Assembly: GCF_036511935.1 (NCBI RefSeq)
Contig: NZ_AP028878.1
Coordinates: forward strand, 1,922,001-1,986,000
Length of the DNA: 64,000 bases
Direction of reading: 5' to 3'
DNA from: Marinobacter nanhaiticus D15-8W
GTDB lineage: Bacteria; Pseudomonadota; Gammaproteobacteria; Pseudomonadales; Oleiphilaceae
In this document: positions 1 to 64,000 of the stretch, in pieces
Numbering within the stretch: the stretch's first letter is position 1
Layout: every line of letters begins with the position of its first letter
Notes under the pieces: generated by a model
What the model was told of the DNA's origin: nothing
What the model saw: the letters and a program-made list of their open reading frames with translations, nothing else
Databases searched by the model: none
Translations under genes and position numbers: made by a program

Positions 1-455
1 TCACCCAGACGCTGTCGAAATCCCGGTCCCTTGCAGGGCTGCGGGTCGGCTTCGCCATTGGTCATGCCGACCTGATCGAAGCACTCGAGCGGGTCAAGAA
101 CAGCTTCAATTCCTATCCGCTGGATCGCCTGGCCATCGTCGGAGCCGTGGCAGCGTATGAAGACGAAACCTACTTCCGCGAAGCCACCGATTACGTTATC
201 CGCGAGCGCGAGCGTGTGACTGCGGCGCTGCAGACGCTGGGCTTTGAGGTGCTGCCGTCGGTTGCCAACTTCGTACTGGCTCGGCACCCCGGCATCGCAG
301 GAGCGGATATTGCCGCGGGCTTGCGTGAACGCAGCATCATCGTGCGACACTTCAACAAGCCACGTATCGAAAACCACCTTCGGATCACCATCGGCTCCAC
401 CGAGCAGAACGATGCCCTGCTGGGCGCGTTGCCGGAGATTGTGGGGTATTGGTGA
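1..455 (+). CDS. hisC: Histidinol-phosphate aminotransferase, C-terminal part (start outside window)
   Basis: This is the 3' end of a PLP-dependent aminotransferase of histidine biosynthesis, which converts imidazole-acetol phosphate to histidinol phosphate. The reading frame is open from base 3. It begins with the PLP-lysine motif [18 protein letters not shown], where the lysine is the Schiff-base residue, and ends with a typical HisC C-terminus ([16 protein letters not shown]). In-frame methionines near base 147 are internal and not starts. A Nif3-like gene follows 27 bp later on the same strand. In Pseudomonas hisC lies in a similar neighbourhood, often with algW, which is not seen here. 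The family is secure. The exact substrate is inferred from the motif and neighbourhood. Confidence 0.88.
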
Positions 456-482
456 TGTCGGGTAATTGACTCGGAGGAGACC

Positions 483-1244
483 ATGACAGCTCAGGTAGCA
501 CGCGACGATATCGTGCGACGCGTCGACGAATGGCTGCAGCCGGGCCGCTTCCAGGATTATTGTCCAAATGGCCTCCAGGTTGAGGGCAAATCCCGAGTGC
601 GTCGCATCGTCAGCGGCGTCACCGCCTCCCAGGCCTTTATCGATGCTGCGTTGGCGGCTGACGCCGATATGATCCTGGTCCACCATGGCTATTTCTGGAA
701 GGGCGAGGATCAACGCATCCAGGGTATGAAGAAGCAGCGCTTGCAATCGCTGCTGGCTCGGGACGTCAGTCTGCTGGCCTACCACCTGCCGTTGGATGCT
801 CATGCCGAATTGGGCAATAACCGGCAGTTGGCGAATAGGCTCGGTATCAAACATGCCAAGCCGCTTGATCCCGAAGGTGGGTTGGTATGGATGGGTGATC
901 TGGAGGCCGCGATGTCGGCCGAAGACTTTGCCGGTCTGCTTGAGGACCGCCTCGCACGCCGTCCGCTACACGTTGGGGAAGGGCGCGCGGGAATTCGCAA
1001 GGTCGCCTGGTGCACGGGCGCAGCCCAAGGGTTTATAACCCACGCTCTGGAGGCGGGGGCTGATGCGTATGTTAGTGGGGAGATTTCCGAGCCGACGGTC
1101 CATACCGCTCGCGAATGCGGCATCCACTATTTCTCGGCGGGGCATCATGCAACGGAGCGGTATGGTGTTCAGGCAGTGGGGGAGCGTTTGGCGCGGGAGT
1201 TGGATATAGAGCACCAATTTATCGATATTGATAACCCGGTATAG
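483..1244 (+). CDS. Nif3-like dinuclear metal centre protein (YbgI family)
   Basis: A 253-residue member of the NIF3/YbgI family, hexameric proteins with a two-metal centre. The bacterial function is not settled; GTP cyclohydrolase-like and DNA-repair-linked roles have been proposed. The metal-ligand motifs are visible: LVHHGYFW near residue 65 and a C-terminal GHHATERYG segment providing His and Glu ligands. The length matches the family. The ATG has a good ribosome site (GGAGGAGA region) about 5 bases upstream. It is probably co-transcribed with hisC, since the gap is 27 bp. A dispersed hairpin repeat follows the stop codon. Confidence 0.9.
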   Translation: MTAQVARDDIVRRVDEWLQPGRFQDYCPNGLQVEGKSRVRRIVSGVTASQAFIDAALAADADMILVHHGYFWKGEDQRIQGMKKQRLQSLLARDVSLLAYHLPLDAHAELGNNRQLANRLGIKHAKPLDPEGGLVWMGDLEAAMSAEDFAGLLEDRLARRPLHVGEGRAGIRKVAWCTGAAQGFITHALEAGADAYVSGEISEPTVHTARECGIHYFSAGHHATERYGVQAVGERLARELDIEHQFIDIDNPV

Positions 1245-1254
1245 ATGCCAGACT

Positions 1255-1358
1255 GGGGCACCTGCGGTGCCTCAGAAGCCGAAGCTTCTGCTACATGCTC
1301 GAGTTGTCCGTAAAATGTAGCCGACGCTTCAGCTTCGGAGCAGCCCGGCGGGCTGCCC
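1255..1358 (+). repeat. Dispersed multi-hairpin repeat, copy R1
   Basis: About 104 bp between the convergent Nif3-like gene and zapG. It consists of consecutive inverted repeats: GGCACC-TGC-GGTGCC, then CAGAAGCCGAAGCTTCTG, then CTACAT paired with ATGTAG around a CTCGAG-containing loop, then CCGACGCTTCAGCTTCGG, and finally GCAGCCC-GGC-GGGCTGC. Four other intergenic places in the window carry the same order of elements. No coding potential is seen. Confidence 0.85.
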
Positions 1359-1399
1359 TATGCTATGAAGACGTCTACTGCAGTTGAGGTTGAACCGGT

Positions 1400-1831
1400 T
1401 TAGGCCTTGTTCTTCTCTTTCAGGCCATAATCCTCGGCCAATGTCCCTTTCTCTTTCGGATCGCTCTTGGGCGCGTAGTCTCTGGGCGGTTCGAAGCCGC
1501 TGTCCTTCTGGCTATCCAGGCGGGCGGTGTCGTCTTTTTCATCCAGCTCACCCAGCCAATCTTCATCGTGGCAAAGCCGATTGGCGCCACGCGCCATATG
1601 CTGGCTGACATCACGGTAGACATCGTTGAGCCGGCGCATCATGTGAGCGGATTCCATGAAATGCTCGTTCACCTGGGCCTGATAGCGGGTGTACTCGCTG
1701 CGCAGCTCGTCGATCTGCTGCTCCAGCCGACGTTGGCGCAGGCTGGTGCTCTGCCCCGAGCGTCCGATGAGAACGCCGGCGATGAGCCCGATAACGAGTG
1801 TCGCTAAAGCAATGAGAATGAGTTTCGTCAT
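1400..1831 (-). CDS. zapG: ZapG/YhcB family inner-membrane protein (DUF1043)
   Basis: A 143-residue protein with one N-terminal membrane helix (about residues 4-23, LILIALATLVIGLIAGVLIG) followed by a cytoplasmic coiled-coil segment (about 28-85) and a charged, disordered tail. This is the architecture of YhcB/ZapG, which links envelope growth to division and rod-shape complexes in enterobacteria. It is divergent from zapE, as in E. coli, where yhcB and yhcM are neighbours. The tail ending in KEKNKA is poorly conserved. Family assignment is strong from topology, the RRLEQQIDEL segment and context. The physiological role here is inferred. Confidence 0.85.
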   Translation of the reverse strand: MTKLILIALATLVIGLIAGVLIGRSGQSTSLRQRRLEQQIDELRSEYTRYQAQVNEHFMESAHMMRRLNDVYRDVSQHMARGANRLCHDEDWLGELDEKDDTARLDSQKDSGFEPPRDYAPKSDPKEKGTLAEDYGLKEKNKA

Positions 1832-1956
1832 ACTGTCCCTGGCCCTGAATTCAAAATGGTGTGGTTGCCCGAGTATACCGTCTGACCCGCGGATCGCCCA
1901 TGCCTGAACCTTGCTCCAATCGTCGAATAGGTCGGGACGGTGCTTTGGGTACTTGC

Positions 1957-1972
1957 TGTGAGTCTACTCACA
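1957..1972. promoter_or_regulatory. CRP/Vfr-like palindrome between zapG and zapE
   Basis: The sequence TGTGAGTCTACTCACA is a perfect TGTGA-N6-TCACA palindrome, the core consensus for CRP and its Pseudomonas homologue Vfr. It lies in the roughly 310-bp divergent region, about 126 bp upstream of the zapG start and 170 bp upstream of the chosen zapE start. The sequence match is direct; regulation by cAMP is inference. No clear -35/-10 pair was found beside it. Apart from this site the divergent region shows nothing recognisable. Confidence 0.5.
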
Positions 1973-2142
1973 TAATGGAGAAAAGGAACGAAATCAGCGA
2001 CAATACGGCGCTTTGTTGAACCGAGCGCTAGAGCAGGCGTCGATGCGCGCTGTCCGTCGACAAAGTACGTTATTTGGTCTGACAGCCATTCAGCGTGACG
2101 ATCCTCAAACTCCAAGATTACCGAGCGAGACAAGAGTACCGC

Positions 2143-3240
2143 ATGACCCCCTGGAAACGATATCAGCAAGATCTCCAGAAAGACGGCTTTGAGAAGGATG
2201 CCGCACAGGAAGATGCAGTCAAGCGTCTCCAGGCGCTTTACGACAAACTTGTTGAAGCGGAAAGGCAACGGGATAAGCCCTTAAACCGCTTACGTCGCAA
2301 GCTGAGCAGTGGTCGTGAGGAACCGGTCAAGGGTCTGTATTTCTGGGGCGGTGTCGGTCGTGGAAAGACCTACCTGATGGATACCTTTTACGAAACCCTG
2401 CCGTTCGATCGCAAGATGCGGGTTCACTTTCACCGCTTTATGCAACGAGTCCATAACGAGCTGAAGTCCCTGAAAGGCACCAAGAATCCTTTGGAAACCG
2501 TGGGCCAGCGATTCGCGGACGAAACGGCCGTTATCTGCTTTGATGAGTTCTTCGTGTCGGATATCGGGGATGCGATGATCCTGGCCACCCTGCTCGATAC
2601 GCTTTTCAGTCGTGGCGTGACGTTGGTTTGCACCTCCAACATCGTGCCTGATGGGCTCTACAAGGACGGCTTACAGCGCGCACGTTTCCTGCCGGCGATC
2701 GATCTTGTGAAGAAGTACACCGATGTGGTTAACGTCGACGGCGGTGTGGATTACCGGTTGCGCACGCTTGAGCAGGCCGAACTCTTCCATACGCCACTGG
2801 ACTCATCCGCCGATGCAAGCCTGAAACGCAGTTTCGACAGCCTCGCCGTGGAATGTGATCGCGATGAGCTGGATCTCGAGGTCAACGGCCGCAAGATCCG
2901 CGCGTTGGCTCATTGTGAGGATGTCGTCTGGTTCGATTTTACTGCCCTATGCGATGGGCCGCGCAGCCAGAACGATTACATCGAGTTGGCGCGGGAGTTC
3001 CACGCCATCATCATCAGCAACGTGCCGGTGCTGGGTAACGACAAGGACGATCAGGCGCGACGTTTTATCAATATGGTGGACGAATTCTACGACCGCAACG
3101 TGAAGGTCATCATGTCCGCTGCTGCTCCTATCCATGAGCTATACGCGGGCGGACGGTTGGGTTTCGAATTCGAGCGCACGGAATCCCGGCTGTTGGAGAT
3201 GCAATCCCAGGAGTATCTGGAAGCACCGCATAAGCCTTGA
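2143..3240 (+). CDS. zapE: Cell division ATPase ZapE (AFG1/YhcM family)
   Basis: A 365-residue AFG1-like P-loop ATPase, in E. coli a Z-ring-associated protein needed for division under stress. Walker A is GGVGRGKT (about residues 69-76) and Walker B is VICFDEFFVSD (about 130-140). The frame is open 16 codons further upstream to a GTG at 2095, but the family N-terminus (MTPWKRYQQDL, compare MTPLERYQ in pseudomonads) places the start at the ATG at 2143. It is divergent from zapG. Two small hairpins without T-runs lie in the 105-bp gap before the next gene. Confidence 0.92.
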   Translation: MTPWKRYQQDLQKDGFEKDAAQEDAVKRLQALYDKLVEAERQRDKPLNRLRRKLSSGREEPVKGLYFWGGVGRGKTYLMDTFYETLPFDRKMRVHFHRFMQRVHNELKSLKGTKNPLETVGQRFADETAVICFDEFFVSDIGDAMILATLLDTLFSRGVTLVCTSNIVPDGLYKDGLQRARFLPAIDLVKKYTDVVNVDGGVDYRLRTLEQAELFHTPLDSSADASLKRSFDSLAVECDRDELDLEVNGRKIRALAHCEDVVWFDFTALCDGPRSQNDYIELAREFHAIIISNVPVLGNDKDDQARRFINMVDEFYDRNVKVIMSAAAPIHELYAGGRLGFEFERTESRLLEMQSQEYLEAPHKP

Positions 3241-3345
3241 CCATCATCAACTGAAACCAAAGAAGACCATAACAAGAACCGCCTAACCGGCGGCTCGGCC
3301 CATAAAGATGGGCTTCAAGCTTGACTCAACCGATGAGGAATCAGA

Positions 3346-4530
3346 ATGAGCCACGACAACGTTGTGATTGTGAGCGGCGCACGCACGCCGATGGGCGGTT
3401 TCCAGGGCAGTCTTGGGAGTGTCAGTGCCGTTGAGTTAGGGGCGGTCAGTATCGCCGAGGCTGTTCGCAGGGCATCCCTGCAGCCGGAAGACGTGCAGGA
3501 AGTGATTATGGGGAACGTGCTCCCCGCAGGGCTCAAACAGGGACCGGCTCGTCAGGCCTCGCGCCAGGCGGGTCTGCCGGATAGCACGGGCGCAACCACC
3601 ATCAACAAATTGTGTGGTTCGGGTATGAAGGCTGCGATGCTGGCTCACGACCTGATCAAGGCGGGGTCCAACGACATCATGGTCGCTGGCGGCATGGAAA
3701 GCATGTCCAACGCCCCCTACGTCCTGACAGGCGCGCGCCAGGGCTATCGTATGGGCCCGGGCCCCGCGCCGCAGGACCATATGTTCCTGGACGGGCTCGA
3801 AGACGCAGAGACCGGCCGCCTGATGGGGGCATTTGCACAGGATATGGCAGACAAGAAAGGTTATACCCGAGAGGAGATGGACGACTACGCCATCAACTCC
3901 CTCAAGCGGGCACAGCAGGCCATCAAGGATGGCGTGCTTAAAGAGGAAATCGTGCCAGTCACCGTCAAGACCCGCAAGGGAGAGACCCTTGTCGAGGATG
4001 ACGAGCAGCCGCTGACCGCGAACCTCGAAAAGATCCCGACCCTGCGTCCTGCGTTCAAGAAGGATGGCACGGTCACCGCAGCGAATGCCTCGTCGATCTC
4101 CGATGGTGCATCAGCGCTGGTGCTCATGCGCGAGAGTGAAGCTGAACGCCGCGGCCTGAAGCCAATGGCCCGGATCGTTGCCCATGCGACCCATTCCCAG
4201 CACCCGTCCGAGTTCACCTGCGCACCGGTAGGCGCAATCAGGACGCTGTTCGAGAAGGCGAACTGGTCGAAGGATGATGTAGACCTTTTCGAGATCAACG
4301 AAGCCTTTGCCATGGTCGCAATGATGCCCATCCGCGAACTGGCTCTGGGTCCTGAAAAGGTGAACATCTATGGTGGCGCCTGTGCCCAGGGTCATCCTGT
4401 GGGCTCCACCGGCTCCCGGCTCGTGGTGACCTTGATGCATGCGCTCAAGCGACAGGGCAAGAAGCGGGGTATTGCTGCACTCTGTATCGGTGGTGGTGAA
4501 GCCACGGCCATGGCGATCGAAATGCTCTAA
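3346..4530 (+). CDS. Acetyl-CoA C-acyltransferase (thiolase)
   Basis: A 394-residue type II thiolase that condenses or cleaves acyl-CoA. The nucleophilic Cys lies in NKLCGSGMKA (C90). The catalytic His is in GGACAQGHPVGSTG (about H350), and the second Cys is in CIGGGEATAM (about C380). The NEAFA motif is present. Length and motifs fit the biosynthetic/AtoB-like class (acetoacetyl-CoA) as well as degradative enzymes, so the chain-length preference is not assigned. The His-loop reads ACAQGHPVG where IALGHPIG is commoner. It stands alone, between zapE and the DUF1302 gene, with its own upstream gap. Confidence 0.88.
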   Translation: MSHDNVVIVSGARTPMGGFQGSLGSVSAVELGAVSIAEAVRRASLQPEDVQEVIMGNVLPAGLKQGPARQASRQAGLPDSTGATTINKLCGSGMKAAMLAHDLIKAGSNDIMVAGGMESMSNAPYVLTGARQGYRMGPGPAPQDHMFLDGLEDAETGRLMGAFAQDMADKKGYTREEMDDYAINSLKRAQQAIKDGVLKEEIVPVTVKTRKGETLVEDDEQPLTANLEKIPTLRPAFKKDGTVTAANASSISDGASALVLMRESEAERRGLKPMARIVAHATHSQHPSEFTCAPVGAIRTLFEKANWSKDDVDLFEINEAFAMVAMMPIRELALGPEKVNIYGGACAQGHPVGSTGSRLVVTLMHALKRQGKKRGIAALCIGGGEATAMAIEML

Positions 4531-4891
4531 ATCCCCTAAGGCGTGTCTTTTCCTGGCGGGCGAACGTGTTCGTCCGCCGTCCTCCGACTCTCTCTCCCAA
4601 CCTTGCCGCTCCCCTTTGTTCCCGCTGCATGTCCAACTGGTTGCATGCTGGAATAGCGTCTATATTGATTCTGACCGCCAGGCCGGCGCATGTCCCAGGG
4701 GGAGGTGCCAGTTTGGACATTTCGGATGCGCCGTCGACCTGCGAGTCCACAAAATCATACTTTTGACTGATCAAAGCGTCCCACGCGCTTAGCTATAGTG
4801 CCAGCATCACGAGCACTGTGCGTGGACCTCCGATATCGTGAAGACCAATAACTAGAGCAGCGACTCAGAACAACAATGGAGTAGCCTTCCA
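4531..4891. other. 361-bp intergenic region before the DUF1302 gene
   Basis: A GC-rich hairpin (GGCGGGCGAAC pairing with GTTCGTCCGCC, positions 4555-4578) follows the thiolase stop. It has no T-run, so it is at best a weak terminator. The right half must carry the promoter of the DUF1302/DUF1329 pair. A TTGACT at about 4763 and a TATAGT near 4794 are 25 bp apart, too far for a standard sigma-70 pair, so no promoter is called. No small gene was recognised. Confidence 0.5.
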
Positions 4892-6733
4892 ATGACAAGA
4901 AAAATTCAGCAGCGGCAGCAGTGGGCGAAGTTGCCACTGGCGGCAGCCATTGCAGCGAGCATTTCCACTCCGGCTGCAGCTTTCCAGTTCTATCTGGGGG
5001 ACGTGGAAGCGTCTTTCGACACCACACTGACTGCCGGCGTTGGCTGGCGCGTTGAGGAGCAGGATAAGGAACTGATCGCCCAGGGTAACCTCGGGCCGTC
5101 CTATGCGCCGGGTGGCGTGAACGAGAACATCGGTGCTTCCTCGAATAACTTTGATGACGGTAACCTCAATTTCGAGAAAGGCGACACCTACAGCAAGATC
5201 GTCAAGGGCACCAGTGAACTCTACCTGAACTACTACGTCGACAGTCAGTACCTGACCCGCGTCGGCGGCTTCGTTCGTGGCCGGTACTGGTACGATTTCG
5301 AGCTGAAGGACGAATCCCGTGCGATTGATCCGGTAGGCCAGCAGCGTGAACTCAACTCAGATGCCAAAGACAACGCCTCCGGCGGCGAATTCCTCGATGC
5401 TTATGTATTTACCGACTGGTATTTCGGTGAGACACCGGTCAGTGTCCGCTACGGTAAGCAGGTTCTGAGCTGGGGCGAGAGCACGTTCATCCAGGGCGGT
5501 ATCAACGTGATCAATCCGGTAGACGTCAACGCCATTCGCGCGCCTGGTGCGGAGCTCAAGGACGCGCTGCTGCCGGTCGAGATGCTTTATACGTCTATCG
5601 GTCTGACGGAGAACATTACCTTCGAAGGCTTCGTACAGACCGAGTGGGAAAAGGTCCGTCCGGACGACTGTGGCACCTTCTTTTCCACGAACGACTTTGC
5701 AGCAGACGGTTGCGGCCCGGTATTGCTGGCCGGTCAGCTCCCGGACTCCCAGGCCTATGCCCAGGGATTTGTTTCCCCTCGCCTGGGGGACGAGGAGCCG
5801 GATGATCGCGACCAGTTTGGTGCGGCAATCCGCTGGTACGTACCTGAGCTGAATGACTCTGAACTCGGCTTCTACTACATTCGCTACCATAGCCGTCTGC
5901 CCTATGTGAGCGGTGTGGTTAACGATCCCTCCGCAGGCAAGCGTTTCCCTGATTACTTTATTGAGTATCCGGAAGCCATCAATCTATACGGCATCAGTAT
6001 CAACACCACCATCCCGGGTGGCTGGTCGCTGGGTGCGGAATACAGCTTCCGCGACAACATGCCGATCCAGTGGAACGCGTTTGAACTGATCTACGGCGGT
6101 TTGCAGCTGGAAAACCCGGCTACGGGGCAACCCGCGAGCCTGTTGGAGATCCAGCGTACCGAAGAAGCCAACGGCGCTGATCTTTCCGGCCAGGAGAGCA
6201 GCGGGTATGACCGGTTCAAGGTCTCGCAGGCGCAGCTTACACTGATCAAATTCTTCGATCAGATCATGGGTGCGAGTCGTCTTACATTCGTGGGTGAAGT
6301 AGGTGCGACGTATGTCCACGATCTGCCGGACACTGACGAAGCCCGTTACGGCCGCTCTGGTACCTACGGCATCGGCGAGCTCGACGGTGGTGGCTGCATC
6401 GCGCTGAACATCAACGATAACTACTGTAACAACGAAGGTTTCACCACCGATTTCTCGTGGGGCTACCGTGCCCGTTTCGTATGGGATTACCCGAACGTTT
6501 TTGCCGGCGTGAACCTGAGCCCGCAGTTGGCGTTCTCTCATGATGTCCTGGGTTACGCGCCGTCTCCTGGCGGTAACTTCAATGAGGGCAGCAAGGCGGT
6601 GGGCGTCTCCCTGACGGGGGTTTACCAGAACCGCTACAGTGCATCGGTTGGCTATACGAACTATTTCGGCGGCGACTATAACGAACTTGCAGACCGGGAT
6701 AATGTCAGCGCCAGTGTATCGGTTTCCTTCTGA
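4892..6733 (+). CDS. DUF1302 family outer-membrane protein
   Basis: A 613-residue exported protein. A signal peptide ends near AAAIAASISTPAAA-FQF (about residues 1-30). The rest is rich in alternating aromatic and polar strands and ends in a phenylalanine (SASVSVSF), as outer-membrane beta-barrels do. The pattern matches DUF1302, a family common in Pseudomonas and Marinobacter and usually encoded beside DUF1329. The pair has been linked to uptake or export of hydrophobic compounds, but no precise function is established. A GGAG lies about 9 bases before the ATG. It forms an operon with the next gene (35-bp gap), and a LuxR/MalT regulator lies downstream. Confidence 0.85.
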   Translation: MTRKIQQRQQWAKLPLAAAIAASISTPAAAFQFYLGDVEASFDTTLTAGVGWRVEEQDKELIAQGNLGPSYAPGGVNENIGASSNNFDDGNLNFEKGDTYSKIVKGTSELYLNYYVDSQYLTRVGGFVRGRYWYDFELKDESRAIDPVGQQRELNSDAKDNASGGEFLDAYVFTDWYFGETPVSVRYGKQVLSWGESTFIQGGINVINPVDVNAIRAPGAELKDALLPVEMLYTSIGLTENITFEGFVQTEWEKVRPDDCGTFFSTNDFAADGCGPVLLAGQLPDSQAYAQGFVSPRLGDEEPDDRDQFGAAIRWYVPELNDSELGFYYIRYHSRLPYVSGVVNDPSAGKRFPDYFIEYPEAINLYGISINTTIPGGWSLGAEYSFRDNMPIQWNAFELIYGGLQLENPATGQPASLLEIQRTEEANGADLSGQESSGYDRFKVSQAQLTLIKFFDQIMGASRLTFVGEVGATYVHDLPDTDEARYGRSGTYGIGELDGGGCIALNINDNYCNNEGFTTDFSWGYRARFVWDYPNVFAGVNLSPQLAFSHDVLGYAPSPGGNFNEGSKAVGVSLTGVYQNRYSASVGYTNYFGGDYNELADRDNVSASVSVSF

Positions 6734-6768
6734 TCGGGCCTGAATTCGTATAACGAGGTATAGATTCA

Positions 6769-8130
6769 ATGAAATTAAACAAGAAACTGATTGTGTCCGG
6801 TATCTTCGCCGCGTCCGTATTGAGCGGCAGTGCTCTCGCTGAAGTATCGGCGGATAAGGCCGAGCAACTGGGCAACTCGCTGACACCGGTCGGCGCCGAA
6901 AAATCGGGCAATGGCGGCGCCGTCCCGGCCTGGGACGGGGGCTTGCAGGATATTCCGGCTGGCTACAAGGGTGATGGGATCTACGTGAACCCGTTCCCTG
7001 ACGAGAAAGAAGAATTCCGCATCGATCAGAGCAACGTCGACGAGTACGCGGACAAGCTTTCGCCGGGCCAGGTGAAGATGATCAAGAAGTACGACAGTTA
7101 CTTCATCCCGGTCTACCCGACCCACCGGACTGCGGCCTATCCTCAGGACATTTACGAGGCGACCGAAAACAATGCGACTCAGACGAGCCTGATCCCTAGC
7201 GGCAACGGGATGGAAAACTACACCAAAGGTTTCCCGTTCCCGATTCCACAGAACGGTCTGGAAGCGATCTGGAACCATATCACGCGTTATCGCGGTGGCT
7301 CTGTTTCCCGTAACGTGGGGCAGGTTACTCCGACTGCCGACGGCGCCTATAGCGTGGTCAAGTTTCAGGATGAGCTGACCTGGCGTACGGCCCTGGCAGA
7401 CTTCGATCCGAACGAAGACGAGAACGTGCTGTTCTACTTCAAGCAGGCGATTACCGGTCCGGCTCGTCTGGCGGGTAATGTGCTGTTGGTCCACGAGACT
7501 ATCAACCAGGTCCAGGAGCCTCGGCGTGCGTGGGTCTACAATGCCGGTCAGCGTCGTGTCCGTCGTGCGCCGCAGGTCGCCTATGACGGTCCGGGTACCG
7601 CTGCTGACGGCATGCGTACCTCCGACAACTTCGACATGTTCAACGGCGCTCCTGACCGCTACAACTGGGAATTGCTCGGCAAGAAGGAAATGTACATCCC
7701 GTACAACTCCTACCAGTTGGTCGACCGTGGTCTGAACTACGACCAGATCATCAAGCCGGGCCATATCAACCAGGAGCTGACGCGCTACGAGCTGCACCGC
7801 GTATGGCACGTGCGTGCAACGTTGAAGGACGGTGAACGTCATATCTACGCCCGTCGTGACTTCTATATCGACGAGGATACCTGGCAGGCGACGGTCATCG
7901 ATCACTACGACGGACGCGGCGAGCTCTGGCGTGTGGCCGAGGCCCATAGCATGTACTTCTACGATCAGAAGGTCCCCTGGTACGCCATTGAGACCCTGTA
8001 TGACACGCTGTCCGGCCGCTACCTCGCGCTGGGTCTGACCAACGAGGAGACGAACCCGTACGAGTTTGGTGTCGAGCGCCACTCCCGCGAGTACACGCCG
8101 GCAGCCCTGCGCCGCGCGGGCACCCGTTAA
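6769..8130 (+). CDS. DUF1329 family periplasmic or outer-membrane protein
   Basis: A 453-residue secreted protein with a clear signal peptide (MKLNKKLIVSGIFAASVL, cleaved about after SALA). DUF1329 proteins resemble LolB-like lipid-binding folds and occur with DUF1302 proteins. Visible family features are the N-terminal TPVGAEKSGNGGAVPAWDGG segment and the conserved RRDFYIDEDTW-QATVIDHYDGRG region. It is second in the operon after the DUF1302 gene and is followed by a strong intrinsic terminator. Inference: the two proteins work together in moving a lipid-like substrate across the outer membrane. The substrate cannot be read from sequence. Confidence 0.87.
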   Translation: MKLNKKLIVSGIFAASVLSGSALAEVSADKAEQLGNSLTPVGAEKSGNGGAVPAWDGGLQDIPAGYKGDGIYVNPFPDEKEEFRIDQSNVDEYADKLSPGQVKMIKKYDSYFIPVYPTHRTAAYPQDIYEATENNATQTSLIPSGNGMENYTKGFPFPIPQNGLEAIWNHITRYRGGSVSRNVGQVTPTADGAYSVVKFQDELTWRTALADFDPNEDENVLFYFKQAITGPARLAGNVLLVHETINQVQEPRRAWVYNAGQRRVRRAPQVAYDGPGTAADGMRTSDNFDMFNGAPDRYNWELLGKKEMYIPYNSYQLVDRGLNYDQIIKPGHINQELTRYELHRVWHVRATLKDGERHIYARRDFYIDEDTWQATVIDHYDGRGELWRVAEAHSMYFYDQKVPWYAIETLYDTLSGRYLALGLTNEETNPYEFGVERHSREYTPAALRRAGTR

Positions 8131-8154
8131 TCGCAGGAACGTCTGACGTTCATG

Positions 8155-8183
8155 AGCCCCGGCAATGGCCGGGGCTTTTTTTT
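8155..8183 (+). terminator. Strong rho-independent terminator of the DUF1302/DUF1329 operon
   Basis: A 9-bp perfect stem (AGCCCCGGC / GCCGGGGCT) with an AATG loop, followed by a run of eight T, 25 bases after the DUF1329 stop codon. Confidence 0.93.
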
Positions 8184-8244
8184 GGTTCATCGCTGATCAG
8201 CGTGACGGGGAACTCGGAGCCTTCCGCACGAGCCGTAAGACCAT

Positions 8245-8347
8245 GGGCGCCTTCAGCGCCTCAGAAGCTGAAGCATCTGCTACATGCTCGAGTTATTTGG
8301 CAAATTTGCCCGACGCTTCGGCTTCGGATCAGACCGTCGGGCTGCCC
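8245..8347 (+). repeat. Dispersed multi-hairpin repeat, copy R2 (partly degenerate)
   Basis: Same order of elements as R1: GGGCGCC-TTCA-GCGCC, CAGAAGCTGAAGCATCTG, CTACAT with a CTCGAG loop, CCGACGCTTCGGCTTCGG and a final GGGCTGCCC. The ATGTAG arm has decayed to ATTTGC and the last hairpin is imperfect. It lies between the operon terminator and the LuxR regulator. The rest of the 560-bp gap (8131-8691) shows only the out-of-frame ORF described in the findings. Confidence 0.75.
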
Positions 8348-8691
8348 ATCCTTGGAATGCTTTCCGTTATGCGGATTCCCGCTAAGGTGCGATGAACCTT
8401 TTTTGCCTCATTGCTATGGTTTCCTTACCTTTAGTAAAGTGTGAAATCCTGTGAATTCAGGAAGTTGAGCCCCTTACGTTATTTTGCGATTGTTGAGAGC
8501 TTTGTATTACTCTAGGCGCTGAGGTTATTAGAAGAGCCGGAAACCAAGGCGCACAAGACGTCGGCTATAAGGGCTTTTGGGTAAATCCGCCAATGAAGCT
8601 CCAAGCAACCGGACGGAAGAACGAATAAGAACAAGGAGAATAAGAATGAGACATCACACAGGTGCGATTGGCCTGCAGCGCACCGCTTTGA

Positions 8692-11409
8692 TTGGGGCAA
8701 ATCTTGAAAAGTATCCACGACGTACATGCGGCGAACGACGACTATGCCGGTCAGGCCCGGGGTGCACAACCGGGTGATCTTGTTTGGGATCTGTTAACCC
8801 ATCGAATCCGAATTCCACCTGCCGCCGGCGATATGCTTGAACGGCCGGCGCTTCTCCACCATATCGATTCCGCGATCAGGCCAGGTCACGTGCTGTTGCT
8901 GGAGGCCCCCGTCGGATACGGCAAAACCCAGGCGGTCCGGACAGTTGCCAGCGAGAGACAGGGTGTTGCGTGGCTGAGCCTTGAGCCCCGCGACAACGAG
9001 CCTTCACGGCTACTAACCCTGCTGGCGATTGCTCTCAAACAGGACCAGCAAATGGGACGCTCGCCGATCCAGCGGGACGTCTACCCTGATCTGATCTCTC
9101 TCATGCTCCAGGGCTACGAGAATGAACGGGCAGCCGGCGCGGATGGACTGCCTGGATGCCTCATACTGGACAACGTACATTGGCTGTCCCAGTCCGTCAC
9201 ACGGGAGATGGTGGCCCAGCTCATTACCGAATTACCCGACTCGCTTGCACTGGTTATCATAGCCAGTGAGCAGGTGAGCTTTTCTACGCACGCTCCGGCA
9301 CTCAACGGCCGCCTCCAACGCCTCGGGGTCGATGAACTCACCCTGACCCTGGCGGAGACGTCCACGTTGTTCGCCGACGAAATGGCCCGGGGGCGAATCT
9401 CCACAACGTCGATCGAACATTTACACCATCTTTCGGAAGGTTGGTTGACGCCATTACAGCTCTATCGCTTGGAGCTGAATACGGTCGATGCAATGGCCCG
9501 CTCGATCTCGGAAAGCCCCGGCGTGGCTCGCTTCTTCCGCGACGGCCTGTTGGCCCGGTTCACCGCTGAAGCCCAGGCTACCCTGTTCCAGATGGCTGAA
9601 CCGGACCTCATCAGTGACGCGCTGTTTCATGCCATCCACGAGACCAGGGATAATGGGGATTTTTCGCCGTCCAGCGCCTACCAGAAAGGTTTGCCTTTGT
9701 GGCCGGTTGCCGGCAAGGGCCGTTGGTACCGCTTCAATCCCTTGTTCCGCGATTGGTTGTTGGCGAAGGGGCTTAACGGCCGATTCGAGCGAGCTGTGCG
9801 GGCTAGCCACTGGTTCGAGTCCCGTGGGGACCGGTCCGAGGCGCTTACCTATGCCCTACGGGCACAGGATGCCGATCGGGCGCTTGAAATCGCAGCATCG
9901 GGCTCCGAAGCGCTGTTAGCCGGCCAGGATACCGGCGCACTCCTAAGCTGGCGTCAGCACCTCCCTGGTCATCTGGTTGAGAAAAGTCCACGTTTGCGAC
10001 TGGTTTATGGCTGGGTGCATGCGATTGGTGGTCAGTTCGCTCAAGCGGAAAAATTGATATCGGGCCTCCCGGAGGACGAAGTCGAATCCCTCGGTGGCCG
10101 CCTGTCGGCACTTAAGGCATTCATCCTGCGTGGGCGGGGCGCGATTACGCCGGCGCTCGATGAGGCCGACTGGGCATTGAAGGATGCGGAGTTATCCGAT
10201 CACGCGAGGTTGATGGCCCTGCTTGTGCGTTCCAGTGCGCTCTGCGCGACCCAGTGCTACGCCGAGGCACGCAGTGCTAACCGGAATGCAGCCAGGCTAG
10301 CGCGGGAATCCGGCGATGCCGGCTGCGAAATACTGGCGGTTTACGATCACGCGCGAATCGAACTGGGTAAAGGCTACCTCAAGCGCGCAGAGACGCTGAT
10401 TCGCCGAGGGCTGGACGTGGCTCTGAACGTGCCGTACCAGCCGCCGCGGGTAGGGGAGAGCCGCCTCCAGTTGAGCCTGGCCTTGGTGCTCTGGCATCAG
10501 GGTCGGTTCGATGAGGCGGAGACCTGCCTGGTGCGCTCGGCTCGTCAGGCGGAGCAATGTCGGGATCTCGGCCTGTTGCTGAACATGGCGTTGCGCGTAC
10601 TGATTGCCAAGTCCCGGGGCGAGCTGGAGCAGGCATTCAGCTGGATCGGGCAGGCGGAGCGGACCATGCAGTTGTGGCAGGTCGACGACGTCGTATATCG
10701 TCCGATTCTCGAGGCGCTGAAAGTGTCATGCTGGCTGCACGGCGATCAGCTCGATCACGTGAGCGATGCCCTGCAGAAGCTGCCCATGGACGATCAGGAC
10801 GATCGAGTCCCTGAACTGTTTCCGATGTTACCCGGATTGCTCGAGGCCATGCGCATTCGCCTGCATATTGCCAATGGCGACCAGGAGGCGGCGCAGGACA
10901 AGCTGGATGCTTATCTGGAACCTGGCGGGGACAGTGGCCTGGTCCCTCTGGGGCACCTGATCTACTCGAAAATCCTGCAGTCGCTGATCCACGACAAAGC
11001 AGGTAAGCCGGACCGGGCGTTAGTCGTGCTACGCGAAGCGGTCCAGGAGGCTGCCCGGGAGGAGTACATCAGTCCCTTCGTTGAAATGGAGCGCTCGTTG
11101 CGTGCCCTGTTGCCGAAAGTGCTGGCTAGCGCGGGCGACTCCGACTTCTACGACAAGCTGCGGGCTTATTTCCGGGTAGAGAAGAGCGACAGGCCGGCCG
11201 GTGGCGAAGCTTTGGCGGAGCCGATCAGTGACCGGGAGCGGGGTGTGCTGGAATTGATCGCGATCGGACTCTCAAACCAGGATATTGCCGACCGTCTGCA
11301 TATTTCCCTGCATACTGTAAAAACCCACGCCCGGCGCATTAACGCCAAACTGGGCGTACGTTCCCGCACCCAAGCCATCGTAAGGGCGCGGGAGCTGGGT
11401 GTTCTCTGA
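8692..11409 (+). CDS. Large MalT-type LuxR-family transcriptional regulator
   Basis: A 905-residue ATP-dependent regulator. The N-terminal STAND ATPase has Walker A EAPVGYGKT (about 71-79) and a Walker B-like CLILDNVHW. A long helical, TPR-like middle (about 370-800) follows, and a C-terminal LuxR helix-turn-helix (about 840-905, LSNQDIADRLHISLHTVKTHARRINAKLG; quoted in part). This is the MalT/LAL architecture, in which an effector triggers oligomerisation. The start is uncertain: the listed TTG has no good ribosome site, while a strong AAGGAG site upstream precedes an ATG (8646) in another frame. Inference: it controls the DUF1302/DUF1329 operon upstream, a common arrangement. Confidence 0.85.
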   Translation: MGQILKSIHDVHAANDDYAGQARGAQPGDLVWDLLTHRIRIPPAAGDMLERPALLHHIDSAIRPGHVLLLEAPVGYGKTQAVRTVASERQGVAWLSLEPRDNEPSRLLTLLAIALKQDQQMGRSPIQRDVYPDLISLMLQGYENERAAGADGLPGCLILDNVHWLSQSVTREMVAQLITELPDSLALVIIASEQVSFSTHAPALNGRLQRLGVDELTLTLAETSTLFADEMARGRISTTSIEHLHHLSEGWLTPLQLYRLELNTVDAMARSISESPGVARFFRDGLLARFTAEAQATLFQMAEPDLISDALFHAIHETRDNGDFSPSSAYQKGLPLWPVAGKGRWYRFNPLFRDWLLAKGLNGRFERAVRASHWFESRGDRSEALTYALRAQDADRALEIAASGSEALLAGQDTGALLSWRQHLPGHLVEKSPRLRLVYGWVHAIGGQFAQAEKLISGLPEDEVESLGGRLSALKAFILRGRGAITPALDEADWALKDAELSDHARLMALLVRSSALCATQCYAEARSANRNAARLARESGDAGCEILAVYDHARIELGKGYLKRAETLIRRGLDVALNVPYQPPRVGESRLQLSLALVLWHQGRFDEAETCLVRSARQAEQCRDLGLLLNMALRVLIAKSRGELEQAFSWIGQAERTMQLWQVDDVVYRPILEALKVSCWLHGDQLDHVSDALQKLPMDDQDDRVPELFPMLPGLLEAMRIRLHIANGDQEAAQDKLDAYLEPGGDSGLVPLGHLIYSKILQSLIHDKAGKPDRALVVLREAVQEAAREEYISPFVEMERSLRALLPKVLASAGDSDFYDKLRAYFRVEKSDRPAGGEALAEPISDRERGVLELIAIGLSNQDIADRLHISLHTVKTHARRINAKLGVRSRTQAIVRARELGVL

Positions 11410-11446
11410 ATTTGGTTGGAGGAGGTGATAGCGGCGGTCTGCCTGG

Positions 11447-12388
11447 TCAGGCCGCTGACGACTTGATGTCCTGTTCCTGCTCGTGGGGGCCGTTGTGCAG
11501 GAGGCTCTCGATTCGACGATCCTTTTCAGCCCAGACCTGGGCGATCCATTCCTGGAACGCCTCCCGTAGGGCTTCGTCGTTCGCGTAATCCATTCCCAGG
11601 AACTGGCTGGGAATATCGATGGTGCGAATGTGGATAATAATCCGCTCAATCCGTCCGCAGAGGTAATCCCAGAAGCCGTGGGCCCTGCCCGGGTAGACGA
11701 TGGTGACGTCCAGCATCTTATTGAGAACCTCGCCCATGGCCCCCAGCACGAAAGCCGTCCCGCCGGCACGGGGTTTGAGCAGGTGACGGTAAGGTGATTG
11801 TTGGCTGTCATGCTTGGCCGGGGTAAATCGTGTGCCTTCCATGAAGTTGACGACCGTTACCGGCATATACCGGAACTTTTCGCAAGCAATGCGGGTTGTT
11901 TCAAGATCCTTACCCTTCAGCGCCGGCTGGCGGACAATCTGTTCCTTGGTATATCGGCGCATAAAGGGGAAGTCCAATGCCCACCAGGCGACGCCGAGAA
12001 AGGGCACCCAGATCAGATCTTTCTTGAGAAAGAATTTCAGCAACGGAATGCGGTCGTTCAGCACGTACTGGATCGCGGGAATGTCAGCCCAGGATTGATG
12101 ATTGCAGGTGACCAGGTACCAATCATCTCGGGCCAGAGCTTCGGCGCCCTCAACCTGCCACTCGATGCGGTGAAAGAGATCTGCCAACCGGTTGTTAAAG
12201 CCGATCCAGAAGTAGGCGATGGCATTGAGGACCCTGGTGCAGAGCTTGCGACTAAAGCGCAACGGAATGAGTAGTTTGAGGAAGGCGAAGGCCAGCAGTA
12301 TCGGGAAAAGCCAAAGCGTATTGGCAAGAATCAATAAGGCCGCGAGACAGCCTTTTAGCTTCGCGGGCAGGAAATACAACATGTACAC
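11447..12388 (-). CDS. yihG: YihG-type 1-acylglycerol-3-phosphate acyltransferase (PlsC superfamily)
   Basis: A 313-residue membrane acyltransferase. N-terminal hydrophobic helices (about 12-45) are followed by the catalytic HX4D motif NHQSWAD (H97, D102) and the acceptor-binding FMEGTRFT (about 182-189). This set, with the YMPVTVVNFMEGTRF context, matches YihG/YihG-like enzymes that acylate lysophosphatidic acid and influence fatty-acid composition. It is convergent with the LuxR regulator. Two close methionines (M1, M3) leave a two-codon start ambiguity. Confidence 0.87.
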   Translation of the reverse strand: MYMLYFLPAKLKGCLAALLILANTLWLFPILLAFAFLKLLIPLRFSRKLCTRVLNAIAYFWIGFNNRLADLFHRIEWQVEGAEALARDDWYLVTCNHQSWADIPAIQYVLNDRIPLLKFFLKKDLIWVPFLGVAWWALDFPFMRRYTKEQIVRQPALKGKDLETTRIACEKFRYMPVTVVNFMEGTRFTPAKHDSQQSPYRHLLKPRAGGTAFVLGAMGEVLNKMLDVTIVYPGRAHGFWDYLCGRIERIIIHIRTIDIPSQFLGMDYANDEALREAFQEWIAQVWAEKDRRIESLLHNGPHEQEQDIKSSAA

Positions 12389-12474
12389 GGGCTCTCAGGT
12401 TTATGCAGTGACTCTCTGCCAGCGTGCCGGCCGGACGACGAGTATCACGGTTAACGGATGCTACTTAACGGCTG

Positions 12475-12858
12475 TCACTCTGGCTTGCGAGCAGGGGCGT
12501 CGTCCCTAATCAGGCGGCGGGCTGTATCGTGCGCCTTCTGACGGGCTCTTGGCGTTATATGGACACCAAGGGCGGCCAAGGCGGCAGCCATGACGTAGAT
12601 GTCATCGGTATACCCCAGGACTGGCGTCAAGTCGGGAACGGCGTCGACCATGCTGATAAAATAACCAAGACTTCCGGAAATGACCGCCTTGCACCAGATG
12701 GGCGTGGATGGCTCCCTGAGTGTGTAGAACAACGTCAGGCCCATTTCTACCGGGCGGCGCCCTATTGCCCGGGTGCGGTTCCGCACCTTGGACCAGAAGC
12801 CGGGCTCTGAGTAATCCGCGGACCAGTTTTCAAGTGTGTCGATCGTCGGCCTTTTCAT
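12475..12858 (-). CDS. DUF1232 (YkvA-like) membrane protein
   Basis: A 127-residue protein with the DUF1232 core, residues about 55-95 (a hydrophobic segment followed by VDAVPDLTPVLGYTDDIYVMA, given in part). The family motif is D-x-x-PD-x-x-P-x-x-G-x-x-DD. Function is unknown across the family. It begins 2 bp after the bax-like gene stops, so the two are almost certainly co-transcribed, with bax first. Confidence 0.85.
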   Translation of the reverse strand: MKRPTIDTLENWSADYSEPGFWSKVRNRTRAIGRRPVEMGLTLFYTLREPSTPIWCKAVISGSLGYFISMVDAVPDLTPVLGYTDDIYVMAAALAALGVHITPRARQKAHDTARRLIRDDAPARKPE

Positions 12859-12860
12859 CG

Positions 12861-13772
12861 TTAGCCCTCATTCTTTGCGATGCCTCCCGGAGAGAACGCA
12901 TTTTCGTCGCTCGTTGCCAGTTGTAAAAGGTCCGGCAGGGAGTCTCGCTCTCCAATCAATGCTTTGTACTGCTGGTCATAGTATCCGAGATTGTTGTAAC
13001 GGATCATAGACTGGATTTCCTCAACATAGGCTGCCCCCCGCTCGGAGTAACCGATCAACCCCTGGGCCAGCGTTGTGCCATTGGGAAAACGTTCGTTCTT
13101 GCGGGCCTGCTCGCGGGTATTGCGCAAGGCCTGATAGGACGTGTGACGGTTCAGGTTGGTTATGTAGGCCCGGATGGATTCATAGGGCGACTCGAAACTC
13201 GCTACTTCGTGACTGGCGCCTTCGTTGCGCTCCAGGGGCACTAAGCCGCAACCGGCTGAAAAGCACCACTGACCAAACAGGTTATTTCCTTTGCGCGCAA
13301 ACCGGGAGGTTCCCCAGGCCGATTCGTTGGCCGCCTGGGCCATGATCAGTGAGGGTGGAATAACATCGAGGCGGCGATTCAGCAGTTCATACATTGCTGC
13401 CGATCCGGTTTGCTCATCGACACGAAGCCTGTCCGCCTGGCGTTGCAACCAGGCCTTCTCTGTGTCGGTCAGTTCGCTTTTGGTTTCAAGCACCTGCAGG
13501 TTGTCGCGCAACATCAGTACCCTCGTGTTGGCCAGGACGATGCGCGGGTACAGAAAGGAGAAAAAGGCAGCCTTTTTCTCGGCTGTATCGCGGTAGCTGT
13601 TGAAATCCGGAAGATCGGCATGAGCCCACTCAGGCAGGGGCGGCAGCGCATCCAGGGTGATGCTCTCCTGGTCATACTCTGGCTGGTAGTCGTCGGGCTC
13701 GTGAAAGATCCCCCATCCAAAGGCGACGACCAGGGTAACGACCATTGCCGTGAGTTTCGCACCTGCTGACAT
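12861..13772 (-). CDS. Bax-like glucosaminidase-domain protein
   Basis: A 303-residue protein with one N-terminal membrane or signal segment (about 5-22) and a C-terminal glucosaminidase (lysozyme-like) domain. The likely catalytic Glu is in MAQAANESAWGTSRFA (E150), followed by the family's GNNLFGQWCFSAGCG. This is the organisation of E. coli Bax, a putative peptidoglycan N-acetylglucosaminidase acting in the periplasm. A GGAGG ribosome site precedes the ATG and an extended -10 promoter lies about 35 bases upstream. It heads a two-gene operon with the DUF1232 gene. Confidence 0.87.
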   Translation of the reverse strand: MSAGAKLTAMVVTLVVAFGWGIFHEPDDYQPEYDQESITLDALPPLPEWAHADLPDFNSYRDTAEKKAAFFSFLYPRIVLANTRVLMLRDNLQVLETKSELTDTEKAWLQRQADRLRVDEQTGSAAMYELLNRRLDVIPPSLIMAQAANESAWGTSRFARKGNNLFGQWCFSAGCGLVPLERNEGASHEVASFESPYESIRAYITNLNRHTSYQALRNTREQARKNERFPNGTTLAQGLIGYSERGAAYVEEIQSMIRYNNLGYYDQQYKALIGERDSLPDLLQLATSDENAFSPGGIAKNEG

Positions 13773-13803
13773 TACGTCCTCCGTATACTGCGGCGTGAGG
13801 TCT

Positions 13804-13812
13804 ATTATATCA
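13804..13812 (-). promoter_or_regulatory. Extended -10 promoter of the bax-like operon
   Basis: On the minus strand the sequence reads TGATATAAT, a TGn-TATAAT extended -10 hexamer. It implies transcription starting about 25 bases upstream of the bax-like ATG. No good -35 is visible, which is common for extended -10 promoters. Confidence 0.6.
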
Positions 13813-13872
13813 GGTTACGAAACGGTGCCCGATTCGGGTTTGCGGCCCCAACTGTTGTTTTGTTGTTACGGG

Positions 13873-16059
13873 CTAGTCCTCCAACGTGCCCAGGAGCAGG
13901 CCGAGGTATTGCTCGCCACTGCCGGAAGCCTCCCTGATCCTGAGCGTCAGATACTCACCATTGCTGGAGACGAAACCGTCCATTTCCATGGCGCCACTCC
14001 CGGCGGTGAACGAGAGTCGACCGGTTGTACCGTCTTGGGTATACGTGAGGTCCACCGGATCGCTACTCGACTTAACGGGGCGTGTCAGGCCGCGGGTGCT
14101 GATTTGCTGCTCTACCTGGAAACCTGCAAGCGAGACCGAAGCTTCCGTGCCGCTTGTGAACGATAATTGACCGTCCTTGATGTGACGAAGATAGTTGGTA
14201 TCGGGCCCAAGACCCGCAATAGTGCCCTGCAACCGGTAGTTGGCGAGCTCGGGGCTATGGGTCGATCGCTCCATGGCGATCAGGATGCCATCGCCATTGG
14301 CTGGATTGTTGAGGTTGAAGGCGACGATGGATCCATCAGGGTTACTTGCACCAATGCCGTCTTCCGAGCGGGATCCGTTGCCAATCCCGGTGTAGTCGAG
14401 ATTGAGGCGTCCATTCTCCTCGGGACCGGAGCTTGTCGTCGACGTTCTGTTGCCAATTTGAGCTGTGTCAGCGCGGTTGGGCGTTGCTGTTCCTATTGCA
14501 CCGTTGGGTGTGCGGTTTATTTCACGCGCATCGGCCTGCTGGGTGTATTGGCCTGCAATTCCGCCACTTTCCGTCCAGGTGCCGACGAACGACTCGGCTC
14601 TGTACGGAAAGCTGCTGTCCCCAAGCTGAACCGAAAAGCTGACGACATTGTAGTTATCGGCAAGGGTGACGATCTGGAAGGCGCCTTCTTCCTTCACGTC
14701 GGTTTTAGTCAGTGATACATCGAACACTGACGTATAGTGCTCTTCGACGAGGGCGCCACGTTCGTAGTCACCCGATGAGCCTTCCAGTTCAATCGCTCGG
14801 CCTCCGACGAAGTAGCTTGCGAGTAATGCGTTGGGATCTTGGCCGGTCAGCTGGAGCTGGGCATCCAGGAAATAGGGGTTGCGCGACCAGCCAATGGGTT
14901 GGGCACTGTTTTTACCGGTAATGGTCTGGAATAGCGCCTGCCCCGATAGCAGGCGGGTGTCGTTCACGATACTCGCCGGGCTACCTGAGGTCGCGTGGCT
15001 ATTGATGCCCCAGAAATCGGGACCTTCAGTCTGCGGGGTGTAATCGGCGAAGCGCGTCAGGGTGGCGCGCTCATAGGGGACATCGCTGGCCAGGGTTGTG
15101 ACACTGATACCCAAAGCCTCAAGTGAAGCCATGCTGAGCCCGGGATAGACGTATGCTGTGCCGGAACTCTCCAGTTGCTCTTCGTAGCCGCGCCGGGTAC
15201 CCCACTGGGAAGCCGGCTCATCCGAGAACCGACTGGTGCGCCCGAGTTCAAGGCCAAAGAATACGGTATTCATATTGACGGACTGCGCCGAAATCACGCC
15301 CGATTCGTTCGGTGGAACCTGTGCCAGATCAGCCATGTCACTGACGTAACCGGCAAAATCCGCACGATCGTCGAGCAGTGCAACGGCGCTATCGATGTCG
15401 TTGCCATCCGGTATATCGATCTCGAAATCCTGGATCTGGTCGGCAAGCGTCGACCAGACGTACTTGTTGATGCACAACGCGTCATCGCTGGAGTTGACGC
15501 ACTCCATGACTTCTTCGAACTGCGCGCTGCTATAGCCACCAAGCGCATTGCGCACCAGGTACTCCGAAAAGGGGTTAACTTTGATGTCACGATCACGATC
15601 CGTGGCGAATGCACGAATCCGGGTACCGTTGTAATCGACTTCGATAAGGACGTCGGGCCCGAGGGGCTGACCCTCCGAAAACTCGATAACATCAAAGCCA
15701 TCATCGTCGACACCGTGTTCTGTGTCGACCGACGAGATCCTGGTGAGGGTCTGGTTTGTCCGGTAGACGCTAATCCCATCCGGTTGAACCAACCGCAAAT
15801 TCCGGCGCGACAACGGAGCGCCGGGCGCCAGCGAGGTGGGCACCTCGACGGTAATGCGAACCTGGTTCTTCTTGAGCCCGTTGGCGTTGTTGGAATCGCC
15901 CGTACTGGATTCCGAGAAACCGTCGGCAGGATTCTTGTTGCCTGGAAAGGTGTTGGGCCGGCTGCCGGCCTCTTCCACGGCATCATCTCCGCCACCTCCG
16001 CAAGCTGCCAGAAGGGTAGAGAGGCCAACGAGACACATAAGACGAACTACCGGAGACAT
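13873..16059 (-). CDS. Large predicted lipoprotein of unknown function
   Basis: A 728-residue protein with a type II signal peptide and lipobox LLAAC (acylated C20), followed by GGGG and an Asn/Ser/Asp-rich linker to about residue 65. The rest looks like beta-rich domains: an N-terminal segment (VRITVEVPTSLAPGAPL) reminiscent of carboxypeptidase-regulatory or Ig-like folds, and C-terminal strand-like repeats ending in LGLLLGTLED. Two Cys (in MECVNSSDDALC) could form a disulfide. It is probably anchored to the outer membrane. I do not recognise a family. It is monocistronic in appearance, with 100-146-bp gaps on either side. Confidence 0.75.
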   Translation of the reverse strand: MSPVVRLMCLVGLSTLLAACGGGGDDAVEEAGSRPNTFPGNKNPADGFSESSTGDSNNANGLKKNQVRITVEVPTSLAPGAPLSRRNLRLVQPDGISVYRTNQTLTRISSVDTEHGVDDDGFDVIEFSEGQPLGPDVLIEVDYNGTRIRAFATDRDRDIKVNPFSEYLVRNALGGYSSAQFEEVMECVNSSDDALCINKYVWSTLADQIQDFEIDIPDGNDIDSAVALLDDRADFAGYVSDMADLAQVPPNESGVISAQSVNMNTVFFGLELGRTSRFSDEPASQWGTRRGYEEQLESSGTAYVYPGLSMASLEALGISVTTLASDVPYERATLTRFADYTPQTEGPDFWGINSHATSGSPASIVNDTRLLSGQALFQTITGKNSAQPIGWSRNPYFLDAQLQLTGQDPNALLASYFVGGRAIELEGSSGDYERGALVEEHYTSVFDVSLTKTDVKEEGAFQIVTLADNYNVVSFSVQLGDSSFPYRAESFVGTWTESGGIAGQYTQQADAREINRTPNGAIGTATPNRADTAQIGNRTSTTSSGPEENGRLNLDYTGIGNGSRSEDGIGASNPDGSIVAFNLNNPANGDGILIAMERSTHSPELANYRLQGTIAGLGPDTNYLRHIKDGQLSFTSGTEASVSLAGFQVEQQISTRGLTRPVKSSSDPVDLTYTQDGTTGRLSFTAGSGAMEMDGFVSSNGEYLTLRIREASGSGEQYLGLLLGTLED

Positions 16060-16157
16060 AGGCTGCGACGATCCCTGTATTTTTATTGAAGACTATTATT
16101 GGAAAAAGCAGCTTAGCAGTGCAGAGGGCGGTAAAAAGTGAGGCGGGGCACGGAATC

Positions 16158-16184
16158 AAAAACGGGGCCGCTGATGGGCCCCGT
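16158..16184 (-). terminator. Rho-independent terminator of the yfaZ-like gene
   Basis: On the minus strand, ACGGGGCC and GGCCCCGT form an 8-bp stem around a 7-base loop, followed by TTTTT, about 22 bases after the stop codon. Confidence 0.85.
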
Positions 16185-16205
16185 CTGGTCGATCAGTGTT
16201 CTGGC

Positions 16206-16760
16206 CTAGAAGAAGATCTTCATGCCTGCCATGATGCCTTCGTCCAGGTTGACGTCGCCGCCGCCATCCAGGTCGGTATTGAGGTAGCGGTAACCACCAA
16301 AGATTTCCGCGTTGCGGATAACACGGTAGCTGACCCGGGCCTCTGCGCTGGTCATGTCGTCCGAATCACCGAATGACAGGATGCTCGGCGCGTAGTGCAG
16401 GCTGCCGCCGACGGACAGCCCCGGCACGTTGGGGATGTTCATGGTGGCGAAGCCACCCAGGCCGATGGCGCCGCCGTCCAGATCGTCGTCATCCCAGCCG
16501 ATGCCGCGCATGCCGATGCCAGCAGTTGTCGGTAGATTACCGACCGCGGTACGGCCCTGGGCGTGAAGATCGACGTTGGCAATGTGACGGCTACCCTGGT
16601 GGTAGGTGTAGCCTGCACCAGCCTGGATATCGGCGTTGGTCGGCGTGAAGTTGACCTGACCTTTTGCGGAGTCGTCGGTCAGGCTCAGATCAAAATCGGC
16701 AGCCAGGGCAGGCGTTGCGGCGATGGCAAGTGCCAGAACTGAAAGGCGGCTATATTTCAT
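16206..16760 (-). CDS. YfaZ-family outer-membrane protein
   Basis: A 184-residue exported protein with a signal peptide (SVLALAIAATPALA-ADF, about 1-20) and a small beta-barrel pattern of glycine-rich alternating strands ending in phenylalanine (GIMAGMKIFF). The C-terminal GGYRYLNTDLDGGGDVNLDEG segment (given in part) is typical of YfaZ proteins. Function is unknown; a small porin is likely. It has its own terminator, and its start lies 160 bp downstream of yacG on the same strand. Confidence 0.8.
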   Translation of the reverse strand: MKYSRLSVLALAIAATPALAADFDLSLTDDSAKGQVNFTPTNADIQAGAGYTYHQGSRHIANVDLHAQGRTAVGNLPTTAGIGMRGIGWDDDDLDGGAIGLGGFATMNIPNVPGLSVGGSLHYAPSILSFGDSDDMTSAEARVSYRVIRNAEIFGGYRYLNTDLDGGGDVNLDEGIMAGMKIFF

Positions 16761-16921
16761 GGATTCACCCTTATAATGCGTTCTGATGGAATCAGCGGCT
16801 CATGGTAGCCATGGGCTTGGGGCCGCTCAACTTAAAGCTGGGTAACGGTTTTGTTATGGCCTTGGGGACTGTCGTTCCTATCGTTCCCAAGTTCGTCCTC
16901 GGTGATTAGCCAATCCTTGCC

Positions 16922-17119
16922 TTAGTGCCGTGGGGCGTCCGGGTCTTCCTGGCCCGCGGGTATGTCGTTCGGGTCCACCTCCTCGGCTGGAACCCTGTAT
17001 TCCTCATTTGCCCAGGCGCCAAGGTCGATCAGCTTGCAGCGTTCGCTGCAGAATGGCCGGCGGGGATTGCCGGTGTCCCATTCGATGTCTTTCTTGCAGG
17101 TCGGGCAGGTTACTCGCAT
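16922..17119 (-). CDS. yacG: DNA gyrase inhibitor YacG (zinc-binding)
   Basis: A 65-residue zinc protein. The four Cys ligands are in CPTCKK and [12 protein letters not shown], the YacG signature; E. coli YacG binds GyrB and inhibits gyrase. A longer frame begins with TTG at 17140, but the family N-terminus (MRVTCPTC) and the ATG at 17119 fix the start. In many gammaproteobacteria yacG sits beside coaE and pilD. Here coaE and pilD are about 5 kb away with other genes between. Confidence 0.92.
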
Positions 17120-17277
17120 GTCTTTCTGTATACCGGTCAAACAGGGGTTGTTTTGGCGCCCTTTACCTCCGGGAACCTCTAGTGGCCGTTCTCAAAAAGT
17201 CTGTAACGACCATCGATGGTAGCCACGAGGGAATTGGGGTAGCGAACAGGGCGTTCCCGTGGCCTATGGTAACCAGC

Positions 17278-19626
17278 TCAGACGTCGATTGCACTCTGGC
17301 AGAACTGTTCCAACACTGCCCGGAGCATCTCCATATTGACCGGCTTCGCTACGAAGGCATCCATCCCGGCCCGGCGGCAGCGTTCCTCATCCTTCTCCAT
17401 GGCGCTCGCGGTGAGCGCGACGACCGGCACCGGTAGCTGGTTCTGCTCGCGTTCGCGCTGACGCAGGCGGCGGGTTGCCTCGAATCCGTCCACTCGCGGC
17501 ATGACGCAGTCCATGAAGATCATGTCGAACTGGTGCCACTGGATCAGACCAAGCGCAGCTTCGCCATCGTTGGCAGTGGTCACGTCGCAACCGAGTTTCT
17601 CCAGCAGACGCCGGGTGAGGGTCCGGTTCACCGGATTGTCTTCTACCAGGAGGATGCGCATGCGCTGGCTTGGTAGCGGTGTACGTTCGCGCTGTTCCTG
17701 TGCCGGTTGGAGGGAGAACCGGGTGAGGAAGGTGCGCTGGCCGTTAGAGCGGTCCGCAAAAAGCTGATGCAGCATGGGAGTGAGGCAGGATTCGCGCAGC
17801 GACTTGCTCAGGAATCCATCGGCGCCGGCCTGTCTGAAATGTTCAGCATCACCGCGCTGCGGGTTGGAGGAGAGCACCAGGATACGTGTCTCCTTCCAGT
17901 CGGGGTTTTCCCGGATCTGCTGGCAGAGCAGGTCACTGTCCATATCCGGAACGAAACCATCGAGGATGATGGCATCGATGGGAATGTCGCCCTCGCTGCT
18001 CTGGCGCAGGGTGAGGATCGCTTCGGCCGCAGACTTGACCGCTTCGATCTCCACCTCGTGCCGGGACAGCATCTCCAGCGTGATCTTGCGGGAGAGGGCG
18101 TAGGAATCGACGACCAGCAGCCGCTTGCCCAGGATCATCCGCGTATCCGGCCGCACCCGCGTTGAGCCCTCGGGGGCCAGGGTCAGATTCAGTTCTATCC
18201 AGAACGTGGAGCCTTCGCCCGGCGTGCTCTGGACATCGAGATTGCCGCCCATGAGGTTGATTAGCTGGCGACAGATCGTCAGGCCCAGCCCTGCGCCCGG
18301 TAACTGCCGGCGAAAGCGCTGGCCGAGCTGGACATAAGGCTCGTAGACCAGGGGCAGGTCTTCGGAATGAATACCCACACCCGTATCTTCAACGGCGATG
18401 CGGATCTGGATGTCCTCATGGCTGCGCCCGAGGACTTCCAGGCTGATCAGGACATGGCCGGAGTCGGTAAACTTGATGGCGTTGGAGGTCAGGTTCAGCA
18501 GGATCTGGCGCAAACGAATCGGGTCGCCGCGCAGGGCAGAGGGGAGGTTCTCGTCAACTCTCAACTCCAGGGCGAGGCCTTTCTCCCTTGCGCGTCCGCC
18601 CAACATGATGACCAGGTCGTTTAGGGTGTCCCGCAGGTCGAAGGCGATGTTCTCGAGCACCAGCTTACCGGCTTCCATGCTGGAGATGTCGAGCAGGTCA
18701 TTGATGATGGCGGATAGGCTCTCCGCCGAACTTTGCAGGGTTTTGACGTAATCCAGCTGTTCCTGGTCCAGCTCCGTATCTTCCAGCAGGCTCGCGTAGC
18801 CAAGCACGGACTGAAGTGGCGTTCGCAGTTCGTGACTGACGTTGGCCAGGAACAGGTTCTTGGCGTGGTTGGCCCGGACCGCCTCGTCTCTCTCATCCTG
18901 GCTCCGCAGGTTAGACTGCCGCAGGTCGCGCGCTTCCTCGAGTAGCTGGGCGCGCATGACATTCAGGGCGTGCTCCACCTCGCTCAACTCGTCTGGCTTG
19001 CTGGGTGGTTTACGCCGCAGTTTCAACGGTGCAATCAACGCGTCGAAATTCAGTCGCTTGATGTAATCGGAAATAGCTTCCAGGTGACGGGTGAGGGTCA
19101 GCCTGACGATCAGGAGCAAGCCTAGGGTGCCGAGCATAACGATCAGGCTCTGGAACATCAGCAATAGGAGCCCGCGGCCAATAATCTCGTCGTAGACGGT
19201 TGCCAGGGAAGAGCTGATGGTCAACGTTCCCAGTTCCTGGGGTGGGCGGCCTTCGCTATTGAGCACGATGGTGTAGTGCTGTTCGATATGCTCGTGTTCG
19301 ACGGGCTGACCGGCCCGGAAGATTTCGCCGGTTTCAGACTGAACCTCGGCGTATTGCATGGACGGGAACGCCAGCAGCCCCTCAAGGCTGGTTTCGACCG
19401 CCTCCATATCCAGCATCCAGAGGTTCTTGCTGAGGATGGGAAGTAGCATCTCGGCGACCCGGTTCTGCACGTCCATCAGGTTGCTCTTGCGCTGTTCGAA
19501 CTCGCCCACCATCTGGGCACCGGTCGCTACCAGAGACAACAGGAGGCTGAACAGCAAGACGTAGACCAACAATCTTGCCGCGAGGGGGCGAATGCCAAGC
19601 TTTCGGAGGGATAATCGTAATGCCAC
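17278..19626 (-). CDS. Hybrid sensor histidine kinase with two receiver domains
   Basis: A 782-residue inner-membrane kinase. Two membrane helices (about 18-40 and 152-176) enclose a periplasmic sensor of about 110 residues. A HAMP-like linker follows. The HisKA H-box is NVSHELRTPLQ (H265), and the ATPase domain has N-, G1- and G2-boxes (NLTSNAIKFTD, VEDTGVGI, GAGLGLTICRQL). Receiver 1 keeps the phospho-Asp (IILDGFVPD) and Lys but has only one acidic residue in its first motif (VVDS). Receiver 2 is complete (VEDN, MDCVMP, FVAKP). No HPt domain is present, so an external phosphotransfer protein is expected. It resembles BarA/GacS-like kinases. Signal and partner are unknown. Confidence 0.85.
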   Translation of the reverse strand: MALRLSLRKLGIRPLAARLLVYVLLFSLLLSLVATGAQMVGEFEQRKSNLMDVQNRVAEMLLPILSKNLWMLDMEAVETSLEGLLAFPSMQYAEVQSETGEIFRAGQPVEHEHIEQHYTIVLNSEGRPPQELGTLTISSSLATVYDEIIGRGLLLLMFQSLIVMLGTLGLLLIVRLTLTRHLEAISDYIKRLNFDALIAPLKLRRKPPSKPDELSEVEHALNVMRAQLLEEARDLRQSNLRSQDERDEAVRANHAKNLFLANVSHELRTPLQSVLGYASLLEDTELDQEQLDYVKTLQSSAESLSAIINDLLDISSMEAGKLVLENIAFDLRDTLNDLVIMLGGRAREKGLALELRVDENLPSALRGDPIRLRQILLNLTSNAIKFTDSGHVLISLEVLGRSHEDIQIRIAVEDTGVGIHSEDLPLVYEPYVQLGQRFRRQLPGAGLGLTICRQLINLMGGNLDVQSTPGEGSTFWIELNLTLAPEGSTRVRPDTRMILGKRLLVVDSYALSRKITLEMLSRHEVEIEAVKSAAEAILTLRQSSEGDIPIDAIILDGFVPDMDSDLLCQQIRENPDWKETRILVLSSNPQRGDAEHFRQAGADGFLSKSLRESCLTPMLHQLFADRSNGQRTFLTRFSLQPAQEQRERTPLPSQRMRILLVEDNPVNRTLTRRLLEKLGCDVTTANDGEAALGLIQWHQFDMIFMDCVMPRVDGFEATRRLRQREREQNQLPVPVVALTASAMEKDEERCRRAGMDAFVAKPVNMEMLRAVLEQFCQSAIDV

Positions 19627-19925
19627 GCTACCGTTTCCCTGGTTTTGAGACCGTCCAAGGCTGCATAGGTACAGCTTGGTGGTTGCTCGTTTTGCGACTC
19701 CGGCATGTGTCTTCGGTCAGTTGGCCGTGTTTCATGCTGAAGCGCCATCCCTGGCATTTCGCGGAGTCACCGGGCACAAGCACAGCTCGACCGGCTCGCA
19801 GAATCGAAGGGTGAGACCTTCAACGTGGCAGCATGTCCGTATGCCGCAACCCTGTGTTATATGGACGCTGTAGCGCCGGATAGATGGCGCTCAACAAACC
19901 TGTAATATGTCGCCAGAACGGATTG
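19627..19925. other. 299-bp gap between trmO and the histidine kinase
   Basis: It should contain the kinase promoter (minus strand) and the end of the trmO transcript. Apart from a short GCGCC/GGCGC inverted repeat near 19873-19890, I see no recognisable promoter, RNA or gene here. Confidence 0.4.
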
Positions 19926-20666
19926 TCAGTCTAGCAGACTTACCGTCAAAACGGTCACCTGGTGATCGTCAAATCGGAAGCGCACATTGTGGTCGTATAG
20001 GTGTGCGCCATAGATCCGTTCTTCGATCCTCCCACGCCGAAATGACGGGCGTGGATCGTAGGCCACCACGTCTTCGATCAGAGCCCTGAAATCGGGATAG
20101 CGCGCCGGATCCAGTGCCGCCAGTTGCCGGTCCGCTTCAGCGTCGAAAATGACAGGGAATCGCTCGGTCGGCGGTGTTGAGGCCCACGGGATTTGCGCCT
20201 CGGGAATCGCGTCGGCAAACGGCAGGTAGGGTTTGATGTCGAGTATTGGCGTACCGTCGATCAGATCGTGCTCCCGGACGCGTAGAACCAGCTCCCCATC
20301 GCGACGACACAAGCCTTCGTTGCGAACCACCGAGAGTCCCAGACTGTTCGGCCGGAAAGGCGAACGGCTGGCGAAGACGCCAATCTTCCGGTTACCCCCC
20401 AGTCGTGGAGGCCGGATAGTCGGGCGCCACTCAGCACGGACCGCCTCGTGGAACTGGAAGGTCAGCCAGATATGCGAGCAATCCTCCAGTCCACGAAAGG
20501 CATCTTCACGGTTAAAAGGCGGCTGGATTACCAGGTCGGCCCAGGCGTGACGAGTCAATCCCGGCTGCCGCGGAACGCCAAACTTGTCCCGGAAGCAGGA
20601 GCGGGTGATGGCAATGGGGGTCAGTGTGAGCGCTTCTTCGGCTGGCCGCGAAAGGTGCCTGCTCAT
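19926..20666 (-). CDS. trmO: tRNA (N6-threonylcarbamoyladenosine37-N6)-methyltransferase TrmO
   Basis: A 246-residue TrmO/TsaA (YaeB) protein that N6-methylates t6A37 of tRNA-Thr. Family motifs seen are TPIAITRSCFRDKFGVPRQP (N-terminus), the GLEDCSHIWLTFQFH segment, FASRSPFRPNSLGLSVV (given in part; SAM-binding region) and DIKPYLPFAD. Its ATG overlaps the stop of the upstream gene by 4 bp (ATGA), indicating translational coupling with the outer-membrane-like gene at 20663-21733. Confidence 0.93.
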   Translation of the reverse strand: MSRHLSRPAEEALTLTPIAITRSCFRDKFGVPRQPGLTRHAWADLVIQPPFNREDAFRGLEDCSHIWLTFQFHEAVRAEWRPTIRPPRLGGNRKIGVFASRSPFRPNSLGLSVVRNEGLCRRDGELVLRVREHDLIDGTPILDIKPYLPFADAIPEAQIPWASTPPTERFPVIFDAEADRQLAALDPARYPDFRALIEDVVAYDPRPSFRRGRIEERIYGAHLYDHNVRFRFDDHQVTVLTVSLLD

Positions 20667-21733
20667 CGGATACTCCGGGAGAAGAACATCTCGATACGCA
20701 AGGTCAGGGATGTGGTTTCACCGAAGTCGTCATCGCGATAAAAGTTGACGGCCGGGATGACCTCGCCATAGAGCCAGGTATCGTAAAGGCGATAGCGATA
20801 GGTCATATCGGCAAAATATTCGGTAGTGCGCCATGTCGGATTGCTTTCCCCAATGACGCCGATCCGTGGGTTCAGTTCGGCTCGATTGTTTAGTCGATCG
20901 TAGAGGCTCAGGATTTGCGAGAACTCGAAATTGCGGTCCTTATGGACCCAGCGAAGCTCAGAACCACTGAGAAAATGCCACTCGCCAATGGGCCGGGAAA
21001 ATTCTACCTGGGTGCTTTCACCCCAGCCATCCACGTGGAAATAGTAGATGCGCTGGTCAATCTCCAACTGCCAGTTGTCCACGAGATCGAATCGCGCCCG
21101 CGACCGCGCGCGCCAGAAAGCGTCCGGCGGGAAGTGTAGGCGAGCGCCTACATCATTGCTCAGGTTGAGGGTCTCTGTGAGTTGGGTGATGTAACGTAGC
21201 GCGCCGGTAGTCTCGGATTCGGAGCGTTCAGCGTCGGTCAACTGGCGGTCCCGGTCACGTTCAGACAGTGATCTGGTCTCCTCGCTCTCGCTTTCGATAA
21301 CCAGCCGTAGCTTTTCTTCCAGCGTTGGCAGGTCCAGTCTGAAACGGGCTTCCGGTTCCAGTTGGGCAAGGTCGCCGGTTTCATGGCGAGTAGCGAAGCC
21401 CAGGCGTAAATAGCTCTCGTTGTCGGGCAAGGCTTGCTCGTCCCCTGAAAGCGTGCGATCCGCCCAGGCGCCAACCTGCTGGACTTGGTCAGAGCGACGG
21501 TAATGCTCCTTGATGACCCAGTCAGACGACCTGAGCCACCAGGAGTCCTGTGCAGGGTATTGGGTCTCGTCGGGCGAGTAGGTAAAAAACGATGGCTCCA
21601 CACTCTCCATGCCCGGAGGCGAGAGAAACTTGTTATCAGGATCTTCTGTCGCCGCAACCAGCCTGCCTGGCAGTAAAACAGAGGCGATCATCGTGAAATA
21701 GAGGCTTTTAGCCGCTAGGGGTTTCCAAGGCAT
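20663..21733 (-). CDS. Exported, beta-rich protein of unknown function
   Basis: A 356-residue protein from the ATG at 21733. A longer frame to 21787 exists, but the signal-peptide-like start MPWKPLAAKSLYFTMIASVLL and cleavage near RLVAA-TED favour this start. The body shows alternating strands with many Trp, Tyr and Arg residues and a charged central segment (SESEETRSLSERDRDRQLTD). It resembles an outer-membrane beta-barrel, although it ends in SRSIR rather than Phe. It overlaps the HIT gene upstream by 26 bp and trmO downstream by 4 bp, so all three form one operon. No family recognised. Confidence 0.72.
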   Translation of the reverse strand: MPWKPLAAKSLYFTMIASVLLPGRLVAATEDPDNKFLSPPGMESVEPSFFTYSPDETQYPAQDSWWLRSSDWVIKEHYRRSDQVQQVGAWADRTLSGDEQALPDNESYLRLGFATRHETGDLAQLEPEARFRLDLPTLEEKLRLVIESESEETRSLSERDRDRQLTDAERSESETTGALRYITQLTETLNLSNDVGARLHFPPDAFWRARSRARFDLVDNWQLEIDQRIYYFHVDGWGESTQVEFSRPIGEWHFLSGSELRWVHKDRNFEFSQILSLYDRLNNRAELNPRIGVIGESNPTWRTTEYFADMTYRYRLYDTWLYGEVIPAVNFYRDDDFGETTSLTLRIEMFFSRSIR

Positions 21734-22160
21734 TACGTAGCGCTTCAGCTTGTTCTTGTAGGATGTGGGGGCGAGTCTTGGGTCCAAACAGGCCAGTTAC
21801 GTGAAGTAAAAGCCGGCCGGCAGATTTCAGGCTATCGCCTTTTTCTCGCGGGATCACATGGATATGGGTATGGGGCAGTGTCTGGTTGGCAGCCTTGCCA
21901 TCGTTAATCAGCAGGTTGGTACCGTCCACGCCCCAGCCGACGACGCGTTGTGCTTTGAGTATATTTCGTGCCACGGAAAACAGGTGATTCGAGACCGGGT
22001 CGGATAGTTCGGTGATTTGCACCACATGCGTTTTCGGGATAACCAGGACATGTCCTCGACCAAGCGGATGGATATCCATGAACGCGCAGCAGTGTTCGTC
22101 TTCAAATACCCGTGCCGCGGGCGCCCGTCCCTGGCCGATCTGGCAAAATACGCAATCCAT
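21708..22160 (-). CDS. HIT-family nucleotide-binding protein
   Basis: A 150-residue histidine-triad protein. The catalytic triad HTHIH (H97, H99, H101) lies in LPHTHIHVIPR, and the N-terminal CVFCQIGQG motif is typical of HIT hydrolases acting on nucleoside phosphoramidates or dinucleoside polyphosphates. Length is a little over usual because of a C-terminal extension (about 115-150). It is first in an overlapping run with the outer-membrane-like gene and trmO, 66 bp after coaE. Confidence 0.88.
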   Translation of the reverse strand: MDCVFCQIGQGRAPAARVFEDEHCCAFMDIHPLGRGHVLVIPKTHVVQITELSDPVSNHLFSVARNILKAQRVVGWGVDGTNLLINDGKAANQTLPHTHIHVIPREKGDSLKSAGRLLLHVTGLFGPKTRPHILQEQAEALRNALETPSG

Positions 22161-22226
22161 TTACGGAATCTCATCCCAATAAGTCGTTGGATACTTGGGT
22201 CTTTGGATAGCAAGTATCGCAGTTTT

Positions 22227-22844
22227 TCAGCCTTCGTCACTTAGCTTGTGATGGATGCTGCGGACTTGATCTGCCACTTCCTCGACGGGCCGGGTGTTAT
22301 CGACAACGATATCGGCACTTTCCAGCCTCTTCTTGCGGTTCATCTGCGCGGCGACAATCCGCTCGACCTGCGCGCGATCATTATCGTCCCTGGCCATTGT
22401 GCGCTCTATCTGCGTCTCTACCGGAACATCCACCACGATGACCTGCTCGACGAGCTGGTGCTGATCGGTCTCGAGCAATAGTGGTGATACGAGTAGAACG
22501 TAACCGGCTTTGTACTCCTGCGGAACATGCGCGTCAGGCGTCAGCCAGAGCTGGCGCATCAGCTCATCACGGATGATCGGATGCAGCAACTTCTCGAGCC
22601 AATCCCGTTCGGCAGGTGCCTCGAAGACGATGCGACGCAAAGCGGCACGGTCCAGGGCGCCTTGCGCTGTGAGAATAGCCGGCCCGAAATGGTCTGCTAT
22701 TTTTGCTAATGCTGACGTACCGGGTTCCACAACTTCTCGGGCTACGGTATCGGCATCGACCGCATGCACGCCTTCCTGTTCGAAGAGGCGAGCAACCGTC
22801 GACTTCCCGCTGCCGATCCCGCCTGTCAGACCGATGACTCTCAA
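22227..22844 (-). CDS. coaE: Dephospho-CoA kinase
   Basis: A 205-residue kinase performing the last step of coenzyme A synthesis. P-loop GGIGSGKST at residues 8-16, then DADTVAREVV (substrate site) and the lid segment QIERTMARDDNDRAQVERI (given in part) are all present. It lies 66 bp downstream of pilD in the standard gammaproteobacterial order pilB-pilC-pilD-coaE. Confidence 0.95.
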   Translation of the reverse strand: MRVIGLTGGIGSGKSTVARLFEQEGVHAVDADTVAREVVEPGTSALAKIADHFGPAILTAQGALDRAALRRIVFEAPAERDWLEKLLHPIIRDELMRQLWLTPDAHVPQEYKAGYVLLVSPLLLETDQHQLVEQVIVVDVPVETQIERTMARDDNDRAQVERIVAAQMNRKKRLESADIVVDNTRPVEEVADQVRSIHHKLSDEG

Positions 22845-22910
22845 ACGAATATTCCTGCCGGAAATGGAAAAGTACGCTCTGCAATCAGTGTTCTACAGGA
22901 AGGGCTGCGC

Positions 22911-23786
22911 TTAGCCCCTCAGGTAGCTGAACCACAGTGCCTGGATCTCAGGCCCAAACCATAACGCCAAAAGCCCAGCGATGGCGAGATAAGGGCCGAA
23001 AGGAATGGGTACTTCACGACCATGGCCTTTAAAGGCGATCAAACTCAGGCCGATAACAGCACCCACCACGGAAGAGAGCAGAATCACAGCCGGCAGCAAC
23101 TGCCACCCCAGCCAAGCGCCGAGAGCGCCCAGCAGCTTGAAATCCCCGTGCCCCATGCCTTCTTTACCGGTTACCAGCTTGAAGAGCCAGTAGACGGACC
23201 AGAGTGACAGGTAACCGAATATGGCGCCCCAGAAGGCGCTGGTGAAATCAGTCAGAATGCCGAAGTAGTTAAGAATTAAGCCCAGCCAGAGTAGGGGCAG
23301 CGTGATGCTGTCTGGTAGTAATTGAGTGTCGAAGTCGATAACCGTCAGGGCAATCAGAGCCCAGACCAAGAGCAGCGCCCAGAGACCTTCCAGTGTCGCT
23401 CCCAGTAGGTAAACCGTGAACACCGAGAGAATCGCAGTCGCAGCCTCGATAAAGGGATAGCGTGCCGAGATTGATGTCTTGCAAGAGCTGCATTTACCGC
23501 GGAGGAGCAGATAGCTGATGACCGGGATGTTCTCCCAAGGCTTGATCTCGTGGCCGCATTTGGGGCACGTGGAATTGGGATAGGAGAGGTTGATCTTTTC
23601 TGACTTTTTGCGTTGCTTTTCAGGGAGCTTGAGGAACTCCTCGCATTGGCAGCGCCAGTCCTGCTCCATCATCTTGGGGAGGCGGAGGATGACTACGTTT
23701 AGGAAGCTGCCTATACAGAGGGCGAGGACAATGACTGCGGGATAGAGTAGCCAAGAGGTACTCAAGAATGCTTGAAGAGTTGGCAT
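22911..23786 (-). CDS. pilD: Prepilin peptidase / N-methyltransferase PilD
   Basis: A 291-residue polytopic inner-membrane aspartyl protease that cleaves prepilin leaders and N-methylates the new Phe. The cytoplasmic zinc motif has four Cys (C74, C77, C99, C102). The two catalytic Asp are in IDFDTQLLPD (D151) and in the GHGD motif of GMGHGDFKLLG (D215). Required for PilA (27094) and type II secretion pseudopilins. Third gene of the pilB-pilC-pilD run. Confidence 0.95.
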   Translation of the reverse strand: MPTLQAFLSTSWLLYPAVIVLALCIGSFLNVVILRLPKMMEQDWRCQCEEFLKLPEKQRKKSEKINLSYPNSTCPKCGHEIKPWENIPVISYLLLRGKCSSCKTSISARYPFIEAATAILSVFTVYLLGATLEGLWALLLVWALIALTVIDFDTQLLPDSITLPLLWLGLILNYFGILTDFTSAFWGAIFGYLSLWSVYWLFKLVTGKEGMGHGDFKLLGALGAWLGWQLLPAVILLSSVVGAVIGLSLIAFKGHGREVPIPFGPYLAIAGLLALWFGPEIQALWFSYLRG

Positions 23787-23849
23787 GAGGAAGCTTGATT
23801 TTAAAGGAGAAAAGCGCCATCTGGCTGATGGCGCACGAATACCTTTTTG

Positions 23850-25067
23850 TTAGACGACCTGGCCCATTTGAAAGATTGGCAGGTACATACCAACAATTAG
23901 ACCGCCGACCAGCACCCCGAGAACGGCCATGATCATCGGTTCCATCAAAGCCGTGAGGTTGTCGACCATATCGTCAACAACAGATTCGTAGTGGTCAGCG
24001 ACTTTTTCTAGCATGGAATCGAGGTTACCGGATTCTTCCCCGATGGCGGTCAGTTGAATTGCCATCACGGGGAAAACTCCCGCCGAGCGCATGGATGCTT
24101 GAAGCTGAGTACCACTTGAAACTTCATCTCTGATTCGAAGTACAGCATCGCGGTAAATCGCGTTGCCGGTTGCACCTGCAACGGACTCGAGAGCGTCGAC
24201 AAGGGGAACGCCTGATGCGAATGTTGTAGATAACACTCGACCAAATTTGGCGACAGCCGATTTATCTAGAATTTCGCCGACAATAGGGAGCTTCAAGACA
24301 TATTTATCGACCAAGTCAGAAAATTTCTGAGAGCGTCTCTTGGCTTCTTTGAATGCGAAGATAGCTCCAACTATTCCAATGAGTACAATAAACCACCAAG
24401 CCTGCATCCACTCGGAGATTCGAATAATAAATTGCGTGAAAACCGGTAGGTCCGCGCCAAAGCCTTGAAATAGAGATTCGAATTGAGGTACGACCTTCAC
24501 CAGCAGTATGGCGGTAACAACGATCGCCACCGCGACGACAGCAGCTGGATATGTCATCGCTTTTTTTACTTTTTTCTTAAGTGTCTCGGTTTTCTCAAGG
24601 TATGTGGCGATACGGTCAAGCATTTGTTCCAATGCGCCTGCCTTCTCGCCTGAATCAACAAGGTTGCAGTAGAGATCATCAAAGTACTTGGGGTGCCGGC
24701 GGAGGGAGCCGGCAAAACTAGTACCTGCAGCGATATCATTACGGATCGCGATCACTAGTTCTTGCAGTCCTTTATTATCGAGACCGTCTGCTACGATATC
24801 AAAGCTCTGAACTAGCGGTACGCCCGCCTTCATCATGGTCGCCAATTGACGCGTAAGCATTGCAATATCGAACGGCGTGATCTTCTTGCTTCCGCCGAAC
24901 AATGGTTTAGGTTTTTTTCTAACCTTGCTAGGAACAATCCCCTGCTTTCTTAGCTGTGCTTTTACCAAAGCCAAGCTCGAACCGGCGAGTTCGCCGTTGG
25001 TCTTGTTACCTTTACGGTCCTTACCTTCCCATACAAAGGTAGACAGCTTCTGTGCATTTTCTGCCAT
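23850..25067 (-). CDS. pilC: Type IV pilus inner-membrane platform protein PilC
   Basis: A 405-residue GspF/PilC protein with two homologous T2SSF domains (about 70-195 and 275-395) and three membrane helices (about 170-195, 220-240, 375-400). The N-terminal FVWEGKDRKGNKTNGEL segment and the motifs GVPLVQSFDI and GVPLVDALESVAG mark the two repeats. It transmits the PilB motor to the growing pilus. It begins 2 bp after pilB ends. Confidence 0.95.
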   Translation of the reverse strand: MAENAQKLSTFVWEGKDRKGNKTNGELAGSSLALVKAQLRKQGIVPSKVRKKPKPLFGGSKKITPFDIAMLTRQLATMMKAGVPLVQSFDIVADGLDNKGLQELVIAIRNDIAAGTSFAGSLRRHPKYFDDLYCNLVDSGEKAGALEQMLDRIATYLEKTETLKKKVKKAMTYPAAVVAVAIVVTAILLVKVVPQFESLFQGFGADLPVFTQFIIRISEWMQAWWFIVLIGIVGAIFAFKEAKRRSQKFSDLVDKYVLKLPIVGEILDKSAVAKFGRVLSTTFASGVPLVDALESVAGATGNAIYRDAVLRIRDEVSSGTQLQASMRSAGVFPVMAIQLTAIGEESGNLDSMLEKVADHYESVVDDMVDNLTALMEPMIMAVLGVLVGGLIVGMYLPIFQMGQVV

Positions 25068-25069
25068 GT

Positions 25070-26785
25070 TTAATCCTTCGTCACGCGGTTCGCTTCTTCG
25101 AGACTGGTCATGCCGTCAATGACTTTCTTCAAGGCTGACTGCCTCAAGTTTGCGAAGCCTTCCGCCTGAGCCTGTTTTGCAATCTGGATGGAGCTAGCCT
25201 CTTCCATGATCATGTTGGCCAGCTCATCCGTAATCTTCACCACTTCGTAAATCCCGACGCGACCTTTATATCCACCATTGCATTTATCACAGCCCTTGGG
25301 TCGGTACAAAGTAAAGCCTGTTTCAATTTGTTGCTCTGTGAAGCCTTCCTTCAAAAGAACGTCCTTGGGGACATCTAGAGGCTCTTTGCAGCTACATAAG
25401 CGTCGGGCAAGTCGCTGGGCAATAATTAAGCTTACGGAAGTTGCAATGTTAAAAGCGGGAACGCCCATGTTCATCATTCGGGTCAGTGTTTCTGGGGCGC
25501 TGTTAGTATGTAGCGTCGAGAGCACCAAGTGGCCTGTTTGGGCAGCCTTGATAGCTATATTGGCGGTTTCCAGATCCCGGATCTCACCGACCATGATGAC
25601 GTCCGGATCCTGACGCAGGAATGCGCGAAGGGCTTCAGCGAAGCCGAGGCCAACCTTGGTGTTGACGTTAACCTGGTTGATGCCTTCGAGATTGATTTCC
25701 GCCGGATCCTCGGCGGTGGAAATATTGCGTTCCTGAGTATTGAGGATATTTAGGCCGGTATAGAGCGAGACTGTCTTACCCGAACCCGTAGGGCCTGTAA
25801 CCAGAATCATGCCCTGAGGCTGTTCCAGCGCCTCCATATACATTTGCTTTTGTTCATCCTCATAGCCCAGAGCATCAATGCCGAGTTTGGCAGAGCTTGG
25901 GTCCAATATTCGCAGTACGATCTTTTCGCCCCAAAGTGTCGGCAGGGTGTTTACCCGGAAGTCGATGGCTTTGGTCTTGGACAGCTTCATCTTGATACGG
26001 CCGTCTTGAGGTACGCGGCGCTCTGAAATATCCAATTGAGCCATGATCTTTACGCGAGCGGAGATCTTCGGTGCCAACTTTATGGAGGGCTTGGACATTT
26101 CCTTAAGAATGCCATCGGTTCGATAGCGAACTCGATAGGTCTTTTCATAAGGTTCAAAATGAATATCCGAAGCTCCGCCACGGATAGCGTCAAGAAGAAC
26201 TTTATTCACGTACTTGACGATAGGTGCATCGTCTATGTCAGCGGCTGTAACGCCGGCGTCTTCACGTTCATCGTCCCCGCCCTCCACATCGATGTCTTCA
26301 AGATCGCTGTCGTCAAGATCTCCCATGGAGGTGTCGCTGGATTCGAGGTAGCGGTCAATGAGTTCTCTGAGTCGAGAGTCATCGACTAGCACGGCGTCGG
26401 TACTCAGGCCGGTATTGAACTTGATCTCATCGAGCGCCTGGATATTTGTCGGATCGGAAACCGCGATAAAGAGGCGCTTACCCCTCTTGTAGAGTGGTAG
26501 AGCGTTATGTTTCCTGACGAGTTTCTCGTCGACGATCTTCTCCGGCAGCATTTCAGGAGCGAAAGAACTTAGATCCAGTACCGAAACACCAAACTCCATT
26601 GCGGCTGAAAACGCCAGCCCACGGCTATCGGCTAGATTGTTTTGCACAAGATAGGTGATGAGCGGGATCTTATTATTGGATGCCTGGATAAAAGCATCGC
26701 GAGCAGCGGCTTCGTCCAGCAGTCCGTCTTCAACGAAGCGGCGTGCAAGCCCGGTAAGAGTAACGTTCTGATTGCTAGGAGGCAT
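25070..26785 (-). CDS. pilB: Type IV pilus assembly ATPase PilB
   Basis: A 571-residue GspE-family hexameric ATPase that powers pilus extension. Domains: N-terminal MshEN-like region (about 10-150), an acidic linker (DLDDSDLEDIDVEGGDDERE, about 156-175), Walker A GPTGSGKT (331-338), Asp box, Walker B (VIMVGEIRD), a His box (TLHTNSAPETLTRM) and a tetracysteine zinc motif near the C-terminus (CSCKEP...CDKCNGG). First gene of pilBCD, divergent from pilA. Confidence 0.96.
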   Translation of the reverse strand: MPPSNQNVTLTGLARRFVEDGLLDEAAARDAFIQASNNKIPLITYLVQNNLADSRGLAFSAAMEFGVSVLDLSSFAPEMLPEKIVDEKLVRKHNALPLYKRGKRLFIAVSDPTNIQALDEIKFNTGLSTDAVLVDDSRLRELIDRYLESSDTSMGDLDDSDLEDIDVEGGDDEREDAGVTAADIDDAPIVKYVNKVLLDAIRGGASDIHFEPYEKTYRVRYRTDGILKEMSKPSIKLAPKISARVKIMAQLDISERRVPQDGRIKMKLSKTKAIDFRVNTLPTLWGEKIVLRILDPSSAKLGIDALGYEDEQKQMYMEALEQPQGMILVTGPTGSGKTVSLYTGLNILNTQERNISTAEDPAEINLEGINQVNVNTKVGLGFAEALRAFLRQDPDVIMVGEIRDLETANIAIKAAQTGHLVLSTLHTNSAPETLTRMMNMGVPAFNIATSVSLIIAQRLARRLCSCKEPLDVPKDVLLKEGFTEQQIETGFTLYRPKGCDKCNGGYKGRVGIYEVVKITDELANMIMEEASSIQIAKQAQAEGFANLRQSALKKVIDGMTSLEEANRVTKD

Positions 26786-27026
26786 AGGCAGCTTTAAACG
26801 CTCGATGGTTCCCGTTAGTCGACGAAGTAGTTTAGATGGCAGGCCAAGGTTTGGAAAGTTATGGAGCGGTGGGTTTTTGAGATCTTTTGTAAATAGCAGG
26901 ACTGGGTGACGTGGAGCGTCACAATTTGCGTTAAACGGTCATCGTTCGTCGTATCAGTTACTAGGGTCATGTTTCATGTCGTCCCTATTGTGCTGAAAAA
27001 TATGGCAAAAAATTTTTTTATGCGGT

Positions 27027-27042
27027 TGGCACGATATATGTA
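27027..27042 (+). promoter_or_regulatory. Candidate sigma-54 promoter of pilA
   Basis: TGGCACG gives a perfect -24 element. Ten bases after its GG comes GT (ATGTA) where the -12 consensus is GC (TTGCA). It lies about 52 bases before the pilA ATG. pilA genes in Pseudomonas use sigma-54 with PilSR, so the position fits, but the -12 mismatch makes it tentative. The rest of the 308-bp pilB-pilA gap shows an A/T-rich stretch (27008-27020) and nothing else recognised. Confidence 0.55.
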
Positions 27043-27093
27043 GAGACTTGGTCAGGCTGTCCGTGACGGACGTGTCAAACCAAAATTGAAGAA

Positions 27094-27576
27094 TTGGAGA
27101 AGTATATGAAACGTGTGCAGCAGGGTTTTACCTTGATCGAATTGATGATCGTGGTTGCAATTATCGGTATTTTGGCAGCTGTTGCCATTCCTGCTTACCA
27201 AGACTATACAACTCGCGCCCGTATGGCCGAGCCTGTATCCCTGATGTCTGCAGCAAAGCTGGATATCTATGAGCGTATGGTATCTGAGGGCGCATGGCCT
27301 GACGATAGTGACGGTGAAGAGATTGTCGATCGTATTGCGTCGCAATCTGATCTCGTAAGTGCGGCTGATTATACCGCTGGCGCCACGACTGCCGATGCAA
27401 CTCTAGTCGAGCTTACACTTGCCAATACCGGTGATGCTACGAATCTGGACAGCAAGAAGCTGAACTTCACGCTAACTCCGTCGGCGAACGGGCTGGCTGT
27501 GACATGCTGGACTGATATTGATTCAGACTACTACAATCGTATTCCGAACGAATGCCGTAACGACAGCGCATCCTAA
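27094..27576 (+). CDS. pilA: Type IV major pilin PilA
   Basis: A 160-residue type IVa prepilin. The leader MKRVQQG is followed by the mature start [20 protein letters not shown], with Gly at -1 and Glu at +5. A C-terminal disulfide loop is bounded by Cys at about 138 and 154. The protein ends NDSAS, so its last residue is serine, as in pilins that are O-glycosylated at the C-terminus by TfpO/PilO. Start fixed by the leader and a GGAGAA ribosome site. A strong hairpin follows, then the TfpO-like gene. Confidence 0.95.
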
Positions 27577-27600
27577 AACGCTGCTGAAGTTGGTATAAAC

Positions 27601-27634
27601 CCCAGCCCGGTGACCAGCACATCACCGGGCTGGG
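27601..27634 (+). terminator. Strong hairpin between pilA and the tfpO-like gene
   Basis: A 13-bp perfect stem (CCCAGCCCGGTGA / TCACCGGGCTGGG) with an 8-base loop, 25 bases after the pilA stop. The downstream tract is only GGTTATTT, so termination may be partial. That would give much pilA mRNA and little of the next gene. Confidence 0.7.
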
Positions 27635-27654
27635 GGTTATTTGAGGGTCTTCCT

Positions 27655-29151
27655 TTGACATTCGTCCGGAGTGTTTGGTGGTATTTTTCTGTTTTCCTCA
27701 TTTTCGTCCTATTTTTCTTCGCGTTTTTTGGTGGGATAGTGCGAGTACTTGGGGTTGGAGGGTTTGATCAGGTCAGAGTTGCTCTTGTTTCCTATCTGGC
27801 TGTTTCTGTAGTTCTTTCTGTCCTTTTTTTTAACTGGCGTTCTTCTAGAAGTCCTAGTGCTATATTGTTTCTGCTCGGTACTCTGCTTTTCGTATTATCT
27901 AGTCTGATCTCAGATCATCTGTATGCAGTGTCGAAGTTTTGGCTGGCAAACCTTTCCTATTTTTTGTTCGCCCTGTTGTTTGTCTTCGTGTTTTTCTCTT
28001 CGCAATCTCCTCAGTTTCGTATCACTCTGGCTCAAGTCGTAATATGCGCAGTATTCGTCTTTTCATTAGTTTACCTTTCATTATATGTTGCTTTATTGGT
28101 GGCTGGAGGTATGCAAAGTTTCAGAGGTGCGATAATTGGCTCGGGTTTTGCAAATATCAACTTTTTAGGCCAAGTGGCTACATGGTGCATACCCTTGTTG
28201 TCCGCTGCGGCTTCATATGAATATAGGTATCGTCGCCAACTAATTAGAATACTATCATTTTCTCTTATGTCTGGATTGTGGTTCATCGTATTGAGCGTCT
28301 CAATCCGGGGGACGATTCTTAGTATAGCCTTATCTAGTGTTTTTCTATTTCTTGTATTTGGAGGTAGAAGTAGGAATCATGTATATCCGGCTTTACTCTC
28401 CTTTGTTCTTGCCTTTTTGTTATGGGTGGCAGTCACTCAATTTGTTATAGATTCCAAAGATCTTATTTCCAATGAGTTTGTTGTAGACCCAACGGGGCGC
28501 GTAATGTTATGGAGAGAGGCTTGGGGCATGAGCTTCGTAAATTTCCCTTGGGGTATGGGAGGTGAATCATGGATATTGCACGCACCGGTAGACGGTAATT
28601 TTATTTCTAACTTGTCCCACGGTCATCCCCATAACACATATTTTTTGTTTGCTGCGGAGTATGGGTGGGTTTCGCTTCTTGGATTGGCGTTAGTTTTTCT
28701 TGCTTTTGCATTAAGGATTAGATATTTCAAAATGACCGTTAAGCTGTCCAGTAAGGCCGATTCGGCAAAAGTTATGCTGACTCTTGGTTTTATTTATTCG
28801 TGCGTCTCTGGTCTACTTCATGCCGGTGTTTCTGGCAATCTGCTGATGCCAAGTTCGGCGATAGTTGGTGTTACTTGTTTGTCTTCTTTGTGGGCATTGC
28901 TGGAGGCTGAATCTTCCGGCTTTATTGTCTCGAACAACCAAGTGCGCGGCTCGAATGTTCTTGTGCCTATTTGTATGGTGCTAATGCTTTCTACATGGGC
29001 GATTTTGTGGTCTAGGGGTGTTTATGACTATTGGGAATCAATGAAACTCGATGGCGGGCGTTATTCAGAGGGAGGAGTAACGTACTACCCTAGATTTTGG
29101 CTGCATGGATATGCTGCAGATTTGCCCGCTTCTTATCAATCCGTGCATTGA
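27655..29151 (+). CDS. O-antigen ligase-family membrane protein; likely pilin O-oligosaccharyltransferase (TfpO/PilO type)
   Basis: About 498 residues with 10-12 hydrophobic helices and a Wzy_C-type periplasmic loop ending in GHPHNTYFLFAAEYGW (catalytic His region). The frame is open to a GTG at 27610, but that codon lies inside the pilA terminator stem. The TTG at 27655 with GAGGG 7 bases upstream is the better start. It sits directly after pilA, the hallmark position of tfpO in Pseudomonas and Acinetobacter, where the enzyme moves an O-antigen unit onto the pilin's terminal Ser. Alternative: the WaaL O-antigen ligase, since no other WaaL is seen. It is visibly AT-richer than pilBCD, suggesting transfer. 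Confidence 0.7.
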   Translation: MTFVRSVWWYFSVFLIFVLFFFAFFGGIVRVLGVGGFDQVRVALVSYLAVSVVLSVLFFNWRSSRSPSAILFLLGTLLFVLSSLISDHLYAVSKFWLANLSYFLFALLFVFVFFSSQSPQFRITLAQVVICAVFVFSLVYLSLYVALLVAGGMQSFRGAIIGSGFANINFLGQVATWCIPLLSAAASYEYRYRRQLIRILSFSLMSGLWFIVLSVSIRGTILSIALSSVFLFLVFGGRSRNHVYPALLSFVLAFLLWVAVTQFVIDSKDLISNEFVVDPTGRVMLWREAWGMSFVNFPWGMGGESWILHAPVDGNFISNLSHGHPHNTYFLFAAEYGWVSLLGLALVFLAFALRIRYFKMTVKLSSKADSAKVMLTLGFIYSCVSGLLHAGVSGNLLMPSSAIVGVTCLSSLWALLEAESSGFIVSNNQVRGSNVLVPICMVLMLSTWAILWSRGVYDYWESMKLDGGRYSEGGVTYYPRFWLHGYAADLPASYQSVH

Positions 29152-29251
29152 AAGTTTGGCTCTCAAGTGCAGGTGCAAGTGCAGGGGTCAGATTGAACTA
29201 GCCTCAGTTATACGGACACTCGGTTAAGAGACAGCGTGTCGTTGTTTATAC

Positions 29252-29925
29252 TCAAAAGGGTGTCATGTAATCCAATAAACTTTGTCGAGCCTGCTGGTGT
29301 GTCCGGTATCGATGGTGCCGTACATGCTCGGTCTTCAACGTATGGAAGAGGCTCACCATTGCCGCATTATCGAGGCAGTTGCCTTTACGACTCATGCTGG
29401 GCTCGATGCCATTAAGGGTTAGCAGTGCCTGGTACTGAGCGGTGCGGTACTGAACGCCCTGGTCGGTATGAAGCATGAGCTTGTCCGGTTTGCCGCGTCG
29501 CCCTAAAGCCATCTCCAGTGCCTCTGTAGCCAGGTTTCGACTAGGGCCGCCATTTTCGACCAGCCTACAATCATGCGTGAGAACAGGTCCATGAAGGCGG
29601 AGAGGTACAGCCAGCCTTCTGCGGTGGAGATGAAGGTAATATCGCCCACCCAGCGCTGATTCGGTGCCTCAGCCGAGAAGCACCTGAGCAGCCGACGCTC
29701 AACGATGTGTTCGAAGGTTTGGCCACGACAGGAACGTTGCCAGACCTTGGCTAGAGCGGTCACCAGACCCGCCTGGCGCTTGAGCTTCGCAATGCGGTTC
29801 ACACCGCCCAGAACCCCTTGGCTGAGCAACTCCTTCCTGATCCTAAGCGGACAGTAGGCGTGCCGATTCTGATGGTGAACCTGCTCGATCTGCTGCAGCA
29901 GTGCCCTGTTGGCTCGGACCCGACC
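29252..29925 (-). pseudogene. IS3-family transposase (OrfB) remnant, frameshifted and 5'-truncated
   Basis: The minus strand carries an IS3-type OrfB integrase core in two frames. The upstream frame reads from QQIEQVHHQNRHAYCPLRI through PNQRWVGDITFI and YLSAFMDLFSRMIVGW. A frameshift near 29530 moves the rest to another frame (MALGRRGKPDKLMLHTDQGVQ, then KGNCLDNAAM and a C-terminal end). The first Asp of the DDE triad (GDITF), the second (HTDQGV) and the Glu region (LFHTLKTE) are still recognisable. The N-terminus of OrfB and all of OrfA are missing. It is not expected to make an active transposase. Confidence 0.88.
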
Positions 29926-29929
29926 GGGC

Positions 29930-30110
29930 TCAGGACGAGATCCTGAATATGTATGTCTTCCGGAATCTCACCGAAGTCCGGCAGCGGACCGAGTCGTGGA
30001 TGGCCGAATACAACGACGAACGTCCCCACGATTCACTGGAAGACCTGACGCCATGGGAATATCTGGCGAGACACCAACAGACGGAAAACTCTAATCAGCG
30101 GTGCAACTAA
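29930..30110 (+). pseudogene. C-terminal fragment of a second IS3-family transposase
   Basis: About 60 codons of an OrfB C-terminus on the plus strand: NMYVFRNLTEVRQRTESWM, then AEYNDERPHDSLEDLTPWEY. This is the conserved end of IS3-group transposases (YN-x-x-RPH-x-SL). It abuts the oppositely oriented remnant, so two different insertion sequences met here and both decayed. No matching N-terminal part is present. The 228 bp between it and rfaH show only the ACTACGCGTAGT palindrome (30262-30273). Confidence 0.82.
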
Positions 30111-30261
30111 AACAAGGATGTTTACAGGCGGACCCAAGCGCGTGATGGTAAGGCGGGATGCTCGGCCTGTTTCTCATTGCCGTATGCGCCTTTATTCGAG
30201 GGTATGGGCAAACCAGTCAAAGCGGCCGTCTTCCTAGGGCGACGCATTCTGAGCCCCCGCT

Positions 30262-30273
30262 ACTACGCGTAGT
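30262..30273. repeat. 12-bp palindrome ACTACGCGTAGT upstream of rfaH (copy 1)
   Basis: A perfect 12-bp palindrome 66 bases before the rfaH start. An identical copy occurs inside rfaH at 30560-30571. By chance alone a given 12-mer would rarely occur twice in 300 bp. An operator role is speculative. Confidence 0.5.
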
Positions 30274-30338
30274 TTAAGGGCTCAATATAGAATAGCTTTG
30301 GATGAAGTCACACTCATCGCCAAACGCGGAGCATAGCT

Positions 30339-30818
30339 ATGACTTGGTACGTTCTACGGCACAAACCAAATCAGGGCGATCGCGCGGTAGAGCACCTACA
30401 AAGTCAGGAAGTTGCTTGCTTCTATCCCAAGATCGAAGTCGAGAAGGTCAAAGCTGGTCGGCGTTTTAAAAGGCTTGAAGCGCTTTTCCCCGGTTACATC
30501 TTTTTCAGAATGGAACCCGACGACCCTCAATGGGCAAAGCTTCGCTCAACTCGAGGTGTACTACGCGTAGTCAGTTTTGCCGGGAATCCTGCACCGGTTG
30601 GTGACGATGTCATCGCTCAGATTAAAGAAGGCATGCAAGCCATCGCGGAGCGGGGTGGTATGAAGCCTGGCCAGCCCATTGAGATTCAGGAAGGTCCCTT
30701 TAAAGGCTTTAGCGCGATTTTTCAAACCTACGACGGTGACACCCGAGCCATTGTTCTGCTTGAGTTTTTGCAGAAGCAACAGCGGGTGCGCATGCCGGTA
30801 TCTTCCATAAAACGCTAA
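30339..30818 (+). CDS. rfaH: Transcription antitermination factor RfaH
   Basis: A 159-residue NusG paralogue that binds RNA polymerase at ops sites and suppresses termination in long polysaccharide operons. The NGN domain starts at MTWYVLRHKPNQGDRAVEHL, and the family's RFKRLEALFPGYIFF and ARG-type loop RSTRGVLRVVSF are present. The C-terminal part contains the KOW-like FKGFSAIFQTYDG. It lies 200 bp upstream of a perfect ops element and the O-antigen operon. Inference: a local RfaH serving its neighbouring operon. Confidence 0.92.
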   Translation: MTWYVLRHKPNQGDRAVEHLQSQEVACFYPKIEVEKVKAGRRFKRLEALFPGYIFFRMEPDDPQWAKLRSTRGVLRVVSFAGNPAPVGDDVIAQIKEGMQAIAERGGMKPGQPIEIQEGPFKGFSAIFQTYDGDTRAIVLLEFLQKQQRVRMPVSSIKR

Positions 30819-30964
30819 TCAAAGACTACTCTGAAACGCCACCCTACAAGTTCGTCACTCACTGAAACTGCAAAAATCCTCCAAAATGCCGTAGAATTCG
30901 GCTCCTTCCGTAACGCGTACCAATCACCGGTAAGCTTATACCCATCAGGCTTTACGGACAGTTA

Positions 30965-30993
30965 TTGAACCACTGTCACGGATGGCGTATGCC
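30965..30993 (+). promoter_or_regulatory. Possible sigma-70 promoter of the O-antigen operon
   Basis: TTGAAC and TATGCC are separated by 17 bp, placing a start near 31000, about 20 bases before the ops element. The -10 is weak, so this is tentative. The operon may instead read on from rfaH. Confidence 0.3.
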
Positions 30994-31018
30994 TCAAAGC
31001 ACTGAAATGGGTGGGTGG

Positions 31019-31030
31019 GGCGGTAGCGTG
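31019..31030 (+). promoter_or_regulatory. ops element (RfaH recruitment site)
   Basis: GGCGGTAGCGTG matches the enterobacterial ops core exactly, in the context GGGGCGGTAGCGTGCC, which is the 3' end of the JUMPstart sequence. It lies 36 bases before the wzz ATG and after rfaH, on the transcribed strand of the polysaccharide operon. RfaH loads onto paused polymerase at this signal and prevents premature termination. Confidence 0.92.
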
Positions 31031-31065
31031 CCGGCTTGGCCAATAAGATGTAGCAGGTATTGCAG

Positions 31066-31827
31066 ATGAATAGTGCTTACGAGCAGCAACAAAAGCTGGA
31101 CGATGACATAAGTTTGGTAGATCTCGCCGCGGTATTCGTTCGGCGGCGGTTTGTATTTTATATCGTATTCATCATCGTGACGTTAGCCGGCCTAGCATAC
31201 GCTCTGCTTGCATCGGACAAGTATGAGTATGTGAGCCTCTTGGAAGTGGCCAAACTGGGAGACGGTAAATCGGTTGAGCAACCCCATACAGTTATTGCGA
31301 CTATAGAGAATCGCTGGTTGCCGGAGGTCGGCGTACGTTTCCGAGCGGAAATGGATATGAAGCTTCCTTTCGAAGTAAAGGCTAGCAATCCAGAGCAGAC
31401 CAGTCTGGTCCGTCTGGTGTCGGAGGCAGAACAAGAAAGCGCTGATTTGGTAGAAAAAATTCATACAACGTTAATTGAAAAAGTAAAAGAACATCAGAAT
31501 GGCTCGCTCAAAATTGAGGAGAAAAGTCTCCAGCGTCAGGTCAAATCTTTGGACGACGTGATTCAAGCGCTTGAAGGACAACAGAATGCGGGCGAAGCTT
31601 TAGCGAGCGCAATCGAGAAGCGAGTGAACCTGGAGAGTGAGCTGGAACAGCTCAAGCCGGTGGATGAGCTTGTCGTGAGTCGCCAGAGTGCCGACAAAAC
31701 TGAGCCGCGGCGAGTGCTAATTGTGGTGGTAGCCGGCATTTTGGCTGGCGCTGGTGGTATTTTTGCCGTGTTCCTCGCTGAATTTTGCGTTTTGGTGAGG
31801 GCCAAATTGAGAGTAGACATAAAGTAG
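31066..31827 (+). CDS. wzz: Wzz-family polysaccharide chain-length regulator
   Basis: A 253-residue protein with two membrane helices (about residues 30-50 and 220-242) flanking a periplasmic, largely coiled-coil domain. This is the PCP-1 architecture of Wzz, which sets O-antigen chain length with Wzy. The N-terminal DDDISLVDLAAVFVRRR segment is typical. The ATG at 31066 is preferred to a TTG two codons earlier. It is shorter than many Wzz proteins (about 325-350). First gene after the ops site. Confidence 0.85.
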   Translation: MNSAYEQQQKLDDDISLVDLAAVFVRRRFVFYIVFIIVTLAGLAYALLASDKYEYVSLLEVAKLGDGKSVEQPHTVIATIENRWLPEVGVRFRAEMDMKLPFEVKASNPEQTSLVRLVSEAEQESADLVEKIHTTLIEKVKEHQNGSLKIEEKSLQRQVKSLDDVIQALEGQQNAGEALASAIEKRVNLESELEQLKPVDELVVSRQSADKTEPRRVLIVVVAGILAGAGGIFAVFLAEFCVLVRAKLRVDIK

Positions 31828-31895
31828 AGGCTGTAATAAGGGGGTATATTTCAACGAAAATGTATATTTAGGATCTTGGAGATGTTGAGTAACAC

Positions 31896-32948
31896 ATGAA
31901 GCTACTAGTTACAGGTGGGGCGGGCTTCATTGGCTCTGCCGTTATTCGCCATATTATCCACGATACGACGGATCAAGTGGTCAATCTAGATAAGCTGACT
32001 TATGCCGGCAACTTGGAGAGTTTGGCAGAAGTAAGCGATAGTGAGCGATATGTCTTTGAGAAAGCGGATATCTGTGATCGAGCGGAAATGGACCGTATTT
32101 TTGACGAGCATCGTCCTGATGCGGTCATGCATCTCGCCGCAGAAAGCCACGTCGATCGCTCTATCGATGGTCCCGCAGCCTTCATCGAGACCAATATAGT
32201 TGGTACTTACACGTTACTGGAAGCGGCCCGTCAATACTGGAATGCCTTGGATTTGAGACGGAGGTCGAGCTTCCGCTTCCATCACATAAGCACTGACGAA
32301 GTATATGGTGACCTGGAAGGGTCGGATGACCTGTTCACCGAAACAACCTCCTATGCGCCAAGCTCGCCTTATTCGGCAAGTAAAGCCGGTTCTGACCACC
32401 TAGTGCGCGCGTGGCACCGGACTTATGGTTTGCCTGTTTTGGTAACTAATTGTTCTAACAATTACGGACCTTATCACTTTCCTGAGAAACTCATACCTCT
32501 GATGATACTCAACGCTCTGGAAGGTAAGCCGCTACCCGTCTACGGTCAAGGCGAGCAGATCCGGGACTGGCTATATGTGGAAGACCACGCCCGAGCGTTA
32601 TATAAGGTAGTGACAAAAGGTAAGGTGGGTGAAACTTACAATGTTGGTGGTCACAACGAGAAACAAAATATTGAGGTGGTACATGCCCTCTGTGAGCTCC
32701 TACAGGAGTTCCGTCCTCGAAAGGGCCATTACAGGGAGCTAATTACTTATGTAAAAGACCGCCCGGGCCACGACATGCGCTACGCGATTGATGCAACGAA
32801 GATTCAGAATGAACTCGGTTGGACGCCAAAAGAAACCTTCCAAACTGGCATTCGAAAGACCGTACTTTGGTATCTGACGAACATCGACTGGTGCAAGCGT
32901 ATTCAAGATAGCAGCTACCAACGAGAGCGCTTGGGCGTATCGGGATGA
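31896..32948 (+). CDS. rfbB: dTDP-glucose 4,6-dehydratase
   Basis: A 350-residue SDR enzyme making dTDP-4-keto-6-deoxyglucose. NAD motif [12 protein letters not shown] near residue 8, catalytic region STDEVYGDL, and the Tyr-x3-Lys pair in [10 protein letters not shown]. The first step of dTDP-sugar synthesis; rfbA follows. No rmlC or rmlD is present in the window, so the keto sugar is likely aminated by the DegT enzyme at 33896 rather than converted to rhamnose. Confidence 0.95.
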
Positions 32949-33026
32949 GACAGCGAAATGGAATTTCTGAGTGGTCAAGCACCGCGTTAGTAGTTTTCAA
33001 ATCACCAAACTAAAGGGCGATTGAAC

Positions 33027-33899
33027 GTGAAAGGAATCATCCTTGCAGGCGGCTCCGGCACGCGCCTATATCCCATAACGCTAGGCACTTCCAAACAGCT
33101 TCTGCCGGTGTACGACAAACCGATGATTTACTACCCTCTTTCCGTACTCATGCTCGCAGGTATTCGGGATATCCTCATCATAACGACGCCTGAAGACCAG
33201 GCTGGTTTTAAACGAGCATTGGGTATGGGCGATAAGTTCGGGATAAATCTGAGCTACGAAGTACAACCACGTCCGGAGGGACTCGCCCAAGCTTTCATTA
33301 TTGGGGAAGAATTCATAGGTAGCGACAGCGTATGCTTAGTGCTGGGTGACAACATTTTCTATGGCCAAGGGTTCACTCCCAAATTGCAACAATCGGCCCG
33401 GCGTATTGATGGGGCCACCGTCTTTGGTTATCAGGTAAAAGATCCCGAGCGCTTTGGTGTAGTAGAATTTGACGAAAGCAAACGCGCAATTTCCCTCGAA
33501 GAAAAGCCTGAACATCCGAGATCCCATTACGCAGTTACCGGTCTTTATTTCTACGATAACAGCGTCGTAGAAATTGCCAAAAAGGTAAAGCCCAGCAACC
33601 GAGGCGAACTGGAAATTACCTGCATAAATCAGGTCTATATGGAGCAAGGTAAGCTAAATGTTGAGCTGTTGGGTCGGGGGTTCGCATGGCTGGACACTGG
33701 AACACACGAAAGCCTATTGGAGGCCGCTCAGTTTGTGGAAACTGTTGAAAAGCGTCAAGGGTACAAAATCGCTTGTCTTGAAGAAATTGGCCTTAATCAA
33801 GGCTGGCTTACCAAAGAACAGTTTCTGCAGCAAGCCAGCCGGCTTCAGAAAAACGGTTACGGCCAATACTTACTAGATATACTGGAAGGCACAAAATGA
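33027..33899 (+). CDS. rfbA: Glucose-1-phosphate thymidylyltransferase
   Basis: A 290-residue nucleotidyltransferase making dTDP-glucose. The signature [20 protein letters not shown] and the family motifs [23 protein letters not shown] and LEEKPEHP are present. The GTG at 33027 gives the canonical MKGIILAGG start with AAGGG 9 bases upstream; a TTG two codons earlier is less likely. Its stop overlaps the next start by 4 bp. Confidence 0.95.
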
Positions 33900-34981
33900 T
33901 CCCTGTCACTAAGCCGTACCTACCAAGCCGGGAAAAGCTGAACCGGTACCTTGATGATATATATGACAGCAATGTGTTAACCAACAACGGCCCGCTGGTA
34001 CAGACACTTACTAGTAGACTTGAAGATTTTCTCGAAGTTGAAAATCTACTCCTGGTTTCAAATGGTACTCTTGCGCTACAAATTGCTTATCGCGCGCTCG
34101 GTATTAACAAGTTGGTCGATCGTAAACCTGCTGAAGCGATTACAACACCTTTTACGTTCATCGCTACGGCAAGCTCATTGAAGTGGGATGGTATTCAGCC
34201 ATCGTTTTCAGATATCGACCCGGAAAGCTGGTGTATAGCGCCAGAGAGCATCGAAGCGCAGATTACACTACAAACCCGCGCTATCATTCCTGTGCATGTA
34301 TTCGGCAACGCTTGCGATGTAGAAGCTATCGGACGAATTGCTCACAAGTACAACTTAAAAGTCATTTACGATGCTTCCCACGCTTTTGGCGTAAAATATA
34401 AAGGCGAGAGCCTACTAAAGCAGGGAGATGCTGCCACGCTTAGTTTTCACGCTACGAAACTATTCCATACCGGTGAGGGGGGCGCAATTGTCTTCAAGCG
34501 CCAAGAGGATTTGGAGCGAGCCAGGAAAATGATTAATTTCGGAATAACCGCGCCTGAAAGCATGGAGGAGATCGGCATCAACGCGAAGATGAGTGAGCTC
34601 CAGGCAGCGATGGGTTTGTCTGTTTTGGATGAAATGCAAGATAACCTTAGAGCGAGGAAGAAAGCGTGGGAGGGCTACTATCAAAAGGTCCCATCGCACT
34701 TTACCAAACAAAAAATAAATAAAAATATCACATATAATTACGCATACTTTCCGGTAATGCTGAAAAATCAAGACGAAGTTAAAAAGTTGTTGTTATTCTT
34801 AGCTGAAAAAAATATCTTTCCGAGGCGCTATTTTTATCCATCACTTGAGAGTGTTAAGTTTCTGGAGAATGAAAAGCCGATGCCAGTTTCTGCCTCCGTC
34901 TCCTCAAGAATTCTATGCCTTCCACTCTATTTCGGTTGCGACTTTGAAAGAGTTGTTGATTCAATTTGGAGATTGTACTAA
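33896..34981 (+). CDS. DegT/DnrJ/EryC1 sugar aminotransferase (VioA-like)
   Basis: A 361-residue PLP enzyme. The PLP Lys is K188 in [13 protein letters not shown], with D159 in [10 protein letters not shown]. The N-terminus [19 protein letters not shown] and [11 protein letters not shown] resemble VioA-type enzymes that aminate dTDP-4-keto-6-deoxyglucose at C4. Overlaps (4 bp upstream, 1 bp downstream) tie it to rfbA and the acetyltransferase. Product could be dTDP-Qui4N (VioA) or dTDP-Fuc4N (WecE); sequence alone does not settle the stereochemistry. Confidence 0.85.
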
Positions 34982-35544
34982 TGGCGTTTCTAGCTTGTGA
35001 TCAGCTTAAGTCTATAGGGTTCTCTGAGTTAGGTAATAACGTATTAATATCTGACAAAGCCTCCATTTATAATCCCGAAAATATCAAAATTGGAAGCAAT
35101 GTCAGGATAGATGATTATTGTGTGCTCTCCGCCGGTGACGGTGGGATTTTTATTGGAAACTATGTTCATATTGCTGTTTTCTCGTTATTAATCGGCGCAG
35201 GCTCAATACATCTAGATGATTTTAGCGGTTTGTCATCTAGAGTCGCCGTCTATAGCAGTAACGATGATTATTCAGGGGGTTCCCTTACCAATCCTACAGT
35301 TCCCGACCAGTTTAAACGTGTGAAAGTATCTAATGTTTACATTGGAAAACATGTAATTATTGGCTCTGGCGCAGTCGTTCTTCCTGGGGTGACTATTAAC
35401 AAAGGTGCAGCGGTGGGTTCACTTAGTCTAGTTGTTAAAGATTGCCAGGAATTTAAAATATATTCTGGAGTGCCGGCTAAGCCAATAAAAAATAGAAGTA
35501 GGAATATCGAGAATCTGGAAAAAGAACTGCTTAGTTTGTCATGA
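34981..35544 (+). CDS. Hexapeptide-repeat sugar N-acetyltransferase (VioB/WecD-role)
   Basis: About 187 residues of left-handed beta-helix repeats (for example INPGV-like turns: VYIGKHVIIGSGAVVLPGVT, given in part) ending with YSGVPAKPIKNR, typical of acetyltransferases. By position between the aminotransferase and the WecF-like gene it probably N-acetylates the dTDP-4-amino sugar. The ATG at 34981 overlaps the previous stop (TAATG). A frame extension of five codons is not used. Markedly AT-rich. Confidence 0.8.
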   Translation: MAFLACDQLKSIGFSELGNNVLISDKASIYNPENIKIGSNVRIDDYCVLSAGDGGIFIGNYVHIAVFSLLIGAGSIHLDDFSGLSSRVAVYSSNDDYSGGSLTNPTVPDQFKRVKVSNVYIGKHVIIGSGAVVLPGVTINKGAAVGSLSLVVKDCQEFKIYSGVPAKPIKNRSRNIENLEKELLSLS

Positions 35545-36698
35545 GGATACTTCACGTCGCAACAGACGATAAATTCATAGATCACGCGTTTGATCTATTC
35601 GAAGCTGCGTTTCCAAAGCAAAATGACGTACTTATAATTTCGAAGTCTTTCAATTTAAAGTACGTTAAACTGGTTCCTAAAAAACTTTCTTTGGTCCGAT
35701 TTTCAATCAAAAGGCGGCCAAAGGTACGAAGATCGTTTTATGAAAACTACGACGCGGTTTTTTTTCATTCGCTTGACGATTTAATTTACCCAGAAGTTTA
35801 CAATATCCCCGAGCATCTACCAAAGATTTGGCTAGGATGGGGGTATGACTACTACGAATTGATTGGTACCTCAAGCGAATTGCTTCTTCCAAAAACACGG
35901 CTATTAATTGACGAATTAAGAAAAAATAATACTTTAAGAATTGTCGGTGCTAGTTTTGGTCGCGCCTTGCTGGCACTAGGTTTTTCTAAATCGCGAGAAA
36001 AGGCGATAGAAAAGATATCGCTGTTTTCGCCGGTGCTACCTAATGAATACGAGCTGGTTCGAAAAGCCAGAAAGTGGCAAGACTTCCCTCGAAGCGCAAG
36101 TTGGAATTATGGCACCATCGAAGACAACTTAATTAGAGGATTTGAAAGACACCAAGTAAGTGGCGATGCGATCTTGGTTGGCAATAGCGCTTCGCCGAAC
36201 TGTAATCATGCAGAAGCTTTTGATTTTCTCCTGGCACAAAATCTAAAAAATAGAAAATTTATTGTTCCTCTTAGTTATGGAAATAAGCTATACGCTAGGA
36301 AAGTTATAGAGTCAGGGGAATGTTATTTCGGTGTGGACTTTGTTCCGCTACAAGAATTTTTACCTATAAAAGATTACGTGGCTATGATAAAAAAATGCGG
36401 CTACGTAATAATGAATCATAGACGGCAACAGGCAGTCGGCAACATCGTAATCATGCTGTACTTGGGGGCCAGAGTATTCGTTCGAGAAGAAAATTTGGTT
36501 TATACCTTTTTTAAAAAATTGGGTGTGTCACTCTCAACTGTTCAGGAACTTGAAGTGAATCCGGGTCTACTTAATCTACCGCTTTCTGACGAGGAGCGTG
36601 AAACGAACAGGAAGGCAGTAAGTGTTTACTGGTCACGTGAGCGGGGTATTGAGAGAACTAATATTCTGGTTGAGCAAGCTGTTGGTAATATAAGTTGA
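35541..36698 (+). CDS. WecF-like glycosyltransferase (GT56, 4-acetamido-sugar transferase)
   Basis: A 385-residue protein with features of the TDP-Fuc4NAc:lipid II transferase family: an N-terminal ILHVATDDKFIDHAFDLF, a central WNYGTIEDNLIRGF-like region, ILVGNSASPNCNHAEAFDFL, and NHRRQQAVGNI. WecF transfers Fuc4NAc in enterobacterial common antigen. Here it probably transfers the dTDP-4-acetamido sugar made by the preceding genes. Overlaps the acetyltransferase by 4 bp. AT-rich, consistent with horizontal transfer. Confidence 0.82.
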   Translation: MRILHVATDDKFIDHAFDLFEAAFPKQNDVLIISKSFNLKYVKLVPKKLSLVRFSIKRRPKVRRSFYENYDAVFFHSLDDLIYPEVYNIPEHLPKIWLGWGYDYYELIGTSSELLLPKTRLLIDELRKNNTLRIVGASFGRALLALGFSKSREKAIEKISLFSPVLPNEYELVRKARKWQDFPRSASWNYGTIEDNLIRGFERHQVSGDAILVGNSASPNCNHAEAFDFLLAQNLKNRKFIVPLSYGNKLYARKVIESGECYFGVDFVPLQEFLPIKDYVAMIKKCGYVIMNHRRQQAVGNIVIMLYLGARVFVREENLVYTFFKKLGVSLSTVQELEVNPGLLNLPLSDEERETNRKAVSVYWSRERGIERTNILVEQAVGNIS

Positions 36699-36729
36699 TC
36701 ACTAGCGTTGAAACTATCATATTGAGTGG

Positions 36730-38166
36730 ATGGCGTGCATGACTCCCAAGCAGATTGCGCTGTTCGCCATTGGCCCTTTAGGCGGCTCCTGTCTGGGCCT
36801 CGTTACGTTGCCCCTAGTTACTTGGTATTTTTCACAGGAAGACGTTGGCCGTATGGCTATGCTTCAGGTTACTCTCAGCTTTAGCACCTTGCTGTTCAGC
36901 TTGGGCTTAGATCAGGCATATGTGAGGGAATTCCACCAAAGCCATAATCAACCGGCGTTATTAAAAAGTGTTATCCTGCCTGGTCTCGTTTTTTTGCTTT
37001 CCACGCTTGCTGTGCTTTTAACAATGGGAGGGGCTGTATCAAAATGGTTGTTTGATGTTTCCTCGTTGCAATTGAGCGTTTTAGTAGCTATAGCACTTTT
37101 GGCCTCCTTTATTTCTCGGTTTTTGTCGCTTGTCCTCAGAATGAATGAGCGAGGTCTAGCTTTTTCAATGAGTCAAGTGGTGCCGAAGCTTTTACTACTT
37201 GTAATTATAATTGGTTATGTACTTTTGGACGGCGCAAAAAATTTGACTAATCTGGTCGCTGCTAATACAGCAGCAATCGCGCTGGTAAGTGTGGTGTTAG
37301 TCTGGAATACGCGAAATGAATGGATCGAAGGGCTTAGACATCAGCTGGACCTCGCCGCGCTAAGAGAATTGTTATGTTTTGGCCTGCCTCTGATTCTAGG
37401 TGGAATAGCATTTTGGGGGCTCACGGCTACCGATAAAGTATTCCTTCGTATGTTTTCGAGCTACGAACAGCTTGCCATTTATTCTGTCGCAGTGAGCTTT
37501 GCAGCTGCCGCTACGATTTTGCAAAGCGTTTTCTCCACGGTATGGGCTCCTACTGTGTATAAGTGGGTTAGCAAGGGGGGCGGGATTGAAAACATTCATC
37601 GAGCTAGCCGGTATATTCTTCTCTGTGTAGTGGTGTTGTTCTCCCTAGCTGGATTATTTTCTTGGGTAATTACGATCTTTTTGCCAAGTGAGTACGCGAG
37701 TGTGCAGTGGCTGTTAATTTCATGCCTTGGGTACCCATTGCTATACACGTTGTCAGAGACTACAGTCGTTGGGATTGGCATCTCTAAGCGAAGTGTTTTC
37801 GCGATGGCTGCAGCCTTCCTAGCGTTCGCCGTAAATCTATTTGGCAATTGGCTATTGATCCCTAAGTTCGGTGCCGCTGGTGCAGCGATAAGTACATGCG
37901 GTTCATTTCTTCTATTTCTCGTAGCAAGAACCGAATTCTCTTGCTATCTCTGGAAGTCATTCCCGAGAAAGCTCATCTATTGCTACAGTATATTGGTTGT
38001 ATCTGGCGCCATATTGAGCACATTGGCGGCGGGACGAGCAGGATGGCTGGCACATGCATTTTGGGCTCTCGTGTTGTTAAGCACTATTTTCACCTTTCGG
38101 GCTGAGATCGTTGAAGTCTGGCGCTTCATCAGAGCGCACGTTACCGGGAGAGTTAGAGTTGTTTAG
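36730..38166 (+). CDS. Wzx-type lipid-linked oligosaccharide flippase
   Basis: A 478-residue polytopic protein with about 12 membrane helices of the polysaccharide-transport (MATE/MurJ-like) superfamily. The N-terminus reads PKQIALFAIGPLGGSCLGLVT, followed by typical helix pairs and FGAAGAAISTCGSF near residue 385. It moves undecaprenyl-diphosphate-linked repeat units to the periplasm. M1 or M4 may be the start. Confidence 0.82.
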   Translation: MACMTPKQIALFAIGPLGGSCLGLVTLPLVTWYFSQEDVGRMAMLQVTLSFSTLLFSLGLDQAYVREFHQSHNQPALLKSVILPGLVFLLSTLAVLLTMGGAVSKWLFDVSSLQLSVLVAIALLASFISRFLSLVLRMNERGLAFSMSQVVPKLLLLVIIIGYVLLDGAKNLTNLVAANTAAIALVSVVLVWNTRNEWIEGLRHQLDLAALRELLCFGLPLILGGIAFWGLTATDKVFLRMFSSYEQLAIYSVAVSFAAAATILQSVFSTVWAPTVYKWVSKGGGIENIHRASRYILLCVVVLFSLAGLFSWVITIFLPSEYASVQWLLISCLGYPLLYTLSETTVVGIGISKRSVFAMAAAFLAFAVNLFGNWLLIPKFGAAGAAISTCGSFLLFLVARTEFSCYLWKSFPRKLIYCYSILVVSGAILSTLAAGRAGWLAHAFWALVLLSTIFTFRAEIVEVWRFIRAHVTGRVRVV

Positions 38167-38246
38167 GACCTCTTCGGGCTTTTATTGTATGAGCCTAGGA
38201 AGCCGCTTATAACGCATATAATCATTTTTTTAGTTGGATAATTTTT

Positions 38247-39305
38247 TTGTTACCTTATATTTTTCTATACGTCTTGGTTTCTTTCTTTGCCTTAATGTCC
38301 GACTTCGCTAATAGGCGTGGGTATTTTTATGCGTTGTTGATGGCTGCCCTATTTATCGTGTTAGCTATCTTTTCGGGGATAAGGGCAGAGAGCGTAGGTA
38401 CAGACACGTCCGCTTATTATATTATATTCAACTATCTAACGAGCTCCGCGGTTAATCCTTTTCTTACGCGCTATGAGCCGGGCTTTGTAATGATGAACCT
38501 TGTTTCAAATTGGTTTGGTTGGGGACCCTCAGGGGTTATTTTTCTATCGTCGAGCTTGTTTTCTCTCTTGATAGTACTCGCGGCGCATCGATTTTCTACT
38601 AACCACTTAGTTTTTTTTAGTGTTTTTTTAGGATTGTCGTTTTATATCTTCTCCTTTAATGGTGTGCGTCAGGCTTTAGCGATGGCTTTTGTTTTGAATG
38701 GACTGAACCTTTACTCTGGGAAGGATAAGAAAGGTATAGTTTGGTGTTTAACAGCTATCCTATTCCACCTAAGTGCAATATTTTTCTTAGTATCCTTTGT
38801 TTTCCTAAGACTGCGCTTAAAAGCTATAGCTTGGCTTTTAGTGTGGTCATTATCTATATTTATAATGATTGATCCTGATCCACTAAAATACGTTATAGAT
38901 CAAACTTCTTACATGTTTCCTTCCAGTTACCAAGTCTATTTTGGTGATTATTTGTGGGGTAGCTACGGCAGCTTAGAGGTAAGAGATCTATTTTATCAAT
39001 TTCTTTTTTTTGTTGCTTTGTATTCCCTTTACGTTTTTCGAAATAACTCGATGTGTTCCATGGTGTCAATATTGGTGATGTCCGCCGTAATATTTAAAAA
39101 TATATTTTTACACTTCGGGTTTATTGAAAGGCTGAGTTTGTACTTTGAGATATTTATTCCTTTATATCTTGGGTACGTTACGCTTGTTTTTCGGCATCAG
39201 GTAGAGATTGCCTTGATTTCCTTTGGCTTTTCGGCGCTAATGTTTATTCTATATATAAGGGCGATATCAGGTAATTCAAATGGTGTTTTGCCATACAGCT
39301 TTTAA
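38247..39305 (+). CDS. EpsG/Wzy-like polysaccharide polymerase
   Basis: A 352-residue protein of about ten hydrophobic helices with the EpsG-type signatures GTDTSAYYIIF and FNGVRQALAMAF. In a Wzx/Wzy locus it is the best candidate polymerase. The start is a TTG with a weak GGATAA site; an internal ATG at 38295 is the alternative. Very AT-rich. Confidence 0.75.
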   Translation: MLPYIFLYVLVSFFALMSDFANRRGYFYALLMAALFIVLAIFSGIRAESVGTDTSAYYIIFNYLTSSAVNPFLTRYEPGFVMMNLVSNWFGWGPSGVIFLSSSLFSLLIVLAAHRFSTNHLVFFSVFLGLSFYIFSFNGVRQALAMAFVLNGLNLYSGKDKKGIVWCLTAILFHLSAIFFLVSFVFLRLRLKAIAWLLVWSLSIFIMIDPDPLKYVIDQTSYMFPSSYQVYFGDYLWGSYGSLEVRDLFYQFLFFVALYSLYVFRNNSMCSMVSILVMSAVIFKNIFLHFGFIERLSLYFEIFIPLYLGYVTLVFRHQVEIALISFGFSALMFILYIRAISGNSNGVLPYSF

Positions 39306-39364
39306 TATAAAAACTAGTGTTAATTTTCAGATGATTTGATGTATCGATATATAAGGTTGAGCCG

Positions 39365-40498
39365 ATGAAAGTGGCATATATTTCAGCATATGCAGCGGAT
39401 TTTCCGTCTCGTACAGCTAATAGCATTCATGTGATCAGAATGTGTGAGGCTTTATCAAAAGTTGGCTCTGATGTGGTTTTGTTTCTGAGAGACCAAGGCT
39501 ATACTAATGAGCAAATATTAGAAAGTTATGGTGTCGCTAAAAGTTTTGAAGTTATTAAAACTAAGTCGAAAATACCAAAAATTAATCGGATACTTTATGC
39601 CAAGAAATCGGTGCATGAGGCTCGGCGACGCGGTGTTGATTTAGTAATATCGCGCTCAGCTATACCGTGTTGGTTTTCGGCCAAGAATAATATCGATTTC
39701 GTGTTTGATGCTCACGGACCAATCTCTGAAAAGAATTTTATCGAGAGGTGGTGTTTTAAAAATATATTATCGTCGTCAAACTTTAAACGAATGACCTTTA
39801 ACTCCAAAGCTATGAGACGTTGGTATGAGTATCAAAATTTACTACCAGAGCGGGCATCTTTATACGTTGCTATGAACGGCGCATCCGATGATATTGCTGG
39901 TTGTGAGACGTTAAATAGCGGTTGGCCGGGCAGATCAGGAGTTCTCCAGGTTGGCTATACAGGCCATTTATATCCAGGTAGAGGTGTTGACCTGATTCTG
40001 CGATGCGCGGAGTGCCTACCTGATCTGGATTTTCATTTTATAGGCGGTAATGAAGAAGATATTGTTTATTGGAAGTCCCGAAGTTCCGCTGGAAATGTAT
40101 ATTTCCACGGTTTTGTCAAACCGAACCTTGTATCCGCATATCGTGATCGTTGCGATGTATTGGTAGCGCCATACCAGTCATCCGGTGTAGCGGTGGCGGG
40201 GGGGAAAGGTGATACCAGTAGTTTTATGAATCCCATTAAAGTTATCGAGTATATGGCAAGCGGAAAAGCGATTGTCGCCTCTGATCTCCCCGCTATTCGG
40301 GACTGTATTTCCGATAAAACAGCAGTTCTAGTAGATCCCGACGATTTGCGCGGCTGGTGTAATGCTTTAATACAGCTTTCTAATGACGAAAAATTTTGCG
40401 AAGAAATGTCCCGTCAAGCAAGGCAGGCGTTTGGTGCAGGTTTTACATGGGAAGCACGAGCAGAAAAGTTGCTCGGCATTTTTAAAGAGGGAGCATAG
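39365..40498 (+). CDS. GT4-type glycosyltransferase
   Basis: A 377-residue GT-B enzyme. The N-terminus MKVAYISAYAADFPSRTANS is an acceptor-side Rossmann start. The donor-side motifs VGYTGHLYPGRGVDLI and NPIKVIEYMASGKAIVASDL (the E-x7-E region, given in part) place it in the GT4 family. Substrate unknown. One of four sugar transferases in the cluster. Confidence 0.82.
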   Translation: MKVAYISAYAADFPSRTANSIHVIRMCEALSKVGSDVVLFLRDQGYTNEQILESYGVAKSFEVIKTKSKIPKINRILYAKKSVHEARRRGVDLVISRSAIPCWFSAKNNIDFVFDAHGPISEKNFIERWCFKNILSSSNFKRMTFNSKAMRRWYEYQNLLPERASLYVAMNGASDDIAGCETLNSGWPGRSGVLQVGYTGHLYPGRGVDLILRCAECLPDLDFHFIGGNEEDIVYWKSRSSAGNVYFHGFVKPNLVSAYRDRCDVLVAPYQSSGVAVAGGKGDTSSFMNPIKVIEYMASGKAIVASDLPAIRDCISDKTAVLVDPDDLRGWCNALIQLSNDEKFCEEMSRQARQAFGAGFTWEARAEKLLGIFKEGA

Positions 40499-40651
40499 AT
40501 TGGTTATTTCATGAAAAATAAATGGCAAGCCATTCAAGCTTTCTTGTAAATTGAAATTCTAGTTGCTTGGTCCCGAATTTGGTGCGGCGGTTCTCGTATG
40601 TGTCCGCGGTTGGCGTGTATACACTATCCGAGGTTTCAGAGGCTTCTACTG

Positions 40652-41788
40652 GTGAGTAGTTCTAATACAGTTTTACATATCATTACGGGCTTGCAAGATG
40701 GTGGTGCGGAGGGTGTCATGTATCGTCTTTGTAAACACAGCGCCTCCACGAAACATGTCGTTATTTCCTTAATGGACGAAGGAAAATATGGTTCGCTTTT
40801 GCGCGAAGCGGGAATCGAAGTTTTTTGCTTAGGTATGAATCCCGGAAAACCTAGTCTGTTTAAGTTTTTTAGGTTGGTAAGCCTTGTCAGGAGCGTTTGC
40901 CCTGGTGTAGTTCAAACTTGGATGTATCATGCCGATTTAATAGGTGGCCTAGCGGCGAGGATAGCTGGTAACAAAAATGTCTATTGGGGCATCCGGCATT
41001 CTACTTTGGAGAGGGGCAAAACAAAGCTCTCGACTATCTTGGTTGCTCGGCTTTGTGCGTCGCTTTCTTTTTGGCTACCTAAAAAGATTATCTGTTGTGC
41101 TAATAAAGCATCCAGAGTTCACGAAGAATTGGGTTATACCAAAGATAAGCTCTGTGTTATTCATAACGGGTGCGATTTGACCCGTTTTTCGCCTAATGAG
41201 AACAGTCGGCAACGTGTTCGCGAGGAATTTGGAGTCTCCGAGTCTGAATTTTTAATTGGGTGTGTGGGGCGATACCACCCCTGCAAAGATCACGAGAACC
41301 TATTTAAAGCTCTTGCTTTGGTGAAGGATGCGGGGGTGAATTTTCGATGCTTGCTGGTTGGAAAAAATGTGAACAAAGCTAATGGCGCTCTAGTTAATGC
41401 AATTGCCAATTTGGGGCTGGACGAGAGCGTTCTATTGGCTGGCTCGCGTGAGGATGTTCCCGATGTTATGAATGCAATTGACATTCACGTGCTAGCTAGC
41501 TCTTCGGAGGGCTTTCCTAACGTATTGGCGGAGGCAATGGCCTGTGGTACACCTTGTGTTACGACCGAGGTGGGCGATGCTTTGGATATCGTTGGGGACG
41601 TCGAACTAACCTGTTTGCCTAGTGATCCCGATGCTCTTGCTTCGTTGGTTCAGCGAATGTTTTTGAAGTGGTTCGAGGGGCCAGAAATATGGGAGCGAAC
41701 GAAAATACATTGTGTTCAGAAGATTCAGCGTTTTTCAGTTCAAAGTATGGTAGATGCATACGAAGCTTGCTGGTATGGGCGTAAATAG
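40652..41788 (+). CDS. GT4-type glycosyltransferase
   Basis: About 378 residues, GT-B fold. The motif HIITGLQDGGAEGVMYRL at the N-terminus, CVGRYHPCKDHENLFKAL in the middle, and SSEGFPNVLAEAMACGTPCV (E-x7-E) are GT4 hallmarks. The frame is open to an ATG at 40598, but GTG at 40652 with AGAGG 9 bases upstream gives the canonical start. Substrate unknown. 153 bp without a gene separate it from the previous one. Confidence 0.82.
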   Translation: MSSSNTVLHIITGLQDGGAEGVMYRLCKHSASTKHVVISLMDEGKYGSLLREAGIEVFCLGMNPGKPSLFKFFRLVSLVRSVCPGVVQTWMYHADLIGGLAARIAGNKNVYWGIRHSTLERGKTKLSTILVARLCASLSFWLPKKIICCANKASRVHEELGYTKDKLCVIHNGCDLTRFSPNENSRQRVREEFGVSESEFLIGCVGRYHPCKDHENLFKALALVKDAGVNFRCLLVGKNVNKANGALVNAIANLGLDESVLLAGSREDVPDVMNAIDIHVLASSSEGFPNVLAEAMACGTPCVTTEVGDALDIVGDVELTCLPSDPDALASLVQRMFLKWFEGPEIWERTKIHCVQKIQRFSVQSMVDAYEACWYGRK

Positions 41789-41949
41789 TTCTTTAGAGAA
41801 TTTATTTAAGTTATTTAAAAAGCTTAAGATATATTCCTCGGTTTGAGATTTATGGATTTTAATCGTCGGTTAAGTTGAATTTAAACATTAAAAAAGAGCT
41901 TTGACTGAGCGCATTTTGCGCTTAAACTGAGATTAGGCTGGTCAGCAGG

Positions 41950-43086
41950 ATGAAACGTATACTTTTTGTAGTGAATACTCCAGAGTTCTTTGTTTCTCAT
42001 CGTTTGCCGGTGGCTTTAGCTACAAAAAATGCTGGGTATGAAGTACACGTTGCCTCCTCTCCCGGTCCGGCGGTCACAGAAATCCAGGCTCAGGGCTTTC
42101 GACATTACACTGTTACTTTTGCGAGAAGCGGTCAAAATCCGTTGGTGGAACTCTGCACTTTTATCGAGCTGTATAAGCTGCTTCGCCGTCTTAGGCCAAC
42201 GTTGGTTCATCTCGTTACTATTAAGCCGGTGTTATACGGCGGATTGGCAGCTCGAGTCGCTGGGATAAAAGGCGTGGTTTTTGCTGTCTCCGGTCTTGGT
42301 ACGGTGTTCGTAGCTGGGTCGATGGTGTCTAAGCTTCGTCGATGGGTAGTTACACGGCTTTATGCGTCCGCTTTCCGGCAAAAGCAGCTAACGGTTATAT
42401 TCCAGAATCCAGATGATCGTGACACTTTGCTGTCGACCGGTGCTTTGAACCCGAAACAAACACGAATGGTCCGCGGATCTGGGGTCGCGTTATCCGATTA
42501 TCCTTGTCTACCGGAGCCAGACGGCAAGCCTGTCGTAGTTATGGCTGCGCGTCTGTTGAGAGACAAGGGTGTGTTTGAATTTGTGCGTTCGGCTCATATT
42601 TTGCGAGCGAGAGGTATTGATGTTGATATGCGTCTACTGGGCTCGCGAGATCCCGGAAACCCGACCACAGTGACGACAGCTGAGCTTGAGCAGTGGGAAA
42701 AAGAGGGAGTAGTAGAAATTCTGGGCTTTCGTACGGACATAGCTCGTCAATATGCGTTAGCTAATATTGTGTGTCTGCCGTCATATTACGGGGAGGGCTT
42801 GCCAAAATGCCTGATTGAAGCGGCAGCGTGTGGGCGGGCGGTTGTAACTACGGATCACCCGGGGTGTCGGGATGCAATTACGCCTGATGTAACGGGACTG
42901 TTAGTGCCGGTTAAGCATGAAATAGCTTTGGCGGATGCCATTCAAAAGTTAATTGAAAATCCTGAAATGAGAAGAGCGATGGGTGAACGTGGTCGGGAGT
43001 TGGCTGAGGGGGCTTTTTCGATCGAAACAGTCGTTAATCAACATTTACAGATTTATGACGCAGTGGTGAGCCACGGGGAAAAATAG
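41950..43086 (+). CDS. GT4 glycosyltransferase of the WbpH/PglA type
   Basis: A 378-residue GT-B enzyme. It begins MKRILFVVNTPEFFVSHRLP and has VHLVTIKPVLYGGLAARVAG, AARLLRDKGVFEFVRSA and YYGEGLPKCLIEAAACGRAV, the set found in PglA- and WbpH-like transferases that add the second sugar onto a lipid-linked HexNAc-type primer. Good candidate for acting right after the PglC-like initiator at 44601. Substrate is inferred only. Confidence 0.83.
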   Translation: MKRILFVVNTPEFFVSHRLPVALATKNAGYEVHVASSPGPAVTEIQAQGFRHYTVTFARSGQNPLVELCTFIELYKLLRRLRPTLVHLVTIKPVLYGGLAARVAGIKGVVFAVSGLGTVFVAGSMVSKLRRWVVTRLYASAFRQKQLTVIFQNPDDRDTLLSTGALNPKQTRMVRGSGVALSDYPCLPEPDGKPVVVMAARLLRDKGVFEFVRSAHILRARGIDVDMRLLGSRDPGNPTTVTTAELEQWEKEGVVEILGFRTDIARQYALANIVCLPSYYGEGLPKCLIEAAACGRAVVTTDHPGCRDAITPDVTGLLVPVKHEIALADAIQKLIENPEMRRAMGERGRELAEGAFSIETVVNQHLQIYDAVVSHGEK

Positions 43087-43641
43087 AGTATTAGTCTTCG
43101 CGGAGATGTTCTTAAAGGCTGTTTTGCCCGATGATATCGAAAGCTATCAGAGGGGCAATATTGCCATCGTTAGAAAAATTATGATTCCCGGAAAGGATGT
43201 CAATTTCAGGCTTGATTCGAGTGCGAAGCAGCCCATTTGAAGCAACGCAAAGGGTGCACGCAAATACTACGTTGCACCGCTGCGTCGATCAGCTATTGGT
43301 CTCATGCGAGAGAGTCGCGAAAAAGTAAATCGCTCACTTGCTGTCGGGCGAGACGCGTCGTACGCTTGTAGCCCTGCTGAGCAGATAGAAGTTGTAGATA
43401 AGGTCTGTAAAATATTGGTATCAGCTGCTCTATCTAGCGTGCGTATCATCGGCCGCTCTTTTGTGTCGATGTGGAGCGATTGACGATGAAAGTTAAGGTA
43501 AAGTCTGTGTCTAACAACAGGCACAGTCCTGCCGGAACCTGATAACAAGCCTTAGAGACCCAACCAATCCGGTACTCAGTAGGGAATGGTGCCTGGGAAG
43601 ACGACCTCGCCATTACTTATCGCAATCTGGAGAAAGCTGTT
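43087..43641. other. 555-bp region without a recognised gene inside the polysaccharide locus
   Basis: It contains two short plus-strand frames: a 44-codon ORF at about 43105-43239 and a roughly 80-codon stretch from about 43240 ending SFVSMWSD at 43484. Neither matches a family I know, and neither has a good ribosome site. They look like remnants of a lost gene or non-coding sequence. The next gene starts at 43642. Confidence 0.5.
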
Positions 43642-44604
43642 TTGAGTATGCTGAAAAAACTCTTTATAACGGGGGGGGCGGGTTTTGTCGGTTCTGCCAT
43701 ACTCAACCGCCTTGCGAGGCAGCGGGATATGCAGATATTCGCTCATTTTCGGCAATACAACAAGCATCTTCCTGCGAGCATCACACCTATAGTGAGTTCG
43801 TCGTTTGCGGCTCTGCCCGATCCTATGTTTTTACAGGGTGTGCAAGTAGTCATCCATAGTGCGGCACGCGTTCATGTTATGGAGGATGATGCGAGAGACC
43901 CTATGTCTGAGTTTCGCAAAGTTAATGTTCAAGATACTCTCAGCCTTGCGCGGCAGGCAGCGCAGCATGGTGTCAGTCGCTTTGTGTTTATAAGTTCGAT
44001 CAAGGTTAATGGCGAGCGAACCCCTCAAGGCAGAGCCTTTACCCCTGAGGATGATCCTGCACAAGAAGATCCCTATGGTATCTCTAAAATGGAGGCCGAG
44101 CGTGGGCTTCAGCAACTAGCCCGCTGCACTGGTATGGAGGTAGTTATTATTAGGCCGCCGCTTGTGTATGGCCCTGGGGTGAAGGGAAACTTTGCAAGTC
44201 TCATAAAGCTTGTTGAAAAAGGGCTGCCGCTACCATTGGGTGCTATTCCTAATAGGCGTTCGTTAGTGGGGGTGGACAATCTGGTTGATCTTATTATTAC
44301 CTGTATCGACCATCCCGCCGCTGCCAATCAGGTGTTTTTGGTTAGTGACGGTGAGGACCTCTCAACTCCAGAGTTGTTACGCCGGCTAGCTGCGGCCACT
44401 GGCAGGCGCTCCCTACTCATTTCTGTTCCCCCGGGATTGCTGGAGCTAGTGGCTATCTTGATCGGTAAGAGGGCTATGGTTCAACGATTGCTGAGTTCCT
44501 TGCAGGTTGATATTTCCAAAACGCAAAGCCGTTTAGGCTGGGAGCCTCCTTTTTCGGTGGATGAAGGACTGCGGCGCTGCTTTATTCCGGAGAATGTAAG
44601 TTGA
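43642..44604 (+). CDS. SDR-family nucleotide-sugar epimerase/reductase (WbpV/WreQ-like)
   Basis: A 320-residue extended SDR. NAD motif FITGGAGFVGSAIL, catalytic FISSIKVNGE and Tyr-x3-Lys in DPYGISKMEAE. It resembles WbpV/WbpK, which reduce UDP-4-keto-6-deoxy-HexNAc to FucNAc or QuiNAc, and WreQ, which reduces a lipid-linked keto sugar. The pairing with WbpM (45154) and the overlap with the PglC-like gene support this. Start: TTG at 43642 (GGAG 9 bases upstream) or ATG at 43648. Confidence 0.82.
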   Translation: MSMLKKLFITGGAGFVGSAILNRLARQRDMQIFAHFRQYNKHLPASITPIVSSSFAALPDPMFLQGVQVVIHSAARVHVMEDDARDPMSEFRKVNVQDTLSLARQAAQHGVSRFVFISSIKVNGERTPQGRAFTPEDDPAQEDPYGISKMEAERGLQQLARCTGMEVVIIRPPLVYGPGVKGNFASLIKLVEKGLPLPLGAIPNRRSLVGVDNLVDLIITCIDHPAAANQVFLVSDGEDLSTPELLRRLAAATGRRSLLISVPPGLLELVAILIGKRAMVQRLLSSLQVDISKTQSRLGWEPPFSVDEGLRRCFIPENVS

Positions 44605-45152
44605 TTCGATTTTTTGACTTTGTTTTTTCGTTGATCGGCCTATTGCTGAGTTTGCCACTTTTATCAGTGGTTGTGATTATTGGATTTTTCGATACTGGCT
44701 CTCCAATTTTTAGACAGCAGCGAGTAGGGCGGTATAGGCAGCCGTTCACCTTGGTCAAGTTCCGGACCATGAAAAAGGATACAGCTTCAGTTGCCAGTCA
44801 TCTAGCGAGCAAAGATGCTATCACACGATTTGGTCGTTTTCTGAGACGCTCCAAACTTGATGAGCTGCCCCAGCTCTGGAATGTATTGACGGGGGAAATG
44901 AGCCTAGTTGGTCCCCGTCCTTGCCTTTTTTCTCAGGAGAAACTTATCTCTGAGAGAGAGATTCGGAATGTGTATGACTCAAGGCCAGGGATAACTGGGT
45001 TAGCACAAATCAACGATATCGATATGTCGACCCCACGACTATTGGCTGAGACTGATGCTAAGCTACTGGCCGAGTTAAATGTTCGGAATTACTTTCACTA
45101 CATTGTAATGACCTTGCTAGGCAAAGGCTCAGGAGATCGAGTAAAGGGCTAA
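44601..45152 (+). CDS. PglC-like monotopic phosphoglycosyl transferase (initiating)
   Basis: A 183-residue membrane-associated enzyme that moves a sugar-1-phosphate onto undecaprenyl phosphate to start the repeat unit. A re-entrant N-terminal helix (about 3-28) is followed by the catalytic Asp-Glu dyad D87-E88 in [13 protein letters not shown] and SLVGPRP. It starts with TTG, has GGAG 8 bases upstream, and overlaps the SDR stop by 4 bp. Its small size is that of PglC rather than full WbaP. Confidence 0.9.
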
Positions 45153-45153
45153 C

Positions 45154-47088
45154 ATGATCAACACTTTCCTGAATCTACCTCGTGTTTACAAGCGCCTGAT
45201 CTCAGTTTCTTCCGATGTATTCTTCCTGTTCTTCGCTGTGTGGGCGGCTTTTGCTTTACGTTTGGAGCAGCAGATTTGGATCCCTTCGCGAGAGCAGTTC
45301 ACTGTTGCCACCATTACGGTCGTTATCACGGTTGGCATTTTTGTACGACTCGGCCTGTACCGCGCCGTCATACGCTATTTGGGCGATAAGGCTTTCCTGA
45401 CGATTATCTATGGCGTGGTCGCTTCGAGTGTGACCCTTATCGTTTTAGGTTATTTATTGCAGGCGTTCGTGCCGCGCTCTGTCCCTATTATTTACGGTGC
45501 TTTGGCTTTTATCTTTGTGGGTGGCACCCGCTTGGGTGTTCGCATGCTCGTCAATCGCCCTCGCATGCGCAGTAAAGAAAGAGTCGCTATTGTTGGCGCG
45601 GGCGAGACTGGGATGCAGCTCGCCTCAGCTCTCGAACAAGGCACGGAGTACGGGCCTGTTCTTTTTCTTACGTTTAGGCGAGCCAACCACAAGTCAACGA
45701 TTAAGGGCTTACCAGTTGTCGACATCAAGCATGTCGCGAAAGCGGTACAGCAGCACCGTGTTCAACGGATCCTGCTCGCGCTGGACCCGAATTCTAAAGT
45801 TGATCGCAAAAGATTGCTTAGACAATTAGAGCCGCTTTCAATCCCGGTACAAACTGTTCCTTCCATGTCCGAACTAGTGACCGGCCGGGCGCGTATTAAT
45901 GATATCCGAGATTTGGATATCGAAGACTTGTTAGGACGCGATCCAGTTCGTCCGGAGAACGCGATTGTTGCTGGCAGTCTCTACGGTAAGTCTGTGATGG
46001 TCACCGGTGCGGGCGGCTCGATCGGTTCCGAGCTCTGTCGCCAGATCATCCGTCACAAACCCTCTCGCCTTGTTTTGTTTGAACAGTCGGAGTTTTCGCT
46101 TTATTCGATTGAGCGTGAGCTGGAATCGATCAATCAGATTGAGAGCTTAGAGGTACAGATCCACCCGATTCTGGGTAGTGTTTGCCACCGCCGCAGATGC
46201 GAAGCCGTCATGCGGGCTTTTGATATTGAGACGGTCTATCACGCTGCCGCCTACAAGCATGTTCCGCTGGTTGAGCACAATGTTATTGAGGGTATACAGA
46301 ACAATGTCTTTGGGACCTGGCATACCGCAGAGGCTGCTATCAGTGCGGGCGTCCAGCGCTTTGTGCTGATTTCAACAGATAAAGCGGTGCGGCCGACGAA
46401 CGTGATGGGCGCCTCCAAACGATTGGCTGAACTCGTGCTTCAGGGATTGGCAGAGCGTCAGGCCGATACCTGCTTTTCCATGGTGCGATTCGGCAACGTA
46501 TTGGGTTCTTCTGGGTCGGTCGTGCCGCTGTTCCGCGATCAGATTCGTGATGGTGGGCCTATTACGGTCACGCATCCAGACATTATTCGATACTTCATGA
46601 CCATCCCAGAAGCCAGTCAGCTCGTGCTGCAAGCCGGAAGCATGGGAACGGGTGGTGAGGTTTTCGTACTGGATATGGGGGAGCCGGTAAAAATAGCCGA
46701 ATTGGCGCGGAAGATGGTCCATCTGATGGGGCTCGAAGAGAAAACGTCCGAAAATCCGGAAGGGGACATCGAGGTGTTGTTCACCGGTCTTCGCCCGGGA
46801 GAAAAACTTTTCGAGGAGCTGCTCATTGGGGACGACCCGCAAGGTACCAATCATCCTCGGATCATGATGGCCAGGGAAGTGTCGATGGATTGGTCCGATG
46901 TCGAGCTACTGTTAAAGAAGCTGACCTTGGCCAGTCAGAACTTTGATTGTGGCGCCGTCATCGAACTTCTACGGGAGGCGCCCACCGGCTACTCACCGAA
47001 TGGGGATATGGTTGACCTCGTTTGGCGGAACGGAGGAGACCAGGTGGTTCAGTTAAGTGAGAGTTCGGTCAGGCAGTTGCCTCACTGA
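45154..47088 (+). CDS. wbpM: UDP-GlcNAc 4,6-dehydratase WbpM/PglF type
   Basis: A 644-residue inner-membrane enzyme. Four or five N-terminal helices (about 20-125), a first Rossmann motif VGAGETG (about 147-153) and the catalytic SDR domain with TGAGGSIGSELCR (about 284-296). STDKAVRPTNVMGASKR has Met where short enzymes have the catalytic Tyr, the feature of long WbpM-type dehydratases. Product: UDP-4-keto-6-deoxy-GlcNAc, feeding the SDR/PglC pair. In Pseudomonas wbpM closes the O-antigen locus; here three further genes follow. Confidence 0.93.
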   Translation: MINTFLNLPRVYKRLISVSSDVFFLFFAVWAAFALRLEQQIWIPSREQFTVATITVVITVGIFVRLGLYRAVIRYLGDKAFLTIIYGVVASSVTLIVLGYLLQAFVPRSVPIIYGALAFIFVGGTRLGVRMLVNRPRMRSKERVAIVGAGETGMQLASALEQGTEYGPVLFLTFRRANHKSTIKGLPVVDIKHVAKAVQQHRVQRILLALDPNSKVDRKRLLRQLEPLSIPVQTVPSMSELVTGRARINDIRDLDIEDLLGRDPVRPENAIVAGSLYGKSVMVTGAGGSIGSELCRQIIRHKPSRLVLFEQSEFSLYSIERELESINQIESLEVQIHPILGSVCHRRRCEAVMRAFDIETVYHAAAYKHVPLVEHNVIEGIQNNVFGTWHTAEAAISAGVQRFVLISTDKAVRPTNVMGASKRLAELVLQGLAERQADTCFSMVRFGNVLGSSGSVVPLFRDQIRDGGPITVTHPDIIRYFMTIPEASQLVLQAGSMGTGGEVFVLDMGEPVKIAELARKMVHLMGLEEKTSENPEGDIEVLFTGLRPGEKLFEELLIGDDPQGTNHPRIMMAREVSMDWSDVELLLKKLTLASQNFDCGAVIELLREAPTGYSPNGDMVDLVWRNGGDQVVQLSESSVRQLPH

Positions 47089-47130
47089 CGTTGCTGCCAA
47101 ATCTGAAATTATTCAACACGGAATGTTGAA

Positions 47131-48543
47131 GTGATTGAAATAAAACACCACGGCGCCACCACAGGCGTTACCGGATCGTGCCACGAATTGAGTGTCGGCG
47201 ACGCCGGCATTCTCATTGACTGCGGTTTGTTCCAAGGGCAAGAGGCAGGGCATTCATCCACGGCCTCAAACCTTGCCATCGATTTCCCCATCGATCATAT
47301 ACGCGCGCTGGTCGTTACCCACGTGCATATCGACCACGTGGGACGTATACCTTATCTACTCGCGTCTGGCTTCGAGGGTCCGATCATCTGCTCCGAGCCT
47401 TCAGCGTTCATGCTGCCGGAAATACTGGAAGACGCGCTGAAGATCGGTTTTACCCGGGATAGAAAGCTCATCGAGCGAGTGCTGGACCTGATTCGCTCTC
47501 GAATCGTGCCCCTTCCTTATAGTCAGTGGTATTCGGTATTCGCGGAGGGTGAGTGTTCGCTCTCCGTGCGGTTGCAGCAGGCGGGGCACATTCTGGGCTC
47601 GGCTTATGTTGAATGCGACGCCTGGGCAAATCAGGTAAGCGAGCGTATCGTCTTCAGTGGCGATCTCGGCGCCCCGCATGCGCCGCTATTGCCTGAACCA
47701 ACGTCGCCGGAACGGGCAGACCGGTTAGTGATTGAAAGTACCTACGGCGACAAGGATCATGAAGACAGGGAAACGCGTCGGTACCGGCTGAAGGCTATTC
47801 TTGAAAATGCCTTGGCGGACGGTGGCACCATACTCGTGCCTGCATTCAGTATTGGCCGTACGCAGGAGTTGCTATACGAAATTGAAAGTCTCATCCATGA
47901 GTTCGGTGACGATGAGGTCGCCGAAGACGTGAGCTTACCTCATGGTGCGAAGCTCTCCTGGAAGGATCTCGAAATTGTCGTGGATTCGCCGTTAGCGGCG
48001 GACTTCACGCGTATTTACCGTGACCTTAAGCCCTATTGGGATGCCGAAGCCACAGAGCTCGTCAACGAGGGGCGGCACCCCTTGTCGTTCGAGCAGCTCA
48101 CCGTCATTGATAGCCACGAAGACCATTTGAACGCGGTGAGTTATCTGGCACGCTCGCATCGTCCGTGTGTTGTGCTGGCCGGTTCGGGAATGTGCACCGG
48201 CGGGCGGGTTGTTAATTATCTGAAGGCCCTGTTAGGCGATGTTCGCAACGACGTCCTGTTTGTCGGATACCAGGCAGTCGGTACCCCGGGCAGAGAGATA
48301 CTCAGCTACGGCCCGCACGGAGGTTATGTTGAGTTGGATGGCGAACGGTATACCATACGCGCTCGGGTTCATCAGGTAGGCGGCTATTCGGCCCATGCGG
48401 GACAGAGCGATTTGCTCCGGTTTGTCGAGGGCATTCCCGAAACGCCGGCAGAGATAAGAATTGTACATGGAGATGCAGATGCCAAATTGGCTTTCCAGCA
48501 TCTTCTCGAAACGAAATACGATAGCAGGATTCTGATCCCCTGA
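47131..48543 (+). CDS. Beta-CASP metallo-beta-lactamase-fold hydrolase (RNA-processing type)
   Basis: A 470-residue protein. The metal motif is THVHIDHVG (H64, H66, D68, H69). Later ligands are in AGHILGSAYVE and FSGDLG, and the beta-CASP insert carries ESTYGD, PAFSIGRTQELLYEI and SGSGMCTGGRV; QVGGYSAHAGQSDLL is near the C-terminus. This is the layout of CPSF/RNase J-like exonuclease or endonuclease enzymes (YSH1/KapB type). It starts with GTG. Its place between wbpM and a UDP-sugar dehydrogenase is unexpected for an RNase. Confidence 0.87.
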   Translation: MIEIKHHGATTGVTGSCHELSVGDAGILIDCGLFQGQEAGHSSTASNLAIDFPIDHIRALVVTHVHIDHVGRIPYLLASGFEGPIICSEPSAFMLPEILEDALKIGFTRDRKLIERVLDLIRSRIVPLPYSQWYSVFAEGECSLSVRLQQAGHILGSAYVECDAWANQVSERIVFSGDLGAPHAPLLPEPTSPERADRLVIESTYGDKDHEDRETRRYRLKAILENALADGGTILVPAFSIGRTQELLYEIESLIHEFGDDEVAEDVSLPHGAKLSWKDLEIVVDSPLAADFTRIYRDLKPYWDAEATELVNEGRHPLSFEQLTVIDSHEDHLNAVSYLARSHRPCVVLAGSGMCTGGRVVNYLKALLGDVRNDVLFVGYQAVGTPGREILSYGPHGGYVELDGERYTIRARVHQVGGYSAHAGQSDLLRFVEGIPETPAEIRIVHGDADAKLAFQHLLETKYDSRILIP

Positions 48544-48561
48544 TATCGGGTAGGAGTTAAC

Positions 48562-49824
48562 ATGAAAAAAATTGGAATTATCGGCTTGGGTTACGTTGGC
48601 TTGCCACTGGCCGTTGCCTTTGGCGAGAAGCGGGAAGTCGTCGGTTTTGATATCAACGGGAAGCGAATCGTCGAGCTCAAGCAGGGTGTGGACTTTACGC
48701 GCGAAGTGTCCAAGGAGGAACTGGCCGAGTCCAGGCATCTCTCATTTACGGACTCATTGGAAGGTATCAGTGACTGCCAGATCTACATTGTCACTGTCCC
48801 GACCCCGATTGATGAATTCAAGTCGCCTGATCTGACGCCGCTGGTAAAGGCTAGTGAAACCGTAGGCAAGGTGCTCAAGAAAGGCGATATCGTCATTTAT
48901 GAATCGACGGTTTACCCCGGCGCTACTGAAGAAGTCTGTGTCCCTGTGTTGGAGAAGTTTTCAGGCCTGGCCTTTAACCAAGACTTCTATGCGGGTTATA
49001 GCCCAGAACGTATTAACCCCGGCGACAAGGAGCATCGCGTTACGACGATTAAAAAAGTAACGGCCGGGTCGACGCCTGAAATAGCGGATGAAGTCGACGC
49101 GTTATACGCCGGCGTGATTACTGCAGGGACCCACAAGGCAAGCTCCATAAAAGTGGCCGAAGCGGCCAAGGTCATCGAGAACACTCAGCGCGACGTCAAT
49201 ATCGCATTGATGAACGAGCTCTCGATGATATTTTGCCGTCTGGGTATCGATACCCATGAAGTGCTCGCTGCTGCCGGCACCAAATGGAACTTTCTGCCCT
49301 TCAAACCTGGACTCGTTGGCGGCCATTGTATCGGTGTCGACCCATACTACCTGACTCACAAAGCCCAGGCTGTGGGCTACCATCCGGAAATGATCCTGGC
49401 GGGCCGCCGTGTCAATGATGGTATGGGCGCTTATGCAGCGTCCGAACTTGTGAAAGGTATGATTAGGGCGGGGCAGACTATTTCCGGTGCCCGAGTGCTT
49501 GTCCTTGGTCTGACGTTCAAGGAAAACTGCCCGGACTTACGCAATACACGGGTCATCGATGTGATTCGCGAGTTATCCGATTTCGGTTGTAAGGTTGATG
49601 TTGCGGATGCGTGGGCAAATAATGAAGAGGCTGTCCACGAATATGGTATTTCGCTTTGCGAGTTGAGCGAGAAGCAGATATATGACGGCGTGATTTTGAC
49701 AGTGCCGCATCGTGAGTATGTCGAGATGGGTGCGGAGGAAATCCGTTCGTATCTTAAATCGAGTGGCATTTTCTATGACTTGAAAGGCACGTTCGATAAA
49801 ACGTCGTCGCACTTGCGCCTGTGA
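48562..49824 (+). CDS. UDP-HexNAc 6-dehydrogenase (TviB/WbpO/WbpA type)
   Basis: A 420-residue NAD-dependent dehydrogenase that oxidises UDP-GlcNAc or UDP-GalNAc to the uronic acid. NAD motif [15 protein letters not shown] (about 7-21) and catalytic Cys C256 in [12 protein letters not shown]. Residues [12 protein letters not shown] place it in the TviB/WbpO group. Which epimer it uses cannot be told. Last gene of the polysaccharide cluster, followed by a terminator. Confidence 0.9.
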
Positions 49825-49864
49825 TCTTCATCGGTTGATCCATATTGCAAAGCTGCCGTATACG

Positions 49865-49890
49865 AAAAGGACCTTTTTAAGGTCCTTTTT
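49865..49890 (+). terminator. Rho-independent terminator closing the polysaccharide operon
   Basis: AAAAGGACCT and AGGTCCTTTT form a 10-bp stem with a TTTTA loop and a T-rich end, 40 bases after the tviB-like stop. Confidence 0.9.
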
Positions 49891-49945
49891 ATTTCGGCGT
49901 AAGTTATCCACATTTATGACAACGGTGTCACACAGTAGCGTTTAA

Positions 49946-49974
49946 TTGTCATAATTTGTTTAGTGTTCTATTAT
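49946..49974 (+). promoter_or_regulatory. Sigma-70 promoter of the mvaT-like gene
   Basis: TTGTCA and TATTAT at 17-bp spacing, in an A/T-rich region. The predicted start near 49981 leaves a leader of about 190 bases before the ATG at 50169. The rest of the 344-bp gap shows nothing else recognised. Confidence 0.7.
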
Positions 49975-50168
49975 GACTGTCGTCAGATATGGCTCGGCAA
50001 AGATTTAGCTATTTTTGCCTTCCTCCCGACATTTTTGTTCAGCCAATTTTTCAAGCGCATATGAATAGATAGGTGATTTGAAGGGTTGGTAGTTTGAATC
50101 AGTAGCTAGCTTGAGCCTCAGTTAGTTTTGAATCACAGAAAGCTTGAACCAAGTAAGGGTATATATCC

Positions 50169-50537
50169 ATGGCAAAGATCAATGAGTATTACCAGAAGAA
50201 ACAGCTTATGGATAAGCTTGCAGATGAGCTGCGCAAACTCGAGGAAGACAATGCGCTGAAGCGCGAGCTTGAGTTTGAAGAGAAGATCCGCGGCTTGATG
50301 AAGGAGCACAACAAGTCTGCGAAAGACGTGCTGCAGGTACTGGGCGCAATCGATCCGTCTGTTTCCGGCGGAAAAGCCGAAGCGGCTTCAGGCTCACGTC
50401 CGAAGCGTCCGCTGAAAACCTACAAGAATCCGCATACCGGTGAGGTCGTCAAGACTCGCGGTGGCAACCATAAGACGCTGAACGAGTGGCGCGATAAGTA
50501 CGGTAAGGAAGCGGTACAAGGCTGGCAGCAAGACTGA
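50169..50537 (+). CDS. MvaT-family H-NS-like xenogeneic silencer
   Basis: A 122-residue protein with an N-terminal coiled-coil (about 1-60, KKQLMDKLADELRKLEEDN), a linker, and the C-terminal DNA-binding segment YKNPHTGEVVKTRGGNHKTLNEWRDKYG, given in part, which is the MvaT/MvaU signature. These proteins bind AT-rich minor grooves and silence acquired DNA. It sits right at the end of the AT-rich polysaccharide locus, which it may silence. It has its own promoter, so it is transcribed apart from that locus. A hairpin follows. Confidence 0.9.
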   Translation: MAKINEYYQKKQLMDKLADELRKLEEDNALKRELEFEEKIRGLMKEHNKSAKDVLQVLGAIDPSVSGGKAEAASGSRPKRPLKTYKNPHTGEVVKTRGGNHKTLNEWRDKYGKEAVQGWQQD

Positions 50538-50546
50538 TTTTGCTGA

Positions 50547-50573
50547 GGGCTCCGGCCAATGCGGTCGGAGTCC
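50547..50573 (+). terminator. Hairpin after the mvaT-like gene
   Basis: GGGCTCCGGCC and GGTCGGAGTCC form an imperfect stem with G-T pairs and a short loop. Only TTAAG follows, so termination strength is uncertain. Confidence 0.45.
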
Positions 50574-50795
50574 TTAAGTCTGGCGAGTTTCATTGTAATT
50601 TGAATGACTAACAGATGCTCCAGCATCGATCCGTTCGTTTGATGTGTGACTTCCTAAACACGTAAAGTTTCCCTCCTGATATATCTCCCTTTAATACTGT
50701 TTCAGCTTCTTAATCGTATTTCAGTGATATCCCACAGGAAACATGACCCCGGTTTGCGTTAGAATCGTCGGGAAATCTTCTGACAAGGATGCTGT

Positions 50796-52202
50796 ATGCT
50801 AGCTGTCATTCTCTCTGGTGGATCCGGAACGCGCCTTTGGCCGCTCTCCCGCGAAGCCTATCCCAAGCAGTTTCTTCCGGTTGTATCCGACGAGTCCCTT
50901 CTAGCTGAAACCATAGACCGTGGACTCAAACTCGATCCGCAGACGAGAGTCATGGCGATCACCAACGAGGATCATCGGTTCGTAGTGGCAGCTCACATGC
51001 AGAAGATGGCGGCTGGGAAAGTGGATGGCATCATTCTCGAACCGGTGGGCCGAAATACAGCGCCGGCAATCGCGCTGGCGGCACTGGCGGCAGCAGAGAG
51101 CGATCCCGAAGAACTTTTGCTGGTGATGCCTTCCGATCACGTTTTGCGGGATCGAGCTGCATTCGCTGATGCCGTGCAGATAGGTGCTAAAGCCGCAGCG
51201 TCGGGCAAGCTGGTCACCTTTGGCGTCGTCCCCACGTCGCCTCATACCGGATACGGCTATATTCGCGGAGGCGACCTGGCGAACGGCTATGCGCCTGTCG
51301 ATGCGTTTGTGGAAAAGCCCGACGAATCGACGGCAAAGTCGTACCTCGACCAAGGTGGCTACTACTGGAATAGCGGCATGTTCCTGTTCCGGGCTGATCG
51401 CTATCTCGAAGAATTGGGCAGGCACAATCCGGACATGCTTAAGGCCTGCAAGGCGGCCTTCGCTGGCCGTGAGTCGGATCTCGATTTTGTTCGTGTGGAT
51501 CACGAGGCCTTCGAAGCCTGCCCCGACGATTCAATTGACTACGCCGTTATGGAAAAAACCAAGGATGCGGTAGTCGTTCCGCTCAATGCGGGTTGGAGCG
51601 ATGTCGGTTCCTGGTCCGCACTCTGGGAGATCCAGCCTCAGGACGAACACGGCAACGTCTGTCGTGGCGACGTCATTACGGAGGACGTGAGCGGTTCCTA
51701 CATACACTCTGAAGGTCGTCTTATCGCTGCATTGGGTGTGAGCGACCACGTGATCGTCGAGACCGACGATGTTGTCCTCGTGGCGGATAGAAATCGGGTC
51801 CAGGATGTGAAGAAGCTCGTGGCCCAGGTTAAAACCCTGGGGCGGGAGGAACATCGCTTCCATAAAAAAGTGCATCGTCCCTGGGGCACCTACGAAGGCA
51901 TAGCCATGGGGGAGCGTTTCCAGGTGAAGCGTATTACCGTTAACCCCGGGGCTTCCCTCTCTCTCCAGAAGCACCATCATCGAGCGGAGCACTGGATTGT
52001 CGTGAAGGGCACCGCTGCAGTCGTTCGGGGGGATGACGAAATCATGCTGACTGAGGATCAGTCGACCTATATCCCGGTCGGTCATCGCCATCGACTAACC
52101 AATCCGGGTGTAATCCCGTTGGAGCTGATCGAGGTGCAGACCGGCAGCTACCTCGGTGAGGACGATATCGTTCGCTACGCCGATACCTATAATCGCGCCT
52201 GA
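50796..52202 (+). CDS. Mannose-1-phosphate guanylyltransferase / mannose-6-phosphate isomerase
   Basis: A 468-residue bifunctional AlgA/ManC-type enzyme. N-terminal nucleotidyltransferase with GGSGTRLWPLSREAYPKQF (8-26) and AFVEKPDE, plus a C-terminal cupin with EHWIVVKGTA and the HRHRLTNPG metal site. It makes GDP-mannose from fructose-6-phosphate through mannose-1-phosphate. No gmd or mannosyltransferase of its own is obvious nearby, so it may serve the O-antigen, core or another polysaccharide. Confidence 0.92.
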   Translation: MLAVILSGGSGTRLWPLSREAYPKQFLPVVSDESLLAETIDRGLKLDPQTRVMAITNEDHRFVVAAHMQKMAAGKVDGIILEPVGRNTAPAIALAALAAAESDPEELLLVMPSDHVLRDRAAFADAVQIGAKAAASGKLVTFGVVPTSPHTGYGYIRGGDLANGYAPVDAFVEKPDESTAKSYLDQGGYYWNSGMFLFRADRYLEELGRHNPDMLKACKAAFAGRESDLDFVRVDHEAFEACPDDSIDYAVMEKTKDAVVVPLNAGWSDVGSWSALWEIQPQDEHGNVCRGDVITEDVSGSYIHSEGRLIAALGVSDHVIVETDDVVLVADRNRVQDVKKLVAQVKTLGREEHRFHKKVHRPWGTYEGIAMGERFQVKRITVNPGASLSLQKHHHRAEHWIVVKGTAAVVRGDDEIMLTEDQSTYIPVGHRHRLTNPGVIPLELIEVQTGSYLGEDDIVRYADTYNRA

Positions 52203-52313
52203 CCAGACTACTTTACGGATCCAGGCGAACTTTGCACAGGATGTGCGATCGAGGGCTCGCGCTCTTGATGTTCGACGACGTGCTCTTGTAGTTCTAAAAA
52301 AGGAAGTTACCCA

Positions 52314-53315
52314 ATGTCTGATTGGCCAGGGAATGGCTCAAACTCAGCAGGTGCCGCCACACCTAACGTACTTGCCAAACCGGCATCAACCCTAGAGCTG
52401 GACTTTGCAGACGACGTCGCAGTCCGATTGGCGGCGTCACCCAAGGCCTTGTTGTGGCTGAAAGGGCCCATGGGGTCCGGGAAGACAACATTTCTACAGC
52501 AAAGCGTTCAGCAGTGGCCGTTTCCAAGCCTGTGGTTGGATCTCCGCCGCGAGTGTGAAGTGATGGCGGATCAATCCGGCATCATAGGTGAAACGGCGGC
52601 GAAGGGATCTCTGGCGCTGGTGTTGGATGACATGACGCCAAGGGATCTTGCGACGCTGGTTTCAGATCCTCTACATCCTGCCTCCCAAATCGTGCCGAAG
52701 CATGCGGGTCCCATCCTGCTGGTCAGTGAGGATGTTGACGAAGATGCTGCAGCGGAGTTGTCTGCGCGAACAGGACGGACTCTGCGGATGATGGCGATGC
52801 CGCCCAGCAGCCCTGAGCAGCGGTTAAGCATTCTCCGCGCTCGGCAAAGCCGGATCGAGCGCCAGATGCGCGTTCGAATCCATCCCGATGCTATGCAGCG
52901 GGCCGCCCGAGGTAGAGCACCCGGCTGCGCGGAGACACCGGGTATGGCCATATACTGGCTGGAGGCGGCGGCCACACGGGTTTGTCTGAGAATGATGCAC
53001 GGGGACACCCATCTTCGTGCCTTACAGGCTCAGGTCGACGACCTTAATCGTGCGCTTTTGGTTGCTCAAGCCCGTGGTCAAGATGTCGAAGGGCTACGGT
53101 GTCAGTTGGAGCAGCTTGACATTGAATACGCTGCCTATCTCATTGACTGGCGTGAGCGCGAGCGAAAAGGGGAGCTCTATTTGGTCACGGCGTTTGATGT
53201 GGAGCACGAGATCGAAGTCGGGAAAAGCGATTTCAAAAACCAGGCGGGCGACGATGCTGTCGAAAGTGTCTCCCGTAACAATAATGACGAAAGGCCGCTT
53301 TGCCGTTTTGGTTGA
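52314..53315 (+). CDS. Stand-alone ClpB-D1-like P-loop ATPase of unknown function
   Basis: A 333-residue protein. Walker A GPMGSGKT (51-58) and Walker B ALVLDDM (101-107). From about residue 155 it follows the ClpB/ClpA D1 lid: PSSPEQRLSILRARQSRIE, a helix, then MAIYWLEAAATRVCLRMM, corresponding to the DKAIDLIDEAA-type segment, then a coiled-coil like the start of the M-domain, and YLVTAFDVEHEIEV like VTEEDIAEVV. It lacks the Clp N-domain, D2, and the YRGEFE pore loop, since only about 43 residues separate Walker A and B. Start has AAGGA upstream. Function unknown. Confidence 0.72.
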   Translation: MSDWPGNGSNSAGAATPNVLAKPASTLELDFADDVAVRLAASPKALLWLKGPMGSGKTTFLQQSVQQWPFPSLWLDLRRECEVMADQSGIIGETAAKGSLALVLDDMTPRDLATLVSDPLHPASQIVPKHAGPILLVSEDVDEDAAAELSARTGRTLRMMAMPPSSPEQRLSILRARQSRIERQMRVRIHPDAMQRAARGRAPGCAETPGMAIYWLEAAATRVCLRMMHGDTHLRALQAQVDDLNRALLVAQARGQDVEGLRCQLEQLDIEYAAYLIDWRERERKGELYLVTAFDVEHEIEVGKSDFKNQAGDDAVESVSRNNNDERPLCRFG

Positions 53316-53406
53316 TTGGCATCGCACTTGGTCGTTATTGCCGCTTACGGCTGCCTGGGGCATCATGGCGGTTTTAATCATGGCTGCCATGAAAAGCCTG
53401 ACGTGA
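53284..53406 (+). CDS. Small single-pass membrane protein (40 residues), tentative
   Basis: It starts at an ATG inside the end of the Clp-like gene (32-bp overlap, another frame) and encodes MTKGRFAVLVDWHRTW, then a hydrophobic helix (about 17-36), and a short tail. No strong ribosome site is visible. Coupled translation with the ATPase gene is possible. No family recognised. Confidence 0.4.
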   Translation: MTKGRFAVLVDWHRTWSLLPLTAAWGIMAVLIMAAMKSLT

Positions 53407-53425
53407 CCGGAGGCCCACAGAGTCC

Positions 53426-53800
53426 ATGCACGATTTGGAAATCTACGTGAAGGAGCTTGCACACGACCCTATTCGCCATTGGCTGGGGGAGTCCCTGGAA
53501 GATCTGCAGTTAGAGCAAAAAGGCTCCAAAGGCGTGATCACCGGGGTGGGGTTTTACTGTGACCACAAAGTCCGGGTGTCCCTTTATCCCGGGGCGTTCA
53601 ATAAACACTTCACCTGTGTCGTGCTGGAGGGTGAGGAGTTGCCATGGCGTTCAGATCTCGACTGTGCGCGAAATGCCTGGCGTCACCTGGATACGGAAAT
53701 TCGCTGTAGTCCCGGTAACTGGAAGGAAGGCGATCCGGTTGAAGATGAGAAGTGGTGGAGGATCGATTCCCGTGGGGAGCAGAAAGTAGTCTGGAATTGA
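53426..53800 (+). CDS. Conserved hypothetical protein
   Basis: A 124-residue soluble acidic protein with no signal peptide. It has AHDPIRHWLGESLEDLQLEQ, a strand-rich centre and a Trp-rich C-terminus (WRHLDTEI, WKEGD, KWWRID). Proteins of similar shape seem familiar from pseudomonads, but I cannot name a family. It follows the Clp-like ATPase and the small membrane ORF by 20 bp and may be in the same operon. Confidence 0.6.
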   Translation: MHDLEIYVKELAHDPIRHWLGESLEDLQLEQKGSKGVITGVGFYCDHKVRVSLYPGAFNKHFTCVVLEGEELPWRSDLDCARNAWRHLDTEIRCSPGNWKEGDPVEDEKWWRIDSRGEQKVVWN

Positions 53801-53820
53801 ACGGCTGCGTGGAATCTGAC

Positions 53821-53866
53821 GCCGGCCTCCTTCCCGTTTTATACGGGAGACTATCCTGAGGCCGGC
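53821..53866. terminator. Two-tier hairpin between convergent genes
   Basis: An outer stem GCCGGCCTC/GAGGCCGGC encloses an inner hairpin TCCCGT/ACGGGA. It lies between the 124-residue protein gene (plus) and the cold-shock gene (minus), so it may end transcripts from both sides. T-runs are short. Confidence 0.55.
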
Positions 53867-53880
53867 CAGAGTGGTAGGTC

Positions 53881-54408
53881 TTATTCGTCGAGAATGCTGA
53901 CGTTGTCCGCCTGAAGACCTTTGTCGGCCTGGACAACATCGAAGCGCACCAGCTGTCCCTGGCGGAGCACCCGACGGCCGCGCCCACGAATCGCCCGGAA
54001 ATGGACGAAGACTTCGTCACCGCTGTCACGAACGATAAAGCCAAAGCCTTTCTTCACGTTGAACCACTTAACCGTGCCTTCCTCGTCACCTTCGGGACCA
54101 AAATCGTCCTCGAAGCCATCGCCTTCGGGGCGGTTGGACTGCTGAGTACGCGTTTGGGAAGCACCTTGTGCCAGGGCGACGGTCAGGAAGCCGGCAGCGC
54201 CAAACAGGATAACTGCGATGACGTAGGCAGCAATGCCCTGAGCGCTGCCAAGAACGAACGGTGTATTGGTTGCCAGTTCACTGGAGCCTGACTTCGACAG
54301 GATCTGGAAAAGCTCCGGGGTGAAGGTGACCAGGCAGAAGGCGAGGATGAAGGGAGCGGGGATAGCGATTAACAGGGCAACAAGAATCGCTTTCTTTGGA
54401 TTACGCAT
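53881..54408 (-). CDS. Membrane-anchored cold-shock-domain protein
   Basis: A 175-residue protein with two N-terminal membrane helices (about 8-29 and 58-80), an acidic linker (about 88-110), and a C-terminal cold-shock domain (about 109-175). The latter carries [15 protein letters not shown] (RNP1) and [10 protein letters not shown] (RNP2), the nucleic-acid-binding motifs. Single-domain Csp proteins are normally soluble, so this places a nucleic-acid-binding domain at the inner membrane. Monocistronic, convergent with the previous gene. Confidence 0.85.
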
Positions 54409-54600
54409 GAGACGTCTTATTCTCCATAATCAAAAACACTAACGGCCTGATTTCACGTAAAATAGGCTACCAGGCACAGACGGAAATGCCGGTCTGGGCA
54501 GGAAAACAGGGCCCGTTCCGTGCAAGCGCAGCATGATAACAGATCATCCTGCGAACGACCCAATCTGTGGGCTTTAGCTTTGACGTCAGGGGAGTCAATA

Positions 54601-54819
54601 ATGAGCTGGGAAGATCTGGAAGCCAGATTGGTTGAGCTGGAAACCCGTGTGGCGTTCCAGGACGATTTGATTGCCACCCTCAGCGAGCAGGTTTCTCGTC
54701 AAGAGATGGATCTTCGTGAGTTGTGGGAAGCCAAGAGGTTGCTGAAGACGCAGCTTTCCGAAATGTCGCCTTCGAATATCAAGCGGGAAGAGGATGAGGC
54801 GCCGCCGCCGCATTATTGA
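54601..54819 (+). CDS. slyX: SlyX family protein
   Basis: A 72-residue coiled-coil protein with the SlyX pattern (LEARLVELETRVAFQDDLIA, then RQEMDLRELW and a PPPHY end). GGGGAG lies 8 bases before the ATG, so the longer frame to 54520 is not used. Function unknown; it is widespread in gammaproteobacteria. Confidence 0.88.
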   Translation: MSWEDLEARLVELETRVAFQDDLIATLSEQVSRQEMDLRELWEAKRLLKTQLSEMSPSNIKREEDEAPPPHY

Positions 54820-54879
54820 TTTTCGTTGACGGGGAAGGGTGATCCTAAATTGCTAGATGCTATATTTGGGTGCTGGACA

Positions 54880-54980
54880 GGGCGCCTGTGGCGCCTCAGA
54901 AGCTGAAGCTTCTGCTACATACTCGAGTTGGCTGAGAAATGTAGCCGACGCTTCAGCTTCGGAGCAGCCCGCAGGGCTGC
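54880..54980 (+). repeat. Dispersed multi-hairpin repeat, copy R3 (most regular)
   Basis: GGCGCC-TGT-GGCGCC, CAGAAGCTGAAGCTTCTG, CTACAT...ATGTAG around a CTCGAG loop, CCGACGCTTCAGCTTCGG and GCAGCCC-GCA-GGGCTGC, in the same order as R1. Between the convergent slyX and dapE. Confidence 0.87.
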
Positions 54981-55009
54981 TATGAAATTCGATCTACTCC
55001 ATGAGTAAT

Positions 55010-56551
<1,542 letters not shown>

Positions 56552-56568
56552 GTGGTAAAACGGTCTGC

Positions 56569-57597
56569 TTAGTTATTGGCGTGTAACGCCTCATTCAGCT
56601 CAATCGCTGTCTTGTTGGTCTTGCACTCGACTGCGCCGTTCTGCGAATTCCGACGGAACAGCAGGTCAGGTTTGCCGGCGAGGTCGCGGGCTTTGACCAC
56701 CTGGACCAGGTCGTTCTTGTCGTCCAGGACGGCAACCTTGGTGCCAGCCGTGATGTAAAGCCCTGCCTCGACGGTGGTGCGATCGCCCAGTGGAATGCCG
56801 ATACCGGCGTTAGCGCCGACCAGGCAGTTCTCGCCCACCGAAATAATGATATTGCCACCACCGGAGAGGGTCCCCATGGTGGAGCAGCCACCGCCCAGGT
56901 CGGAGCCCTTGCCAACCATGACGCCAGCGGAAATGCGCCCTTCGATCATGCTGGTGCCTTCGGTGCCGGCATTGAAGTTGATGAAACCTTCATGCATGAC
57001 GGTCGTGCCTTCACCGACATAGGCGCCGAGCCGGACCCGTGCGGTATCGGCGATCCGCACACCGCGAGGCACCACGTAGTCGGTCATCTGCGGGAACTTG
57101 TCGACCGATTTCACCTCGAGGGTAGTGCCGGCGGTACGCGCATCCATCTGACGCTCGGGCAGTTCATCAAGATCGATTGCGCCTTCGTTGGTCCAGGCAA
57201 CATTGGGGAGTAGGCCAAAGATGCCGTCCAGTTTGAGACCGTGCGGCTTCACCAGGCGGTGGGAGATCAGGTGGAGCTTGAGGTAAACCTCGGGTGTGCT
57301 TGATGCCGTATCATCTGTTTCAAGGATAGTGACAACGGCGGGGCGTTTGCTTTCAGCCGCCTTCGCCGCGAGGCGAGACTGGTCTTCGATGCCTGCCTGG
57401 TGAAGACCGTCGGCAAAGGCTTTCAGCTGGTCCGGGCTTGCTTCGATGGCCTGGTTGCCACCCTTGTAGTCGAGGGTATTGCCAGCAATTTCCACGACAG
57501 TCGCTTCCGGCATGTAGAGCGGTTTCTGGTAGAAGGTCTCCAGCCAGTCGCCTTGTCTGTTCTGGGTGCCGATACCGATGCCGAATGCGAAACTCAT
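56569..57597 (-). CDS. dapD: Tetrahydrodipicolinate N-succinyltransferase
   Basis: A 342-residue Pseudomonas-type DapD of the succinylase lysine pathway. An N-terminal globular region (FAFGIGIGTQNRQGDWLETF) is followed by left-handed beta-helix repeats (GAYVGEGTTVMHEGFINFNA, GGGCSTMGTLSGGGN; given in part). The start MSFAFGIGIG at 57597 has a GGAGCAGC site. A longer frame to 57723 overlaps yffB and is not used. Confidence 0.94.
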   Translation of the reverse strand: MSFAFGIGIGTQNRQGDWLETFYQKPLYMPEATVVEIAGNTLDYKGGNQAIEASPDQLKAFADGLHQAGIEDQSRLAAKAAESKRPAVVTILETDDTASSTPEVYLKLHLISHRLVKPHGLKLDGIFGLLPNVAWTNEGAIDLDELPERQMDARTAGTTLEVKSVDKFPQMTDYVVPRGVRIADTARVRLGAYVGEGTTVMHEGFINFNAGTEGTSMIEGRISAGVMVGKGSDLGGGCSTMGTLSGGGNIIISVGENCLVGANAGIGIPLGDRTTVEAGLYITAGTKVAVLDDKNDLVQVVKARDLAGKPDLLFRRNSQNGAVECKTNKTAIELNEALHANN

Positions 57598-57704
57598 GAG
57601 GTTGCTGCTCCTTGTTCTCGAATGTTCTATAAAAAGCTTTTGGAGTGATCTGCAAAAAGCTTCTGGAAATTGTTTGCAATAAATGCGCGTTGTCCTGGTT
57701 CGGA

Positions 57705-58043
57705 CTAAAAGGTTGAGGCCCATTCGTCAGCGTTGAAGCCGACACTTACCTGGCCCTGATGCTCGACGACCGGACGTTTGATAATAGAGGGATTCTCTTC
57801 CATCACTGTGAGCGCTGAATCGCGGTCTATATTATCACGAACCTCGTCTGGCAGTTTGCGCCAAGTGGTACCGCGCCGGTTGAGGAGCGTTTCCCACCCG
57901 ACCTGGTTTTCCCAGGCTGTGAGTTGCACTCGATTGACGCCTTCTTTCTTGAAGTCGTGGAAAGCGTAATGGCGGTTGTTCGAGTCCAGCCACTTCAGGG
58001 CCTTCTTGACGGTATCGCAGTTCTTGATGCCGTAGATGTCCAT
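57705..58043 (-). CDS. ArsC/Spx-family reductase-like protein YffB
   Basis: A 112-residue thioredoxin-fold protein of the ArsC family. MDIYGIKNCDTVKKALKWLD has the single active-site Cys (C9) in NCDTVKK, and KRPVVEHQG is a late family motif. YffB-like genes sit beside dap genes in many gammaproteobacteria. The arsenate-reductase role is not assumed; binding of glutathione has been described for YffB. Confidence 0.88.
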   Translation of the reverse strand: MDIYGIKNCDTVKKALKWLDSNNRHYAFHDFKKEGVNRVQLTAWENQVGWETLLNRRGTTWRKLPDEVRDNIDRDSALTVMEENPSIIKRPVVEHQGQVSVGFNADEWASTF

Positions 58044-58110
58044 GATTGTTCTCTTCGTTACTACTCGGTCGTTAAGGGTTTAGGCGTCGCTATTTGGAAG
58101 CAAGAAACGT

Positions 58111-59310
58111 CTACCTGGTTTGCTGGATAAACTGACGAATACGCTTTGCCGCTTCGATACACTCGTCCAGCGGCGCAACCAGCGCCATGCGCACGCGGTT
58201 TTCTCCCGGGTTGTGGCCGTCGATGGTGCGGGACAGGTATCGACCGGGTAGTACATGCACGTTCTCGTTTGCAGCCAGGTCGCGAGCGAAGATATCGTCG
58301 TCGAACGGCGTTTCCGGCCAAAGGTAGAAGCCGGCATCCGGGGCTGAGACCCGCATCACTTCCGAAAGAATGGGAACCACGGCGTCGAACTTCTGCCGAT
58401 AGGCGATCCGGTTCTCCCGCACGTGGCCTTCGTCGCCCCAGGCGGCGATGCTCGCAAGTTGGTGCTGAATCGGCATCGCCGAGCCATGGTAGGTGCGGTA
58501 GCGCAGGTATTCACCCAGTATCCTGGCGTCACCGGCGACGAAGCCGGAGCGCAATCCGGGGAGGTTGCTGCGCTTCGACAGGCTATGGAAGACGATGCAG
58601 CGGGCGTAATCGTCGCGGCCAATCGCGGCACAAGTCTGGAGCAGCCCTTCCGGTGGATTGTTCTCGTCAGGGTAGAGTTCGGAATAGCACTCGTCGGAGG
58701 CGATCAGAAAATCGTGCCGGTCCGCCAGTTCGATCAGGTGCTTGAGGGTATCCCTCGGAATAACGGCACCGCTGGGATTGCCGGGCGAGCAGAGGAAAAG
58801 GATCTGGCATTTATCCCAGACCGATCCGGGAACCGCCCCAAAGTCCGGGATGAAGTGATTATCGGCATCGCAAGGCAGGTAGTGTGGTGTTGCGCCCGCG
58901 AGAAACGCTGCGCCCTCATAGATCTGATAGAACGGATTGGGGCTGACGACCGTGGCATCGGCAGTCGGCTCGATAACCGCCTGGACCAGCGAAAAGATCG
59001 CCTCCCTGGTGCCGTTAACCGGAATGATGTAGCGGTCGGCTGTTAGCGTACCGGGGGACAGCTCGAACCTCGCTGTTGCCCATTGCGCGATGGCCTCCCG
59101 TAACTCATCCATCCCCTTCGTGGTGGGGTAATTGGCGAGTTTATCCAGATTGTCCCGAATAATGTCTTGGACGAACCCTGGCGACGCATGTTTGGGCTCG
59201 CCAATGGACAGGGCGATAGGCGAAATTCCTTCTGGAGCGATGATACCGGCCTTGAGCTTGGCAAGTTTTTCGAACGGATAAGGGTGCAGGCGGTCAAGGT
59301 TCGGGTTCAT
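58111..59310 (-). CDS. dapC: Succinyldiaminopimelate aminotransferase
   Basis: A 399-residue class I/II PLP aminotransferase. PLP Lys is K246 in FHSLSKRSNLPGLRSGF, with the SDECYSELYP and SPGNPSGA motifs. In the Pseudomonas order glnD-dapC-yffB-dapD it acts after DapD, converting N-succinyl-2-amino-6-ketopimelate. The start has GAGACC upstream. 42 bp separate it from glnD. Confidence 0.93.
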   Translation of the reverse strand: MNPNLDRLHPYPFEKLAKLKAGIIAPEGISPIALSIGEPKHASPGFVQDIIRDNLDKLANYPTTKGMDELREAIAQWATARFELSPGTLTADRYIIPVNGTREAIFSLVQAVIEPTADATVVSPNPFYQIYEGAAFLAGATPHYLPCDADNHFIPDFGAVPGSVWDKCQILFLCSPGNPSGAVIPRDTLKHLIELADRHDFLIASDECYSELYPDENNPPEGLLQTCAAIGRDDYARCIVFHSLSKRSNLPGLRSGFVAGDARILGEYLRYRTYHGSAMPIQHQLASIAAWGDEGHVRENRIAYRQKFDAVVPILSEVMRVSAPDAGFYLWPETPFDDDIFARDLAANENVHVLPGRYLSRTIDGHNPGENRVRMALVAPLDECIEAAKRIRQFIQQTR

Positions 59311-59352
59311 GGTAGGTCTCGGGAGTGGGTCTGGTTCAACATTTCGGATCGT

Positions 59353-62022
59353 CTAGACGCCGACGTTTTCATCGAGCTGGCGGCACAGGTCGTCCTGCAG
59401 ATCCTGGCAGGTTGTCGGGTCGCTCAGCGGGGCGCCGTGGTCGTCGGTGACGAAGAAAACGTCCTCGACGCGCTCGCCCAGGGTGGCGATCTTGGCGTTG
59501 GTCAGGCGTACGCCATGATCCAGGAGGATGCGGCCGACTCGAGCCAATAACCCTGGACGGTCCGGCGTGATCACCTCCATGACGGTACGCTGGTTGACGG
59601 TGTCATTGGAGAAGGTCACCTGGGTCGGGAATGAGAAGTGCTTGAGCTGCCGTGGTGTGCGGCGTTGGATAATGTCCGGGTAATCTTCCGGGTCATCCAG
59701 TTCCTCGATCAGGCGCTCACGTACCCGCTCCTTACGGGCCGGGTCCTTGCCCAAGGGCTGGCCTTTTTCGTCGAGCACGACGTAGGCGCTGATCGAGTAG
59801 GGGCCTTCGCTACTGCTGATCCGGGCGTCGACGATGTTGAGGTTCAGCTGTTCGAGCACCGCGGTGGTGGCCGCGAAGAGGGCGGCACGATCCTTCATGT
59901 AGATGACGATCTGGGAGTAGCCGTCGCTGGGGCCGCCGCGGGTATCCCGAATCATCACCAGTGGATCGGGATTGTTGCCGTGCCGGATGATGGCGGCAGT
60001 CTGCCAGGCAATATCGACCGTCGAGTCCTGCAGGAAGTAGTCCTCGTCCATCACATCCCAGATGGCATTGATCTGGTCATCGGTAATGTTCTGCGCCAGC
60101 AGGATTTCGCGGGCCTCGGACTGGGTGGCCTGGATCCATTCATTGCGGTCGACCGGCGTCTCCGTGCCGCGCCGCAATGCACGTTTGGCCTCGATATAAA
60201 GCTGGCGCAGCAGCGAGGCGCGCCAAGTGTTCCATAGTTTGGGATTGGTGGCGCTAATGTCGCATACGGTCAGCACATAGAGGTAATCCAGGTGCACCTG
60301 ACTGGGTACCGCCCGGGCAAAGGCATGGATGATGTCCGGATCTGAGATGTCCTTACGCTGGGCCGTCATGGACATTAGCAGATGGTTTTCCACCAGCCAT
60401 GCAACCAGTTGCGTGTCCCGTTGGCTGAGATGATGCCGTTCACAGAAGGAAATCGCTTCTTCGGCACCGAGCTCCGAATGATCGCCGCCACGGCCCTTGG
60501 CAATATCGTGATAGAGCCCGGCAATATAGAGGTTTTCCAGTTTCGGCAGGCGATGGATCAGCCGAGAGGCGAGCGGGAAGTTGGTTAGGGCCTCCTCGCT
60601 ACGCATCTGGACCATATTGCGGATCACGCGCAGGGTGTGCGCATCCACCGTAAAGATATGGAACAGGTCGTACTGCATTTGCCCGATAATCTGACCGAAT
60701 TCAGGTAGGTAGCGGCCCAGCACGTTGTACTTCTTCATGAAGGACAGCGTCTGATCCAAAGCATGAGGTGTGCGCAGCAGTTCCATGAACAGCGTGGTGA
60801 CGGCCAGGTCTGAGCGGAACGCATCGTCGATCAGGTGCCGGTGGGCTCGCAGGGAGCGAATGGTCGTCGCGCGGATACCCCGGATCTCCGGGTTCTGTGC
60901 CATCAGTACGAAGATTTCCATCAACGCATAGGGTGCGTAGGCAAAGACCTGGTTGTTGATGGCTTCGATATAGCGGTTGCGCACCTGGAAGCGTTTGTTC
61001 AGCGGCCGGATATCCTCGTCCTTGTCGGATCCGAGAATAGCCTCGTCGTAGTATTGCAGGATCACATCCGCAAGCTCCGCCAGGGCAAGGACGGTGCGGT
61101 AGTATTCCTGCATCATGATTTCCACCCCCAGGCGCTTGCCTTTGTCACGGTAGCCGAGCATTTCGGCCAGGGCACGCTGGTGGTCGAAGAGTAGGCGGTT
61201 CTCGTTGCGATCGGCAATCAACTGGAGGCCATAGCGCAGGCGCCAGAGGAAGTTCTCGCCACCGAGGATGATCTGGTATTCCTCCTCGGTGAGGATGCTG
61301 AACCGCGTCAGGTCGGCGATCGATTCCAGACCGAAGTGGCGTTTCGTGATCCAGCCTATGGTCTGGATGTCCCGCAAGCCGCCCGGCGAGCCTTTGATGT
61401 TGGGCTCCAGGTTGTATTCCGTATCGCCGTATTTTTCATGCCGCTGGCGCTGCTCCTCGCGCTTGGCAATGAAGTAGGCGCGATCATCGCTGACTTCGTC
61501 TGAATAGACCTGTTCTGAGAGCACCGCCCGCAGGCTATCCGGACCGGCGATTGTTCGGGTTTCCAGGAGGTTGGTCAGTATGGTCACGTCATCGCGGGCG
61601 GCGGCCTTGCTTTCATCGATGCTGCGGACGCTGTGGCCAATATCGAGCTTCAGGTCCCAAAGCAGCGTGATAAAGGCGGTTAGATCCTCCTGCCACTCGG
61701 GGCGCACCCTGTCGCGGGTCAGGATCAACAGATCGATATCGGAATGAGGGTGAAGTTCACCGCGTCCATATCCGCCCACCGCAACCAATGCAATGTCCCC
61801 GGATTGGGAAAAGGGATAGCGTTGCCAAAGCAGGGACAGGACCCGGTCCACCGTAAGTGCCCGGGCCATAACCAGTTCGCGAATATCCGCGCCGGTCTTG
61901 AAGGCGTCGGCGTGGGCCTTGAAGGCTTCACTTAATGCCTTGCGCGCGGGGCTGATCGGTGAAGGCGCTTCCGCGATCTGGGATTCCAGGCTGGCTTTAT
62001 CTAGGACGTCAGCAGTCGCCAT
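59353..62022 (-). CDS. glnD: Uridylyltransferase/uridylyl-removing enzyme GlnD
   Basis: An 889-residue bifunctional PII regulator. Domains: nucleotidyltransferase with GGYGRGELHPHSDIDLL (83-99), HD domain with GLYHDIAKGRGGDHSELG, and two C-terminal ACT domains (about 700-780 and 815-885) that sense glutamine. It adds or removes UMP on PII according to nitrogen status. Length is normal for the family. It lies in the map-glnD-dapC run. Confidence 0.95.
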   Translation of the reverse strand: MATADVLDKASLESQIAEAPSPISPARKALSEAFKAHADAFKTGADIRELVMARALTVDRVLSLLWQRYPFSQSGDIALVAVGGYGRGELHPHSDIDLLILTRDRVRPEWQEDLTAFITLLWDLKLDIGHSVRSIDESKAAARDDVTILTNLLETRTIAGPDSLRAVLSEQVYSDEVSDDRAYFIAKREEQRQRHEKYGDTEYNLEPNIKGSPGGLRDIQTIGWITKRHFGLESIADLTRFSILTEEEYQIILGGENFLWRLRYGLQLIADRNENRLLFDHQRALAEMLGYRDKGKRLGVEIMMQEYYRTVLALAELADVILQYYDEAILGSDKDEDIRPLNKRFQVRNRYIEAINNQVFAYAPYALMEIFVLMAQNPEIRGIRATTIRSLRAHRHLIDDAFRSDLAVTTLFMELLRTPHALDQTLSFMKKYNVLGRYLPEFGQIIGQMQYDLFHIFTVDAHTLRVIRNMVQMRSEEALTNFPLASRLIHRLPKLENLYIAGLYHDIAKGRGGDHSELGAEEAISFCERHHLSQRDTQLVAWLVENHLLMSMTAQRKDISDPDIIHAFARAVPSQVHLDYLYVLTVCDISATNPKLWNTWRASLLRQLYIEAKRALRRGTETPVDRNEWIQATQSEAREILLAQNITDDQINAIWDVMDEDYFLQDSTVDIAWQTAAIIRHGNNPDPLVMIRDTRGGPSDGYSQIVIYMKDRAALFAATTAVLEQLNLNIVDARISSSEGPYSISAYVVLDEKGQPLGKDPARKERVRERLIEELDDPEDYPDIIQRRTPRQLKHFSFPTQVTFSNDTVNQRTVMEVITPDRPGLLARVGRILLDHGVRLTNAKIATLGERVEDVFFVTDDHGAPLSDPTTCQDLQDDLCRQLDENVGV

Positions 62023-62079
62023 CTTAACAATGCCTCAGAGGCTGATTAAGAGCAGGATCGGTTTGTGCCCGCCCTGTCT

Positions 62080-62182
62080 GGCAGCCCTGCGGGCTGCTCC
62101 GCAGCTAAAGCATCGGCCACATTTGGGTATTACTCGAGTATGTAGCAGAAGCTTCAGCTTCTGAGGGCCCGAAAGGGCCCCG
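62080..62182 (-). repeat. Dispersed multi-hairpin repeat, copy R5
   Basis: Reverse orientation of R1: GCAGCCC-TGC-GGGCTGC, CCGCAGCTAAAGCATCGG, CTCGAG loop, TATGTAGCAGAAGCTTCAGC, and a terminal GGGCCC-GAAA-GGGCCC hairpin. Between glnD and map. Confidence 0.83.
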
Positions 62183-62223
62183 GTTGAAAGAGATGAAGAT
62201 CTCGCCGTAAAAGCGCCTGCCAT

Positions 62224-62994
62224 TTAGAAAGCTTCTTCGGACCGTTTGGTAAGCACGTCGTAGCCGTCGCTGGTCACGAGGATCGTATGCTCCCATTGGG
62301 CGGATAGCTTGTGATCCTTGGTGACCACGGTCCATCCGTCCGGCAGCAGCTTACACTGATACTTGCCCTGGTTGATCATCGGTTCGATGGTAAAGGTCAT
62401 GCCTTCCTGGAGCTCCAGTCCGGTTCCCGGTTTGCCGTAGTGCATAACCTGCGGTTCTTCATGGAAAACCCGGCCAATACCATGCCCGCAGTAATCGCGT
62501 ACGACGGAGAAGCGGTTCTTTTCAGCATGCTTCTGGATAACGTGGCCGATGTCGCCCAGGCGAGCGCCGGGCTTGACCAGTTCCATGCCTTTATAGAGGC
62601 ATTCCTGGGTGATTTTTACCAGCCGGTCAGCGGCAATCTTGGGTTCGCCAACGAAGTACATCTTGCTGGTGTCCCCGTGATACTCATCCTTGATGACCGT
62701 CACATCGATGTTGACGATGTCGCCGCTCTTCAACACCTTCTTCTCGCTGGGAATGCCGTGGCAGACGACGTGGTTGACCGATGTGCAAATGGATTTGGGA
62801 AAGCCCTTATAGTTGAGAGGTGCCGGAATAGCCTTCTGGACGTTAACGATGTGGTCATGACAAATGCGGTCCAGTTCTTCAGTGGTCACGCCCGGCTTGA
62901 CGTGTTCGCCGATCATTTCAAGAACTTCCGCCGCGAGCCGACCGGCAACGCGCATCTTCTCGATTTCCTCGGGGGTCTTGATGGATACCTGCAT
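62224..62994 (-). CDS. map: Type I methionine aminopeptidase
   Basis: A 256-residue enzyme removing the initiator Met. Metal ligands are seen in NIDVTVIKDEYHGDTS (both Asp), GHGIGRVFHEEP (His), FTIEPMI (Glu) and QWEHTI (Glu). Divergent from rpsB and upstream of glnD, the standard gammaproteobacterial order. Confidence 0.96.
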   Translation of the reverse strand: MQVSIKTPEEIEKMRVAGRLAAEVLEMIGEHVKPGVTTEELDRICHDHIVNVQKAIPAPLNYKGFPKSICTSVNHVVCHGIPSEKKVLKSGDIVNIDVTVIKDEYHGDTSKMYFVGEPKIAADRLVKITQECLYKGMELVKPGARLGDIGHVIQKHAEKNRFSVVRDYCGHGIGRVFHEEPQVMHYGKPGTGLELQEGMTFTIEPMINQGKYQCKLLPDGWTVVTKDHKLSAQWEHTILVTSDGYDVLTKRSEEAF

Positions 62995-63173
62995 TGGAGG
63001 GGCTTTCCTTCGTTCGTATCAGACGCCCATTTTAGGGAGGTGGCCAGCAGGGTACAAGGAAGGCGGTTTCCAATCGTCTTCATTTCGAGCAACTAAGGGT
63101 CATGATAGCGGCGCTTAACCTCTTGTTTTGCGGAAACTACGTAACAAACTGGTGGCGTTAAATGGGCCGAATA

Positions 63174-63182
63174 TGGTATAAA
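63174..63182 (+). promoter_or_regulatory. Extended -10 promoter of rpsB
   Basis: TGGTATAAA is a TGn-TATAAA extended -10, followed by a GC-rich discriminator (CGCGCCCGC) typical of stringently controlled ribosomal promoters. The predicted leader is about 185 bases long. No good -35 is visible. Confidence 0.55.
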
Positions 63183-63298
63183 CGCGCCCGCTGAAGCTGT
63201 TGTGCTCTTCATAAGAGTGGCCGCATAGACGCAGTCTCGAGTGGCCAGGCCTCGGCAAAAAACACACATGTGTCGACACGTTGACCCAGGGTGCCGCA

Positions 63299-63312
63299 GC
63301 GGAACGTTCCGC
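63299..63312 (+). promoter_or_regulatory. Palindrome in the rpsB leader (possible S2 autoregulatory structure)
   Basis: GCGGAACGTTCCGC is a perfect 14-bp palindrome within the long rpsB leader. In E. coli and relatives, S2 represses its own mRNA through a leader structure. Equivalence here is inference. Besides this and the promoter, the 376-bp map-rpsB gap shows no gene. Confidence 0.4.
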
Positions 63313-63371
63313 GCGGTTGGGCAATTGGACACATGGAGGACTAACCCAAAGCTTATATATAGGTAGATATC

Positions 63372-64000
63372 ATGGCTCAGGTAAGCATGCGTGACCTGCT
63401 GAAGGCAGGCGCCCACTTCGGTCACCAGACTCGTTACTGGAACCCGAAAATGTCGAAGTTCATCTTCGGCGCCCGTAACAAGATTCATATCATTAACCTG
63501 GAACAGACCGTTCCGGCCATGGACGACGCCCTGAAGTTCGTCCGTCAACTGGCTGAGAGCAAGAACAAGGTCCTGTTCGTAGGTACCAAGCGTGCTGCGG
63601 CAAAGATCATCAAGGAAGAGGCTCAGCGCGCCAACCAGCCTTACGTCAACCATCGCTGGTTGGGCGGGATGCTGACCAACTACAAGACCATCCGTCAGTC
63701 CATCCGTCGCTATCGTGACCTGGAAACCCAGAGCCAGGACGGTACTTTCGACAAGCTGACCAAGAAAGAAGCCCTCGAGCGCACCCGCGAGATGGACAAG
63801 CTTGAGCGCAGCATCGGTGGTATCAAGGATATGGGCGGCCTGCCGGACGCACTGTTCGTGATCGATGTCGACCACGAGCGCATCGCGATCAAGGAAGCCA
63901 ACAAGCTGGGTATCCCTGTTGTTGGTGTTGTCGATACCAACAGTGACCCGGACGGCGTTGATTACGTGATCCCGGGTAACGATGACGCCATTCGCGCCAT
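63372..64000 (+). CDS. rpsB: 30S ribosomal protein S2 (3' end beyond the window)
   Basis: The first 209 codons of S2: [53 protein letters not shown] and the D-P-D/IPGNDDA region at the edge. A usable ATG follows a short AGGTAGATATC site. tsf is expected next outside the window. Confidence 0.97.

Follow-up and report, generated by a model that had tools for sequence, protein, structure and literature searches.

The gene that directly follows pilA (27655–29151) very probably codes for an O-oligosaccharyltransferase of the TfpO/TfpM type that is dedicated to the pilin and would act on the terminal Ser of PilA. It lies in a window of 64,000 nucleotides from Marinobacter nanhaiticus D15-8W, this being the whole stretch of DNA that was analyzed. 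In the proposed mechanism the putative ligase would take a lipid-linked glycan in the periplasm, most likely a unit supplied by the downstream O-antigen pathway, and join it to the hydroxyl of the PilA C-terminal Ser. The gene order, the domain make-up, the conserved residues and the co-variation with a terminal Ser/Thr hydroxyl are observed directly; the catalysis, the acceptor site and the use of O-units are what we infer. A terminal Ser by itself would be weak evidence for pilin glycosylation. The co-occurrence of a terminal Ser or Thr with the ligase gene in the relatives far exceeds what chance would give. The features concerned are collected in Table 1.

Table 1. Features of the pilA–ligase–O-antigen region of the window, with the sulfatase-fold genes found behind pilA in related regions
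Feature	Position	Strand	Basis
pilB, divergent from pilA	25070..26785	-	T2SSE 512 bits, MshEN
pilA, major type IV pilin, 156 aa	27106..27576	+	Pfam N_methyl and Pilin; ends ...CRNDSAS
Codon of C-terminal Ser, proposed acceptor	27571..27573	+	Sequence; co-variation with ligase
GC-rich hairpin, 14 bp stem, weak T tract	27600..27635	+	Probable leaky pilA terminator
Proposed pilin oligosaccharyltransferase, 498 aa from TTG	27655..29151	+	Wzy_C; start as in P0001; family near pilA in relatives
IS3-family transposase remnant between ligase and O-antigen locus	29503..29829	-	NF033516 77.6 bits, below cut-off 160; rve
rfaH	30339..30818	+	TIGR01955 over cut-off
ops-like 8-mer between rfaH and wzz	31019..31026	+	Exact match
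wzz, chain length determinant	31060..31827	+	PF02706
rfbB, rfbA, DegT-type aminotransferase, hexapeptide transferase, GT56-like transferase	31896..36698	+	Probably dTDP-amino-sugar genes
Wzx-like flippase and EpsG-family protein (candidate Wzy)	36730..39305	+	PF01943, PF14897
Three group-1 glycosyltransferases	39365..43086	+	
Epimerase, bacterial sugar transferase, WbpM-like dehydratase	43642..47088	+	PF01370, PF02397, PF02719
Sulfatase-fold genes behind pilA in relatives	L143:1266-2657; L154:1264-2658; L166:1310-2740; L161 (9334-10758, -)		

The pilin is recognized by its N-methylation motif (39.5 bits) and by the Pilin family PF00114 (38.5 bits), of which pilA is the only match in the genome at E 0.01. 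In the list of open reading frames pilA begins at TTG 27094, and the ATG at 27106 is the better start because GGAG lies upstream of it. The ligase gene is the next gene 3' of pilA on the same strand; its listed start, GTG 27610, falls inside the hairpin and was rejected in favor of the likelier TTG 27655, which is preceded by GAGGG at 27643–27647 and is also the start of database protein P0001. The protein scores 37.1 bits for Wzy_C (PF04932), whose cut-off is 31.7; neither a second Pfam family nor any NCBIfam family was matched at E 0.001. Its gene has a G+C content of 0.428, compared with 0.503 for pilA and 0.535 for the window. The initial annotation of a PilA ending in NDSAS with an AT-rich Wzy_C-type gene adjoining it is thus confirmed on both counts. 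A PDB sequence search with the ligase, as single sequence and as profile, gave no match; a contig scan with the single ligase protein returned 14 stretches, none of them a relative; and protein database searches with the ligase gave 2 and 3 hits, each among 8000 scored candidates.

A ligase match at E <= 1e-5 was found in 38 of 196 genomes (the window's own genome counted), and the gene mostly, though not invariably, adjoins a pilin gene. The family is very divergent: the nearest ligase, that of genome G090, is 39% identical to the window's, the window's ligase is 22–37% identical to the other 22 rows of the alignment, and the ligases of the window and G090 form a separate deep branch on the ligase tree, which was built without G050. 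Conserved nonetheless are an HPHN...AAEYGW stretch and a C-terminal PRFWxHG; in the 498-aa numbering Arg218 is present in at least 90% of the ligases, while Arg282 and His326 are invariant. By their order and rough spacing these three probably correspond to the three residues of WaaL/PglL named in an excerpt of PMC3643930, the equation being our own. Wzy_C was matched in all 23 aligned ligase rows, most of which are matched stretches and not whole proteins; in the same rows neither PglL_A nor Wzy_C_2 was found (0/23), and both are absent from the window protein as well.

Co-variation of the ligase with the last residue of the pilin was evaluated in a sample of 120 relatives of the Marinobacter family, of which 100 were fetched first and ten more on rechecking, using for each genome a region of about 12 kb from pilB (one of 18 kb; some end at contig ends). 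Genomes G011, G077, G088 and G113 were left out because pilB lies near the contig start, as were G018, G019, G027, G032, G037 and G040, whose main pilB row was not listed; G002 and G094 were dropped because the first pilin was not found. Four classes were distinguished: genomes with the ligase family (class A), with another Wzy_C protein of 400–500 aa (class B), with only a PglL-like protein of about 600 aa (class C), and with no Wzy_C within 5 kb (class D). Classes B and C were defined by a purpose-built profile and a 560 aa length cut chosen after the data had been seen, and a Wzy_C frame of at least 560 aa also occurs in five class A genomes (in G014 it is the ligase itself) and in three of class B. 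Ser and Thr were pooled as S/T after the first loci had been looked at. A Pfam check of ten neighboring proteins showed three with a sulfatase fold and one below the Wzy_C cut-off, and G045 was scored as having no family ligase though its ligase lies near the start of another contig.

In the initial set the first pilin after pilB ends in S/T in 33/35 genomes of class A (26 Ser and 7 Thr), 5/6 of class B, 1/12 of class C and 4/46 of class D; S/T ends thus amount to 33/35 with the ligase family versus 10/64 in the others (Fisher p 4e-15). Among the ten genomes added later, G008, which has a ligase nearby that matches the family weakly, has a pilin ending in CPQS, and in the nine without ligase one pilin (G023) ends in ...CS and eight end in K, R or P. 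For all 109 genomes the counts are 33/35, 6/7, 1/12 and 5/55 for classes A to D, or 33/35 versus 12/74 (Fisher p 1e-15). Within the family, then, the fitting terminal residue is mostly found where such a ligase gene is found.

This association is not merely shared ancestry, as tree-aware pairs agree with it. On a tree built on 300 bp of pilB, which also underlies the tree with the ten added genomes, the ligase and the terminal residue each require 27 changes in the initial set, and 16 independent pairs on well supported branches give a mean of 12 for the association, 0 against and 4 undecided (median sign-test p 0.0005). With the ten added genomes, 18 pairs give means of 13.4 for, 0.1 against and 4.6 undecided (median p 0.0002), a few of the pairings including 1 against. 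The S/T frequency in class A pilins falls from 0.94 at the last position to 0.20 at the penultimate one. Where a second pilin lies nearby (21 genomes), the first ends in S/T in 21/21 and the second in 4/21 (p 5e-8), the second pilin of G063 being doubtful. The number of residues after the last pilin Cys is 3 in 23/35 genomes with the ligase and 1 in 25/46 without. Pilin and ligase distances are also correlated (partial on pilB distance 0.32; 33 genomes, without G050 and G013), the value of the plain Mantel test being reached by 1 of 2000 permutations.

As to the choice between the two hydroxyl residues, the best ligase tree has 6 exchanges between Ser and Thr (5 of them forced by starred branches), and the Ser and Thr labels are no more clustered on that tree than when shuffled, as would be expected if either hydroxyl serves. 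In 42 named related loci, 33 of them called Marinobacter by our count and mostly of the same species as the relatives, an upstream pilin is present in 38 and the first ends in S/T in 36, again by our count; loci with two upstream pilins have CRL at the end of the nearer one. The order pilin, ligase, second pilin recurs in many relatives (e.g., L013, L014 and L023), and 17 of the 21 second pilins in ligase genomes have no terminal Ser/Thr, their ends often being CVI or CRL.

Exceptions occur in both directions. Two class A genomes (2/35) depart from the rule: in G013 the pilin ends in V and the ligase looks intact, and in G050 (region L134) the pilin ends in Q and pilA has two ligase copies in its vicinity, one of them shortened and the other spread over several frames. 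The broken appearance of the G050 copies agrees with the rule without proving it. In G055 the ligase is far from pilA, which ends in CK, and no pilin was found within 5 kb of the ligase; conversely, 5/55 genomes without a nearby Wzy_C still end in S/T. Outside the family, 12 distant ligase loci (L192–L203) include 8 with an upstream pilin on the same strand, and the adjacent pilin ends in S/T in only 3 of these 8 (L194, L195 and L203), the others ending in A, A, L, L and F; at L199 a pilin ending in S lies farther upstream. The rule is thus strong inside the Marinobacter family and weak beyond it.

Two other functions for the gene product have to be weighed against these data. PilA has many internal Ser/Thr residues, and pilin-adjacent Wzy_C enzymes are able to use such sites, as PglS does on ComP (PMC6385209, in excerpt), so that the acceptor might be internal, as for PglL and PglS, and the terminal Ser no acceptor at all. 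This is very unlikely, because the strongest S/T difference is that at the last position (0.94 versus 0.09 in genomes without any nearby Wzy_C), because pilins of genomes whose only such protein is PglL-like end in S/T so rarely, and because the PglL_A and Wzy_C_2 domains were not found in the 23 aligned ligase rows; on the same domain evidence, membership of the window protein in the PglL group was rejected. Genome-wide, no clear PglL-type protein was detected by Wzy_C_2, the matches being weak and a 904 aa frame passing only together with neighboring pieces.

Alternatively the gene could encode WaaL, which joins polymerized O-chains to lipid A-core. Wzy_C is common to both types of enzyme (PMC12645811, in excerpt), and wzx, a candidate wzy and wzz all lie downstream. 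The 5.4 Mb genome, however, has three further Wzy_C proteins over the cut-off, and two of these match more strongly (86 and 72 bits) and lie at about 1.0 Mb in an LPS-core cluster with heptosyltransferase, Kdo/WaaP kinase and lipid A acyltransferase genes (eight proteins scanned); the ligase next to pilA need not, therefore, be WaaL. Since in addition the gene goes along with pilA and with the terminal residue of the pilin across the family, WaaL was rejected as the main function, and we regard it as highly improbable. The earlier proposal of a TfpO-like enzyme acting on the last Ser is accordingly well supported, by the co-variation in relatives, by the make-up with Wzy_C only and by the location of other Wzy_C proteins in the LPS-core cluster; that it would transfer a single O-antigen unit is drawn by analogy. 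At locus L182:13849-15912, a 687 aa protein encoded in an LPS-core cluster fuses Wzy_C to a family 2 glycosyltransferase.

If the gene product is indeed a C-terminal pilin oligosaccharyltransferase, the source of its glycan is a separate matter. The O-antigen-type genes begin with wzz (31060), about 1.9 kb past the ligase, and extend to 47088; they include what are probably dTDP-amino-sugar genes (31896..36698) and, at the distal end, what is probably the initiating sugar transferase. The placement of O-unit genes just downstream in the initial annotation is therefore borne out as to nearness, whereas the IS3 remnant and rfaH intervene. The ops-like 8-mer has 1 exact match in the window against 1.9 expected by chance; if the site is real, RfaH would act only downstream, as it lies 3' of the ligase gene, and its position together with the IS3 remnant makes a shared transcript of ligase and O-antigen locus seem unlikely. 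Within 12 kb of pilB, a homologue of RfaH is encoded in 23/32 genomes of class A, 2/6 of class B, 9/11 of class C and 12/41 of class D, counts that exclude regions shorter than 12 kb (3/35 of A, 1/12 of C and 5/46 of D), with a Fisher p of 4e-4 for class A versus class D; none was near pilB in the ten genomes added later. When genomes with an oligosaccharyltransferase of either kind are compared with those with none, the tree-aware test leans the same way and is not significant (median p 0.06). Irrespective of this comparison, rfaH, often with wzz, is found near pilB–pilA in many family genomes, some of them without the ligase.

A glycan from elsewhere than the neighboring O-antigen locus would be a variant of the best explanation, with which its odds overlap. 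It would fit the separation of ligase and locus by the IS3 remnant and rfaH, the presence of the third further Wzy_C gene at 3.0 Mb among glycosyltransferase genes, and the failure of the link between oligosaccharyltransferase and RfaH nearness to reach significance on the tree. Against it stand the greater frequency of nearby RfaH homologues where the ligase is present and the sugar transferase and WbpM-like dehydratase genes that close the locus, a pair that would suit a first sugar of C2-acetamido type, as required by TfpO (PMC12645811, in excerpt). On balance an outside source is rather unlikely, though with a real chance of being correct, and the downstream pathway is preferred.

The hairpin after pilA had been suggested to keep the ligase level low relative to pilin. 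A strong hairpin is indeed present: the 101 nt around its 14 bp stem fold with a z of -3.5, a stability that none of 200 shuffles equals. It is not special, however, because terminator-like hairpins follow pilA in 26/35, 4/6, 12/12 and 34/46 genomes of classes A to D (mean of 0.1 or less in shuffles), hence as commonly without the ligase as with it, and the role of a special attenuator was rejected. The window's own hairpin, strong in its stem, fails the T-tract criterion of that survey. It is probably an ordinary pilA terminator that may allow some read-through to the ligase, and a lowering of ligase level by it is possible in a generic sense.

Another kind of gene also occupies the position behind pilA. 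Four relatives have there, directly after pilA, a protein of about 470 aa with a sulfatase fold (PF00884), and in each of them the pilin has a C-terminal Ser; a profile built from these proteins revealed no fifth in the other regions. In G020 and G115, two of the five S/T-ending genomes without Wzy_C, a sulfatase-fold membrane gene follows pilA. The Neisseria pilin phospho-form transferase PptA has a sulfatase fold, which makes pilin phospho-modification possible in those relatives. We offer tentatively, as a reading with less than even odds, that the Ser/Thr-directed oligosaccharyltransferases may form a family separate from TfpO/TfpM and that the position after pilA may be a slot for exchangeable pilin-modifying enzymes, with whose occupant the last residue of the pilin would co-evolve; the occupant would be a Ser/Thr-directed oligosaccharyltransferase, a PglL-like one, or a sulfatase-fold membrane protein that maybe adds a phospho-group.

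In the Marinobacter family the presence or absence of the enzyme goes with the presence or absence of a fitting acceptor residue, and this pairing provides many natural controls for the role of the sugar in phage reception, adhesion or motility. The same controls are suited to asking what sequence context of the last residue is required by the enzyme, and the divergent set of proposed C-terminus-directed oligosaccharyltransferases, with both Ser and Thr acceptors, is offered for glycoengineering.

Comparison with known systems, made from excerpts of the papers cited, places the window ligase as follows. Glycosylation at the pilin terminus is on record from Pseudomonas, Acinetobacter and Moraxella (PMC12645811). 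TfpO acts on a C-terminal Ser, and TfpM, described for Acinetobacter and Moraxella, on a C-terminal Ser or Thr; known members of both have neither PglL_A nor Wzy_C_2 (PMC12645811). Group I pilins go with TfpO and a C-terminal serine (PMC11626772), and TfpO orthologues in Acinetobacter transfer one repeat unit (PMC6385209). Within a limited set of PMC papers, the only one found on Marinobacter and pilin glycosylation or an oligosaccharyltransferase was PMC3643930, in an excerpt of which a PglL homologue adjoins the pilin of Marinobacter sp. ELB17 and close PilO homologues are reported as not found outside P. aeruginosa at that time.

PglL, including the ELB17 homologue, resembles the window ligase in having Wzy_C and lying beside a pilin gene and differs from it in having PglL_A/Wzy_C_2; PglL-like proteins of about 600 aa do occur near pilA in other genomes of the Marinobacter family, and of the genomes that have only these, just 1/12 has a first pilin ending in S/T. 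WaaL shares Wzy_C and the Arg/Arg/His residues, but the window ligase lies beside pilA instead of in an LPS-core cluster. In P. aeruginosa a tRNA-Thr gene bounds the pilA locus (PMC11626772), and no tRNA was found in the window. TfpO/PilO of P. aeruginosa group I and Acinetobacter is like the window ligase in lying directly 3' of pilA on the same strand, in having Wzy_C without PglL_A or Wzy_C_2, and in its pilin ending in Ser; it differs in that the ligase family here pairs with Ser or Thr, 7 of the 35 partners ending in Thr. The end of the window's own pilin is unlike the TfpO tag, and a search of 390 genomes with the tag pattern gave 5 matches, none in an ORF recognized as a pilin; seven of the 35 partner pilins nevertheless end in WKDSYAPAGCPxS, a sequence similar to the TfpO tag as given in PMC12645811. 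TfpM of the Moraxellaceae shares with the ligases here the C-terminal Ser or Thr, the pilin-linked gene and the domain make-up. The likeness to TfpO/TfpM is one of gene order, domains and pilin end. That the window ligase works like TfpO or TfpM is the best explanation of these features, and the evidence added here is a comparison across a marine family in which a ligase of TfpO/TfpM type appears to be paired with a terminal Ser/Thr of the pilin.
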